Source: Desulfobacterium sp.
GTDB lineage: Bacteria; Desulfobacterota; Desulfobacteria; Desulfobacterales; Desulfobacteraceae
DNA: 51,897 nucleotides
Assembly (NCBI GenBank): GCA_030145245.1
Contig: JAQYWC010000010.1
Coordinates: 1 to 51,897 of the forward strand
Reading direction: 5' to 3'
How positions within the stretch are numbered: position 1 is the stretch's first letter; every line of letters begins with the position of its first letter. Position numbers and translations under genes: made by a program. Below, one piece after another: positions 1 through 51,897 of this stretch. Under the pieces are notes generated by a model, which saw only the letters and a list, made by a program, of their open reading frames with translations, was not told the origin of the DNA and made no database searches.

Positions 1-152
1 CAGGCGCCAAGGCCGTCGCAATATTGATCCTTGACCACCTTTGCCTTTCCGTCGATGATCTGTATGGCACCTTCGGCACAGGAGGGAACGCAGTTTCCGC
101 AGCCGTCGCAGAGTTCTTCATCTATCTCTATTATTTTTCGTATAATTTTCAT
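1..152 (-). CDS. 4Fe-4S ferredoxin-type protein (N-terminal part, cut by window edge)
   Basis: The minus-strand frame starts at an ATG (150-152) with a purine-rich ribosome site in the end of the preceding gene, and runs off the window edge open. The visible 50 residues hold the cluster motif CDGCGNCVPSC, typical of a [4Fe-4S]-binding ferredoxin fold, followed by a second cysteine pair (CDGLGAC) that would belong to the next cluster. It starts three bases after the HD-protein stop, so it is very probably the third gene of an hcp operon, where it could supply electrons to the hybrid cluster protein. Total length and remaining domains are not visible. Confidence 0.75.
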   Translation of the reverse strand, partial: MKIIRKIIEIDEELCDGCGNCVPSCAEGAIQIIDGKAKVVKDQYCDGLGA

Positions 153-155
153 TGT

Positions 156-893
156 CTACTCTCCCTGGTTCAGCAGAACCGCTGCTGCCTTTTCCTTCCC
201 ATGGTCTGTGAGAAAGGATTTGGCGATGATCCTTTCAAGCCGTTCTTTATTTATGGTGCCTTCCTTGTTCTCCTCCTGGAGATTGGTGATGAGGTCAGCA
301 TCATAAAGCACCTTAAAATTGGTGGTCTCAACTTCTCTTGGATGATGGTGGTGTCCCACAATATCGCACACCTCCCGGATCAGGTCCTCCTTGGCATTGA
401 GTTTCTCAAGAAGGGTGCGGGCAATGGGAGGCCCTTCCAGCTCCTGGAATTTTGGGGCGCTGGAGTTGTGTTTGCGTTCAGCCTCTTTGATGCCGATATC
501 GTGGAGATAGGCGGCACAGAGGATGACGGCCAGGTTGCCCTGCTCTTTTTTGCCAATGGCTTCCGCAAATCTTGCCACCCTTGAGGCATGGCCGATCCGC
601 TTGAAATCGGTATGGAAATAGCGCTTCATCTCCACGGCCACCCTGTCCTTGAGAAGATCGTCCCTGTTCTGGAGGAACTCTTCAGGCAGGGTGCCAAGGC
701 ACTGTTCTGCATGCTGGCAGTAAGCGGCGCACCCGAAATCCATGTTGGGGTTGACCATCTTTTTTCCGCAGCCTTTGCACCGCCTTGCCGTGTCATCCTT
801 GAAAAATTCGATGGTGGCCCCGCATTCCGGGCACGGTGTCTCAAAGATGGCTTCCTTGTTCCAGTATTGTGTGTCCTGACCCGGGCATTTCAT
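156..893 (-). CDS. HD-domain protein with N-terminal cysteine (zinc-ribbon-like) region
   Basis: The 245-residue soluble protein has two parts. Residues 21-42 carry two CxxC pairs (C21/C24, C39/C42) with further cysteines at 55, 59 and 65, resembling a zinc ribbon. Residues about 84-205 form an HD phosphohydrolase-type domain: H102 in RIGHASRVARF, H131-D132 in LHDIG, an HHHH run at 181-184 and D198/D200 near DADL. HD domains hydrolyse nucleotides or cyclic dinucleotides, but the substrate cannot be told here. It lies between hcp (100 bp upstream) and a ferredoxin, which suggests a link to nitrosative or redox stress. No transmembrane segment is seen. Confidence 0.8.
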   Translation of the reverse strand: MKCPGQDTQYWNKEAIFETPCPECGATIEFFKDDTARRCKGCGKKMVNPNMDFGCAAYCQHAEQCLGTLPEEFLQNRDDLLKDRVAVEMKRYFHTDFKRIGHASRVARFAEAIGKKEQGNLAVILCAAYLHDIGIKEAERKHNSSAPKFQELEGPPIARTLLEKLNAKEDLIREVCDIVGHHHHPREVETTNFKVLYDADLITNLQEENKEGTINKERLERIIAKSFLTDHGKEKAAAVLLNQGE

Positions 894-955
894 GGGGGCC
901 TCCTTATGGGTTTCGGTTTTTTGCTTTCGTTGCTTTGGTCGCTTCCGTTGTCTCA

Positions 956-984
956 GGATCTCCAGGCGTTTTTCCTGGAGATCC
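956..984 (-). repeat. Stem-loop between hcp and the HD gene
   Basis: A perfect 11-bp inverted repeat (GGATCTCCAGG / CCTGGAGATCC) with a 7-nt loop sits just after the hcp stop. No T-run follows on the minus strand, so it looks like an mRNA stabiliser or processing site rather than a full intrinsic terminator. Confidence 0.55.
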
Positions 985-993
985 CGGGAACTA

Positions 994-2637
994 TCAGTTG
1001 CCCTGCATCATGGCTTGGATATCGCTTTCCACGTCACCAATGGGTTTTATATCAAAGTTCTCCACCAGCACATTGAGGACAGCGGGTGAGATAAAGGCCG
1101 GCAGGGAGGGCCCGAGCCTGATTCCCTTGACCCCCAGGTGAAGCAGGGCCAGGAGTACGGCAACGGCCTTCTGCTCGTACCATCCGATGTCAAAGCTTAT
1201 GGGAAGCTCGTTGATGTCATCCAGGCCAAACACCTCCTTGAGCTTGAGGGCGATCACGGCCAGGGAGTAGGAGTCGTTGCACTGACCCGCATCCAGAACC
1301 CTGGGAATGCCGTTGATGTCGCCCAGGTTCAGCTTGTTGTAGCGGTATTTTGCACATCCGGCAGTGAGGATGACGGTGTCTTTCGGAAGTTGCTCTGCCA
1401 CCTCGGTAAAGTATCCCCTTCCCTTTTGCCTGCCGTCGCAGCCGGCCATTACGATGAATCGTTTTATGGCTCCGGACTTGACCGCGTCTACCACCTTGTC
1501 GGCAAGGGCAAGTACCTGGTTGTGGGCAAATCCGCCCACGATGGTGCCTGTCTCTATCTCGGTGGGGGGGGCACAGCCCTTTGCAAGGGCGATGATCCCG
1601 GAAAAATCCTTGGCTCCGCCTTCGCTTCTTTCAGGAAGATGCTTGACGCCGGGATAGCCCACCACCCCTGTTGTAAAGATTCTGTCGGCGTAGCTGTTCT
1701 CCTTCTTTATGGGGATGATGCAGTTGGTGGTCATGAGAATGGGGCCGTTAAAGCTCTCAAACTCCTTGTTCTGGTGCCACCAGGAGCTTCCGTAGTTCCC
1801 CTTAAGGTGTTCGTAGCGCTTGAACGCAGGGTAGTAGTTTGCCGGAAGCATCTCGCCGTGGGTATAGACATCCACCCCTGTATTTTCGGTCTGTTTCAGA
1901 AGCTCTTCCATGTCTTTCAGGTCATGGCCTGAGATGAGAATGCCGGGGTTGTTACCCACACCGATGTTCACTTCGCTGATTTCGGGATTGCCGTAGGCCG
2001 AGGTGTTGGCTTCGTCAAGTGTGGCCATGGTGGTGACTGCCACCTCTCCCGCTTTAAGTACCAGGGCGACCATCTCATCCACGCTGAGGTCTTCGGTGGT
2101 GGAGGCCAGGGCCTTGAGGATGAAGTCGTAGATGTCGGTTTTTTCCCTGCCGAGCACGGCCGCATGGTCTGCATAGGCTGCAATGCCCTTGAGGCCGATG
2201 ATCAGCAGTTCCCTTAGGGAGCGGACATCCTCGTTCTCTGTGGCAAGCACACCCACGGTCTTTGCCTTTGCCTGGAACTCCTCCTCGTTGTCGGAAAACC
2301 AGAGGGCCGATCCGTCAAGATCCTTGCCAAGTTTACCTTCAAGCTTTTCAACAAGCCCTTTCTTTACGGCCAGGGCCTGACGGACCCAGTCAACCAGGCT
2401 TGTATCGTCAAAATTGGCATTGGTGATGGTGGTGAACAACGCCTTTGCGGCAAATCGTCCGGCTTCGGTGGTCACGTCCATTCCCGCCTCTTTTGCTTTG
2501 GCCGCAAGAACCGCTATCCCCTTGAGGTTGAAGATCAGAAGATCCTGGAAATTTGCGGTCTCCTCTTTTTTGCCGCACACGCCGGCGATGGTGCATCCTT
2601 TACCCTTTGCGGTCTCCTGGCATTGAAAACAGAACAT
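994..2637 (-). CDS. hcp: Hybrid cluster protein (hydroxylamine reductase)
   Basis: The 547-residue protein is full length for the class found in Desulfovibrio. The N-terminus [15 protein letters not shown] has cysteines at 3, 6, 15 and 21, the compact spacing that binds the cubane cluster in strict anaerobes. Later cysteine motifs (e.g. [33 protein letters not shown]) match ligands of the hybrid Fe-S-O cluster. Members reduce hydroxylamine in vitro and act as NO reductases or detoxifiers in the cytoplasm. The start is set by a GGGAGAAGG ribosome site. It heads an operon with the HD protein and a ferredoxin. An HcpR-like palindrome lies about 80 bp upstream. Confidence 0.96.
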
Positions 2638-2718
2638 GGTCGCCTTCTCCCTTTTGGTTGTGGAAAATTGTTTTATTTAAAACCTGGCTATAAGATAGTG
2701 CAGATTAGCCCATCTTTC

Positions 2719-2734
2719 CTTGATGTGGGTCAAG
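2719..2734 (-). promoter_or_regulatory. HcpR-like (CRP/FNR family) operator upstream of hcp
   Basis: CTTGATGTGGGTCAAG is a 16-bp imperfect palindrome with outer arms CTTGA/TCAAG. Read on the minus strand it gives TTGACC at one half-site, which resembles the reported Desulfovibrio HcpR consensus (TTGACC-NN-GGTCAA). It is 82-97 bp before the hcp ATG, a plausible activator position. The assignment to HcpR is inference; the regulator is not in the window. Confidence 0.55.
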
Positions 2735-2805
2735 AAAAATGAATTATTAGTAAAAAATAATAATTCAGGGAGTCCCAGACCAGCCTGATCTGGACGGATG
2801 GACGA

Positions 2806-2889
2806 CTATTCTTCCAGGGGAATGTCCAGCTTTTGAGCAATCTGTTCCATGATCTCTTTTGCTCCGTCAAAATCGAACCGGGTCATGCA
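2806..2889 (-). pseudogene. Possible C-terminal remnant of an unidentified gene
   Basis: A short minus-strand frame reads ...MTRFDFDGAKEIMEQIAQ..., rich in acidic and amphipathic residues, and ends in LDIPLEE then TAG. It looks like the protein-like tail of a longer gene and has no own start signal. Its 5' end abuts the ABC-ATPase remnant on the other strand, so the two relics probably meet at a deletion junction. The family is not recognised. Confidence 0.3.
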
Positions 2890-3406
2890 GCCATGGACAG
2901 GATCATGGGCGATCTGGGCATCATGGGGCTGGCCCACCGAAACCTTGGAGACCTATTGCTTAGGTCAGGCCAATTGATACCTCTACTTACTAATAATGGT
3001 AAGGGCGGTATCCTGTCATTTGACCGGCACTATAAGCGGTGGAGAACGGCAGCGGGTTTTCATTGCCCAGGCCCTTGTCAGGGGGCCCAAACGGCTTTTT
3101 CTGGATGAGCCGACCAGCAATCTTGACCTGAGATATCAGTTTGAGGTGCTTGAGATCATTCGAAGGATAACCAGGGAGATGGGGATCGCCTCGATCATTG
3201 TCATGCATGATCTCAACCTTGCTGCCAGATATTCCGATCAGGTCGTGGTGCTGTCCGTAGGAGAGGCGTTTGTTCAAGGGCCGCCGGAAGAGGTGTTGAC
3301 TTCAAAGCTCATAGAGCGTGTCTACAAGGTCAGGGCAAGGGTGAAAATTGATTCTTCCGGAGTCCCCCGGATAAACTTTTCGGGTCTTTCAGAAACGTAC
3401 ATTTAA
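2887..3406 (+). pseudogene. Remnant of a FepC-type iron-siderophore/cobalamin ABC transporter ATPase
   Basis: The C-terminal half of an ABC ATPase is clear: a helical-domain piece (GIMGLAHRNLGDL) at 2887-2955, then signature ISGGERQRV, Walker B RLFLDEPTSNLD, the H-loop IIVMHDLNLAARYSD and a FepC-like tail. The Walker A region is absent. The helical piece and the signature lie in different reading frames, separated by about 76 bp of foreign sequence. An ATPase lacking Walker A and broken before the signature cannot work, so this is a pseudogene. The longest open piece is 2996-3406. No permease or binding-protein gene lies beside it. Confidence 0.8.
2955..3030. repeat. About 76-bp insert with imperfect inverted repeats
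   Basis: Joining 2954 to 3031 would restore GDL-I-SGGERQR in frame, so the intervening sequence looks inserted. It has symmetrical arms at 2963-2981 and 3007-3025: GGTCA-N8-GATACC and GGTATC-N8-TGACC, enclosing 25 nt. Exact insert ends are uncertain by a few bases, and any target duplication is at most a few bp. It resembles a tiny MITE-like or hairpin element; the copy number elsewhere is unknown. Confidence 0.5.
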
Positions 3407-3556
3407 CGTAGGTGAAGCAAAAATCGTGACCCACTCCATGGCGCATACCCCGTGGTTCTTCTTGATTTTTTTTCCCATAAACTATATTAGTTGAAGGTTT
3501 TTACAAACAGTGTAGTGTGATAATAATTAATTAATTCAGAACAGATTGGATGGGGT

Positions 3557-4387
3557 ATGGAACTATATCAGGGGGTAGTGCTTGGCATCCTGCAGGGGCT
3601 TACTGAGTTTCTTCCGGTGAGCAGCTCGGGGCACCTTGTGCTCGGCCAAAATTTTTTCGGTATCACTGAGCCTGCGCTCTCGTTTGATATCAGCCTTCAC
3701 CTTGGGACCCTTTTTGCCGTGGTGGTTGTTTTTTTTGGCGATATCAAGGGGATGCTGATGGCGCTTGTCCGGCTGACCCGGGCAGGGGGGTCAACAGGCC
3801 GGGTAAAAACGCTTCTCAAAGAAGATCGCGATGTCAGGCTTGGCGCCCTCATTCTCGTGGGCTCGGTGCCCACGGCCATTATTGGGCTCATCTTAAAGGA
3901 TTATGCCCATACCCTGTTTTCGTCCCTTTTGATCGTCGGGACGATGCTCATGGTTACCGGCACTTTTCTATGGCTCACTAAAAAGATGACGGGTCAGGGC
4001 CGGGGGGTCAGGGAGGTTGGATTCGGTACGGCTCTGTTCATCGGTTTTTGCCAGGGGCTTGCCGTGATGCCGGGCATCTCAAGGTCAGGCGCGACCATAG
4101 CGGCTGGGCTGTTTTTCGGACTTGACCGGGAGACGGCGGCACGCTACTCGTTTCTTCTCTCCATGCCCGCCATTATCGGGGCCGAGATCCTGAGTCTCAG
4201 GGAGTCGTTTGCAGCAGGTGCCGGGATCGATCCGGTCACCCTATGGGGGACCCTGGCCGCTTTTGTTGCGGGGTTCTTTGCCCTGAAGGTGCTGCTGAAG
4301 ATCGTCAGCCAGGGAAGAATTTATATTTTTGCCCCCTATTGCTGGGCAGCTGGATTAATCGCCATTATATCGGGAGTGATATCATAA
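3557..4387 (+). CDS. uppP: Undecaprenyl-diphosphatase (UppP/BacA)
   Basis: The 276-residue integral membrane protein matches UppP in length. The N-terminal motif GLTEFLPVSSSGHL contains the (E/Q)xxxE-type and PxSSSGH catalytic elements, and the second motif MPGISRSGATI holds the conserved arginine and serine. About eight hydrophobic segments follow. The enzyme dephosphorylates undecaprenyl pyrophosphate at the membrane to recycle the lipid carrier for peptidoglycan and O-antigen, and gives bacitracin tolerance. It ends 10 bp before the phosphohexomutase gene, so both envelope-precursor genes are probably co-transcribed. Confidence 0.95.
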   Translation: MELYQGVVLGILQGLTEFLPVSSSGHLVLGQNFFGITEPALSFDISLHLGTLFAVVVVFFGDIKGMLMALVRLTRAGGSTGRVKTLLKEDRDVRLGALILVGSVPTAIIGLILKDYAHTLFSSLLIVGTMLMVTGTFLWLTKKMTGQGRGVREVGFGTALFIGFCQGLAVMPGISRSGATIAAGLFFGLDRETAARYSFLLSMPAIIGAEILSLRESFAAGAGIDPVTLWGTLAAFVAGFFALKVLLKIVSQGRIYIFAPYCWAAGLIAIISGVIS

Positions 4388-4397
4388 AGGAGGATAT

Positions 4398-5747
4398 ATG
4401 AATCCGGGAATTTTCAGGGAGTATGACATTCGTGGCATTGCAGGTGAGGAGATCACGGAGGAGGATGTCGTTAAAATAGGCAGAGCCTACGGGACCATGC
4501 TGCAACGGGACAACAACCGGCGGATCACCGTGGGACGGGACTGCAGACTCACCTCTGAACTCTACTCCAGGCGCTTTATCGAGGGCATCCTGGCAACGGG
4601 ATGTGACGTCATCGACCTTGGCGTCATACCAACGCCGGTGCTCTATTTTTCCATCCACCACCTTGGGACCCAGGGCGGTGCCATGGTGACCGCCAGCCAT
4701 AATCCGCCGGAGTATAACGGGTTCAAGCTGATGAGCGGGTTTGACAGCATCCACAGCCAGGGGCTCCAGGATGTGAGACAGATCATCGAGACCGAAGGCT
4801 ATGCAACGGGTACGGGAACCCTTGAGACCGTTGACGTGCTGCCTCCTTATATGGCGTACCTCCAGGAGAACATCTCCATCAAGCGGCCCATGCGCATCGG
4901 CATCGATGCGGGAAACGGCACCGGAGGCGTCACGGCACTTCCGGTCCTCAAGGCCCTGGGGTGCGAGGTTCACGACCTTTATTGCGACATGGACGGCACT
5001 TTTCCCAACCACGAGTCCGATCCCACGGTCAAGGCCAACATGCTGGAGCTCATTGACCTTGTCAAAGAGAAAAATCTGGATCTCGGGGTGGGCTATGACG
5101 GCGATGCTGACCGCATCGGTGTCGTGGATGAGAAGGGTAACATCATATACGGCGATCAGCTCGTGGTGATCTTTGCAAGGGAGATTCTTTCAAGAAGACC
5201 CGGGGTCACCTTTATCTCCGAGGTGAAGTGCTCCATGACCATGTACGATGATATCGAAAAACACGGGGGCCGGGCCATCATGTGGCGCACGGGCCACTCC
5301 CTGATCAAGAAGAAGATGAAGGAGGAGGATGCGGCCCTTGCAGGGGAGATGAGCGGCCACATGTTCTTCAAGGACAGGTATTTCGGGTTTGACGACGCCC
5401 TCTACGCCACCTGCCGCCTTCTTGAGATCATGGCAGATACGGGTAAGACCGTGTCCCAGCTTTTGGAGGGCCTGCCCGTCACCTACACAACCCCGGAGAT
5501 CCGGGTTGCGTGTGACGACGCACGGAAGTTCGAGGTGGTAAAGACCATCACTGAGCAGTTCAAGCAGACCCATGAGGTGATCGACATCGACGGCATGCGC
5601 GCCCTGTTCGGGGACGGATGGGGACTTGTAAGGGCTTCCAACACCCAGCCCGCACTGGTTCTGAGGTTTGAAGCATTAACAGAAGCAAGGCTTAACGAGA
5701 TCAGAACCATTGTTGAGACAGCCTTGAAAAAGATCATAGGGACTTAA
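4398..5747 (+). CDS. Phosphomannomutase/phosphoglucomutase
   Basis: The 449-residue cytoplasmic enzyme belongs to the alpha-D-phosphohexomutase family (AlgC/ManB type). The N-terminus FREYDIRGIA, the phosphoserine loop VTASHNPPEYNG, the metal loop GYDGDADRIGVVD, the sugar loop GEMSGHMFF and the C-terminal phosphate loop VRASNTQPALVLRFE are all present. Members interconvert mannose-6-P/mannose-1-P or glucose-6-P/glucose-1-P for nucleotide sugars. A strong AAGGAGG site precedes the ATG. It sits between uppP and a helicase gene with short gaps, suggesting one transcript. Sequence alone does not settle whether mannose or glucose phosphates are preferred. Confidence 0.92.
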   Translation: MNPGIFREYDIRGIAGEEITEEDVVKIGRAYGTMLQRDNNRRITVGRDCRLTSELYSRRFIEGILATGCDVIDLGVIPTPVLYFSIHHLGTQGGAMVTASHNPPEYNGFKLMSGFDSIHSQGLQDVRQIIETEGYATGTGTLETVDVLPPYMAYLQENISIKRPMRIGIDAGNGTGGVTALPVLKALGCEVHDLYCDMDGTFPNHESDPTVKANMLELIDLVKEKNLDLGVGYDGDADRIGVVDEKGNIIYGDQLVVIFAREILSRRPGVTFISEVKCSMTMYDDIEKHGGRAIMWRTGHSLIKKKMKEEDAALAGEMSGHMFFKDRYFGFDDALYATCRLLEIMADTGKTVSQLLEGLPVTYTTPEIRVACDDARKFEVVKTITEQFKQTHEVIDIDGMRALFGDGWGLVRASNTQPALVLRFEALTEARLNEIRTIVETALKKIIGT

Positions 5748-5759
5748 AAAACAGCATCC

Positions 5760-7619
5760 ATGGAATTATCAGAACAACAGCAAATGGCTGTCAACCACAG
5801 CGGTTCCCCGGCCCTGGTCGTTGCCGGGGCAGGATCCGGCAAGACCCGGACACTCACGGCAAAGATCATGCACCTGATCAATGAGGGGTTTGCGCCCGAG
5901 AGAATCCTTGCCATCACCTTTACCAACAAGGCGGCCCAGGAGATGAAGAGCCGCCTCTACAAGCTGACGGGCCTCGGTTATGCCAAGTTTCCCTGGGTGA
6001 GGACCTACCATTCGGCCTGCCTCATGATCTTCAAGACCCACGGTCATGTGCTGGGCTACCGCTCCCCCATCCAGATCTGCTCGATTTACCAGCAGAAAAA
6101 GATCGTGACTGAGATCCTGGTGAACAACAACTTTGAGAAGAAACACGCCGGCAACCTCATCTCGGTGATCTCCCGGGCAAAGAACTCGGGCAACCCGGAC
6201 CGCTATTTTGATGAGCGACCCCGAATGGGCATGATCCGGGTGCTGGACCTTTACAAGGAGTATGAAAAGCGGTTGTTTGACGCGAATCTCGTGGATTTTG
6301 ACAACATCCTCCTCAAGACCCGGGATATCCTCCGGGATTACCAGGAGATCCAGGACCGGTACAAGAAACAGTTCACCCATATCCTTGTGGACGAATACCA
6401 GGACACCAATAACCTCCAGGACGAGCTGACACGGCTGTTCCTCGGGGACCATGGCAACCTGTTTTGCGTGGGCGACGACTGGCAGGCGGTGTACGGGTTC
6501 CGGGGCAGTAACGTCAACCATTTTCTCCAGTTTTCCAACCGGTACGAGAACTCAAAGATCTTCAGGCTTGAGCAGAACTACCGCTCTGCCGACGAAATCG
6601 TCCAGGCAGCCAACGGGCTCATCGATTTCAATGCCGACAAGATGGATAAAAAGTGCTTTTCCAAGAAGCGGGGCGGGGTGGTGGAGATCCACGAGTTCTT
6701 CTCGGAGAACGAGGAGGCCGAGTGGGTGGCCAAACGGCTCAATGCACTCCACTGCAAGGGTGAGGGCATTGATCTGGACAAGATCGCCGTGGTCTACCGC
6801 ACCAAGTTCTGTTCCCTTGCCTTTGAGAAGATCTTCCGGTTTTTTAAGATTCCCTACCGGCTCATGGGCGCCCAGGGCTTTTTTGAGCGCAAGGAGGTCC
6901 TGGACCTGAACTCCTACCTGAGTGCGGCCCAGTTTCCCAACGACGATGTCTCCTTTGATCGGATCCTCAACACCCCCAAACGGGGCATCGGGCCAGCCAT
7001 GGTCAAGAAGATCGGGGCCATCAAGGAGGAGGGGATGAGCCTTCAGCAGGCGGCCGCCAAGATGGTTTCCGAGCGGGTGCTCTCCCCTAAGATCCATGAA
7101 AAGCTGTCCGCGCTTCTCAAGCTCCTCGAATCCCTGTGGGACCTGTCTCCCAGTCAGGCCATGGAGCGGGTGATCGATGGGACCGACTACTACACCTACC
7201 TGAGAACAACCGTGAAGACCGAGGCCGAGTTCATCTCCAAAAAGGAGAACCTGGAGCAGCTCATCCACACGGCCAAGGAGAAGGCCACCATCCTCGATTA
7301 CCTGGAGGAGGCGGCCCTGATACGGGAGGATACCAAGGACGAGGATGATGACGAGGAGGGGGTTGCCCTGCTGACCATCCATTCGGCCAAGGGCCTTGAG
7401 TTTGACTCGGTATTTGTGGTCGGCTGCGAAGAGAAGCTGTTTCCCCACTGGCGTTCCATCGACGCCGGCGCCCAGGCCATCCAGGAGGAGAGACGGCTGA
7501 TGTATGTTGCCATGACACGGGCCGAGCGGTTCCTCTATCTCTCCCATTCAAGCTATCGAAAGGGGCAGTTTGCCGTAAAATCGAGATTCATCGACCAGAT
7601 CGAGGAGTGCATCAGCTGA
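5760..7619 (+). CDS. Rep/UvrD-family superfamily 1 DNA helicase
   Basis: The 619-residue protein has all SF1A motifs in order: Q-motif near SEQQQMAV, Walker A AGAGSGKT (22-29), Ia ITFTNKAAQEM, II LVDEYQDTN, III VGDDWQAVYGFRG, IV LEQNYRS, V TIHSAKGLEFDSVFV and VI EERRLMYVAMTRA. It unwinds DNA 3' to 5' using ATP, in repair or replication restart. It is shorter than UvrD or PcrA (over 700 residues) and lacks their long C-terminal tail, so it is closer to Rep or a separate small clade. An acidic stretch (EDTKDEDDDEEG) precedes motif V. The gap to the preceding gene is 12 bp. Confidence 0.92.
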   Translation: MELSEQQQMAVNHSGSPALVVAGAGSGKTRTLTAKIMHLINEGFAPERILAITFTNKAAQEMKSRLYKLTGLGYAKFPWVRTYHSACLMIFKTHGHVLGYRSPIQICSIYQQKKIVTEILVNNNFEKKHAGNLISVISRAKNSGNPDRYFDERPRMGMIRVLDLYKEYEKRLFDANLVDFDNILLKTRDILRDYQEIQDRYKKQFTHILVDEYQDTNNLQDELTRLFLGDHGNLFCVGDDWQAVYGFRGSNVNHFLQFSNRYENSKIFRLEQNYRSADEIVQAANGLIDFNADKMDKKCFSKKRGGVVEIHEFFSENEEAEWVAKRLNALHCKGEGIDLDKIAVVYRTKFCSLAFEKIFRFFKIPYRLMGAQGFFERKEVLDLNSYLSAAQFPNDDVSFDRILNTPKRGIGPAMVKKIGAIKEEGMSLQQAAAKMVSERVLSPKIHEKLSALLKLLESLWDLSPSQAMERVIDGTDYYTYLRTTVKTEAEFISKKENLEQLIHTAKEKATILDYLEEAALIREDTKDEDDDEEGVALLTIHSAKGLEFDSVFVVGCEEKLFPHWRSIDAGAQAIQEERRLMYVAMTRAERFLYLSHSSYRKGQFAVKSRFIDQIEECIS

Positions 7620-7638
7620 TCATTGCTCGTTGTATTAT

Positions 7639-7662
7639 GGGAAAGGCCCCAGGGCCTTTCCC
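7639..7662 (+). terminator. Hairpin after the helicase gene
   Basis: GGGAAAGGCCC and GGGCCTTTCCC form a perfect 11-bp inverted repeat with a 2-base centre, 20 bp after the helicase stop. There is no T-run, so it may be a weak or Rho-assisted terminator. It ends the uppP-mutase-helicase transcript before the relic zone. Confidence 0.6.
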
Positions 7663-7700
7663 ACCTCTGTTGCGCGTCCCGGTTCAACGGAGGATAAACC

Positions 7701-7811
7701 ATGTCAAAAGTCATTATGGCCCTGGATCAGGGCACAACAAGCTCCCGAACGATTCTCTACAATGAACCTTTTACTCTTGAAGATATCTTATCGATGCTAA
7801 AAATTGCCTAA
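7701..7811 (+). pseudogene. N-terminal remnant of a glycerol kinase gene
   Basis: A good GGAGG ribosome site precedes ATG at 7701. The first 21-22 residues contain the FGGY-kinase phosphate motif [16 protein letters not shown], diagnostic for glycerol kinase, then the frame runs into unrelated residues and stops at 7811. Everything after the first phosphate-binding strand of the ~500-residue enzyme is missing. It differs clearly from the start of the intact glpK at 16296, so it is the remnant of a diverged second copy rather than a fresh duplicate. The tail after NE is foreign and not recognised. Confidence 0.8.
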
Positions 7812-8102
7812 ATGTAGTAAAGTCCAGAATAGCAAAGATTCATGAAGTGCCGTTGGAATGATTGGAGCCCAGTCCCTGACTTGCTTTTTTAGAATGTTCA
7901 GAGTATGTAGAGAACATGCTCAGTTTGTTGTTCTTTCCCTTCTGACTTCATTTTTTTTGCTTTCTTTGGGGGCCTAATGGCCGATGTTATGAATTGGCCC
8001 CTAAACTATATATAACTTATTTCACAATAGGTTTTTTAAATTGCATAAAAAAAATATTTACAAAACAGCAGCATTAATTTTCAAAGCTTTCATTGTTTAC
8101 AT
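7812..8102. other. AT-rich non-coding stretch
   Basis: No protein-like frame was found. Composition shifts from GC-rich flanks to strongly AT-rich sequence. The only structure noticed is a short stem GGGGCC (7969-7974) / GGCCCC (7996-8001). It is probably part of an imported or decayed segment continuing into the next ORF. Confidence 0.5.
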
Positions 8103-8600
8103 ATGTTTAGAAAATTTTTGCTTTGCTTTGCTGCAGACAAAGTCAACTTATCGTTTAATATTGAAAAATTTGTCATGGAAACTTTTGATTTAGAGTTACA
8201 AGGTGTTCGTTGGGCTGAACTAACAGGCCGTTCCGGAAAAAAGAAATTCTATGCCCGTTTTTTATGGTCAAAAGATTTTGAACCTGGATGGGATCTTTTT
8301 TACATTACCGATTCAGTAACGATTCGATCAATAACTTTTTCTGATAGATTAGAATTTGAAGTGATAAAGACTGATAAAGTAGTAACTCAAATAAGTCCTG
8401 GTTATATAGTCAAAGTGACATTTAACAATCTTTACTCGTTTTCACGGCGAAGCTATGAGGAAATTATGTCAAAGGATAAAATAGTCAAAGTGATTTTAAC
8501 TGATTCTGGCCCACATTTCGTTGGCAGGCTGTTCACCTGCATGGTAAAGATAGGAAAGAACGTGTCATTCCATTGTGGAAGGGCACTGTTAAGTTGTTAA
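8103..8600 (+). CDS. Hypothetical protein, probably truncated
   Basis: The 165-residue frame is AT-rich in codon use, unlike its neighbours. It has alternating hydrophobic and charged residues (e.g. YARFLWSKDFEPGWDLFYITD) without membrane segments or a recognised domain. From about 8511 the frame reads through sequence that, in another frame, encodes a tyrosine recombinase remnant, so roughly the last 28 residues are unlikely to be native. An alternative start at the internal ATG of MRKFL-like or VMETFDL context cannot be excluded. It may be a horizontally acquired gene cut by recombination. Confidence 0.4.
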   Translation: MFRKFLLCFAADKVNLSFNIEKFVMETFDLELQGVRWAELTGRSGKKKFYARFLWSKDFEPGWDLFYITDSVTIRSITFSDRLEFEVIKTDKVVTQISPGYIVKVTFNNLYSFSRRSYEEIMSKDKIVKVILTDSGPHFVGRLFTCMVKIGKNVSFHCGRALLSC

Positions 8601-8757
8601 AAGCCAGGGTTGTAGAAATCAAGTCGGATCCTCAGCAACCGCTCTCCCCAAATCGCTTCATGTCATCAGGTACACAACAGCCACGTATTTATAGCAAGCA
8701 GGGGGTAGATCTTAGCGTAATCGCTTTGTGGCTGGGCCATGACCGAGGAAGACTATA
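8511..8757 (+). pseudogene. Tyrosine recombinase (integrase) remnant
   Basis: In the frame containing 8537, the text TFRWQAVHLHGKDRKERVIP then LWKGTVKLLK matches the beta-hairpin region of XerC/XerD-like recombinases that carries the catalytic lysine. After PLSPNRF the frame jumps almost at once to GVDLSVIALWLGHD, the segment normally following the HxLRH box. The catalytic arginines, the tyrosine and some 60-80 residues between are missing, and a stop follows at 8755-8757. It is a decayed integrase with internal deletions and no N-terminal core-binding domain. It suggests that this zone once held a mobile element. Confidence 0.8.
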
Positions 8758-8965
8758 AAGCACTGCTGCCATAGAATATGAAGCCGTCTCAGCTTTCAGG
8801 TTCTGCTAATATCGCATAACTGGCAGGGCGTGACAGGGTGCGGTTTATAGAGCGCTTACCTTCCAGGAAAAAGTGGATGAGTGCATACGCGGATAGCACA
8901 AAGCCGTTGAAAGGGCCAGGGAGTGGGTGGAGCATTAAAACAGGCAGGACGGTTGATCAGGAGAG
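8758..8965. other. Non-coding stretch between relics
   Basis: No convincing frame, hairpin or repeat was found. It separates the recombinase remnant from the glp mosaic and probably holds decayed mobile-element sequence. Confidence 0.4.
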
Positions 8966-9144
8966 ACCGGGGTGAACGCCCAGAAGATCCATGGGGCCGC
9001 GGCAAATCCGATGCCCTTGCTTTGAAAAGTTCAAGGTCAAACAGTCCACAGTGGATCGCTTCGGTCAGTTCTGCCTGGATGAGCTGGTCTCCCCAGAAGA
9101 TGGGGTTCTGTGCGGGTAAGGCAGGGATTTGTATTCCCAAGCCG
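8966..9144 (-). pseudogene. Deletion-mosaic partial copy of glpB and glpA
   Basis: Three near-identical segments of the intact glp genes are joined in the same order and strand: 8966-9025 matches 12017-12077 (glpB N-terminal codons), 9026-9101 matches 12218-12293 (glpA 3' end) and 9102-9144 matches 12632-12674 (glpA interior). The joins omit about 140 bp and 340 bp. Only a few substitutions and a 1-base deletion separate copy and source, so the duplication is recent. No product is possible. Boundaries were set by reading the two regions against each other and may be off by one or two bases. Confidence 0.85.
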
Positions 9145-9260
9145 TGGCGTCGGCAGGTTGTAAGTGCCCCTTCCTTTTCTTACGAAAACAGGATATAGTA
9201 AATGCTCTTTTTGTTTGATAAACCAGTACTCTGGAAATAAAATAAAAAGGCTCCTTTTTT

Positions 9261-10064
9261 ATGGGTATCGTTTACAGAACAGAACGGGTTCATGGAATCG
9301 AGGTGTTGTCCTGCACGGAGCCCTTTGAGTTCAGGCCGCACATCCATGACCGTTATGTGGTGTGGCTGAATACTGGAGGCAGTGAACACTACCGTGTCTG
9401 CGGCACGTCGGGCATCCTTGCCCCCGGCAGTATCTCTGTGATCGAACCCGGCACGGTGCACGCCAACCGCCCCTGTGAAAATACTGACCGGCATCTTCGC
9501 AGCTTTTATATCGAGGCCGAATTTTTTGAAAAAATATGTCAGCAGGTGGGCGATCAGAATTCCAGTCGATTTCATTTAACGGACAAGCCCCTGAGAGATG
9601 AACACCTTTGGACGCAGTTGGCCTCTCTCCATGAGTTGATGCTTGGTGATGTGCAGGAGCTGGAACTGAACACCCAAGTGATTCGGATCTTTGGGGAATT
9701 TCTTATGCGTTATGGTCATCTCAAAGAGGTCTCCCGGAAAGTAGGGGTGGGGGATATTCGGATTAATTTGGTCATCGAGTCTTTTCATGACTGTATTAAT
9801 GAATCAGCCTCCCTTGAAACCCTTGCCAATCTTGCCGGCTGCACCCAATACCACCTGATTCGCCTGTTTAAAGAGGTAAAAGGGATGACCCCCCATGCCT
9901 ACCTGATGCAGCTACGGCTTGAAAACGCCCGCCGCATGTTGGAAAAGGGGGCAACCATTGTGGACAGTGCCCTTGACTCCGGCTTTTCGGATCAGAGCCA
10001 CCTGACCCGGGTATTCAGGCAAAGATACGGACTGACTCCCGGTTCCTATCGAAAATCCCTGTAG
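9261..10064 (+). CDS. AraC-family transcriptional regulator
   Basis: The 267-residue protein has an N-terminal cupin-like sensing domain (residues 1-150, with HIHDRYVVW and PGTVHANRP resembling AraC ligand-binding strands) and a C-terminal double helix-turn-helix (about 165-265). The latter shows LETLANLAGCTQYHLIRLFK and the second-helix signature ALDSGFSDQSHLTRVFR, ending in GLTPGSYRKSL. Such proteins bind DNA and activate neighbouring genes on binding a small ligand. No target is evident; the nearest genes are relics and a CsaA-like gene. An ATG lies 11 bases after AAAAGG, a weak ribosome site. Confidence 0.9.
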   Translation: MGIVYRTERVHGIEVLSCTEPFEFRPHIHDRYVVWLNTGGSEHYRVCGTSGILAPGSISVIEPGTVHANRPCENTDRHLRSFYIEAEFFEKICQQVGDQNSSRFHLTDKPLRDEHLWTQLASLHELMLGDVQELELNTQVIRIFGEFLMRYGHLKEVSRKVGVGDIRINLVIESFHDCINESASLETLANLAGCTQYHLIRLFKEVKGMTPHAYLMQLRLENARRMLEKGATIVDSALDSGFSDQSHLTRVFRQRYGLTPGSYRKSL

Positions 10065-10223
10065 TTTTTTTCCATGTCAATTTTGTTCAAGAAAGGAGAG
10101 GGGGAACTGAGATATTGTTCTTCCAATAATTGGCAGTCTGTTTGGCTGTGTCTTTCTTTTTTGGGATCAGATAGGCCGAACGGTTATCATGCCGTGGGAT
10201 GAACATAAATAAGGATGGAAAAG

Positions 10224-10583
10224 ATGGCAAAGGCAGTCAAACCGATCGTTCCCTTTGGGGAGTCATTTGAGAAACTCGACATCCGGGTGGGAAGGGTCAC
10301 TGAAGTGGAACCCGAAACCCGTACCCATAAAATCACCTATAAAATGGTGGTGGATTTCGGAAAATTCGGAAAACGGGTAAGCTATGGGCGTTTTACAAAA
10401 CACCCTATGGATGAGGTCAAAGGCATGCTTGTGCTCGGCATCCTGAATTTTGAACCAAGGGAAATGGGGCCTGTCACCTCTGAGGTTCTCATTTTGGGTG
10501 TTCAGTATCCGAAGGCGGACAGCGGCGAAGCCACCTTCGTCAGCCCCTGGGGCCAGGCAAAGGTTGGAAGCAAGCTGTTCTAA
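10224..10583 (+). CDS. CsaA-like tRNA-binding domain protein
   Basis: The 119-residue protein is a single OB-fold tRNA-binding domain as in CsaA and the C-terminus of MetG: FEKLDIRVGRVTEVEP, then MLVLGILNFEPREMGPVTSE and the strand EVLILGV. CsaA proteins have been described as tRNA-binding and chaperone-like factors in the cytoplasm. The start at 10224 is preferred because AAGGA (10211-10215) lies eight bases before it; an in-frame ATG at 10215 would leave no ribosome site. Usual length is about 110 residues, so it is complete. Confidence 0.85.
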   Translation: MAKAVKPIVPFGESFEKLDIRVGRVTEVEPETRTHKITYKMVVDFGKFGKRVSYGRFTKHPMDEVKGMLVLGILNFEPREMGPVTSEVLILGVQYPKADSGEATFVSPWGQAKVGSKLF

Positions 10584-10612
10584 AGGCGGGTAAGGTCACA
10601 TAAGTGACTGTT

Positions 10613-10850
10613 TCCAGCAGACGTTCCCAGATACCTGTCCGCTCTGCCGTATGGCCCTTTCCGAGAAATCGTCCGGTGGCAAGTAAAACGCCCTTTGCTT
10701 CCAGCTTTTTTCAAGTGGGACTCTGAAACCCAGTTCGGGAAGCTTTGTTACCCGGGTGATGATTTCCGGCATCCCTGGAAGAGGTCTGGCTTTTTCAGTC
10801 CCACCATAAGGGTCGCCTTGAGCCTGACGCCGGGAACGGAGACCGGGGGG
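10613..10850 (-). pseudogene. Diverged remnant of a second glpB-like gene
   Basis: Minus-strand reading gives GMPEIITRVTKLPELGFRV, matching AMPLMITRITPLPGQGFRI of intact GlpB, and after a frame change GVLLATGRFLGKGHTAERTG, matching IILATGRFLGKGLIAERTG. The nucleotide alignment to 11180-11440 is continuous but clearly diverged and has frameshifts. N-terminal FAD-binding and C-terminal parts are absent. It lies immediately 3' of intact glpB, so it is the worn remainder of an old tandem or second glp locus. Confidence 0.85.
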
Positions 10851-10912
10851 AGGGCTTGGATCAAACCAGGCTTCCCCCCCCTGTTTATTTTTTCTTGTTG
10901 CCTTCTTTAGGT

Positions 10913-12196
10913 TTAGCGTTGCTGGAAGGCGTTTACTGCGGCAAAGGCGCTTGCAATGGCAACCCCTGCGCCGGATTTCGTCCGGGTCCAGTCGCTGTGG
11001 GCCAGGATGGAACCTGCACAAAACAGGTTCTCAAAAATGGGCGCGTTTGATCCGTTTACCGGCCTGAACATCGGGTCTGTCTCAATGCCCGCCCTGTTGA
11101 CAGGATGGCCCTGGGGATCAAAAAGATCCTGCTTATGCCAGGTTGTTCTGTCCCCGGGTTGGTAAACGGGAAGATCCAGGAGGCTCTCTTTGATGCCTGT
11201 CCGCTCTGCGATAAGGCCCTTGCCGAGGAAACGTCCGGTGGCAAGTATAATTGCCTTTGCCTCCAGGGTCTTTTCCGTGTCGTCCTTTCCAAGGGTGATC
11301 CTGAACCCCTGGCCGGGAAGCGGTGTGATCCGGGTGATCATCAGCGGCATGGCCTTGAAGGTGTCCCGCTTTTCCAGTCCCATGGTAAGGGTCTCCTTGA
11401 GCCTGACGCCGGGAACGGAGACAGGGGGGGTGGGGATCTCAAAGATGGGCAGGCCGAGGAGCTCTTCCAGCTCTTTTATGGTTTCTTCGGATCGGTACAT
11501 GCCAAGAACCGCCGGGAAACCGATATACTCGGCATCCTTTATAAGGGGCTTGATCCGTTCAGCCAGTTTGACCCGGTTGGCGGAGAGATCCAGGCTTCTT
11601 GCCAGGTGTTCGCCGTGGAGTTCCTCCAGGCGTTCGGTGCCGGGAAACTCGATGCGTTCCGCACTGAGGCCGGGCCATTGCTCCTTCAGGGCTGAAGTGA
11701 TCTGCTTTGCGCTGTAGATCTTCAGGCCCGCAAAATCGATGAGAAGGGTGGGGGCCTTTTTTTCCAGTGCGACAATCCCGTTCCACATCCCCTTGGGTAC
11801 CATGTAGCTCTTTTTGATGCTGCCAAGGGAGGTGATGGTATTGACGTTCTTAAGGGATTCCTCTTTATGGTAGGCAAGTCCCTGGCCGTTCAGAAAATCA
11901 TGGACCTCCTGGAAGGCGGTGCTGATCTCTGTGTTTCCGATCTTGGCATAGGGGTGGCCCGGGATCTCTTTCCGTAATCTCTCCATACCGGCAAAGGGGT
12001 CATCCCAGGTGGTTTCACCGGGGTGAACGCCCAGAAGATCCATGAGGCCGCTGGCAAATCCGATGCCCTTGCTTTGACCGGCAAGAACGGTTGGGATGCC
12101 GCGGTTGGTTGCAAAGATGGCTGCGGCAAGGCCGGTCAGGCCCGACCCCAGGATGGCCAGGTCCGTTTTTATTGTGCTGTTCGCTTTGTTCGTCAT
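10913..12196 (-). CDS. glpB: Anaerobic glycerol-3-phosphate dehydrogenase, subunit B
   Basis: The 427-residue flavoprotein resembles E. coli GlpB (about 420). The N-terminus has a dinucleotide-binding fold, LAILGSGLTGLAAAIFATNRG, and the C-terminus the FAD-contact segment NLFCAGSILAHSDW. With GlpA it oxidises sn-glycerol-3-phosphate to dihydroxyacetone phosphate, normally passing electrons to menaquinone through the membrane subunit GlpC, which is not in this window. The ATG at 12196 is chosen because it follows GGAAG, 10 bp after the glpA stop; an upstream ATG lies inside glpA. It is the last gene of tpiA-glpA-glpB. Confidence 0.93.
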   Translation of the reverse strand: MTNKANSTIKTDLAILGSGLTGLAAAIFATNRGIPTVLAGQSKGIGFASGLMDLLGVHPGETTWDDPFAGMERLRKEIPGHPYAKIGNTEISTAFQEVHDFLNGQGLAYHKEESLKNVNTITSLGSIKKSYMVPKGMWNGIVALEKKAPTLLIDFAGLKIYSAKQITSALKEQWPGLSAERIEFPGTERLEELHGEHLARSLDLSANRVKLAERIKPLIKDAEYIGFPAVLGMYRSEETIKELEELLGLPIFEIPTPPVSVPGVRLKETLTMGLEKRDTFKAMPLMITRITPLPGQGFRITLGKDDTEKTLEAKAIILATGRFLGKGLIAERTGIKESLLDLPVYQPGDRTTWHKQDLFDPQGHPVNRAGIETDPMFRPVNGSNAPIFENLFCAGSILAHSDWTRTKSGAGVAIASAFAAVNAFQQR

Positions 12197-12206
12197 AACC
12201 GCTTCC

Positions 12207-13760
12207 TTACTCCTTGCAAAGTTCAAGGTCAAACAGTCCACAGTGGATCGCTTCGGTCAGTTCTGCCTGGATGAGCTGGTCTCCCCAGAAGATTGGGTGC
12301 TGACCCTTCCATCTCTCATTCAGAAATGCCTTGATATCATGGATGCCGCTGTCTCCTGTCAAAGACCCCTTGTCATACATGTGGGCGAGAACCCTTACGC
12401 TGCAGAAGGCGCCCTGGCAGGGGCCTTTACCCAGCCTGCTGCGCTTGCCGATGGTCAGCAGATCCGGCGTCTCACCGTTTTTCTTGAGTTCCTGTTCAAT
12501 ATCGTCAATGGTGTTTTCAGATATCATTTCACATTCGCACAGAATTTTGTCTTTGACGCCACTGTTTTTGGTGATCCATCTTTTGGGGGCAAGGCCGGGT
12601 TCGGTCCATTTGCCTTCCATGGATGACGGAAGGGGTTCTGTGCGGGTCAGGCAGGGATTTGTATTCCCAAGCCGCTTGCACACGAGGTCTGACATCCTTT
12701 CGGCCATGAGGCGGAAGGTGGTGAGTTTTCCTCCGGTGATGGTGGCAAAATTCTCAACGTCGCTGTCTGCATGATCCAGAAGGACAAAGCCCCGGCTGAC
12801 GTTCCTGCCGTCGCCGCCTTCACCATGGGTGACAAGGGGCCGGACCCCTGAATAGGCTCTGATATACCGTGTTGTTTCAAGGCTTGGGATCATCTCGGCC
12901 CCTTTTCGTACGATGAGATCCGTCTCAGCCACGGTGGGGATGATCAGGTTGGGATCTTCAACCGTAACGGAGGTGGTGCCAAGGATGGACACGGTTCCGC
13001 CGGGAACAAGGATGTCTGCGTCGGAGGGGGGTCTCAGGCGGTTCACCACGCCGTTGGTGAGCCTGGACTGGGTCACCAGCAGGGTGCCCATGGAGTAGAG
13101 GATATTGATCTTCGCCCCGACCTGGGAGGCGACCTGGCCGGCCCAGGCGCCGGCGGCATTCACAACCTGATCCGGTTCCACGGAAAATTCTTTGCCCGAG
13201 CGGGTGTCCCTGAGCCAGACCTTTGTTATGCGGTTGCCGCTTGTTTCAAATTTAACCGCCTCTGTGTGGCACAGCTGCTTGGAACCCAGGGCCTTTGCAT
13301 GGGCAATGTTTTCAAGGGAAAGCATGAACGGATCGATGGCCGCATCGTCGACCTCATAGGCGGCTATGGTCTTTTCTGACAGTACGGGCTCCATTTCAAG
13401 GGCCTCTTTGACAGAGAGCTTTTTGCAGGCCAGGCCGTTTTTTTCGCAAAACGTGGGGAAGTTGGCCGCATATTGCTCATCGTCGCCTTCAACAGCCACA
13501 AAGAGCCCTTTGCAGTCATCAATGCATCTGGGGGCGACTTGCTTGAGTATCTTGCCCTCTTCCATGCACTCGATTGCGCTTTCCGCATCGTTGGAAACAT
13601 ACCGGGCGCCGCTGTGAAGGAGGCCGTGGTTGCCGCCTGAAGCACCTGCATTGATGTCACTTTTTTCTACGAGAAGGGTCTTTACTCCCCTGAGGGCAAG
13701 ATCCCTGGCAATACCGGTGCCTGTGGCACCGCCGCCGATAATGAGTACCTCGGTTTTCAC
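12207..13760 (-). CDS. glpA: Anaerobic glycerol-3-phosphate dehydrogenase, subunit A
   Basis: The 517-residue catalytic subunit starts with the FAD motif VLIIGGGATGTGIARDLALRG and has the family stretch GASGGNHGLLHSGARYV. Residues about 400-500 form a BFD-like [2Fe-2S] domain with CxC (ILCECE) and GKGPCQGAFC, as in E. coli GlpA. It oxidises glycerol-3-phosphate using FAD. The ribosome site AGGAGAGAAAAAGTG precedes the ATG. It follows tpiA by 23 bp, so the enzyme making dihydroxyacetone phosphate is co-expressed with the one that isomerises it. Confidence 0.95.
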   Translation of the reverse strand: MKTEVLIIGGGATGTGIARDLALRGVKTLLVEKSDINAGASGGNHGLLHSGARYVSNDAESAIECMEEGKILKQVAPRCIDDCKGLFVAVEGDDEQYAANFPTFCEKNGLACKKLSVKEALEMEPVLSEKTIAAYEVDDAAIDPFMLSLENIAHAKALGSKQLCHTEAVKFETSGNRITKVWLRDTRSGKEFSVEPDQVVNAAGAWAGQVASQVGAKINILYSMGTLLVTQSRLTNGVVNRLRPPSDADILVPGGTVSILGTTSVTVEDPNLIIPTVAETDLIVRKGAEMIPSLETTRYIRAYSGVRPLVTHGEGGDGRNVSRGFVLLDHADSDVENFATITGGKLTTFRLMAERMSDLVCKRLGNTNPCLTRTEPLPSSMEGKWTEPGLAPKRWITKNSGVKDKILCECEMISENTIDDIEQELKKNGETPDLLTIGKRSRLGKGPCQGAFCSVRVLAHMYDKGSLTGDSGIHDIKAFLNERWKGQHPIFWGDQLIQAELTEAIHCGLFDLELCKE

Positions 13761-13783
13761 TTTTTCTCTCCTAACAGGCTTTT

Positions 13784-14530
13784 TTAGAAATCCATGAGTC
13801 CAAGAAAGTTTTCCGGATCAAGGCTTGCCCCGCCAACAAGGGCACCGTCAATGTCTGATTCAGCCATAAGGGTCTTAACGTTGGAGGGTTTGACACTGCC
13901 GCCGTATTGAATGCGGACGGCTTCGGAAACTTCCGTGCCGTACAGGGCGCCGATGCTCTCCCGGATAAAGGCGATCACCGTATTGGCATCTTCGCTGGTG
14001 GATGTCTTGCCGGTGCCGATGGCCCAGATGGGTTCATAGGCAACCACAACTGTTTTGATCTTTTCGGCCGGGACGCCTTCAAGGCCTGCCAGAACCTGGT
14101 TTTTCACCAGTTCATTTGTTTTGCCGGCCTCCCTCTGTTCAAGGGTTTCTCCGCAGCACATGATCGGGGTGATGTCTGATGCCAGGGCCTTGAGAACTTT
14201 CTGGTTGACACTCTGATCGGTCTCGTTGAAGTATTCCCGTCTTTCCGAGTGACCGATGATGGCATAATCGATCTTGAGATCGGATAGCATGGCAGCGGAG
14301 ATTTCGCCTGTAAATGCGCCGTCTTCTTCCTGGTGCATGTTCTGGGCGCCAATTTTTATGTTGGTGCCGCAGGTCGCCTTCTTCAGCTGGTCAAGCATGA
14401 TGGCAGGTGGGCAGATGACAACTTCAACGTCGGTTCCCGCGATTTTATCTTTTATCTCATTGACAAAGTTTATTCCCTGGTCAATGGTTTTGTTCATTTT
14501 CCAGTTTCCGGCGATAATGGGTTTTCTCAT
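13784..14530 (-). CDS. tpiA: Triosephosphate isomerase
   Basis: The 248-residue TIM-barrel enzyme is of standard length. Catalytic residues are visible: lysine in NWKMN, histidine in [11 protein letters not shown] and glutamate in [15 protein letters not shown], with the phosphate loop IQYGGSVKP and GALVGGASL. It converts dihydroxyacetone phosphate to glyceraldehyde-3-phosphate in the cytoplasm. As first gene of tpiA-glpA-glpB it links glycerol oxidation to the gapA-pgk-pyk-eno set further along the same strand. Confidence 0.97.
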
Positions 14531-14704
14531 TTCATCCTCTTGGGTTGTGGGGTGGGTTATAGCTTCTTACTCTGATTCTCGTGTTGTTTCGGCAAGAGAT
14601 CAGAAACCTTTTTGGGTTCTGGTTTGTACAGGTTCGGCTCACCACGATTGCTGAATCGGGAACTGGCTGTTTCCAGGCCATGGGCAGATACGACGACGAA
14701 CTTG

Positions 14705-14756
14705 AAAAAATGACGGCTGACGGCTGAAAAAGTTCAACAGCTTTTCCAGCCGTCAG
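14705..14756 (-). terminator. Intrinsic terminator after glpK
   Basis: On the minus strand a 10-bp perfect stem (CTGACGGCTG / CAGCCGTCAG, 14717-14726 with 14747-14756), extended by an A/T-rich pairing, is followed after six bases by TTTTTT (14705-14710). It lies 46 bp after the glpK stop and separates glpFK from tpiA-glpAB. Confidence 0.8.
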
Positions 14757-14802
14757 GCCTGGTCTTCAGTTCACTCCATGGGAGTAAACGGTCATGGGTC
14801 GA

Positions 14803-17078
<2,276 letters not shown>

Positions 17079-17210
17079 ACGTACCTCCGCAAAACTAAAA
17101 AAAAATTAATAATACCGTTGGACTATAGCCAGCTGTTATTGCAAATCCCTTACAATAACAATAAATTGTGGTTGCAATTTATAGTTGTAAACCGAAAATT
17201 GCAAGAAAAA

Positions 17211-17230
17211 TATATTCGAAAACGAAAATA
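17211..17230 (-). promoter_or_regulatory. GlpR-like operator upstream of glpF
   Basis: TATATTCGAAAACGAAAATA agrees with the E. coli GlpR consensus WATGTTCGWTAWCGAACATW at 17 of 20 positions by eye, including the full TTCG-N4-CGAA core. A GlpR homologue is encoded at 24872. Repression of glpF by GlpR is therefore likely. Confidence 0.7.
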
Positions 17231-17322
17231 AAGTTCGTTGCTGTACAAACGGTGCTAATTGTTTAATTCTTCTGCATATATTGAGTTTGCTGCTGATAAG
17301 CCAGATTTCGTATCAGCATTGC

Positions 17323-17375
17323 GATTGGAAAAACCCGGGCCTGTAGTTCGTATACGAATATGGGCTTTTCCAATC
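17323..17375. promoter_or_regulatory. Nested dyad with a GlpR-like core between eno and glpF
   Basis: Outer arms GATTGGAAAA (17323-17332) and TTTTCCAATC (17366-17375), then CCC/GGG, enclose a second palindrome GTTCGTATACGAAT (core TTCG-TATA-CGAA at 17347-17358). The inner part resembles a GlpR site; the whole could also fold as the eno 3' stem-loop. It may serve both as an RNA hairpin and as a protein site. Confidence 0.5.
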
Positions 17376-17401
17376 AGAACACTGTTGGGTATTAAGGGGT
17401 T

Positions 17402-18697
<1,296 letters not shown>

Positions 18698-20101
18698 CTA
18701 AATGTGTTTTACTTTGACCATATTGGTTGTTCCGGGGACCCACATGGGGTGGCCGGCGGTGATGATGATCGTGTCGTTTTCGTGAACCAGGCCGGTGCGC
18801 AAGGCCCCTTTTGTTCCCTTTTCGATCATTTCGTCCGTATCTTTCGGATCGCAGATATAGCTTGGGACACATCCCCAGCAGAGGCAGAGTTGCCTCAGGG
18901 CTCTCTTGTCCGGAGAGAGTGCGATGATATCCGCATCCGGCCGGCACCTTGAGATCTGCCTTGCTGTAAATCCCGATTTTGTCGATGCGACAATGGCTTT
19001 GGCATCCAGGCTTTCAGCGAGTACAGAGGCGGCATAGGATACGGACGCTGCGATATCCCCGGTCTTGTTTGTTCCAATAAACTTGTCATGCCGGTAGTTG
19101 TCTTCGGCTTTGAGTGCGATTTTGCCCATGAATGTGAGGGCTTCAACCGGGAAATCGCCGTTTGCCGTCTCTTCCGAAAGCATCAGGGCATCTGTGCCGT
19201 CGATGACGGCGTTTGCCACATCTGCAGCTTCGGCCCGGGTGGGTCTTGGGGAGTCCACCATGGACTTCAACATCTGGGTGGCAATGATCACAGGCTTTCC
19301 TGCGGCCACGGATTTCTTGACCAGCATCTTCTGGATGCCCGGCACATCTTCAAGGGGGATCTCAACTCCCAGGTCGCCCCTTGCCACCATGATGCCGTCG
19401 GAGGCCGTGAGGATCTCGTCTATATTCTGGATCGCCTCATGTTTCTCGATCTTTGAGATAACCGGGGTATCTTTCCCGGCAGCTTTGATCTCTTCCTTGA
19501 TCTCCATGACGTCATCAATGCTTTTAACAAAAGAGAGGGCAACGAAATCAACATCGTTTTTCAATCCAAAACAAAGGTCTTTTTTGTCTTTTGCCGTGAG
19601 CGCCGGAATATTGAGTGAGGTGCCGGGCAGGTTGATCCCCTTGTGGGAGGTGAGGATACCGCCATACACGATCTCGCAGCAGATGTCAGTGGTTGTTTTC
19701 TCTTTTACGCAAAGTTCGAACATGCCGTCGGCAAGGAGGATGGCGTCTCCTGGGTTTACTTCCTCCGGAAGATTGTAGTAGGAGACCGAAACCCGGTTGC
19801 CCGTACCCTTTATATCTTCGTTTGTCAGGATAAGCTCTTTTCCGGGCACAAGTTCCATGCCCTCTCCCTCGATGATCCCGGTCCGTATCTTTGGGCCGCA
19901 CAGGTCCTGGAGGATGGCCACCGGTTTTTCAAGTTCCCGGGAGATCTTCCGGATGGTTTCGATCTTCTTCAGGTGTTCTTCATGGGTGCCATGGGAAAAA
20001 TTCATCCGGGCAACGTTCATGCCGTTTTGGATCAGTTCCCTTAACACTTCAGGGGATTCACTGGAGGGTCCGATGGTGCAAACTATCTTGGTACGGCGCA
20101 T
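18698..20101 (-). CDS. pyk: Pyruvate kinase
   Basis: The 467-residue enzyme opens with RRTKIVCTIGPSSES and has MNFSHGTHEEH, the active-site signature VISKIEKHEAI, MVARGDLGVEI, and the K+/effector segment ATQMLKSMVDSPRPTRAEA. The C-terminal domain (about 340-467) is complete. It makes ATP and pyruvate from phosphoenolpyruvate. It is 15 bp after pgk, clearly in one operon, and in this setting gives the energy-yielding end step of glycerol breakdown. Confidence 0.97.
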   Translation of the reverse strand: MRRTKIVCTIGPSSESPEVLRELIQNGMNVARMNFSHGTHEEHLKKIETIRKISRELEKPVAILQDLCGPKIRTGIIEGEGMELVPGKELILTNEDIKGTGNRVSVSYYNLPEEVNPGDAILLADGMFELCVKEKTTTDICCEIVYGGILTSHKGINLPGTSLNIPALTAKDKKDLCFGLKNDVDFVALSFVKSIDDVMEIKEEIKAAGKDTPVISKIEKHEAIQNIDEILTASDGIMVARGDLGVEIPLEDVPGIQKMLVKKSVAAGKPVIIATQMLKSMVDSPRPTRAEAADVANAVIDGTDALMLSEETANGDFPVEALTFMGKIALKAEDNYRHDKFIGTNKTGDIAASVSYAASVLAESLDAKAIVASTKSGFTARQISRCRPDADIIALSPDKRALRQLCLCWGCVPSYICDPKDTDEMIEKGTKGALRTGLVHENDTIIITAGHPMWVPGTTNMVKVKHI

Positions 20102-20116
20102 AAAAAATCCTAATTG

Positions 20117-21316
20117 TCAAATTTTACTGGAAAGGGCTTCAATGCCGGGAAGGGGTTTTCCCTCAAGGAACTGGAGGGAGGCGCCGCCTCCGGTTGATAC
20201 ATGGGAGACCTGATCCCCAAGGCCTGTTTTTTCAATGGCTGCAGCGGAGTCCCCGCCACCTATGATGGTGATGGCGCCATTTTTTGTCGCCCCTGCCAGG
20301 GCTTTGGCAATGCCGGTGGTTCCCAGTGCCGACGCATCAATTTCAGCCACTCCCATGGGGCCGTTCCACACAACGGTTTTTGACTCAAGGATAATGTCTG
20401 AAAACAATTTTATGGAAGCAGAACCGATGTCCACGGCCATCATTTCCTTGGGAATTTCATCCCCATTGACCTGTTGGGTCGGGTTCATGGTGCGGGCATT
20501 GAAATCAAAGTGATCGGTGATGGTGTAGTCCAGGGGCAGGACGATTTTGTCGCCGCCCTGGGCCATCAGCTCTTTTGCAAGGGGGATCTTATCCTCCTCG
20601 CACAGGGATGCGCCGATCTCAGCCCCCTTTGCTTTCAGAAAGGTGCAGGCCATGCCGCCGCCGATGATGAGTCGATCGACCTTGGGAAGCAGCTGCTGGA
20701 TAACATCGATTTTTCCGGTGATTTTGGCGCCGCCAATGATGGCGACAAAGGGGGGCTTGGGCTTGTTAAGGGCTTTGTCTAGAAAATCGAGCTCTTTTTT
20801 GACAAGATAACCGCAGGCGGCCTGCTTCACATGGCGGGTGATGGCCTGGGTGGACGCATGGGCCCTGTGGGCGGTTCCAAAGGCGTCGTTGACATAGATC
20901 TCTGCTGATTTTGCCAGGCTGGCTGCAAAAACGGGGTCATTGTCGGTCTCTTCGCCATGGAACCTCAGATTCTCCAGGAGAATTACCTGGCCGTCGTCAA
21001 GGTCGTTTATAGCGGTTTCAACCGCTTTGCCGTAGCAGTCATTGACGAATTTTACCGGGGTTTTCAGGAGATCGCCAAGGTGGTCGGCCACCGGCCTGAG
21101 GCTGAGGGCGTCTACGACCCTGCGGTCCGGCCGGCCCAGGTGGGAGATGAGCACGACCCGCGCCCCTTTTGATTGCAAATACTGGATGGTGGGCAGGGCT
21201 GCCCGGATTCTTTTGTCGTTGTCGACCCTGCCGTCTTTCAGGGGTACATTGAAATCGACCCTTGTGATCACGGTCTTACCCTGAACTTCTAGATCTTCTA
21301 CAAAAAGCGTTTCCAT
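20117..21316 (-). CDS. pgk: Phosphoglycerate kinase
   Basis: The 399-residue two-lobed kinase shows RVDFNVPLKDG, the substrate-loop HLGRPDRRV, LLENLRFHGEE, AHRAHAST, the nucleotide site GGAKITGKIDVI, WNGPMGVAEI and the glycine loop GGGDSAAAIEKTG. It transfers phosphate from 1,3-bisphosphoglycerate to ADP. It follows gapA after about 100 bp with a small stem-loop between, and is close-packed with pyk. Confidence 0.97.
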   Translation of the reverse strand: METLFVEDLEVQGKTVITRVDFNVPLKDGRVDNDKRIRAALPTIQYLQSKGARVVLISHLGRPDRRVVDALSLRPVADHLGDLLKTPVKFVNDCYGKAVETAINDLDDGQVILLENLRFHGEETDNDPVFAASLAKSAEIYVNDAFGTAHRAHASTQAITRHVKQAACGYLVKKELDFLDKALNKPKPPFVAIIGGAKITGKIDVIQQLLPKVDRLIIGGGMACTFLKAKGAEIGASLCEEDKIPLAKELMAQGGDKIVLPLDYTITDHFDFNARTMNPTQQVNGDEIPKEMMAVDIGSASIKLFSDIILESKTVVWNGPMGVAEIDASALGTTGIAKALAGATKNGAITIIGGGDSAAAIEKTGLGDQVSHVSTGGGASLQFLEGKPLPGIEALSSKI

Positions 21317-21333
21317 TGTTCAACATCCCTTGA

Positions 21334-21358
21334 AGCCCGACCCTGGGCGGATCGGGCT
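21334..21358 (-). repeat. Stem-loop between gapA and pgk
   Basis: AGCCCGA and TCGGGCT form a 7-bp stem with an 11-nt loop in the gapA-pgk gap. There is no proper T-run on the minus strand, so partial termination or mRNA processing between gapA and pgk is a possible role. Confidence 0.45.
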
Positions 21359-21415
21359 TTGTGGTTTTACTTAATTTTTAGAATTTTGCGTAATTCTTAA
21401 GTCTTTGAACTTTGC

Positions 21416-22453
<1,038 letters not shown>

Positions 22454-22496
22454 TCACTCCCAGGATTTGCAAACATTCAGATTCGGGAAATGTAAT

Positions 22497-22544
22497 AGTA
22501 TACGGTTTCGTTAAAATCAAGAAAAATATTCAAAATCGAACATT
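22497..22544 (-). promoter_or_regulatory. Putative gapA promoter with GlpR-like operator
   Basis: On the minus strand a -10-like TATACT is at 22497-22502. Just upstream, 22525-22544 reads ATATTC-AAAATC-GAACATT around a TTC-N6-GAA core and agrees with the E. coli GlpR consensus at 17 of 20 positions by eye. The site would overlap or flank the -35 region, a repressing position. No good -35 hexamer is visible. Confidence 0.6.
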
Positions 22545-22549
22545 CTGGT

Positions 22550-22777
22550 TTCGAAAGTGAAAAAAAGCGCCTGGTGTGGATTCCAGGGGCTGCTCCTCCT
22601 TTTTGTCGGGAGATGCCCCTTTAATGAGCCTTTCCGGGTTAGATCAGGGGGGTGTGAAGGGGGCGTGTAACCATGTTGAAAAATATTCATTAATCGAACA
22701 AATGAATGTTTTTTTCGAAAAAAGACCATGTTCGAACATTTTTCCCGGGGGGGAACCCGGCAGTACGCTTTCGAAGC
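22550..22777. promoter_or_regulatory. Cluster of TTCGAA palindromes upstream of yhdT-panF
   Basis: Four TTCGAA hexamers occur at 22550, 22714, 22731 and 22770. Several are centres of longer palindromes: TTTTTTTCGAAAAAA, ATGTTCGAACAT (22728-22739) and GCTTTCGAAGC (22767-22777). The half-site CGAACA also occurs at 22695. They share half-sites with the GlpR consensus but lack its 4-bp spacer, so the binding protein is uncertain. The rest of the divergent gapA/panF gap (22412-22904) holds no gene. Confidence 0.5.
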
Positions 22778-22811
22778 AATTTGCCAAGACCGCTTTGGGT
22801 GTAAAATAGTG

Positions 22812-22841
22812 TTTCCATATCCCTGGGTTTCCGCTTATAAT
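22812..22841 (+). promoter_or_regulatory. Putative sigma-70 promoter for yhdT-panF
   Basis: TTTCCA (22812-22817) and a perfect TATAAT (22836-22841) are 18 bp apart and lie about 60 bp before the yhdT start. The -35 box is weak, and the TTCGAA cluster is directly upstream. Confidence 0.4.
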
Positions 22842-22904
22842 CGGCGCCCGATTGCGTTATATGACTGCCTTCAAAGGTACAAACGGACAACAGAGGGGTT
22901 TTTT

Positions 22905-23198
22905 ATGGAAAAAATTGAAACAGAAGGAACCGACAAACGGTTCATCCAGGCCAACAAAGAGGCATTATGGGCCACCGCCCTTGCCCTTTGCTACTTTGCC
23001 TGGTGGTACCTTTCCGCATACATTCCCGGGGAAGTGCCGGTGGAGGAGTACACATACATCTTCGGGTTTCCCACCTGGTTCTTTCTGAGCTGCATGGTGG
23101 GTTTTGTGCTTTTTTCTATTCTGGCAGCCCTCATGGTTGCTACGGTTTTTAAAGATATCTCCCTTGCAGACTCAGACAAAGGAGCGGGAAAACCATGA
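22905..23198 (+). CDS. yhdT: YhdT-like small membrane protein (DUF997)
   Basis: The 97-residue protein has a charged N-terminus, then two membrane segments (ALWATALALCYFAWWYLSAY and WFFLSCMVGFVLFSILAALM) separated by a loop with GFPTWFF, the DUF997 pattern. In E. coli yhdT precedes panF, and here its stop overlaps the start of a PanF-like gene by ATGA. It is likely an accessory subunit of the symporter. The ATG at 22905 follows AGAGGGG; an upstream frame extension has no protein-like character. Confidence 0.85.
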   Translation: MEKIETEGTDKRFIQANKEALWATALALCYFAWWYLSAYIPGEVPVEEYTYIFGFPTWFFLSCMVGFVLFSILAALMVATVFKDISLADSDKGAGKP

Positions 23199-24709
23199 TC
23201 AACTACGAGATAGTGATACCGCTTTTTTTCTATCTGCTGCTGGTCTATCTCATGGCCATTTATGCAAACAAAATCCTATCAAAATCGGGTAATTTCCTAG
23301 AAGAGTATTTCATCGGGAGCCGGGACATGGGGGGATTTATCCTTGCCATGACCCTTGTTGCCACCTACACCAGCGCCAGTAGTTTTGTGGGCGGACCCGG
23401 GGTGGCTTATAAGATGGGGCTTGGCTGGGTGCTTCTGGCCATGATCCAGGTGCCCGCAGCATGGCTCTCCCTTGGAATCCTCGGGAAGAAATACGCCATC
23501 ATCGCCCGGCGGGTCCGGGCGGTCACCATCAATGATATCCTCCTTGCCCGCTACCGGAACAAGTGGGTGGTGATCCTGGGTTCCCTGAGCCTGGTACTCT
23601 TTTTTATTGCCGCCATGGTGGCCCAGTTTGTTGGCGGTGCCCGGCTGTTCGAAGGGATCACGGGCCTGTCCTACAACACAGGCCTTATCATTTTTGCGGC
23701 CACGGTGATCGTCTACACCACCATCGGGGGATTCCGGGCTGTTGCCCTGACCGATGCGGTCCAGGGGGTGGTGATGATGATCGGCACCACCGCCTTGCTG
23801 GCAGGGGTTGTGGTGGCCGGCGGCGGGATTCCTGCCATCATGGCCAAGCTGGCCGCCATTGATCCGGCCCTGATCACTCCGGCCGGGCCTGACCATTTTC
23901 TCAGTAAACCCTTTATTCTTTCGTTCTGGGTGCTGGTCTGCTTCGGCATCATCGGCATTCCCCACACGGCGGTCCGGTGTTTCGGATATAAAGACAGCCG
24001 GGCCATGCACAGGGCCATTGTCATTGGCACCTTTATCCTCGGGTTTCTCATGCTTGGAATGCATCTTTGCGGTGCAATGGGCCGGGCCATCATTCCGGAA
24101 CTTGCCGTGGGCGACATGATCATGCCGGCCCTGACCCTCAAGGTGCTGCCCCCGTTTTTTGCGGGCATCTTCCTGGCAGGTCCCCTGGCCGCCATCATGT
24201 CCACCATCGACTCCCAGCTGATTCTGGCCTCGGCAACCATTGTCAAGGACATCTACCTCAACTACATCCGGCCTGAAACCGACACCCAACGTCCGGCGCC
24301 GGGCGGGGAAAATCTCCTCCACCGGTTGAGTTTCTATACCACAACCATCATCGGGCTGATCGTTTTTGCCGCCGCCTTTAATCCCCCGGATCTCATCGTC
24401 TGGCTCAACCTTTTCGCCTTTGGCGGGCTCCAGGCCGCATTCTTATGGCCCCTTGTCCTGGGGCTCTACTGGAAGCGGGCCAATGCCGCCGGCGCCATTG
24501 CCGCCATGGTGACAGGGGTTGCCTCCTACATGATCCTTGCTGTGTTTGTCAAGCGGGTTGCAGGCATGCACGTGATCGTGCCGACCCTGGTCATCACCCT
24601 TGGCGTTTTTATTCTGGTAAGCCTGTTGACGCCGAAGCCCGATTCCAGTGTGATCACTCTTTTCTGGGGAGACGGACAGGTCCGGGATCATGGTCAGTGG
24701 CAACGGTGA
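23195..24709 (+). CDS. panF: Sodium/pantothenate symporter-like SSS transporter
   Basis: The 504-residue solute:sodium symporter has about 13 hydrophobic segments. Long stretches follow E. coli PanF: EEYFIGSRDMGGF, ASSFVGGPGVAYK, GLGWVLLAMIQ, LSLGILGKKYAI, the WVLVCFGIIGIPHTAVRC region and MSTIDSQL. PanF takes up pantothenate with Na+ at the inner membrane. It is translationally coupled to yhdT. Its place among glycerol genes, with GlpR-like half-sites upstream, is odd for a vitamin transporter, so a different organic-acid substrate is possible. The C-terminal cytoplasmic tail is short. Confidence 0.85.
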   Translation: MINYEIVIPLFFYLLLVYLMAIYANKILSKSGNFLEEYFIGSRDMGGFILAMTLVATYTSASSFVGGPGVAYKMGLGWVLLAMIQVPAAWLSLGILGKKYAIIARRVRAVTINDILLARYRNKWVVILGSLSLVLFFIAAMVAQFVGGARLFEGITGLSYNTGLIIFAATVIVYTTIGGFRAVALTDAVQGVVMMIGTTALLAGVVVAGGGIPAIMAKLAAIDPALITPAGPDHFLSKPFILSFWVLVCFGIIGIPHTAVRCFGYKDSRAMHRAIVIGTFILGFLMLGMHLCGAMGRAIIPELAVGDMIMPALTLKVLPPFFAGIFLAGPLAAIMSTIDSQLILASATIVKDIYLNYIRPETDTQRPAPGGENLLHRLSFYTTTIIGLIVFAAAFNPPDLIVWLNLFAFGGLQAAFLWPLVLGLYWKRANAAGAIAAMVTGVASYMILAVFVKRVAGMHVIVPTLVITLGVFILVSLLTPKPDSSVITLFWGDGQVRDHGQWQR

Positions 24710-24750
24710 AACGGTTCAGGGTCTGATCCGGGAGGGGAGGCGGCGTGCCT

Positions 24751-24781
24751 GGTGTGACGTTTTAATAAGGTGTAACGTTTT
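24751..24781. repeat. Direct repeat upstream of glpR
   Basis: GGTGTGACGTTTT (24751-24763) and GGTGTAACGTTTT (24769-24781) are two 13-bp direct repeats with an 18-bp period. They lie about 90-120 bp before glpR, between panF and glpR, and may be a regulator site or the -35 region of the glpR promoter. No matching inverted copy was seen. Confidence 0.45.
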
Positions 24782-24871
24782 CTGATTTGGGAGCATCTTT
24801 ACAAATCCTTTCGATATTGGTACACAAGCATGGGATTGGCAATTGTTTACGGATAGCAGAACGGAGAATTG

Positions 24872-25621
24872 ATGCAGAAACGACAGATTAAAATTGTTGA
24901 ACGGGTTCAGGCACTTGGGTACGTATCCATCGAGGATCTTGCCCAGAATTTTAAGGTCACTCCCCAGACCATACGGAGGGATATAAACCTGTTGAGCAAG
25001 GAGGGGGTGCTCCGGCGGTACCATGGCGGAGCGGGCCTTGCATCCAGCTCGGAAAATATCCGGTATTCGGCCCGGCAGATCCTCTGCCAGGATGAGAAGC
25101 GCGCCATTGCAGCCAAGATTGCCCAGCGTATTCCAGCCATGGCCTCGGTCTTCATCAACATCGGCACCACCACCGAGGAGGTCGCAAGGGAGCTTGTGAA
25201 AAAAGACGGCCTCAGGGTGATCACCAACAACCTGAACGTGGCCGTCATCCTGAGCCGGAATCCCGCCATCGAGATCTACATGGCCGGCGGGGTGGTGAGG
25301 CACAGGGACTGCGGCCTCACGGGCCATGCCACCCTTGAGTTCATCCGCCAGTTCAGGACCGACTTCTGCGTTATCGGCATCAGCGGCATCGGCCATAACG
25401 GAGATCTTCTCGATTTTGATTACCGGGAGGTCCAGGTTGCCAAGGCGATCATCGGCAACTCATCAAAGGTGCTGCTTGCGGCCGATCACTCCAAATTCGG
25501 CAGGGAGGCCATGGTTCGCCTGGGCCATGTATCGGATCTTGACGAACTTTTCACCGATGCCATGCCTTCGGAGTCCATGGTGGAGATCCTGACGGAGAAC
25601 GGCGTAAAACTCCATGTTTAA
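24872..25621 (+). CDS. glpR: GlpR-type DeoR-family repressor
   Basis: The 249-residue protein aligns by eye along its whole length with E. coli GlpR. The N-terminal helix-turn-helix has VSIEDLAQNFKVTPQTIRRD followed by LRRYHGGA. The sugar-phosphate-binding domain shows IGTTTEEVA, LRVITNNLNVA, GHATLEFIRQFRTDF, GISGIGHNGDLLDFDYREV and LAADHSKFGREAMVRLG. GlpR represses glp genes until glycerol-3-phosphate binds. ATG 24872 follows GGAG by seven bases; a TTG just before is less likely. It stands at the edge of the glycerol cluster, with matching operator-like sites upstream of glpF and gapA. Confidence 0.9.
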   Translation: MQKRQIKIVERVQALGYVSIEDLAQNFKVTPQTIRRDINLLSKEGVLRRYHGGAGLASSSENIRYSARQILCQDEKRAIAAKIAQRIPAMASVFINIGTTTEEVARELVKKDGLRVITNNLNVAVILSRNPAIEIYMAGGVVRHRDCGLTGHATLEFIRQFRTDFCVIGISGIGHNGDLLDFDYREVQVAKAIIGNSSKVLLAADHSKFGREAMVRLGHVSDLDELFTDAMPSESMVEILTENGVKLHV

Positions 25622-25650
25622 CCGTTCCCATCCTTTGGCCGCTTTTATGG

Positions 25651-26313
25651 TTATTTAAACCCAAGTTTAATGCCTGAAGCCGTTTCCCTGGCGGTAAACC
25701 CAAGGGGCGTCAGCAGCTGGAAAAGCGGGCGGCCAAAATAGAACAGCTCTTCTGCGACAGAGAGATTAAACCTATCGATTGCCCCCATGCGATAGGCAAT
25801 CTCTTTGTTGTTTATCCGTTCAAGCTTTTTAATTGTTTTCTTGGATGAGCGGGAAATGGTCCGGGATATGGCTTTCAGATCCGGCAATGGAAACAGCTGT
25901 TCATGCTCGATCAGCTGTTTTCTCAATGGGTTGTCCTCCTTCACAATATCAAGCCGTGAAAGGAGATCCTTGCCGGCAAGCTTGAGGATCTCATCCGTAT
26001 CCCAGCACTTGAGAACCCCGCAGGCCAGGGGGCGATGATCGTATATGGTGCATCCGTTCCGGCTTTTATCGTAAAATATACAGGACCATGACCCCTTTTT
26101 CCCGGTGATCTTCAAAAGCTCGGTTTTTACAGGCTCAATGGAATCTGTGGCCGGATCATGGGCAAGCTCACCTTTCCGGATGGTGATGAGGTTGCCAAAG
26201 GATAAATCCCCTTTCTCTATTAAGGGCAGGTCCTGGCTGTGCAGTGCAGGTCCGCCATTTTCGCAGCAGGTACCGCACCGCTGACATTCCGTCTGATGAG
26301 TCATATGATCCAT
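25651..26313 (-). CDS. YkgJ-family cysteine-cluster protein
   Basis: The 220-residue protein has the N-terminal CxxCxxCC motif (CQRCGTCC, residues 10-17) and the later SCIFYDKSRNGCTIYDHRPLAC stretch (shown here in parts: SCIFYD, GCTIYDHRP, ACGVLKC), the pattern of the YkgJ/UPF0153 family thought to chelate zinc or iron. About 100 C-terminal residues are basic and helical, without membrane segments. It is convergent with glpR and has no evident operon partner. The biochemical role of this family is not settled. Confidence 0.8.
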   Translation of the reverse strand: MDHMTHQTECQRCGTCCENGGPALHSQDLPLIEKGDLSFGNLITIRKGELAHDPATDSIEPVKTELLKITGKKGSWSCIFYDKSRNGCTIYDHRPLACGVLKCWDTDEILKLAGKDLLSRLDIVKEDNPLRKQLIEHEQLFPLPDLKAISRTISRSSKKTIKKLERINNKEIAYRMGAIDRFNLSVAEELFYFGRPLFQLLTPLGFTARETASGIKLGFK

Positions 26314-26482
26314 ATCCCGGTGAAGAATTAAATTACTGAAAATTTTAAAAATTCCAACTATAGCTTTATTCTCTGTTCCTGTATAGGCTTATATCCCCGG
26401 CCGCCCGGAGGGGATCATTGACAAGCGTTGGATTTTCTGGCATATATCACCCTTTTTTTACCTTCTGGGAAATCCTGAACAG

Positions 26483-29143
26483 ATGATACAATTGATAAAA
26501 GGCCAGCGCTTCACAAGCGAAATGGAACCTGAACTGGGGCTTGGCACCCTTGTTCATAGCGATGCAAGGACGCTTACCATCAATTTTGCGGCCAGCAACT
26601 GCGTCCGGCGCTACACCGCGACCAACGCCCCGTTAAGACGGGTCCGGTTTGATGTGGGGGACACCGTCATCTTCCGTGACAACACCACCATGGTGGTTGA
26701 AACCGTGGAAGAGGAGGATGGCCTTGTTCGTTATAAGGGAGAGGGCAAAAGCGTTCTTGAGCCGGATCTTTCCGATGCCATGAGTGTTTCCGCACCCAGG
26801 GACCGGCTTGCAGCCGGCATGTTCGACCCGGTGGACACCTTTGATCTCAGGTTTGAGGCCAATCGCCTGAGGCATGAGCACGAAAGTTCCGAGACCATGG
26901 GGTTCATGGGCGGCCGGGTGGATCTTGTGCCCCATCAGTTCTATATTGCGGGCGAGGTCGCATCCAGGCATGTGCCCCGGATCCTTCTTGCCGATGAGAC
27001 AGGGCTTGGCAAGACTATTGAGGCCTGCCTTATCCTCCACAGGCTTTTGTTAAGCGAACGGATCTCCCGGGTGGTCATCCTGGTGCCCGACTCCCTGGTT
27101 CACCAGTGGTTTGTGGAGTTCTACAGGCGGTTCAACCTTGTCTTCAGGATATTTGACGAGGAGTATTGCCGGGAGGTGGAGCTATCCGAGCCCGGCGCCA
27201 ATCCTTTTTTATCCGAGCAGCTTGTTCTCTGCTCCCTTGATGGTGTGGCGGTTGATACGCGTCGCCGGGCCCAGCTCATGGAAGCGGGATGGGACATGGT
27301 GGTGGTGGATGAGGCCCACCACGTGGAAGAGAAAAGCCGGGCCTATTCCCTGTTGGCCGGGCTTGGGAGTCTTCAGACCGGGATGATGCTGTTGAGCGCA
27401 ACCCCGGAACAGCTTGGCCAACGGACCCACTTTTCCCATCTGAGGCTTCTTGATCCTGCCCGGTACACAGACTTTGAGGCCTATCTCCAGGAGAGCCGGA
27501 CCTACCGGGAAACAGCGGCGGCCATGGACGATCTGCTGGCCCTTGAAGAGGATTCCCCAAAAATGAGGGAGATGCTGGATTGCCACGGTCCCGGCCGGGC
27601 TGTTTTCAGGAATACCCGGGCCGTGATCAAGGGCTTTCCCGAGCGCCGGGGCATCCTCTATCCCCTGGCAACTGCCGGGGCAGGCCAGGAGTCTGCAACC
27701 CTTCAAAAAATCCAGTGGCTTGTCACGCTTCTTAAAAAGCTGGACAGCGACAAGGTGCTTCTGATCTGCAGCTCGCCTGAAACCGTGGCCCGGATCGAAG
27801 CGGCCATAAGAGAGATCGTCTCCATCAAGATCGCCCTGTTCACCGAGTCCATGACCATCCTCCAGCGGGACAGGAGCGCGGCCTGGTTTTCCGAACCCTC
27901 CGGGGCACAGCTGATGATCTGCTCCGAGATCGGGAGCGAAGGGCGAAACTTTCAGTTCGCCCACCATCTGGTGATGTTCGACCTTCCCACCAACCCGGAA
28001 CTTGTGGAGCAGCGGATCGGACGGCTGGACAGGATCGGCCAGCGTCACCCGATCTCCATCCATGTGCCCTATGCAAAGGGAAGCGTCCAGGAGGTCCTGG
28101 CCCGGTGGTACAAGGATGGCGCCGGCATCTTTGAGAACAATATCAGCGGAATCCACCAGATCCACAAACGGTTTGAGGCGGAGCTGGTGAGCCTGTCCAC
28201 CCTTTGTGAAGGCGGGGAGGGATTCCCGGAGGAGGCGCTCCAGGGAGTCATCGAGCACACCCGGCAGTTCTCCTGTGAGATCGCTGAACAGCTCTCTTCA
28301 GGCCGGGACCGGCTGCTGGAACTCAACTCCTTCCGGCCGAAGAAAGCCCAGGGGCTTGTCAACACCATTGGATCCATGGATGGGGACACGGTGATCGATG
28401 GGTTCATGGCAAGGATGTTCAAGTTCTACGGCATTTCGCCTGAACCTGTCATGGAGCGAACCTACCGGCTTGAGGTGTTCAACGCCTCGGAGGTCGAGTT
28501 CCCCTGTCTCAAGTCGGATAAGATGGTGGTGACCTTTGACAGAAAGGTGGCCGTGACCCGGGACGATATCGAATTTCTGACCTGGGACCATCCCATGGTG
28601 ACCGGCGCCATGGAGCTGTTCCTCGGCAGCGGCAACGGTAATGTCTCCATTGCCGAGATCAGCGGCACCGGCGAATTCCAGATCCTTTTGGAGTCTGTTT
28701 ACATCCTGGAGTGCATTGCGCCAAGGGAGCTTCACATCAACCGGTTTCTGGCAAGAACGCCCATACGGACCCTGGTGGATCACACCCTTGCCGACCTGAC
28801 CCGGGAGGTGCCGGCCGAGGCCCTCAGCAAAAAGGTCACCACCTGTGCCAGGTCCTGGCTCTCCCAGTTTCCAGAGATAAAGGAGAAGTTGCTGCCACAG
28901 CTTTTGGAGGCCGGGTTCAAGCGTGCCGAAAAAGAGGCGGACAGGGCCATAAATCTGGCAAAGGAAGAGGTGATCAGCCTGGTCGGGGGCGAGGCCCGGC
29001 GGCTTGCCCGGCTCAAGGAACTCAACCCTGCCATACGGGAAGATGAGATCGTCGCAGCCCGGGAAGAGGCGCGGGGGCTCCTGGCCCACATGGACACAGC
29101 ACGGCTCAGGCTCGATTCCCTCCGTCTCATCAAGGTGGATTGA
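26483..29143 (+). CDS. rapA: RapA-like SWI2/SNF2 ATPase (RNA polymerase recycling factor)
   Basis: The 886-residue protein has the RapA layout: N-terminal Tudor-like strands (1-110, with KGQRFTSEMEPELGLGTL), a SNF2 ATPase core and a C-terminal domain. Walker A is LADETGLGKTIEA (K177), motif II is VDEAHHVEE (about 276-282), Ia is VILVPDSLVHQW, and motif VI is EQRIGRLDRIGQ. RapA binds RNA polymerase and uses ATP to recycle stalled or post-termination complexes. It is shorter than the E. coli protein (968), mainly toward the C-terminus. No close operon partner exists. Restriction-linked SNF2 proteins are an alternative, but the RapA N-terminus argues against that. Confidence 0.9.
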   Translation: MIQLIKGQRFTSEMEPELGLGTLVHSDARTLTINFAASNCVRRYTATNAPLRRVRFDVGDTVIFRDNTTMVVETVEEEDGLVRYKGEGKSVLEPDLSDAMSVSAPRDRLAAGMFDPVDTFDLRFEANRLRHEHESSETMGFMGGRVDLVPHQFYIAGEVASRHVPRILLADETGLGKTIEACLILHRLLLSERISRVVILVPDSLVHQWFVEFYRRFNLVFRIFDEEYCREVELSEPGANPFLSEQLVLCSLDGVAVDTRRRAQLMEAGWDMVVVDEAHHVEEKSRAYSLLAGLGSLQTGMMLLSATPEQLGQRTHFSHLRLLDPARYTDFEAYLQESRTYRETAAAMDDLLALEEDSPKMREMLDCHGPGRAVFRNTRAVIKGFPERRGILYPLATAGAGQESATLQKIQWLVTLLKKLDSDKVLLICSSPETVARIEAAIREIVSIKIALFTESMTILQRDRSAAWFSEPSGAQLMICSEIGSEGRNFQFAHHLVMFDLPTNPELVEQRIGRLDRIGQRHPISIHVPYAKGSVQEVLARWYKDGAGIFENNISGIHQIHKRFEAELVSLSTLCEGGEGFPEEALQGVIEHTRQFSCEIAEQLSSGRDRLLELNSFRPKKAQGLVNTIGSMDGDTVIDGFMARMFKFYGISPEPVMERTYRLEVFNASEVEFPCLKSDKMVVTFDRKVAVTRDDIEFLTWDHPMVTGAMELFLGSGNGNVSIAEISGTGEFQILLESVYILECIAPRELHINRFLARTPIRTLVDHTLADLTREVPAEALSKKVTTCARSWLSQFPEIKEKLLPQLLEAGFKRAEKEADRAINLAKEEVISLVGGEARRLARLKELNPAIREDEIVAAREEARGLLAHMDTARLRLDSLRLIKVD

Positions 29144-29153
29144 TCCCATTCCT

Positions 29154-29190
29154 GGCCGCCTGCCTATCGGGGTGCCTGGGCAGGCGGGCC
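29154..29190. terminator. Hairpin between convergent rapA and cvfB-like genes
   Basis: GGCCGCCTGCC (29154-29164) pairs with GGCAGGCGGGCC (29179-29190) with one bulge. It sits in the 67-bp gap between two converging genes and probably serves both directions, although T-runs are missing. Confidence 0.5.
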
Positions 29191-29210
29191 GGAATCGTTG
29201 GTGGGTGGGC

Positions 29211-30116
29211 TTATTTGGAGTGCTTTTTTATAGCCGCGTCCCAGGGTGAGGGGGCCGGGGCGGCCTGTTTCTCTTCCTTGGACGGGTCCACCAGGGTGAT
29301 GCCGGTGTCGGAGATCTGGACGAGCCTTTTTTTGTACAGCCCGCCGATGGTTCGCTTGAACTCCTTTTTGCTCATGGAGAACCGCTCCCTGATGGCGTCG
29401 GGAGAGCTTTTGTCGTTTATGGGGATAAACCCGCCCTCCTTTTCCAGGAGTGCAAGGATGCCGGTGGCAGAGTCTGATACAGAGTCGTATCCGGGTTTTT
29501 TCAGGAGAAGATCGATCTTGCCGTCCTCTTTTATACGCTGGATGTACCCGACGGTCTTCTCTCCCATTGAGAGATCCCTGAAGGTCTCGTTGCGGTACAG
29601 CATGCCCGTGTACCGGTCGTTGATGATCGCCTTGAAGCCAAGGGTGGTGATGCCGTAGATCCGGAGATCCACCATCTCTCCCTGGGACAGCTCCTCCAGG
29701 TTCTTATCCGCGTGCAGGGATATTCTGGCCGTGGCATAGACCCGGCTGGTGCTCTTGTCGAGGAGGGCCTTTACGACAACCTTATCCCCGGGTTGCATCT
29801 GCTGGCCCTGCATCTCTGATTTGGGCAGGAACAGATCCTTTTCAAGGCCCCACTCCAGAAAGGCGCCAAACGCCTGGACATCCTTGACCTCAAGGCAGGC
29901 AAAATCGCCCACCACGGCCAGGGGAGTCAGGGTGGTTGCCACCGGGCGATCTTCTGAATCGGTGTAGACAAACACCCGGATGGTGTCTCCGGGGGCGAGC
30001 CCCTCGGGTGCATATTTGATCGGAAGCAGGACCTCGTCCTCCTTGGGATTGAGGTAAAACCCAAAATCCACCTTCCGTTCAACAACAAGTTCGTTATAAC
30101 TGCCGATTACTAACAT
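29211..30116 (-). CDS. CvfB-like S1-domain RNA-binding protein
   Basis: The 301-residue protein follows CvfB/YitL: three S1-like domains and a C-terminal winged helix. Visible marks are GFYLNPKEDEVLLP, AFGAFLEWGLEKDLFLP in the second S1 domain, the third with GYIQRIKEDGKIDLLLK, and FSMSKKEFKRTIGGLYKKRLV in the winged helix. Family members bind RNA and affect translation or virulence gene expression. Start 30116 is chosen for its GGAG site ten bases upstream; a longer frame adds 12 residues without support. A basic, proline-rich tail follows the winged helix. Confidence 0.85.
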   Translation of the reverse strand: MLVIGSYNELVVERKVDFGFYLNPKEDEVLLPIKYAPEGLAPGDTIRVFVYTDSEDRPVATTLTPLAVVGDFACLEVKDVQAFGAFLEWGLEKDLFLPKSEMQGQQMQPGDKVVVKALLDKSTSRVYATARISLHADKNLEELSQGEMVDLRIYGITTLGFKAIINDRYTGMLYRNETFRDLSMGEKTVGYIQRIKEDGKIDLLLKKPGYDSVSDSATGILALLEKEGGFIPINDKSSPDAIRERFSMSKKEFKRTIGGLYKKRLVQISDTGITLVDPSKEEKQAAPAPSPWDAAIKKHSK

Positions 30117-30259
30117 TGTTTCTTTCTCCAAAAAATATTTTAAATAAATCATTATAAGTCATATTCAAGGTTTATAAAACCCCAATCTGGACAAGCCAGA
30201 ACCAAAAAAACTTTCTGATTCTCTTGCCAGAACAACGCGAAAATCAGAGCTGAGAAGCT

Positions 30260-30289
30260 AAAACCGGGGGGCTGTCTCCAGGCCCGGTT
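30260..30289 (-). terminator. Intrinsic terminator after the MATE-DUF3820 unit
   Basis: On the minus strand AACCGGG pairs with CCCGGTT (30283-30289 with 30262-30268), closely followed by TTTT. It lies six bases after the DUF3820 stop. Confidence 0.65.
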
Positions 30290-30294
30290 GTGCG

Positions 30295-30528
30295 TTATTT
30301 CAGGGGCTTTAACAGGTACTCAAGCCCGTTCACCTTAATCTCGTAGAGCATCTTCATCAACTCTCCTAATTCCCCCTCGGGAAAGCCCTTTTGGGCAAAC
30401 CACACCACATAGGGTTCGGGAAGATCCACCAGGGGAAGATCCTTGTATTTCCCGAAGGGCATGGGGGTGCGGGCGATCTTGAGAAGCAGTGTCGGATCCG
30501 GGATCGGTGATTGGCTGTGGTGTGTCAT
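30295..30528 (-). CDS. DUF3820 family small protein
   Basis: The 77-residue protein matches DUF3820 (a putative quorum-sensing-regulated virulence-factor family): ARTPMPFGKYKDLPLVDLPE, then YVVWFAQKGFPEGELGELM and a short C-terminal helix. It overlaps the end of the MATE gene by 4 bp (ATGA), so it is translationally coupled. Its role is unknown; the FGKYKG-like motif is shared with exonuclease-adjacent domains. Confidence 0.85.
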   Translation of the reverse strand: MTHHSQSPIPDPTLLLKIARTPMPFGKYKDLPLVDLPEPYVVWFAQKGFPEGELGELMKMLYEIKVNGLEYLLKPLK

Positions 30529-31952
30529 GGACGGTGGTCTCTCCTGTGATCCTTACGGTACTGGTTTTTGATATGCTTGCTGCTGACCCTGTAGAGGCGC
30601 GATGAGAGCAACACACCGGAAATGGTGAGGCCTGCGATGAGGCTCAGCCAGAACCCCTTTGCTCCCAGTGCCGGAACCACAAGGTCGGTCATGGCAAGGA
30701 CATAGCCTAGAGGAAGGGTGATGACCCAGTAGGCAGTAAAGGTTAAAAGCAGGGTCATGTTGGCATCCTTGTATCCCCGGAGCGCTCCCTGGCAGGTGGT
30801 CATGATGGCGTCCGAGACCTGGTAGAGGGCGCCTATCTGCAAGAGTGACACGGCAATGGCGGATACTACGGGATCAGTGGTGTAGACGGCGACGATTTCA
30901 TGGGAAAAGAGCCGGGTGAAGGCGAGGGTCAAAAGTGAGATCCCCACGGCCAGGGCGCAGCCCATGAAACAGGAAAACCGGGCCGATTCAGGATCCTTCC
31001 GGCCGATGGCGTGTCCCGCCCGGATGGTGATGGACATGCCGATGCTTAAGGGGAAGGCAAAGACAAGGCCTGAATAGTTGAGGGTGATCTGGTGGCCGCC
31101 CACGATTATTGGTCCCAGCACACCGATGAACAGGGTGATGCAGGCAAAGATGCTGCACTCCATGAAGATGGTGCCGCCGATGGGTAGCCCCAGTTTAAGG
31201 ATCTCCATGATTCCTTTTGCCGAGGGAAGCGACAGTGTCGAAAACACCTGGGTTTTTTGGCACCGTTTGTTCACCAGGCTGTAGCCGAGGATGCAGAGGA
31301 AAAAGAGCCAGAAGGTCAGCCCGCTTGCATAGCCGCACCCGGCTCCGCCAAGCTCGGGGAATCCCCATTTTCCGTGGATGAGGATGTCGTTGGCCAGATA
31401 GTTGAAGCCAACGGTGATGACAGAGATGATCATCTGGGGTTTTGTGTCACCAAGGCCCTCCACATAGGATTTGAGGACAAAATAGCCAGCTGCGGCCGGT
31501 AACCCCAATGAGAGGCCGGCAAGGTAGCCCTTGGCCACCGCCACCACCTCCCTGTCAAGTTTCATCATTTCAAGGACGGTGTCCATGTGCCCGAACACTG
31601 CAAAGAGGAGGGCGGCCAGCAGGATGCCGAGCCAGAGGGCCTGCCTCACCTTGGGACCGATCGGTTTTAGGTGGCCCGCTCCTGTGAGCTGGGCCGTGAT
31701 CGGGGTGACCGCCATCATCACTCCGTTCAGGGCAATGATACAGGGAAAGCCGATGCTTGAACCCACAGCCGCCCCGGCCAGGGCGGTGTTGCTGTAATGG
31801 CCGGCCATCATGGTGTCGATGAATCCCACGGCGGAAACGCCGAGCTGGGTCACCAGCATGGGAAAGGCAAGTTTGATGATCGCCGCAAGCTCTTCCAGGT
31901 AAGGGTGTCTGGTTGAAAGGGGCTTTGCTATGGGGTGGGTCAGGGTTGTCAT
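30525..31952 (-). CDS. MATE family multidrug efflux transporter (NorM-like)
   Basis: The 475-residue membrane protein has 12 hydrophobic segments in two related halves. The first half shows LAFPMLVTQLGVSAVGFIDT, MAGHYSNTALAGAAVG and PITAQLTGAG; the second repeats the pattern with GLPIGGTIFMECS and SIGMSITIRAGHAIG. MATE proteins export cationic drugs or dyes by Na+ or H+ antiport. The basic C-terminal tail (KNQYRKDHRRDHRP) overlaps the DUF3820 start. It lies next to mntP on the same strand with a 62-bp gap. Confidence 0.92.
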   Translation of the reverse strand: MTTLTHPIAKPLSTRHPYLEELAAIIKLAFPMLVTQLGVSAVGFIDTMMAGHYSNTALAGAAVGSSIGFPCIIALNGVMMAVTPITAQLTGAGHLKPIGPKVRQALWLGILLAALLFAVFGHMDTVLEMMKLDREVVAVAKGYLAGLSLGLPAAAGYFVLKSYVEGLGDTKPQMIISVITVGFNYLANDILIHGKWGFPELGGAGCGYASGLTFWLFFLCILGYSLVNKRCQKTQVFSTLSLPSAKGIMEILKLGLPIGGTIFMECSIFACITLFIGVLGPIIVGGHQITLNYSGLVFAFPLSIGMSITIRAGHAIGRKDPESARFSCFMGCALAVGISLLTLAFTRLFSHEIVAVYTTDPVVSAIAVSLLQIGALYQVSDAIMTTCQGALRGYKDANMTLLLTFTAYWVITLPLGYVLAMTDLVVPALGAKGFWLSLIAGLTISGVLLSSRLYRVSSKHIKNQYRKDHRRDHRP

Positions 31953-32014
31953 GGTCTACTCGTTTTAGGGTGTCCTGGTGCTGGTTGAAAAAAATGGAGC
32001 AAGGGAGCCAAAGG

Positions 32015-32581
32015 TTAAAATACGTTGTGCTCGTGGAGAATCCGGATACCGATGAGGATGAGAATGGTGCCTCCCAGGAGTTCGGCCTTTTTTCCCACCC
32101 GGCCCGATGAGAGGAACCGGTTGCCCAGGATCAGGCCGATCCAGGTGAAACAGAGGGCAACCACGCCGATAATTATTACGGGCAGGAGGATGGAGACCTT
32201 TAGGGCGGCCAGGCTGAATCCAACGGCCAGGGCGTCGATACTTGTGGCAACCGAAAGGAGGACGAGCCGGGTTCCCCGGGTAGGGTCTTTCAGGGGCTTG
32301 TCATCCTTTGTGTCAAAGGATTCCCGGATCATGTTGGCGCCGATCCAGAAGAGAAGGATAAAGGCGGCCCAGTGGTCGTAGCGCTCAATGTATGAGAGAA
32401 CAGCCCTGCCCGAGCACCAGCCGATCACCGGCATCAGGGCCTGGAAAAGTCCGAAATGCCAGGAGAGCCTGAAGATGTGGCGGGCCGTCAGCCGTTGGAT
32501 CTGAAAACCGGCGGTTACCGCAACGGCAAAGGCATCCATTGCCAGGGCAACTGCTATAAAAACGATTGTTAGTATGTCCAT
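32015..32581 (-). CDS. mntP: Manganese efflux pump MntP
   Basis: The 188-residue protein has six membrane helices and the MntP/DUF204 signature: [15 protein letters not shown] in helix 1 and [14 protein letters not shown] in helix 4, each with the conserved aspartate. Residues NMIRES lie in helix 3. MntP exports Mn2+ and protects against its excess. No Mn-sensing yybP-ykoY riboswitch was recognised in the 180 bp upstream. The tail HEHNVF is short, as usual in the family. Confidence 0.93.
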
Positions 32582-32681
32582 TCGATTTATCGCCTAAAAG
32601 GTAAAAAAACAGCCCACCTAACTATCAAATTTCAGAAGAAACAGCAATGGAATTATAAAGATATCGAAACTGCCTTGTATT

Positions 32682-32710
32682 TTGACTTTAACACAAAACT
32701 TGGGTATTAC
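32682..32710 (+). promoter_or_regulatory. Putative sigma-70 promoter of tyrA
   Basis: TTGACT (32682-32687) and TATTAC (32705-32710) are spaced by exactly 17 bp, about 54 bp before the tyrA start. No attenuator-like leader peptide was seen. Confidence 0.55.
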
Positions 32711-32763
32711 ATTACCAGCATTGGGATCATTGGGTATTTGACTTTTACAGGACAGTTGTAAAT

Positions 32764-33897
32764 ATGGACAAAGCGTTTGAAATTGAGATAAAAAAGCTAA
32801 GATCTAATATTGATCAAATCGATCGGGAGATTCTGGAATTGATTTCCCGGAGGTTGGACGAAGTCCAAAAGGTCGTTGCCTTGAAAAAAGTACACAACGT
32901 CCCTGTCTACCACCCAGCAAGGGAAGAGGATCTGATTTCAAAGCTTCGCAATCAGGCCTCCGCATCCGGAATCAATCCCGATTTTATGGAGGAGATGTAC
33001 CGGGTTATACTCAGGAATTCCAGGATGGAACAGACCGTGGAAATGAAACAGCAGGGCATCAAGGCTGGATCAAATATTCTTATCGTGGGCGGAGCAGGGC
33101 AGATGGGACAGTTCTTTGCCGGCATGTTCCGTTCATCGGGTTACGGGGTCAAAATCCTCACCGAAGACAACTGGAACAATGTTGAATCCCTTTGTCAGGA
33201 CACCTCACTTGTGCTGATATCCGTTCCCATCAATGTTACACTAAAGACCATCGAACGAATTGCCCCGTTCATCCCTTCCACCGCCATCCTTGCCGACATA
33301 ACCAGTATTAAGATTGCTCCGGTGAAAGGAATGATGGAACAGTTCAAAGGTCCTGTCATCGGCCTCCACCCCTTGTTCGGTCCCTCTTGCGCAAGCCTGG
33401 ACAAACAGATAATCGCCGTGGTCCCCGGCAGGAAGAATAAAGAATGCAGATGGCTGATTGATCAACTCACCATCTGGGGAGCGATTATTGTCAGCTCCAA
33501 TGCCGATGAGCATGATGAAATAATGGACCTTGTCCAGGCCCTTCGCCATTTTGCCACCTTCTGTTTTGGTCAGTTCCTTTCCCAACGAAAAATAAACCTG
33601 GCAAGAACCCTTGAGTTTTCAAGCCCCATCTACCGTCTTGAGCTTGGTATGGTGGGACGACTCTTTGCCCAAGACAGCAGCCTATATGCGGAAATCATCT
33701 TTGCCACCCCTTCCCGAAGAAACCTGTTAAAGGAGTATGTGGCTTGTATGAACGAACAGATTGCCCTTGTGGAAAACAACAACAAGTCTCTTTTCAGAGA
33801 ACGATTTTCCGAAATTGCCGACTGGTTCGGTTCCTTTAGCGAACAGGCCATGCGGGAAAGTGACTTTATTATAGACAAGCTCATAGAAAGATTTTAA
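32764..33897 (+). CDS. tyrA: Bifunctional chorismate mutase/prephenate dehydrogenase (T-protein)
   Basis: The 377-residue protein matches the E. coli T-protein (373). Residues 1-90 are an AroQ-type chorismate mutase: RSNIDQIDREILELISRRL, LKKVHNV and the later HPAREEDLISKLR. A dinucleotide-binding fold starts at about 108 (IVGGAGQMGQFFAGMF), followed by SVPINVT, DITSIK and the substrate segment GLHPLFGPS. It converts chorismate to prephenate and then, with NAD, to 4-hydroxyphenylpyruvate for tyrosine. Such mutase-dehydrogenase fusion is common in enteric bacteria but less so in deltaproteobacteria, so transfer is possible. The gene has its own promoter and no operon partner. Confidence 0.93.
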   Translation: MDKAFEIEIKKLRSNIDQIDREILELISRRLDEVQKVVALKKVHNVPVYHPAREEDLISKLRNQASASGINPDFMEEMYRVILRNSRMEQTVEMKQQGIKAGSNILIVGGAGQMGQFFAGMFRSSGYGVKILTEDNWNNVESLCQDTSLVLISVPINVTLKTIERIAPFIPSTAILADITSIKIAPVKGMMEQFKGPVIGLHPLFGPSCASLDKQIIAVVPGRKNKECRWLIDQLTIWGAIIVSSNADEHDEIMDLVQALRHFATFCFGQFLSQRKINLARTLEFSSPIYRLELGMVGRLFAQDSSLYAEIIFATPSRRNLLKEYVACMNEQIALVENNNKSLFRERFSEIADWFGSFSEQAMRESDFIIDKLIERF

Positions 33898-34002
33898 ATT
33901 CTTAAATAAAAATGATCCCATATTTTCCCCTATAATTTTTCATTCAAGATGGGATAACGCCAAAAAAAAATACCACAATGCAAATTTTCATATGGGGAAC
34001 CT

Positions 34003-36423
34003 ATGAATATCGAAAAATCGTATATCAGAATCAAACAAGCTCAAAATCATATGAAGATATCCGGTAGATTCCCCTGGGTTCAAAAAAGTTTAAAAAGCGT
34101 TCTCTCTCTGACCCTGTTATCATTTGTCTTCTACCTGGTTATCTCGCCTTTGGGTTCGCATGTTAAAGCCTCAGACAAAACAAACCAGATTGTTTTACAA
34201 CTGGCATGGAAACATCAATTCCAGTTTGCAGGCTATTATGCTGCTTTATCAAAGGGCTATTATAAGGAAGCCGGTCTTGATGTGACCCTGGTCGAAGGAG
34301 GAGAAGGACATTTTGCAAGGGAGGAGGTCCTCGGGGGCAATGCCCAATATGGTGTTGCTGGCAGCGAGCTTATTCTTCACAAGGCTGAGGGTAATCCCTT
34401 TGTTGTGTTGGCCCCGATTTTTCAGCACTCCCCGTCCATACTTTTGACCATGGCGAATTCAGGTATTTCAACTTACCCGGATCTTATTGGGAAACGGGTA
34501 ATGCTCTTGCCCGGGAAAAAAGATGCTGATATCCTGGCGGCCTTTCAAAACGAGGGGATCGATATTGATCATGATTCATTCATCCGCATGGATCAGTCAT
34601 ATAATCTGGATGACCTCATTAAAGGCAGAACGGATTCAGTATCAGCCTATGTTACCAATGAGCCGTGGATCCTTGAACAGGCAGGCATAAAACCGGGAAT
34701 TCTTTCCCCCTTGACCTATGGCGTCGATTTTTATAGTGACTGCCTTTTTACAACCGAAGAAGAAATAAACAAGCACCCCGAACGTGTTAGCCGTTTTTTA
34801 AAGGCCACCATAAAGGGATGGACTTATGCCATGGATAACAAGGAAGAAATTATTGATCTTATTATTGATCAATACGGTGTCGACAAGGCAAAGGATCATT
34901 TGCGATATGAGGCAGCAACCATGGAAAAACTAATATTCCCCCATCTGGTGCAGATCGGGCATATGAATCCCGGGAGATGGCGTCATATCGCAGACACCTA
35001 TAACAAACTCGGCATGCTTGAAAACGATTTTTCCCTGGACGGATTCCTCTATGATCCCAATCCCAATCCTGTTCCTGATCATTCAAGGCTTATCGGGGTT
35101 ATTCTTCTCTTATTTATGATCAGCCTAGTGACAAGCATCATCACCATCGTTCTGTCTATTTTCAACAAAAAACTTAAAAAAGAATCCCATGAACGAAAAC
35201 TTGCTGTAAAGGCTCTCCAGGAAAGTGAAGCAAAATTTAAAGAATTCATGTTACACCTTCCTGCCTATGCATTTATAAAGAATAGATCAGGGAAATATTT
35301 ATATGTAAATAAAGCCTTTGGTTTTATAGCAAAATCAAGCCCCCTTGACAGACTTGGAAAAACAGATAACGATATTTTTCAATCCGACATTGCAAAAGAA
35401 TTGAGAGCTAATGATTCAGAGGTGTTCAGAACCTGCAAATCCATTGAAAAGAACGAGACGATTACGGATGCCGATGGAAATTATAGAACGAACCTGGTTA
35501 TTAAATTTCCCATAATCAGGGATGGCGTACCCCTTTTCCTGGGAGGGATTGCCTTTGATGTTACCGAAAGGGTGAAAATGGAAAAAATGCTTGTCCAGTC
35601 CGAAAAAATGCTCTCTGTGGGGGGGCTGGCTGCAGGTATGGCCCACGAACTTAATAACCCCCTGGGCGGAATGATTCAGAATGCACAGGTTATTTACAAT
35701 CGCTTTACAAAGGATCTTCCCGCCAATAGAAAGGCTGCAAATGAGCTTAATATTTCACTGGGCTCAATCACTGACTACATGGAAAAAAGGGAAATTTTAA
35801 AGCTGCTTTCATCCATCGGCGAAGCCGGGGATAGGGCCGCCCATATCGTGGAGAACATGCTCTCTTTTAGCCAGCAGTCCAGACACCATTTTACCCATTA
35901 TAACCTGAGCGATCTTCTTGACAAAACCATTGAACTTGCTGAAAATGATTATAATTTAAAGCAAAAATATGACTTTAAAAAGATAGCAATCACCCGTGAA
36001 TATGAACAATCAATCCCTGAAGTACAGTGCGAGGGGAGTACCATTCAGCAGGTTTTTTTTAACATCCTTAGAAACGGAGCTGAGGCCATGGCTGAATCAA
36101 AAACTCAAATGGAGGAGACACAAGAATCAGAATCCCCATATCCAAAAAATAAATTCATTCTTCGAATAAAAGAGGAAAATGGCTTGGCTTGCATTGAAAT
36201 AGAGGACAACGGGCCCGGTATGGAGGAGGATATAAGAAGACGGATATTTGACCCCTTTTTTACCACAAAACCTATTGGTGTCGGTTCAGGGCTTGGCCTT
36301 TCTGTCTCATATTTTATCATTACCGAAAACCATGGCGGTGAAATAAATGTGAGATCAGAACCTGGAAAGGGAACAACGTTTATCATTCGCCTGCCCTTTG
36401 AAAAAAATAGGGAAACCAAGTAA
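34003..36423 (+). CDS. Sensor histidine kinase with NMT1/THI5-type binding domain and PAS domain
   Basis: The 806-residue membrane protein has a helix at about 31-50, an extracytoplasmic NMT1/SsuA-like domain (about 60-345: VLQLAWKHQFQFAGYYAALS, KGYYKEAGLDVTLVEGG), a second helix (about 358-385), a PAS domain (about 405-525), a HisKA domain with H548 (GGLAAGMAHELNNP) and an ATPase domain with N-box NILRNGAEAM, G1 EDNGPGMEED, F-box DPFFTTK and G2 GSGLGLSV. Binding domains of this fold capture thiamine pyrimidines, taurine or nitrate-like solutes, so a small extracellular ligand likely sets kinase activity. No partner receiver adjoins it. The kinase half closely resembles the protein at 50213. 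Confidence 0.9.
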   Translation: MNIEKSYIRIKQAQNHMKISGRFPWVQKSLKSVLSLTLLSFVFYLVISPLGSHVKASDKTNQIVLQLAWKHQFQFAGYYAALSKGYYKEAGLDVTLVEGGEGHFAREEVLGGNAQYGVAGSELILHKAEGNPFVVLAPIFQHSPSILLTMANSGISTYPDLIGKRVMLLPGKKDADILAAFQNEGIDIDHDSFIRMDQSYNLDDLIKGRTDSVSAYVTNEPWILEQAGIKPGILSPLTYGVDFYSDCLFTTEEEINKHPERVSRFLKATIKGWTYAMDNKEEIIDLIIDQYGVDKAKDHLRYEAATMEKLIFPHLVQIGHMNPGRWRHIADTYNKLGMLENDFSLDGFLYDPNPNPVPDHSRLIGVILLLFMISLVTSIITIVLSIFNKKLKKESHERKLAVKALQESEAKFKEFMLHLPAYAFIKNRSGKYLYVNKAFGFIAKSSPLDRLGKTDNDIFQSDIAKELRANDSEVFRTCKSIEKNETITDADGNYRTNLVIKFPIIRDGVPLFLGGIAFDVTERVKMEKMLVQSEKMLSVGGLAAGMAHELNNPLGGMIQNAQVIYNRFTKDLPANRKAANELNISLGSITDYMEKREILKLLSSIGEAGDRAAHIVENMLSFSQQSRHHFTHYNLSDLLDKTIELAENDYNLKQKYDFKKIAITREYEQSIPEVQCEGSTIQQVFFNILRNGAEAMAESKTQMEETQESESPYPKNKFILRIKEENGLACIEIEDNGPGMEEDIRRRIFDPFFTTKPIGVGSGLGLSVSYFIITENHGGEINVRSEPGKGTTFIIRLPFEKNRETK

Positions 36424-36495
36424 GCCGCTTGCCTGAATACAAACCACTCAAAAGATAACGGATGGAAATTCGATAAAACCATCAAACCCAACCTG

Positions 36496-36671
36496 GTGGA
36501 TTACAGCCATGGGAGGGGAAACGGTCTTGACAGGGGGCTGCTGGGCGATTATCTTTCCGCATTGTTTGCAATAATCGATATTTTAAGCGAGTTCAGGGAG
36601 GCTTTTCTGGTCCGGGCTGTTGCCAAACCGGAGCGCTTTTTTATGAAGTGGTTGATTAGGAGATGGTCATG
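36496..36671 (+). CDS. Possible small ORF before the ABC exporter genes
   Basis: A 58-residue frame from GTG at 36496 stops (TGA) inside the start of the next gene, overlapping it as ATGA. It contains a hydrophobic run (LLGDYLSALFAIIDILSEF) and a basic tail (KWLIRRWS). No ribosome site is visible, and the frame is open back to the kinase stop. It may be a coupled leader, a remnant or chance. The family is not recognised. Confidence 0.25.
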
Positions 36672-37283
36672 ATCAAAATGGATAAAATCGATCTTGCCTT
36701 TGACGGCAGGGTGCTGTTCAGCGATTTTTCCCTGACCGTGGAAAAAGGAGAGAAGGTGCTCATCTCATCCCCGTCGGGAACGGGGAAATCCTCCCTTGTC
36801 AAGATGATGCTGGGGTTTGTGCGGCCGGACAGGGGCAGGATCGTCATCGACGACCAGGTGCTTTCCCGGAAAACCCTGGCCGCCTGCCGGGGGAAGATCT
36901 GCTATGTGAGCCAGGATGTGGACCTGAGGAATGAGGGGGTGGCGGATTTGATCACCGAGATCTTCTCTTACAGGAGCAATCGTGAGTCCCTCTATACCCC
37001 TGGTGCCCTTGCCCGTGAGATGGAGCTGTTCGACCTTGACCAGCGGGTGCTGAAGAAAACGGTCAGCCAGCTCTCGGGGGGAGAGCGCCAGCGCCTGGGG
37101 GTTATCATCTGTCGTCTTTTGAACCGGCAGATATGGATCCTGGACGAAGTTACCTCGGCCCTGGACGAGACCCTGAAACAACGGGTAATCCAGGCGATGG
37201 CCGACTCCGACAGGACCGTGGTGATCATTTCCCACGATGACCTTTGGAATGCTTCAGGCGCCATCAGGCGGGTTGCCTGGTAA
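36669..37283 (+). CDS. fetA: FetA-like ABC transporter ATPase
   Basis: The 204-residue ATPase is complete for the family: Walker A SSPSGTGKSSL, Q-loop CYVSQDVDL, signature SQLSGGERQRLGV, Walker B IWILDEVTSALD and the switch histidine VIISHDD. With FetB it forms an exporter that raises resistance to iron-induced oxidative stress in E. coli. ATG 36669 lies six bases after AGGAG; the earlier ATG at 36663 directly abuts that site and is less likely. Ten bases separate it from fetB. Confidence 0.85.
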   Translation: MIKMDKIDLAFDGRVLFSDFSLTVEKGEKVLISSPSGTGKSSLVKMMLGFVRPDRGRIVIDDQVLSRKTLAACRGKICYVSQDVDLRNEGVADLITEIFSYRSNRESLYTPGALAREMELFDLDQRVLKKTVSQLSGGERQRLGVIICRLLNRQIWILDEVTSALDETLKQRVIQAMADSDRTVVIISHDDLWNASGAIRRVAW

Positions 37284-37292
37284 GGAGGGAAA

Positions 37293-38066
37293 GTGGAGAC
37301 CGGAACCGTGACCTATGGCAGCCTGTGCTATCTTGTTGTGCTGCTTGTACCCATCATTGCCATAAATCTTAAATTAAAGATCTTTATTAACAAAAAGCTT
37401 GTCTGGGCAGTGTTTCGCATGGTGGTCCAACTGAGCCTTGTGGGGCTGTTTCTCAAGTTTATCTTTGAACTCGACAACCCCTTGATCAATGTCGCCTATG
37501 TCTGCTGCATGATCCTTGTAGCTGCCGTCTCCGGCATCAAGAGCTGCGATATGGAGGGCGCCAGGCTTTTTTTTCCCATATTGGTCGCCTTTGCCCTGCC
37601 AAGTCTTTTTATGCTGGCCTACTTCAACATGTTTGTGGCTGATCTGGATCATCTTTTAAACGCCAGGCACACCATTCCCATTGCCGGCATGCTTCTTGGC
37701 AACAGCCTGAGCAGCATCATCATCGGGGTGAACACCTTTTATAAGGGGGTCAGGGACAACCGGAAAGAGTACCTCTACTCCCTGAGTCTTTCAAACTCAA
37801 GGGTCGAGGCCCTCATGCCCTATTTCAGAAAGGGGCTTCTTGCCGTGGCCAATCCCATGCTTGCCGGCATGGAAACCATCGGGCTTGTGGCCCTGCCCGG
37901 TATGATGACGGGCCAGATCCTGGGAGGCGCCCTTCCCATGACCGCCATCAAGTATCAGATCGCCATCATGCTTGCCATCTTCATGGTCCAGTATCTTGCT
38001 GTGATCCTTGCCATCGTTCTTACCTCCATGCGCTCCTTTGACAGCTATGACCAGTTGATTGCATAA
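37293..38066 (+). CDS. fetB: FetB-like ABC exporter permease (UPF0014)
   Basis: The 257-residue membrane protein has about seven hydrophobic segments and UPF0014/FetB hallmarks: FRMVVQLSLVGLFLKFIF near the N-terminus, IPIAGMLLGNSLS in the middle, and AGMETIGLVALPGMMTGQILGG toward the C-terminus. It pairs with the ATPase just upstream. Translation starts at GTG 37293 behind AAGGAGGG. E. coli FetB is of the same size. A role in iron or other metal export is inferred from the family; a repeat block follows the gene at once. Confidence 0.88.
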   Translation: METGTVTYGSLCYLVVLLVPIIAINLKLKIFINKKLVWAVFRMVVQLSLVGLFLKFIFELDNPLINVAYVCCMILVAAVSGIKSCDMEGARLFFPILVAFALPSLFMLAYFNMFVADLDHLLNARHTIPIAGMLLGNSLSSIIIGVNTFYKGVRDNRKEYLYSLSLSNSRVEALMPYFRKGLLAVANPMLAGMETIGLVALPGMMTGQILGGALPMTAIKYQIAIMLAIFMVQYLAVILAIVLTSMRSFDSYDQLIA

Positions 38067-38072
38067 CGTATT

Positions 38073-38240
38073 AACGGGGGCAGGTAGCGTAACAACGGGG
38101 TCAGGCTTAGCTTATTGGATAATAATTGGATATTCAGTAAGCTGACGTCAATAAGCTAAGGCCGACCCCAGCTGACGTGACCCCATATCGGCACCATGTC
38201 TCAATAAGCTAATAAGCTAATAAGCTAAGCCTGCCCCCAG
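38073..38240. repeat. REP-like intergenic repeat block A
   Basis: The block between fetB and the pseudouridine synthase holds CAGGTAGCGTAACAACGGGG, then 21-bp arms starting GGGGTCAGGCTTAGC (38097-38117) and ending GGCCGACCCC (38149-38169) that pair at 19 positions, then a run of three AATAAGCT copies (about 38202-38226) and a third arm to 38238. It closely resembles block B at 39075. Such GGGGTCAGG-type palindromes are typical of REP elements mobilised by TnpA-REP (RAYT) transposases; none is encoded here. Confidence 0.8.
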
Positions 38241-38248
38241 ATTACGGA

Positions 38249-38968
38249 TTAGCGGTCGTTGTCAAGGAGGGTCTGGATCTCTTGGGGGATTGATCGGGAA
38301 CGGATGGCATGGGGAACCTGATCCAGTACAAACTCAATGTTGAAGGAGTGGAGCCCCAGGCGGTGAAAATCTTGGTTTTCACTTAAAAAGGCCACGGAGC
38401 GTTTTGATCCGTACCGCCGGTCTCCGGTGACAGGGTGCCCGCCAAGCTTTGCATGGCGCCGGATCTGGTGCTTCCGGCCGGTGAGAAGTTCGATCTCCAC
38501 CAGGGCGTAGTGGACGCTCTGGTCCAGGACCTTGTACCGGGTTTCGGCCCTGACCCGTTTGCCCCGGCCCCTGGGGTCGGTTCTGCCGCCCGCTTCTTTT
38601 GAAAGGGGGGTGTCCCAGACCTGAACGGCTCCGGGGGGGAGGTCGAAATTCCCGTGGACAAGGGCGATGTAGGTCTTGTTAACGGCTCCTGTTTGAAAGA
38701 GGACGGACAGGGCGGACAGGGCTTCCGGCTGGACGGCAACGAGGATTACGCCGCTGGTGTCCCGGTCCAGCCGGTGAACCGGGTGGATCTGAAACTCTTT
38801 GTCAATGCCAAGGGCGGTCATCAGCGCTTCATCGCCACGGATCTGGTTGGCAAGGATCGAGAGAAGATCCCGGCCAGGTTCGTTGTGGACGCTCATGCCA
38901 AAGGGTTTTTCAACACAGAGCCAGCCCTGACCTGTTTTCAGGATATCGATGGTATCAATTTGAGTCAT
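38249..38968 (-). CDS. RluA-family RNA pseudouridine synthase
   Basis: The 239-residue enzyme has the RluA catalytic motif HPVHRLDRDTSGV with the active aspartate, plus LCVEKPFGMSVHNE at the N-terminus, VNKTYIALVHG and LLTGRKHQIRRHAKLGGHPVTGDRRYG. It isomerises uridine in rRNA or tRNA; the site cannot be told. There is no S4 domain, as in RluA or TruC-like proteins. It is enclosed by two near-copies of a REP-like block, so the segment could be a unit prone to recombination. Confidence 0.9.
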   Translation of the reverse strand: MTQIDTIDILKTGQGWLCVEKPFGMSVHNEPGRDLLSILANQIRGDEALMTALGIDKEFQIHPVHRLDRDTSGVILVAVQPEALSALSVLFQTGAVNKTYIALVHGNFDLPPGAVQVWDTPLSKEAGGRTDPRGRGKRVRAETRYKVLDQSVHYALVEIELLTGRKHQIRRHAKLGGHPVTGDRRYGSKRSVAFLSENQDFHRLGLHSFNIEFVLDQVPHAIRSRSIPQEIQTLLDNDR

Positions 38969-39074
38969 AATGTTATTCTTTATTCCTGCTTTTTTTGTCC
39001 TTCATGGTTAATCACGCTCTAATCCTAACATACATTGCGAGCAAGCGTGAAATCAAAATAGTGACGACGTAACG

Positions 39075-39278
39075 ACGGGGTCAGGTAGCGTAGCAACGGG
39101 GTCAGATGACAACTGGTTTGACATGCACCGTTATTCGGGCAATAAGTTCGCATTAACGGGGTCAGGCTTAGCTTATTGTATTATATTGAATGTTCGATAA
39201 TGAGACGTCAATAAGCTAAGCCTGACCCCGGCTGACGTGATCCCATATCTCAATAGGCTAATAAGCTAAGCCTGACCC
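39075..39278. repeat. REP-like intergenic repeat block B
   Basis: The block holds CGGGGTCAGGTAGCGTAGCA (about 39075-39094), then a perfect 21-bp inverted repeat whose arms begin GGGGTCAGGCTTAGC (39158-39178 and 39209-39229) around 30 nt, then GCTGACGTGATCCCATAT and a further arm to about 39278. The order of parts matches block A. Its last arm runs into the MFS gene and supplies that gene's stop codon. The rest of the gap 38969-39265 contains no gene. Confidence 0.85.
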
Positions 39279-40483
39279 AAGGTTATGTGGAATACGGCTC
39301 CTCCCAGGAGCATGAGAACCGCGCCAAGGGGAAAGACCACCACAAGGTCGGCATGGTCCATGGCAATGCCCGCCGCCATGGATCCGGTGAGCATGCCCAG
39401 GCTGTGTGACATGGTGATGAGCGAGATCACAGCGCCCATGGCCTCTTTTTCATGGCCCTTGATCACGGCCATTGCCATGATGGAGGGCATGGAGATTCCC
39501 CCGCCGATGCCGAAGAGGCAGACCGCACCCACAAGACCTGCATAGGAGGTGGATAGAATGATCAGGCCCATGGCAATGGCGCAGAGCACGCCCCCGGCTG
39601 AAACTATCACCCTTGTGTTGAACCGGTCGGCCGCATATCCCATGGGCAGCTGGAGCAGGCCGCTGATAAAGACCCCCAGCATCACCAGGATTCCGGTCAG
39701 GCTGTCTGACAGGGCGAACCGTGAATGGGCAAATATGGGCAGAAAACTCCAGATGATGCCGATGCAGGCGGTGTAGGCAAACCGGTATGCAAAGAGTCCG
39801 ATAATTCCCGGGTCTTTGAGCATGGATGACCAGGAGATCGGGGTGCGCTTTTTCTGTTGGATCTGTTCCTCGGCGGTGGGGGGCAAAAGGGTGATGGCGA
39901 GGCAGAGCCCGGTGGCGGAGAGGCCCCCCAGGCAGGCAAAGGCGGCATCCATGGAGAAAAGATCGGCAATCACTCCCCCCATGAGCGGTCCCAGGCTCAG
40001 GCTTGCAAACATGGACATGTTGAACAGGCCCATGGTGTAGCCCTCCCTTCCCCGGGGGGTGATCTCCCCCACATAGGCCTGGACCACGGGCATGATCATG
40101 GCCGAGGCGATTCCCTGGATAAACCGGAAGAGGATCAGGCCGGCCACCGAGTCGCTTGCAACAAAAGCCATGGAGACAAGGATGTACCCCAAAAGGCCCG
40201 CAACGATAAAGGGTTTGCGCCCGTGGCGGTCGGAGGCCCTGCCGAACCAGGGGAGAAAAAGGGTGCGGGAGAGGGCAAAGGCGCCGAAGATCATGCCGAT
40301 ATATATGCCTTTCGCCCCAAGGTCGTTGGCATAGACCGGCAGCAGGGGAACCACGATCCCCACGCCGGTCACCGTGGTGAAAATGGTGAAAAAGAGGGTC
40401 AGAAAGACCTTTTTCCGGGGGGAGGGGATGATGGCAAAAATCCGGTCTTCCCCCTTCAGCAGGTTGATGAATTCAGGTATCAT
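39266..40483 (-). CDS. Major facilitator superfamily transporter
   Basis: The 405-residue protein has 12 membrane segments. MFS motif A appears after helix 2 (FGRASDRHGRKPFI) and helix 5 has a GPLMGGVIAD stretch like that of drug:H+ antiporters. The second half contains GYAADRFNTRVIV. The substrate is unknown; efflux is more likely than uptake from the motif C-like glycines. The final residues GQA and the stop derive from the REP-like repeat, so the native C-terminus was probably replaced. Ribosome site at the ATG is weak, and a start within the first 25 residues remains possible. Confidence 0.85.
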   Translation of the reverse strand: MIPEFINLLKGEDRIFAIIPSPRKKVFLTLFFTIFTTVTGVGIVVPLLPVYANDLGAKGIYIGMIFGAFALSRTLFLPWFGRASDRHGRKPFIVAGLLGYILVSMAFVASDSVAGLILFRFIQGIASAMIMPVVQAYVGEITPRGREGYTMGLFNMSMFASLSLGPLMGGVIADLFSMDAAFACLGGLSATGLCLAITLLPPTAEEQIQQKKRTPISWSSMLKDPGIIGLFAYRFAYTACIGIIWSFLPIFAHSRFALSDSLTGILVMLGVFISGLLQLPMGYAADRFNTRVIVSAGGVLCAIAMGLIILSTSYAGLVGAVCLFGIGGGISMPSIMAMAVIKGHEKEAMGAVISLITMSHSLGMLTGSMAAGIAMDHADLVVVFPLGAVLMLLGGAVFHITLGQA

Positions 40484-40625
40484 CGTCTTTTAATAACGAT
40501 TTTTCCCTTGATTGGCAACCGGTGCTTTTGGGGGAGTGCTGATATAATTTGTTTGAAATCCATTGATGCAGATGGTAAACGGAGTATTAATTTTTTGCTA
40601 TTCTGATAAATGAGGGAGAAGATCT

Positions 40626-40985
40626 ATGGATGCGACAACTGTCTTATTAGTAGATGATGAGAAGGAGTTCGTGGATACCCTGGCTGAACGGATCGGCATT
40701 AGAAGCCTTTGTCCCCAGGTGGCCTATAGCGGTGAACAGGCCCTGGAGATGATCAGTGACACGGTCCCCGACGTAATGGTGCTGGACCTTAAGATGCCGG
40801 GCATGGGCGGCGCAGATGTCCTTGCCAGGGTCAAGGCCGCCTACCCGGACGTTAGTATCATCATCCTCACCGGCCACGGCGACAAAAAAGACCAGGTCCT
40901 TGTCGAGGGCATGGGCGCCTCGGGCTATTTCCAGAAACCGGTTGATATCGACCTGCTTGTTGCCAAGATCAGGGTTCTTGGCTGA
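40626..40985 (+). CDS. Single-domain response regulator
   Basis: The 119-residue protein is one receiver domain: acidic pair D10-D11, phospho-acceptor D54 (VLDLKMPG), T82 (ILTGHG) and K104 (FQKPVDID). It has no output domain. Sequence details (LVDDEKEFV, TLAER, KPVDIDLL) are shared with the receivers at 43931, 47014 and 48154, so all four form one subfamily and may exchange phosphate with the same kinases. AGGGAGAAG precedes the ATG. Confidence 0.93.
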   Translation: MDATTVLLVDDEKEFVDTLAERIGIRSLCPQVAYSGEQALEMISDTVPDVMVLDLKMPGMGGADVLARVKAAYPDVSIIILTGHGDKKDQVLVEGMGASGYFQKPVDIDLLVAKIRVLG

Positions 40986-41057
40986 CCCAGCATCTGTTGT
41001 AAATATTTCCCCCCAAAAGCAGCGGGTTGGTTTGCGGGAGGGGCAACGATATTTTTG

Positions 41058-41132
41058 TTGACCCTTTGGGATTTTGTTGATAATAAAAAACTGACTGACC
41101 AATCAGTAGAGGTGGCTGATTGAACAGTCAGT
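41058..41132 (+). promoter_or_regulatory. tetR promoter with a long operator dyad
   Basis: TTGACC (41058-41063) and TAATAA (41081-41086) are 17 bp apart. Just downstream are arms ACTGACTGACCAATCAG (41090-41106) and CTGATTGAACAGTCAGT (41116-41132), paired at 15 of 17 positions around 9 bp. A TetR dimer pair bound there would cover the transcription start, so self-repression is likely. Confidence 0.7.
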
Positions 41133-41171
41133 GCCGGAAACGGCTGGGTATAAATATTAAACGGAGCGATG

Positions 41172-41756
41172 ATGTCCAAGAAAGACGATATTCTAAAGGC
41201 TGCAATAACCCTCTTTGCCGACAGGGGATTTCAAGACGCCTCCATGACGGAAGTTGCCAAGATGAGCGGCGTTTCCGGCGCCACTGTATTTTATCACTTC
41301 AAGAGCAAGGAGGCACTGTTCCTCATCGCCCTTGAGACCGTCAAAGACGGCATCATCCAGGAGTTTGACCAGTACCTTTCAGAACACGATTTTGAGTCGG
41401 GACTCGAACTTGCGGAAGGCATAATCTCCTTCTACCTCTATCTTGCCGGAACCATGGAAGAGTGGTTCCTGCTCCTCCACAGCCACTATCCCTACAAACT
41501 TGCCCTGGTCAATGAAGAGTGCCGCAGTCACCTTGAAAAAATATACAACAGCCTTGTGGATATCTTTGAACGTGCAGTTGCCCTGGGCCGGGAGGACGGT
41601 TCCATCAGTGCCGGGGATTCGAGGAAAACAGCCCTGGTGATCTTCTCCATGGTTGACGGCGTGGTCCGGTTCAAGATCTATAACCTTTACGATACAGGTG
41701 CCCTGTTCAATGAACTTATTAATTCATGCAGGAAGATCCTAAAATATAAAATGTAA
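41172..41756 (+). CDS. TetR/AcrR-family transcriptional regulator
   Basis: The 194-residue protein has the N-terminal helix-turn-helix of TetR: ILKAAITLFADRGFQDASMTEVAKMSGVSGATVFYHFKSKEALF (parts: TLFADRGFQD, MSGVSGATVFYHF). The C-terminal ligand domain is all-helical and aromatic-rich. It probably represses itself and the SulP gene 26 bp downstream. Start 41172 is preferred to 41169 because GGAG then sits six bases away. The ligand is unknown. Confidence 0.92.
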   Translation: MSKKDDILKAAITLFADRGFQDASMTEVAKMSGVSGATVFYHFKSKEALFLIALETVKDGIIQEFDQYLSEHDFESGLELAEGIISFYLYLAGTMEEWFLLLHSHYPYKLALVNEECRSHLEKIYNSLVDIFERAVALGREDGSISAGDSRKTALVIFSMVDGVVRFKIYNLYDTGALFNELINSCRKILKYKM

Positions 41757-41782
41757 GATAACTTTAACAATTAGGTGGTTAA

Positions 41783-43909
41783 ATGCTGACAAAATTATTT
41801 CCGTTTCTTCCATGGTTCAAGGACTATGGCGTTGACAAGTTCAGGATCGATTTTTTGGCGGGGCTCACAGTGGCCCTGGTGCTTATCCCCCAATCCATGG
41901 CCTATGCCCAGCTGGCCGGGATGCCCTCCTATTTCGGGCTTTACGCTTCTTTTCTTCCTCCCATGATCGCTGCGCTGTTCGGTTCCAGCCGCCAGCTTGC
42001 AACCGGTCCTGTGGCCGTGGTCTCCCTCATGACCGCAGCCAGCCTCGAACCCCTTGCAACGGCCGGCAGTGAAGGCTTTATTGCCTATGCCATCGTCCTT
42101 GCCTTGATGGTGGGTGTGTTCCAGCTCTCCCTGGGTGTCTTGAAGCTCGGGGTCGTGGTCAATTTCCTCTCCCATCCGGTTGTCAACGGTTTTACCAATG
42201 CGGCAGCCATCATCATCGCCTCCTCCCAGCTTTCCAAGATGTTCGGCGTCTATGTGGACAAGTCCGCTCACCACTATGAAACCATCATCAACGTGTGCAA
42301 GGGGGCAGTTCACTATACCCACTGGCCCACCCTGTTCATGGGTGCTCTTGCCTTTGCCATCATGTACGGGCTCAAGAAGGTGATGCCAAAGGTGCCCAAC
42401 GTCCTTGTGGCCGTTGCCGTGACCATTGTCATCTCCTGGGCCATCGGGTTTGAGCACAACACCCGTGTGGATATTTCTGCCATCGAGTCCCCTGAGGTTC
42501 GCGCCCAGATCGAGTTCTTTAATGACATCAACACACAGATCCCTGTGCTTTCGGACAAACGTACGGTCCAGTCCAATGCCGTGGACGACGCCAAGAAAGC
42601 CAATGATACAATCCTTGAGTTGGATACGGTCCATGACTTCAACGTCACGGCGGTCAAGCTGGAGCGCCAGAAGCACGACGCCCATGTCCAGCGGGAGCAG
42701 TTGAGGGCCCATCTCTTCTCCGGGATTGAGCAGGCGGACGGTTCCTTGAAATTGTACCTCCAGGGCCAGGAGCCCCAGGGTGTTGAAACCGACGGCAGGA
42801 CCTGGCGGATCAAGGTGGGCAACAGACTGCTCGATACCACCAATCTTTTGGTGATGGGCGGTGGCGCTGTGGTCAGCACCGTTCCCAAGGGACTTCCGTC
42901 ACTCAGCATTCCAAAGATCGATATGAAGGTGATCCTCCGGTTGCTTCCCTTTGCTGCCATCATCTCCCTGCTGGGTTTCATGGAGGCGATCTCCATTGCC
43001 AAGGCCATGGCCGCAAAGACAGGACAGCGGCTGGATCCCAACCAGGAACTCATCGGCCAGGGGCTTGCCAACATCCTTGGCGCCGTTGGAAAGAGTTATC
43101 CCACCTCGGGTTCTTTTTCACGGTCGGCGGTTAACCTCCAGGCCGGCGCTGTCACCGGGCTTTCCAGTGTTTTTACAAGTCTTGCCGTGGTTGTGGTTCT
43201 TCTCTTTTTTACCCCCCTTCTCTACCATCTTCCCCAGAGTGTGCTTGCGGCCGTCATCATGATGGCGGTAATCGGGCTTGTCAATGTGTCCGGTTTTATC
43301 CACGCCTGGAAAGCCCAGTGGTATGACGGCGCCATCTCCATCATCACCTTTATCTGCACCCTGGCTTTTGCTCCCCATCTTGACAAGGGGATCATGGTGG
43401 GTGTAGCGTTGTCGCTGGCGGTATTCCTTTATAAGAGCATGCGGCCCAAGGTGCCCTCCCTGTCAAGGTTTGACGACGATGCCCTGCGCTGTTCCGTGAC
43501 CCACGGTCTCCAGGAGTGTGAGTATGTTGATCTTGTCAGGTTCGAAGGCCCCCTGTTTTTTGCCAATGCAAGCTATCTTGAGGACCAGATAAACGACAGG
43601 ATGGAGAACAAGAAAAAATTAAGGGATATCATCATTGTCTCCAACGCCATTAACGACATCGATGCATCGGGTGAAGAGTTGCTTTCCCTTTTGATCGACA
43701 ATGTCAGGAGTGCAGGCGTGGATATCTCGTTTTCAGGGGTTAACGAATCCGTGACCCAGGTGTTTGAACGAACCCATCTCATCGAGAAGATCGGAAGGGA
43801 TCACATCTACACGACCATGGAACAGGCCATATGTGCGGTCCACGAACATGCCCATAAGGATGATCCGGATCACCAGTGCCCGCTTTCAACCACCTGCAAA
43901 CTGGTATAA
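41783..43909 (+). CDS. SulP-family anion transporter with STAS domain and a large internal insertion
   Basis: The 708-residue membrane protein begins with the SulP signature (FLAGLTVALVLIPQSMAYAQ, AGMPSYFGLYASFLPP, GSSRQLATGPVAVVSLM). Residues about 225-360 are a hydrophilic, partly coiled insertion (ERQKHDAHVQREQLRAH) absent from ordinary SulP proteins. The transport domain resumes with VPKGLPSLSIP and TSGSFSRSAVN. A C-terminal STAS domain (about 570-690) has INDIDASGEELL, with the serine that anti-sigma-antagonist-type domains phosphorylate. SulP proteins carry sulfate, bicarbonate or dicarboxylates. It is followed after 21 bp by a receiver fusion, so transport and signalling are probably linked. 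Confidence 0.9.
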   Translation: MLTKLFPFLPWFKDYGVDKFRIDFLAGLTVALVLIPQSMAYAQLAGMPSYFGLYASFLPPMIAALFGSSRQLATGPVAVVSLMTAASLEPLATAGSEGFIAYAIVLALMVGVFQLSLGVLKLGVVVNFLSHPVVNGFTNAAAIIIASSQLSKMFGVYVDKSAHHYETIINVCKGAVHYTHWPTLFMGALAFAIMYGLKKVMPKVPNVLVAVAVTIVISWAIGFEHNTRVDISAIESPEVRAQIEFFNDINTQIPVLSDKRTVQSNAVDDAKKANDTILELDTVHDFNVTAVKLERQKHDAHVQREQLRAHLFSGIEQADGSLKLYLQGQEPQGVETDGRTWRIKVGNRLLDTTNLLVMGGGAVVSTVPKGLPSLSIPKIDMKVILRLLPFAAIISLLGFMEAISIAKAMAAKTGQRLDPNQELIGQGLANILGAVGKSYPTSGSFSRSAVNLQAGAVTGLSSVFTSLAVVVVLLFFTPLLYHLPQSVLAAVIMMAVIGLVNVSGFIHAWKAQWYDGAISIITFICTLAFAPHLDKGIMVGVALSLAVFLYKSMRPKVPSLSRFDDDALRCSVTHGLQECEYVDLVRFEGPLFFANASYLEDQINDRMENKKKLRDIIIVSNAINDIDASGEELLSLLIDNVRSAGVDISFSGVNESVTQVFERTHLIEKIGRDHIYTTMEQAICAVHEHAHKDDPDHQCPLSTTCKLV

Positions 43910-43930
43910 TTTTTAGATAAGGGAGTTATA

Positions 43931-45145
43931 ATGTCTGTCATAACACTATTCAGCGGCAGTTTTTGCGATAATGAGAAGGTCGAGGCATCTCTGGTCGAGA
44001 CAACAGGTTCCACGTTGGTCACAGAGCAGGAGATCGTGGAAAAGGCAAGCAGCCTCTCCTCCATCGGCGTAAAAAAGATCAAGGAGGCGTTCCTCGAAAA
44101 AACGTCGATCTTCAATAAATTCACCCATGAAAAAGAGCGCTCCATTGCTTACCTGCGCCTTGCCCTGGCTGAGATGCTTGCCCAGGACAACCTTGTCATC
44201 ACGGGCTTTCCCGCCCATTTGATTCCAAACAGTATCAGCCACGTCCTTAGGGTATGCCTTATTGCCGAGCTCAAGCATCGGCTTGGCCAGGCGGCAACCC
44301 TTGGCACCGTGGAAAAAGAGGCCCTCAAACTGATCCAGGAGAACGATAAGAACTGTTCAACCTGGGTCAACACCCTTGTCGGCAACAACGATCCCTGGGA
44401 CAAGGCGCTCTATGATATTGTCGTTCCCATGAACACAACCTCTGTTGAGGAGGCGGTTTCCCTCATCAGTGAAAAGTCACAAAGCCCTGCCGTTGCCTCT
44501 TCGGACGCCTCGGCCCAGGCGGTAAAGGATTTTCTCCTGGCCGCAAGGGTTGAGACCGCCCTTGCCGATGAGGGACACAACGTTGTTGTGTCCGCCAAAG
44601 CGGGCAAGGTGGTGCTGACCATCAACAAGAACGTATTGATGCTCAAGCGCCTGGAGGAGGATCTCCAGGCCATCGTCAACAAGATTGAAGGGGTAGAGGC
44701 GGTGGAGACCCAGATCGGTAAGGGGTTTTACCAGACCGATATTTACCGGCAGTTTGATTTTGAAACACCGTCAAAGGTGCTGCTGGTGGATGATGAGCGC
44801 GAATTTGTCCAGACCCTGTCGGAACGGCTGATGATGCGGGAGATGAGTTCGGCTGTTGCCTATGACGGCGAGTCCGCCCTCAGTATTGTGGATGAGGATG
44901 AGCCCGAGGTGATGATTCTGGATCTTAAGATGCCCGGCATCGACGGCATTGAGGTGTTGAAAAAGGTCAAGGCCACCAAGCCCGAGATCGAGGTGATCAT
45001 CCTCACCGGTCACGGCAGCGAGGCGGACAAGAAAGTCTGCATGGATCTTGGAGCGTTTGCCTATCTGCAGAAGCCGGTTGATATCGATCTGTTGAGCAAG
45101 ACCCTTAAGCTTGCCAATGACAAGATCAAGAAACAGGGCGCGTAG
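43931..45145 (+). CDS. Cytidylate-kinase-like/BON-like/receiver fusion protein
   Basis: The 404-residue protein has three parts. Residues 1-180 resemble the cytidylate-kinase-like family (VITLFSGSFCDNEKVEASL at the start, NLVITGFPAHLI in the middle), but the P-loop (SGSFCDNEK) lacks the GxxGxGK[ST] form, so catalysis is doubtful. Residues 196-265 look BON-like (KDFLLAARVETAL, VVLTINKNV). Residues 281-400 are a receiver with D287-D288, D331, T359 and K381. There is no DNA-binding domain. The domain names for the first two parts rest on pattern reading and are tentative; the receiver is certain. Confidence 0.75.
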   Translation: MSVITLFSGSFCDNEKVEASLVETTGSTLVTEQEIVEKASSLSSIGVKKIKEAFLEKTSIFNKFTHEKERSIAYLRLALAEMLAQDNLVITGFPAHLIPNSISHVLRVCLIAELKHRLGQAATLGTVEKEALKLIQENDKNCSTWVNTLVGNNDPWDKALYDIVVPMNTTSVEEAVSLISEKSQSPAVASSDASAQAVKDFLLAARVETALADEGHNVVVSAKAGKVVLTINKNVLMLKRLEEDLQAIVNKIEGVEAVETQIGKGFYQTDIYRQFDFETPSKVLLVDDEREFVQTLSERLMMREMSSAVAYDGESALSIVDEDEPEVMILDLKMPGIDGIEVLKKVKATKPEIEVIILTGHGSEADKKVCMDLGAFAYLQKPVDIDLLSKTLKLANDKIKKQGA

Positions 45146-45158
45146 ATAGATCACCACC

Positions 45159-45209
45159 TATAGATCCTTGCATTCGGATTGATGCCTGCTTTGGGTGCGA
45201 GGATCTATA
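45159..45209 (+). repeat. Intergenic stem-loop before the Cache-type kinase gene
   Basis: TATAGATCCT (45159-45168) and AGGATCTATA (45200-45209) are perfect inverted arms, extended inward to 13 of 14 pairs. No T-run follows. It may end or attenuate the SulP-fusion transcript before the kinase operon. Confidence 0.5.
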
Positions 45210-45277
45210 ATAACGTTGAAACAAGATGATCAGAGGGGAATCGGGACGTCAATCGTCATCCGGAATCGGGGGGTAGT

Positions 45278-47029
45278 ATGTCTGTTGTTGATAAATTGAA
45301 GCCGGCTTTTTTGGAACACCCGGGAACGGGAGAGGTGCGGTATAAGCATACCTTTAACTACCGTAAGATCTGGCAGATGGTGATTCTGCTCACTGCCGCC
45401 GTCACCCTGATTCCCCTGATCATCATCACCTCCATCGATTATAATGTGACCCAGCAGTCCATTGAGTCGGAGATCTCCCTCCGGGCCAGGCGGACCGCCT
45501 CCAACACCAAGCGGGCCATTTCGTTTTTTGTTTCCGAACGCAGGGCGGCCCTGGATTTCATCGTCCATGACAACGGGCTCAAGGCCCTGACCGGTAATGA
45601 GCGGTTGTCCACCATCCTTAAGAATCTTCAGGCCGGGTTTGGCGGGTTTGTGGATATTGGCGTGATCAACGATCGCGGCATCCAGACCGCCTATTCCGGC
45701 ACCTACAACCTTGGGGGACAGGATTACTCGGACCAGGCCTGGTTCACCAAGGTGGTGGAGCGGGGCGTTTATATCAGCGAGGTGTTCCTGGGGTTCAGGA
45801 ACAAGCCCCACCTGGTGATCGCGGTAAAATCCCGGCTGGATCAGGGCGCCTTTTACGTGCTCCGGGCCACCATCGATACGGATCAGTTTAATGAGATCCT
45901 GTCGAGCCTTGAGCTGAACGGCAAGGGGGACGCTTTTCTCATCAACCGCAACCGGGTGATCCAGACGCCCAGCCGTCATCACGGGGATGTGCTTTCCACC
46001 GTTGATATCCCGGTGCCGGAATATTCGGACCGGACCCGGGTGAAGGAGTACCAGAGCCCTGACTACGAGCAGTTTGTGGTGGGTTATGCCTACATCCCGG
46101 ATACGGATTTTATCCTGATGATCGTCAAGCAGAAGGCCGCCCTGATGAAGTCCTGGTATGCGACCCGGTCCAATCTCATCGGGTTCCTCCTGTTGAGCAT
46201 CACCGTGATTCTCGGGGTGATCGTTTTTGTCACCACCTATCTTGTCAACCAGATGTACTTTTCAGACAGGAAGCGGGCCAAGGCCATGCACCGGATCGAG
46301 TATGACAACAAGCTTGCCACCGTCGGCCGGCTTGCCGCCGGCGTTGCCCACGAGATCAACAACCCGCTTGCCATCATCAACGAAAAGGCGGGGCTGATCA
46401 AGGATATCTTTGTTTTCCGGGAGAAGTATTCCGCCGACGACAAGCTCATGGGCCTTGTGGATTCGGTGATCTCATCGGTTGCCCGGTGCGGGACCATCAC
46501 AAAGCGGCTGCTCAATTTTGCCCGGCACATGGATGAATCCTTCCAGACCGTGGAGATCGGTACGGTGATCCGGGAGGTGCTGGGATTTCTGGGCAAAGAG
46601 GCCGAGTACAGAAGCATCGATATCTCGGTGGATGTGCCTGAGACGTTTCCAACCATCGAGTGTGACCGGGGAAAGCTCCAGCAGGTGCTGTTGAACATCG
46701 TGAACAACGCCTTTTTTGCCATCGAGTCCGAGGGCGCGCTCTCCATCCAGGTGAAGCAGCGGGATGATAAGTACCTGACCGTCACCATCTCTGACACGGG
46801 GTGCGGTATTCCCGAAAAGGAGCTGGAACTCATCTTTGAACCGTTCTTCACCAAGAAATCGGATCATGGCGGAACAGGGCTTGGCCTCTCCATCACCTAT
46901 CAGCTCGTGGAGGAGGCAGGCGGCTGTATCAAGGTTCAGAGCGAGGTCGGTGTGGGAACAAGTTTTATCGTGAATCTGCCGTTTAAACCCAAAAAAAGAA
47001 AGGAGGCAAAAACGTGCGAGTCCTTCTAG
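45278..47029 (+). CDS. Cache-domain sensor histidine kinase
   Basis: The 583-residue membrane protein has a helix at about 33-53, an extracytoplasmic dCache-like domain (about 55-285, with GVINDRGIQTAYSG, DYSDQAWF and SEVFLGFRNKPHLVIAVK), a second helix (about 305-328), a HisKA domain with H358 (LAAGVAHEINNPLA) and a full ATPase domain: N-box NIVNNAFFAI, G1 SDTGCGIPE, F-box EPFFTKK and G2 GGTGLGLSI. It should sense a small periplasmic ligand. Its end overlaps the receiver gene at 47014 by 16 bp, so that receiver is its closest partner. Confidence 0.93.
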   Translation: MSVVDKLKPAFLEHPGTGEVRYKHTFNYRKIWQMVILLTAAVTLIPLIIITSIDYNVTQQSIESEISLRARRTASNTKRAISFFVSERRAALDFIVHDNGLKALTGNERLSTILKNLQAGFGGFVDIGVINDRGIQTAYSGTYNLGGQDYSDQAWFTKVVERGVYISEVFLGFRNKPHLVIAVKSRLDQGAFYVLRATIDTDQFNEILSSLELNGKGDAFLINRNRVIQTPSRHHGDVLSTVDIPVPEYSDRTRVKEYQSPDYEQFVVGYAYIPDTDFILMIVKQKAALMKSWYATRSNLIGFLLLSITVILGVIVFVTTYLVNQMYFSDRKRAKAMHRIEYDNKLATVGRLAAGVAHEINNPLAIINEKAGLIKDIFVFREKYSADDKLMGLVDSVISSVARCGTITKRLLNFARHMDESFQTVEIGTVIREVLGFLGKEAEYRSIDISVDVPETFPTIECDRGKLQQVLLNIVNNAFFAIESEGALSIQVKQRDDKYLTVTISDTGCGIPEKELELIFEPFFTKKSDHGGTGLGLSITYQLVEEAGGCIKVQSEVGVGTSFIVNLPFKPKKRKEAKTCESF

Positions 47030-47376
47030 TTGATGATGAAGTGGAATATGTATCAACCCTTGCCGAACGGCTCTCCTTCAGGGGGATCGATGCCAGCTGG
47101 GTATCAAGCGCAAAGGAAGCCCTGGAGCGCATCCGGCAGGAAAGTTTTGACATCGCCGTACTGGATGTGAAGATGCCCAAGATGGGGGGGATCGAGCTGA
47201 AACAGATCATCGAAGAGATCAATCCGGACATGAAATTTATCTATCTCACGGGCCACGGGTCTGAGAACGACTATCAAAAAGGGGTGACCGACGGGGTCTC
47301 CTACCTGATCAAACCCGTTGATATCGATAAGTTGATGACCACCATGAATCAAGCCATGATAAACAGGGGAAGCTGA
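47014..47376 (+). CDS. Single-domain response regulator coupled to the Cache kinase
   Basis: The 120-residue receiver has D7-D8, phospho-acceptor D51 (VLDVKMPK), T79 (YLTGHG) and K100 (IKPVDID), and no output domain. It begins at GTG 47014 behind AAGGAGG, inside the end of the kinase gene, which implies translational coupling. The next gene starts two bases after its stop. Confidence 0.92.
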   Translation: MRVLLVDDEVEYVSTLAERLSFRGIDASWVSSAKEALERIRQESFDIAVLDVKMPKMGGIELKQIIEEINPDMKFIYLTGHGSENDYQKGVTDGVSYLIKPVDIDKLMTTMNQAMINRGS

Positions 47377-47378
47377 CA

Positions 47379-48035
47379 ATGAGCATGGAAACAGAGGAAC
47401 TGGCTGGAACGGGAGTGCGTTACTTTGGGAAGATGATGGCTGCCATCAGCCATGAGATCAAGAATTCCCTTGCCATCATCAATGAAAACGCAGGGTTGAT
47501 GGAGGATCTGAGCCTGATGGCAAAGAGCGGTCATCAACTGGATCCCGAGCGGGTCGGGGCTATCTCCGGCCGGGTGATCAAGCAGGTCCAGCGGGCCGAC
47601 ACCACCGTTAAAAAGATGAACCGGCTGGCCCACAGCGTGGATGATCCCGTCAAAGAGATCGATGTGGCCGACCTCCTGGCTTTCACCATGGAGCTTGGGA
47701 AAAAAACGGTCGCTTCCCTGGGGGTGGATCTTCAGATGACGCCGCCTGCAAGCCCTGTCCGGATCAACTCCAACCCGTTTCTGTTGATGAACCTGATGTG
47801 GGAGGTGATGGGGTATGCCTGCACCAGGGTCAATGGGGCCCCAATTATCACGATCGCCATTGCTAAGAGTGCCAAAGGGGTTGAACTTGTTTTTTCACCT
47901 GTCAGCGATGACGGTCATGACGGATTTTCATTGGAGCAGGCGCCTTTCAGCGGGCTTGTCTCCTGTTTGAATGCCGAAATTTTAGCCCTTGCCGACAGGC
48001 AGGTACTTGTGTTAATTCTTCCTGAAACTGTGTAA
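47379..48035 (+). CDS. Histidine-box protein with degenerate ATPase half
   Basis: The 218-residue soluble protein has an H-box near its start (H25 in AAISHEIKNSLAIINENAG) and a helical dimerisation region to about residue 95, like the HisKA domain of its neighbour (shared INEKAGL/INENAGL). The following 120 residues keep only a shadow of an ATPase fold: an N-box-like MNLMWEVMGYACT, but no DxGxG, no F-box and no GxGLGL. It therefore probably cannot phosphorylate itself and may act as a histidine phosphotransferase between receivers, as in ChpT-like proteins. That role is inference. Confidence 0.75.
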   Translation: MSMETEELAGTGVRYFGKMMAAISHEIKNSLAIINENAGLMEDLSLMAKSGHQLDPERVGAISGRVIKQVQRADTTVKKMNRLAHSVDDPVKEIDVADLLAFTMELGKKTVASLGVDLQMTPPASPVRINSNPFLLMNLMWEVMGYACTRVNGAPIITIAIAKSAKGVELVFSPVSDDGHDGFSLEQAPFSGLVSCLNAEILALADRQVLVLILPETV

Positions 48036-48153
48036 AAAGTGTAACATGAAATTGTTGTGTGCAGTAATCGATGTTTTCGCGACCCCTTATTGTCATGCAG
48101 AACCAAGTTATAACCCGTATAGCTTTTAATATAATTATGAAAGGAGAATTGCC

Positions 48154-48582
48154 ATGTCTGAGAAAATATTATTAGTTGATGATGAAAAAGAGTTTCTGGA
48201 AGCCATGTCCGAGAGAATGACCAACCGGGGTATGGAGGTGACAACAGCACTCTCCGCAAAAGAGGCCATTGAAAAGGTCAAGAATGAGAGCTTTGACGCC
48301 ATCATCGTTGATCTGCTCATGCCGGAGATGGACGGGCTTGAGGCCCTTGAGACCCTGAAAAAGATCAACGCAGACCTTCAGGTGATCCTGCTGACCGGCA
48401 ATGCCACCGTTGAAAAGGGGATCGAGGCCATGAAGCTTGGGGCCATGGATCTTCTGGAAAAACCGGCCGACCTCAATAATCTGACCGAACGGATTAAAAA
48501 AGCCAAGGCCCGCAAGATGATCCTCGTTGAAAAACACACCGAAGAGAAGATCAAGAAGATCATCAGTTCCAAGGGGTGGTAA
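48154..48582 (+). CDS. Single-domain response regulator with C-terminal helix
   Basis: The 142-residue protein is a receiver with D9-D10, D53 (IVDLLMPE), T81 (LLTGNA) and K103 (EKPAD), plus a basic helical tail of about 25 residues (ARKMILVEKHTEEKIKKII). It differs from the other three in ending LLEKPADL rather than KPVDID. AAGGAGAATTGCC precedes the ATG. It closes the plus-strand kinase cluster. Confidence 0.92.
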   Translation: MSEKILLVDDEKEFLEAMSERMTNRGMEVTTALSAKEAIEKVKNESFDAIIVDLLMPEMDGLEALETLKKINADLQVILLTGNATVEKGIEAMKLGAMDLLEKPADLNNLTERIKKAKARKMILVEKHTEEKIKKIISSKGW

Positions 48583-48602
48583 CCGCGTGACCCCGGGTTC
48601 TG

Positions 48603-49874
48603 CTAAAGCCTGTAAACCGTTGGGATTTCATCCTTGTTGATGAAAATTCCAACGGTGTCCCCGGTGCTGAATCCAAGTTCTTTGAACCGGGTGGTAAAGG
48701 CTTCATGCTTGTCAGCGTGCCAGAACACATTCCACATGGGGTTTCTCACCGTGTCGATCCCATAGGCATCGTGGCTGCAGAGGTTGACCCTGAACCTGTC
48801 CTTTGCGATCAGGGTGTCGGCCTCGGAAAGAAAAAAATCTATCTGGTAGAGATTGTTGGTGAGTTCCTTTGCGATCTCCTTCTGGAGTTCCGGGAAATCG
48901 TCAAGGTAGTGGTTGGCGATCTGGTAGAGCTCCTCAGGCTCCTTGATGGACATGCCGAGGATGGCAAACCGTTCGTTGCGCATGGCAAAGGTTTCAAGCT
49001 CCTCCTGGAATGATCGGATCACCTTGATGGCATCCTTAAGGCCCTTTTTCGGATCTACCCCACCCAGAACGATCTCTTCGCATTTGGCTATGACGTTGAG
49101 GTAGATCTCCTTGGTGTTCATCACGTAGATGTTGCGCTCCCGGTAGCTTCTTCGTTTCCGAATCCGCTTGATGCCGTTGAGGCGTATGGAGATGATCCCC
49201 TTTTTCTGCTCAAGGATCTCGATGTTTGAGATGTTCTTTGCCTGGACCACAAAGATCTCACCCATTTCCGAGATGATGTACTCGATTTCGCAGGGAAAAC
49301 CCAGAAGTTCCTGTATCTCCTTGGAGATGGCCATCAGCTTTCGGTCGTGGGGGGTCTTGGTGATATAGGGTTCGGACTGGACCCTGGAAATGCGGTCCCT
49401 GCAGTAGCCGAACTCCCAGTCCCCGGAGATCACCTTGGCCATGACGCTGGAGCCTTCCACAAAGGGCATGACAATGATGCCCATCTCATCAAGGTCTATC
49501 TCGGGTGCGTTGAGGAATTTCTGCTGCCGTTTGATGGACAGAGCCTTGGTGGTGGTTCCCGAGCGGATGATCTTTGATCTGGCATACTTGATCCCCATGA
49601 GGTCGGCATAGGTCTCCATGGAATCGAAGGTCCCGCCCTTGAAACAGTACTCCTGGGGGTGGGCGCTCCGTGCGATCACCTTGTAGTTCTCCTGGTGTTG
49701 GGAGAGGAGATCCTCCAGGGGGCCGAAGTTTCCGGTGTTGAAATCCGCTGCCGAAACATAGATAAAGTCCGGAACGTTGAACCCTTTGCTCTTGAGCTGT
49801 GCCAGAAGCCGGGCCTTGGCCGGAAGTGTCTTGTCTGTGAATGACTCCTTGGTCTCAGTTTCTTCTTTTTTCAT
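48603..49874 (-). CDS. PPDK-N-like (ATP-grasp) protein of unknown role
   Basis: The 423-residue soluble protein resembles the nucleotide-binding N-terminal domain of pyruvate phosphate dikinase/PEP synthase: KVIARSAHPQEYCFKGGTFD (cf. RSSxxxED-type loop), IIVMPFVEGSSVMAKVISGD, EIEYIISEMGEIFVVQAKNI. The phosphohistidine and PEP-binding domains are absent. Residues about 240-423 match nothing I recognise. It could be a nucleotide-binding regulator or a non-canonical phosphotransferase. It converges with the receiver gene at 48582 (20 bp apart). Confidence 0.6.
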   Translation of the reverse strand: MKKEETETKESFTDKTLPAKARLLAQLKSKGFNVPDFIYVSAADFNTGNFGPLEDLLSQHQENYKVIARSAHPQEYCFKGGTFDSMETYADLMGIKYARSKIIRSGTTTKALSIKRQQKFLNAPEIDLDEMGIIVMPFVEGSSVMAKVISGDWEFGYCRDRISRVQSEPYITKTPHDRKLMAISKEIQELLGFPCEIEYIISEMGEIFVVQAKNISNIEILEQKKGIISIRLNGIKRIRKRRSYRERNIYVMNTKEIYLNVIAKCEEIVLGGVDPKKGLKDAIKVIRSFQEELETFAMRNERFAILGMSIKEPEELYQIANHYLDDFPELQKEIAKELTNNLYQIDFFLSEADTLIAKDRFRVNLCSHDAYGIDTVRNPMWNVFWHADKHEAFTTRFKELGFSTGDTVGIFINKDEIPTVYRL

Positions 49875-50212
49875 ATTCCTGCCGTGATCAGTGATGGGGT
49901 TTTAGAGTTATCGGTTTATAACTTTTATGGATACCACTATTTTTCCTGAAAGTACATGGACTCCAATGGATTGGGCGCTTATTTCCGGGATTTGATTTGA
50001 TTTGCACCATAATCTATTGTACTCTTATTTTTGTTGAAATTGACCGGAATATTAAAGTCGTTCTGGTTTTCTCCCCTCGCGATTTTGTATAAATAGATAA
50101 AAGAGTTCGCCAAATCCAAATGCCGGGTTCCTGAACTGAAAAAAAGCTCTGCTTGTGATCGGAATTTTGTTGTGTGTATTGGGTTCTTGCCGGACCTTGA
50201 GAGAGATTTCCC
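49875..50212. other. Divergent intergenic region
   Basis: The 338-bp gap between the PPDK-N-like gene (minus) and the PAS kinase (plus) is AT-rich and has no protein-like frame of note, no clear terminator and no confident promoter. It presumably holds both promoters. Confidence 0.5.
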
Positions 50213-51838
50213 ATGGATGAAAAACCGACCTATGAAGAATTAGAGAAAAGGAATCGAGAATTAGAGCGGGTGGAGTCTGATCGTAAGAGAATCGAGAAGG
50301 CTCTACAGGAGAGTGAGGCCCGATTCCGGTTGCTTTACGAAAGGGCTCCCCTTCCCTACCAATCATTGGATGAAGCGGGTCATTTTATTGCGGTCAATCA
50401 ATCCTGGCTGGATGTTATGGGGTATTCACGTGAAGAGGTTCTCGGAAAATCGTTTGGTGAGTTTCTGCACCCGGACTGGAGGGATCATTTCAAGGAAAAT
50501 TTTCCCCGCTTCAAAGCGGTGGGTGAAATTTTAGGGGTTGAATTTGAAATGATCAAAAAAGAGGGTGCTTTGATACTTGTTTCATTTCACGGGAAGATAG
50601 GGAAAAATAAATATGGAGACTTTCAGCAAACCCATTGCATCTTTCAGGACATCACCGACCGCAGGCGGGCCGAAGATGAACTTCGCCATCTGCGTAACTA
50701 CCTGTCCAACATCATTGATTCCATGCCGTCTGTGCTGGTTGGGGTGGATGCCGAAGCAAAGATAACCCTGTGGAACAAGACAGCGGAAAAAACCACGGGG
50801 GTCATTGGCACCCATGCCCAGGGCAATCCTCTTTCCCACATATTTCCCCGGCTGGCGCCGGAAATGGAAAAAATAACAGATAGCATCCGGACCCGGGAAA
50901 TAAAACAGCATCGGAAGAGAGCCTGTGTTTCTGAAAAGGGGCCATGCTATGAGGATGTGACCATCTATCCGTTGACCGGCGAGGGGTTGGAGGGGGCCGT
51001 TATCCGTATTGACGATGTAACCGAGCAGGTGCGGCTGGAAGAGATGATGGTGCAATCGGAAAAGATGCTTTCGGTGGGGGGACTTGCAGCAGGCATGGCC
51101 CACGAGATCAACAATCCATTGGCCGGCATGATGCAGACCGCCAATGTGATGGCAGGCCGGTTGACCAATGAAAATATGCCGGCCAACCTCAAAGCCGCCA
51201 GGGAAGCCGGCGTCACAATGGCTGCCATCCGGAACTTCATGGAGGCCCGGGGCATACCGCGCATGCTCGCGACCATCAGGGACGCAGGATCAAGGGCGGC
51301 GGAGATTGTGTCCAACATGCTCGGTTTTGCCCGGAAGAGCGAGGCCCAGGTCTCATTCCATGATTTTTCCGGGCTTATCGATAAAACCCTGGACCTGGCC
51401 GCCACCGATTATGATCTTAAAAAGCAATATGATTTCAAGACGATTGAGATCATAAGAGAGTATGAAGCAGCCCTTCCCCCTGTGTTCTGTGAGGGGGGAA
51501 AGATTCAGCAGGTGCTGCTCAATATTTTCAGAAATGGCGCCGAGGCCATGCAGGCGGCCGGAACCGGCAAGCCCCGGTTCATTGTCCGGACGAAATTTGA
51601 AAAAGAGCGGAAAATAGTCTGCATGGAGATCGAAGACAATGGCCCGGGCATGGATGAAGCGATCCGCAAACGGGTATTTGAGCCATTTTATACCACCAAA
51701 CCTGTGGGAGAGGGGACGGGTCTCGGACTCAGCGTGTCCTATTTTATCATTACCGAAAACCATGGGGGCAAGATGGCTGTGGAATCCCAGCCCGGCAAGG
51801 GGGCAAAATTTGTTATCCGCCTGCCCTTGGAAGGGTGA
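50213..51838 (+). CDS. Soluble PAS-PAS sensor histidine kinase
   Basis: The 541-residue protein has a charged coiled-coil start (EELEKRNRELERVESDRKR), two PAS domains (about 30-150, with FIAVNQSWLDVMGYSREE; about 160-280, with ITLWNKTAEKTTG), a HisKA domain with H297 (GGLAAGMAHEINNPLAGM) and an intact ATPase domain: N-box NIFRNGAEAM, G1 EDNGPGMDEA, F-box EPFYTTK, G2 GTGLGLSV. No membrane segment is seen, so it senses a cytoplasmic signal such as redox state. The region between the H-box and N-box is longer than usual and shares EAR/EKR-type helices and DYDLKKQYDFK with the kinase at 34003. No partner receiver follows within the window. Confidence 0.92.
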   Translation: MDEKPTYEELEKRNRELERVESDRKRIEKALQESEARFRLLYERAPLPYQSLDEAGHFIAVNQSWLDVMGYSREEVLGKSFGEFLHPDWRDHFKENFPRFKAVGEILGVEFEMIKKEGALILVSFHGKIGKNKYGDFQQTHCIFQDITDRRRAEDELRHLRNYLSNIIDSMPSVLVGVDAEAKITLWNKTAEKTTGVIGTHAQGNPLSHIFPRLAPEMEKITDSIRTREIKQHRKRACVSEKGPCYEDVTIYPLTGEGLEGAVIRIDDVTEQVRLEEMMVQSEKMLSVGGLAAGMAHEINNPLAGMMQTANVMAGRLTNENMPANLKAAREAGVTMAAIRNFMEARGIPRMLATIRDAGSRAAEIVSNMLGFARKSEAQVSFHDFSGLIDKTLDLAATDYDLKKQYDFKTIEIIREYEAALPPVFCEGGKIQQVLLNIFRNGAEAMQAAGTGKPRFIVRTKFEKERKIVCMEIEDNGPGMDEAIRKRVFEPFYTTKPVGEGTGLGLSVSYFIITENHGGKMAVESQPGKGAKFVIRLPLEG

Positions 51839-51897
51839 ATTGGCGAATTGATGACGTGTTGTTTTTTTGTGGCTGACTTTTGCTTAAAAGAGGCGGC

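Follow-up and report, generated by a model that had tools for sequence, protein, structure and literature searches.

The gene cluster described here has, in our judgement, an even chance of being a sulfate-uptake operon that recurs in sulfate-reducing bacteria and whose two-component part would form a four-step phosphorelay, spread over separate proteins and with an output by protein contact. It lies within a 51,897-nucleotide stretch of DNA from Desulfobacterium sp. (contig JAQYWC010000010.1), referred to as the window, in which a core run extends from position 41169 to 48582 in the order TetR regulator, SulP-STAS transporter, 404-residue fusion protein, Cache histidine kinase (HK1), lone receiver (REC2), histidine protein whose ATPase domain is dead (HKd) and lone receiver (REC3). 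The initial annotation of this DNA had tied a phosphorelay to the SulP transporter, and its observation of the gene set is confirmed, as each gene that it named is an open frame with domains recognised by Pfam, and the receivers and kinases are suited to a phosphorelay linked to SulP. Taken as one set, its gene list holds for the core run and fails for the upstream receiver REC1, the PPDK-N-like gene and the PAS kinase HK2, which are not in the recurring set, and it left out the TetR gene, which is core.

Table 1 Features of the cluster, with positions in the window.
Feature	Position	Strand	Evidence or remark
REC1, extra lone receiver (D54), upstream of TetR	40626..40985	+	seen only in close relatives
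Candidate TetR operator, GACTGACCAATCAGTA	41093..41133 (41093-41108, second imperfect copy ~41113-41133)	+	position and conservation
TetR-family regulator	41169..41756	+	Pfam TetR_N, E 1.4e-15
SulP/SLC26 anion transporter with C-terminal STAS, 708 aa	41783..43909	+	Pfam Sulfate_transp, E 1.5e-103; STAS, E 1e-14
404-aa fusion: pseudo-cytidylate-kinase 1-183, BON-like ~192-262, receiver 280-404 (D331)	43931..45145	+	Pfam
HK1, histidine kinase: dCache sensor, HisKA, intact HATPase_c	45278..47029	+	Pfam
REC2, lone receiver (D51)	47014..47376	+	Pfam; begins before HK1 ends
HKd, candidate phosphotransferase (His25) derived from a histidine kinase, ATPase domain degenerate	47379..48035	+	weak HisKA
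REC3, lone receiver (D53), short tail	48154..48582	+	Pfam
PPDK-N-like protein	48603..49874	-	sub-threshold PPDK_N tail match, E 0.0022
HK2, PAS-PAS histidine kinase (PAS, HisKA, HATPase_c)	50213..51838	+	Pfam; near contig end

The gene order recurs across fusion-holding loci of many Desulfobacterota, which argues that the set is more than a chance assembly. Among the covered loci of a genome collection (set A), the fusion is immediately preceded by a SulP gene in 61/64 and a TetR gene lies upstream in 46/55, while a histidine kinase follows downstream in 64/65, REC2 in 55/60 and REC3 in 35/44; the values for covered loci of set B are 26/38 for SulP, 27/38 for TetR, 24/38 for REC2 and 29/36 for REC3. 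REC2 is missing from 5/60 and 14/38 covered fusion loci of sets A and B, respectively, and HKd from 4/52 and 9/37. At loci L060 and L061, SulP and the fusion are instead followed by an NtrC-type DNA-binding regulator. In the reverse direction, the fusion directly follows 30 of the 32 SulP genes of the family that share 62% identity or more with that of the window, an identity cut chosen post hoc once the list had been seen, and 31 of all 52 family SulP matches when no cut is applied. This survey of gene neighbourhoods, which the initial annotation had called for, finds the core genes kept together in relatives; the scattering that it had named as one half of what would speak against its idea is therefore not what relatives display. 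Promoter and terminator scans of the DNA performed no better than shuffles (6 against 6.8 and 9 against 11.0).

The transporter of the window carries both the Sulfate_transp core and the STAS domain that define it as a SulP/SLC26 member, as had been read from the sequence at the outset, and scores 435.8 bits against TIGR00815 (cut-off 380.45). We infer that it transports sulfate from its family and from the account of a related cluster in PMC11887813. A SulP or DASS transporter is found at 76/80 and 39/40 fusion loci. In the 12 covered set B loci that have no adjacent SulP gene, DASS stands beside the fusion in 10, and the remaining two hold a TauE together with an SLC13 carrier in one case and a SulP gene 5 kb upstream in the other. 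DASS transporters are not known to have a STAS domain, and no STAS match was seen at the DASS loci looked at. Dissimilatory sulfate reduction begins with the uptake of sulfate; the host bacterium has sulfate-reduction genes, and its genome holds a dsrA that scores 608 bits against a family cut-off of 393.

The N-terminal part of the fusion protein belongs to the Cytidylate_kin2 family by profile (PF13189, 55.5 bits against a cut-off of 28; E 1e-14), its C-terminal part matches Response_reg over residues 283-392 (E 1.9e-27), and an alignment profile of the kinase-like part retrieves the structures 3fdi and 3hdt. A Walker A motif (G-x4-GK within the first 130 residues) occurs in none of 112 fusions, 103 of which are distinct, and the window fusion thus lacks the P-loop near the N terminus expected of an active cytidylate kinase; among the unfused family frames, 6 of 15 have the motif, so that its loss is not limited to fusions. 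The receiver residues are kept in 103/103 relatives. For the intervening segment, 11 of 18 relatives match the BON profile (PF04972) at E values up to 5 (best 7.3e-5), the window protein itself falling below the cut-off at E 0.009; OsmY is the best PDB match, albeit a weak one (E 0.13), and the modelled helix-strand-strand-helix-strand order fits BON. The AlphaFold2 model of the whole fusion has a pLDDT of 85.5, and the best 50 Foldseek matches listed for it are all receiver-containing entries, so that for the first 270 residues the fold assignment depends on sequence profiles. One pair of unfused Cytidylate_kin2 genes in this genome adjoins an SLC13-TrkA_C carrier. For a general rule that such unfused genes lie beside ion transporters the picture is mixed, as others adjoin genes for a MacB-type permease, an aldehyde dehydrogenase or radical-SAM proteins.

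The window was said to encode two full kinases, which is correct for HK1 and HK2, each with HisKA and HATPase_c, and a histidine-box protein that lacks ATPase motifs, which describes HKd well. In HK1, the H-box histidine, N-box, G1 aspartate and G2 glycine are kept in 90-91 of 91 relatives; a comparison of its sensor domain with solved structures returned no relative at E 0.01. HKd has no match to any HATPase model of Pfam, and its HisKA match is weak (E 1.8e-4, below the Pfam threshold). Its His25 is kept in all 80 distinct relatives, the N-box asparagine is mostly replaced, and the D.G.G and G.GL[GS][LM] boxes survive in 3/80 and 0/80, whereas HK1 relatives retain them in 90/91 and 88/91. 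The HKd model (pLDDT 92.2) has a kinase-like fold with two long helices that form a DHp hairpin, and the protein thus combines a hairpin bearing a conserved histidine with lost ATP motifs, as do phosphotransferases of the ChpT, Spo0B and PhyT type. The best 50 matches listed in a fold search with HKd are histidine-kinase-type entries and name neither ChpT nor Spo0B. Between positions +8 and +20 after the histidine, HK1 and HKd are 54% identical over 63 loci, compared with 13% for 10 other kinases at the same loci and with 24% between the two proteins over a longer stretch, a likeness that fits two proteins docking one receiver. It could also be plain descent.

All four receivers carry the phospho-acceptors first assigned to them (Table 1), as read from the translations and, for D54 and D331, also from alignment positions, and in relatives of REC2 the conserved aspartate and threonine are present in 68/68 and the lysine in 67/68. 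Their description as closely related is fair for REC1, which is 52% identical to the fusion receiver, and looser for REC2 (41%) and REC3 (37%). The lone receivers of the window are 119, 120 and 142 residues long, no DNA-binding domain, including a winged helix, was matched on the window receivers by Pfam, and the fusion ends with its receiver; the view that no receiver here carries an output part for DNA binding or for a known enzyme activity is thereby borne out, and none has the winged helix after the receiver that typifies OmpR/WalR regulators. Downstream of the fusion, 93/94 receiver frames in set A and 54/57 in set B stay within 200 aa; 4 of the 151 unfiltered frames are longer. The tail after the conserved lysine in relatives has medians of 16-40 residues and reaches 75 at most, in lone-receiver frames preselected for at most 200 aa. 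The anatomy thus indicates that the receivers of this locus, and of most related loci examined, have no domain of their own with which to bind DNA. A REC1-like gene lies upstream at 0/49 covered loci in set A and 2/35 in set B, and REC1 was accordingly set aside as a core part. Nor is there support for REC1 as a simple recent duplicate of the fusion receiver, since a FastTree tree of 65 receivers places it beside the fusion group and not inside it.

Within the operon, TetR alone carries a recognised DNA-binding domain. Of the loci with a TetR frame, 25 of 52 in set A and 5 of 25 in set B have an exact ACTGANNNNTCAGT no more than 300 nt upstream of that gene, set against 4 copies in 1.77 Mb elsewhere, and the single copy in the window is at 41094. 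The longer operator pattern, allowing 2 mismatches, gives 3 matches in the window against 1.66 by chance, a number reached by 23 of 100 shuffles, and no palindrome with one mismatch or fewer was found in the window. The window copy is imperfect, and what speaks for it as a candidate operator is its position and conservation.

We tentatively propose the following mechanism. HK1 would sense an outside ligand through its dCache domain, for which sulfate is the published guess (PMC11887813), autophosphorylate and pass the phosphate to REC2. HKd could then take it up on His25 and hand it on to the fusion receiver at D331 and to REC3, the latter serving as a second output or as a phosphate sink. Phosphorylation of the fusion would change the state of its pseudokinase-BON part and lead to a protein contact that acts on sulfate uptake, most plausibly with the neighbouring transporter, while TetR would set operon expression from its own palindrome. 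We infer the steps, their direction, the ligand and the target; the gene order, the residues and domains kept or lost and the co-location with transporters are shown at the level of sequence. A broader version, to which we give somewhat less than even chances, is that the phosphorylated fusion is a transporter-gating adaptor for unrelated sulfate carriers (SulP, DASS and possibly also SLC13 and TauE) across many Desulfobacterota, with the transporter and not a promoter as the final output. If so, sulfate reducers could set uptake fast, without new transcription. To judge from the sequences, the chain seems to end in a receiver fused to a disabled kinase-like domain and not in a DNA-binding protein, which suggests protein contact as a way in which sulfate uptake may be tuned.

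The same parts could be arranged differently. HKd could be a dedicated phosphatase or receiver decoy, with HK1 phosphorylating REC2, REC3 and the fusion side by side, in a branched two-component system and not a relay. HKd keeps the H-box glutamate and asparagine (H-E-x-x-N), which in HisKA kinases have a role in phosphatase activity, and could therefore be a phosphatase; the docking stretch in common with HK1 would suit this role as well. However, a phosphatase of the HisKA class can do without the histidine that HKd relatives invariably retain, and the layout of lone receiver, degenerate kinase and output receiver is that of the PhyT and Spo0B relays (PMC5898713), and we regard this arrangement as rather unlikely. 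Slightly less probable still is the transcriptional control proposed in PMC11887813, in which the Cache kinase phosphorylates regulators, there called WalR type, that switch the promoters of the transporter genes, and TetR adds a further level of control. DNA-binding regulators do occur at some related loci (REC-sigma54-HTH_8 at L060 and L065, PAS-sigma54-HTH_8 at L075), but the receivers here have no DNA-binding domain and 147 of the 151 downstream receiver frames do not exceed 200 aa, so that the WalR-type promoter reading fails for the receivers at this locus. Moreover, SulP and DASS are reported to be abundant and constitutively formed in Desulfosarcina variabilis (PMC11887813), with which control of activity fits better than control of amount. 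A transcriptional route by contact of a receiver with TetR is possible.

The initial annotation had named direct protein contact as the likely output, perhaps with the STAS domain of SulP or with the kinase-like domain. The near-constant position of SulP just upstream of the fusion in set A would agree with STAS as the target, but the position is far less regular in set B, where DASS stands in for most of the absent SulP genes. As the same fusion module also accompanies DASS sulfate transporters, a target confined to STAS appears quite improbable. We attach hardly any credence to the view that all the listed genes, including the PPDK-like gene and the PAS kinase, make up one system. They adjoin in this contig, and the PPDK-like gene is divergent upstream at 4/48 and 5/35 covered loci, but it is downstream at 0/43 and 2/35, is present in 43 of 86 family genomes and by eye is often distant from the fusion or on a different contig. 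It is therefore loosely associated and not core; its product has no relative among solved structures at E 1. HK2 is probably an unrelated neighbour, as in the two same-genus loci (L039 and L040) no kinase comes closer to it than 28% identity, and the docking helix of HK2 shares 1 of 13 positions with that of HK1.

The claim that no system with this set had been described needs to be withdrawn. A sulP cluster of Desulfobacteraceae with SulP, a TetR repressor and upstream 16-bp palindrome, a Cache sensor kinase and response regulators is outlined in PMC11887813 (Sci Adv 2025), as is a DASS counterpart with CBS proteins, and the window likewise holds a TetR gene with a candidate palindrome, SulP, a Cache kinase and receivers in one cluster. 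The main text of that paper does not contain the words 'Phosphorelay', 'receiver', 'STAS' or 'cytidylate'; what is not found there is the relay anatomy, with a candidate phosphotransferase derived from a degenerate kinase, and the pseudokinase-BON-receiver fusion. Among the literature matches listed, no title or abstract start describes a SulP phosphorelay and none uses 'cytidylate kinase-like'. The anatomy of the locus points to a protein-output relay that recurs in many Desulfobacterota and is common to two transporter families, and control of sulfate uptake thereby becomes testable with five purified proteins. If the proposal holds, a post-translational transporter output would be added to the kinds of phosphorelay known to us.

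Dimeric, kinase-like phosphotransferases whose C-terminal domain does not bind ATP are familiar from the KinA-Spo0F-Spo0B-Spo0A relay, and the final regulators CtrA and Spo0A bind DNA. ChpT of the CckA-ChpT-CtrA relay is likewise a histidine phosphotransferase that forms a dimer, resembles a kinase in build and has a C-terminal domain that does not bind ATP (PMC3433190), and HKd has a similar build. The SdrG-PhyT-PhyR system of Sphingomonas, as outlined in PMC5898713, also combines a stand-alone receiver, a kinase-derived phosphotransferase (a candidate here) and an output receiver, but its output is the PhyR/NepR/EcfG general stress response and it has no transporter. A contact output of the kind proposed here is described for EpsW-EpsZ in Myxococcus, where a single-domain response regulator acts post-translationally by enzyme contact, the target described in PMC12802240 being a phosphoglycosyl transferase, with neither a pseudokinase fusion nor a transporter.

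The SulP-linked module in the window, which is one entire contig (C5, 51,897 bases) of a 6.4 Mb genome in 83 contigs, is real, recurring and partly described. The genes named in the initial annotation were recovered as open frames in their places and their classes were confirmed by Pfam; a TetR regulator absent from its list adds to the core run, whose genes are closely spaced from TetR through to REC3. Judging from its gene content, the source organism is very likely a sulfate reducer, since dsrA in this genome scores 608 bits against a curated cut-off of 393. Elsewhere in the window, inspection by eye pointed to a fusion of an NMT1/THI5-like substrate-binding region with PAS and histidine kinase domains, with an H-box region that looks like that of the PAS kinase HK2 and with putative FetAB-like genes adjoining it.

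Features of the window, with spacing of the core genes taken from gene coordinates
Feature	Position	Spacing to next core gene
NMT1/THI5-like–PAS–histidine kinase (by eye)	34003-36423	
Putative FetAB-like genes (by eye)	36663-38066	
REC1, lone receiver	40626-40985	
Candidate TetR operator	41094	
TetR regulator	41169-41756	26 bases
SulP-STAS transporter		21 bases
Fusion (404 aa, + strand)	43931-45145	132 bases
HK1, Cache histidine kinase	45278-47029	16-base overlap
REC2, lone receiver	47014-47376	2 bases
HKd, degenerate ATPase domain	47379-48035	118 bases
REC3, lone receiver	48154-48582	
HK2, PAS kinase	50213	

Conservation was assessed in two groups of fusion-bearing loci that overlap in genomes: set A (80 named loci, L086-L165), drawn from a genome-collection scan with the first 279 residues of the fusion and limited to the 80 most similar among 189 relatives, hence biased to close ones, and set B (40 loci, L039-L078) from the host's family. 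Layout was scored by tblastn in position windows rather than by strict adjacency, and loci with too short a flank were left out of the counts. SulP lies upstream of the fusion at 61/64 set A and 26/38 set B loci, and TetR at 46/55 and 27/38; HK1 (64/65 and 32/39), REC2 (55/60 and 24/38), HKd (48/52 and 28/37) and REC3 (35/44 and 29/36) complete the run. REC1 is found upstream at only 0/49 and 2/35 loci, and the PPDK-like gene at 4/48 and 5/35 when divergent upstream and at 0/43 and 2/35 downstream. In the reverse direction, 31 of 52 SulP matches in 86 family genomes are followed by the fusion within 250 bases; with an identity cut of 62%, picked after the list was seen, this holds for 30/32 matches at or above it and 1/20 below. 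One of the two exceptions has the fusion 1.1 kb further on and the other lies on a contig without a fusion match. The fusion is not universal in the phylum, being present in 37 of 297 genomes spread across it (E 1e-80; two partial; 17 family labels). The SulP-fusion-HK1-REC2-HKd run was also seen in a record labelled as an uncultured Ectothiorhodospiraceae (L161), a gammaproteobacterial MAG, which may reflect horizontal transfer or misbinning.

Residues 29-167 of the fusion match Cytidylate_kin2 (Pfam), and a profile of this region retrieves the putative kinases 3fdi and 3hdt. The P-loop G-x4-GK is missing in all 112 fusions (103 distinct) and kept in 6 of 15 unfused frames of the family. A loop, FNKFTHEKE, is almost invariant among fusions and is a candidate contact or ligand site, with low model confidence at residues 60-64. 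The model places a helix-strand-strand-helix-strand order at residues 192-262, which is that of the BON domain; BON matches are sub-threshold, in 11 of 18 relatives, and we describe this segment as BON-like only.

In 103/103 fusion receivers the acidic pair, the phospho-Asp, the Thr and the Lys are conserved, as they are, except for one gap at Lys, in all 68 REC2 receivers; the phospho-Asp is kept in 80/82 REC3-like receivers; the median number of residues past the conserved Lys is 16 for REC1, 21 for REC2, 40 for REC3 and 27 for the fusion (maximum 75), the lone-receiver frames in these statistics having been preselected at 200 aa or less. With no length limit, receiver frames downstream of the fusion are still at most 200 aa in 93/94 cases in set A and 54/57 in set B, the longer ones lying in L092, L073, L060 and L061, of which the last two are NtrC-type regulators. 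No DNA-binding domain was found on any receiver in the window by translation and Pfam. In a tree of 65 receivers the REC2, SulP-type REC3 and fusion types fall largely apart, and REC3-like receivers spread over several groups. At L060 (10404-17747) and L061, where a solute-binding-GGDEF-EAL protein precedes SulP and the fusion, a REC-sigma54-HTH_8 regulator (NtrC type) stands in place of HK1-REC2-HKd, so that here the fusion meets a DNA-binding regulator.

The module may act through protein contact, as the initial annotation proposed with the STAS domain or the kinase-like domain as a possible partner. A SulP or DASS (Na:sulfate symporter, PF00939) gene occurs anywhere in the fetched stretch at 76/80 and 39/40 loci. 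Where SulP is not directly upstream, as at 12 family loci, the module has a DASS gene within about 8 kb in 10 cases; the same 12 show a CBS-domain match in 7 and a TrkH match in 4. The SulP and DASS folds are unrelated and, of the two, only SulP is known to carry STAS, which makes a target shared by sulfate uptake systems likelier than the STAS domain by itself. Chance closeness of these genes to the module should be small, given overall counts of 52 SulP matches in 86 genomes and 6 DASS matches in the host genome. The stretch L083/L084 (G000:C41:50001-84138) is perhaps another sulfate-carrier/receiver cluster: it encodes DASS carriers of 555 and 617 aa along with HK1-like kinases, and its receivers share 39-42% identity with that of the fusion; no Cytidylate_kin2 fusion was seen in its gene maps. 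The genome has a further cluster of this sort at L079 (G000:C15:184000-203000), with an NtrC-type regulator, an SLC13-TrkA_C carrier, two unfused Cytidylate_kin2 proteins, two lone receivers, one kinase and an 829-aa PPDK_N and PEP-utiliser protein, a PPDK-type protein lying once more near cytidylate-kinase-like proteins.

The initial annotation knew of no described system with this gene set. The cluster itself is, however, already known: the main text of PMC11887813 reports both SulP and DASS clusters in Desulfobacteraceae with Cache-domain kinases, a TetR with a 16-bp palindrome, and transporters that are abundant and constitutive in Desulfosarcina variabilis; for their control it puts forward an action of WalR-type regulators on promoters. 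The terms 'phosphorelay', 'receiver', 'STAS' and 'cytidylate' are absent from that main text. The present analysis adds the relay anatomy, the lack of DNA-binding outputs and the fusion. The main text of PMC5840216 mentions neither 'response regulator' nor 'histidine kinase'. An exact copy of ACTGANNNNTCAGT occurs in the 300 nt ahead of TetR at 25/52 set A and 5/25 set B loci with a TetR frame. The rest of the 1.77 Mb contains 4 copies, and some of these may stand before TetR genes absent from the maps. Its single copy in the window is an imperfect palindrome, and a palindrome search at 1 mismatch did not find it.

The relay reading of HK1, the receivers and HKd is backed by good evidence at the level of sequence. 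HK1 combines a dCache sensor (Pfam) with all kinase motifs (90-91/91 relatives). HKd has a HisKA hairpin whose His25 is kept in 80/80 distinct relatives, whereas its ATPase boxes are lost (D.G.G 3/80 and G.GL[GS][LM] 0/80, versus 90/91 and 88/91 in HK1). Its AlphaFold2 model is kinase-like (pLDDT 92.2), and the 50 Foldseek matches listed are histidine-kinase-type entries, including DivL and RetS and naming neither ChpT nor Spo0B. Two-component systems read partner specificity in a helix segment at positions +8 to +20 from the His, and here HK1 and HKd of the same locus share a mean 54% identity (63 loci; lowest 31%), while 10 other kinases of those loci average 13% and reach at most 23%. This likeness fits docking of a common receiver; common descent would also give it. 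At E 1e-6, HK1 (24%) is the sole other match to HKd in its own genome. Taking HKd as a candidate phosphotransferase, its kind is already known, because excerpts of PMC3433190 describe ChpT as a phosphotransferase with a kinase-like build and no autokinase activity, and excerpts of PMC5898713 describe PhyT as one of suspected kinase origin. The module would resemble a relay of the PhyT type that is placed beside a transporter and unusual in its output.
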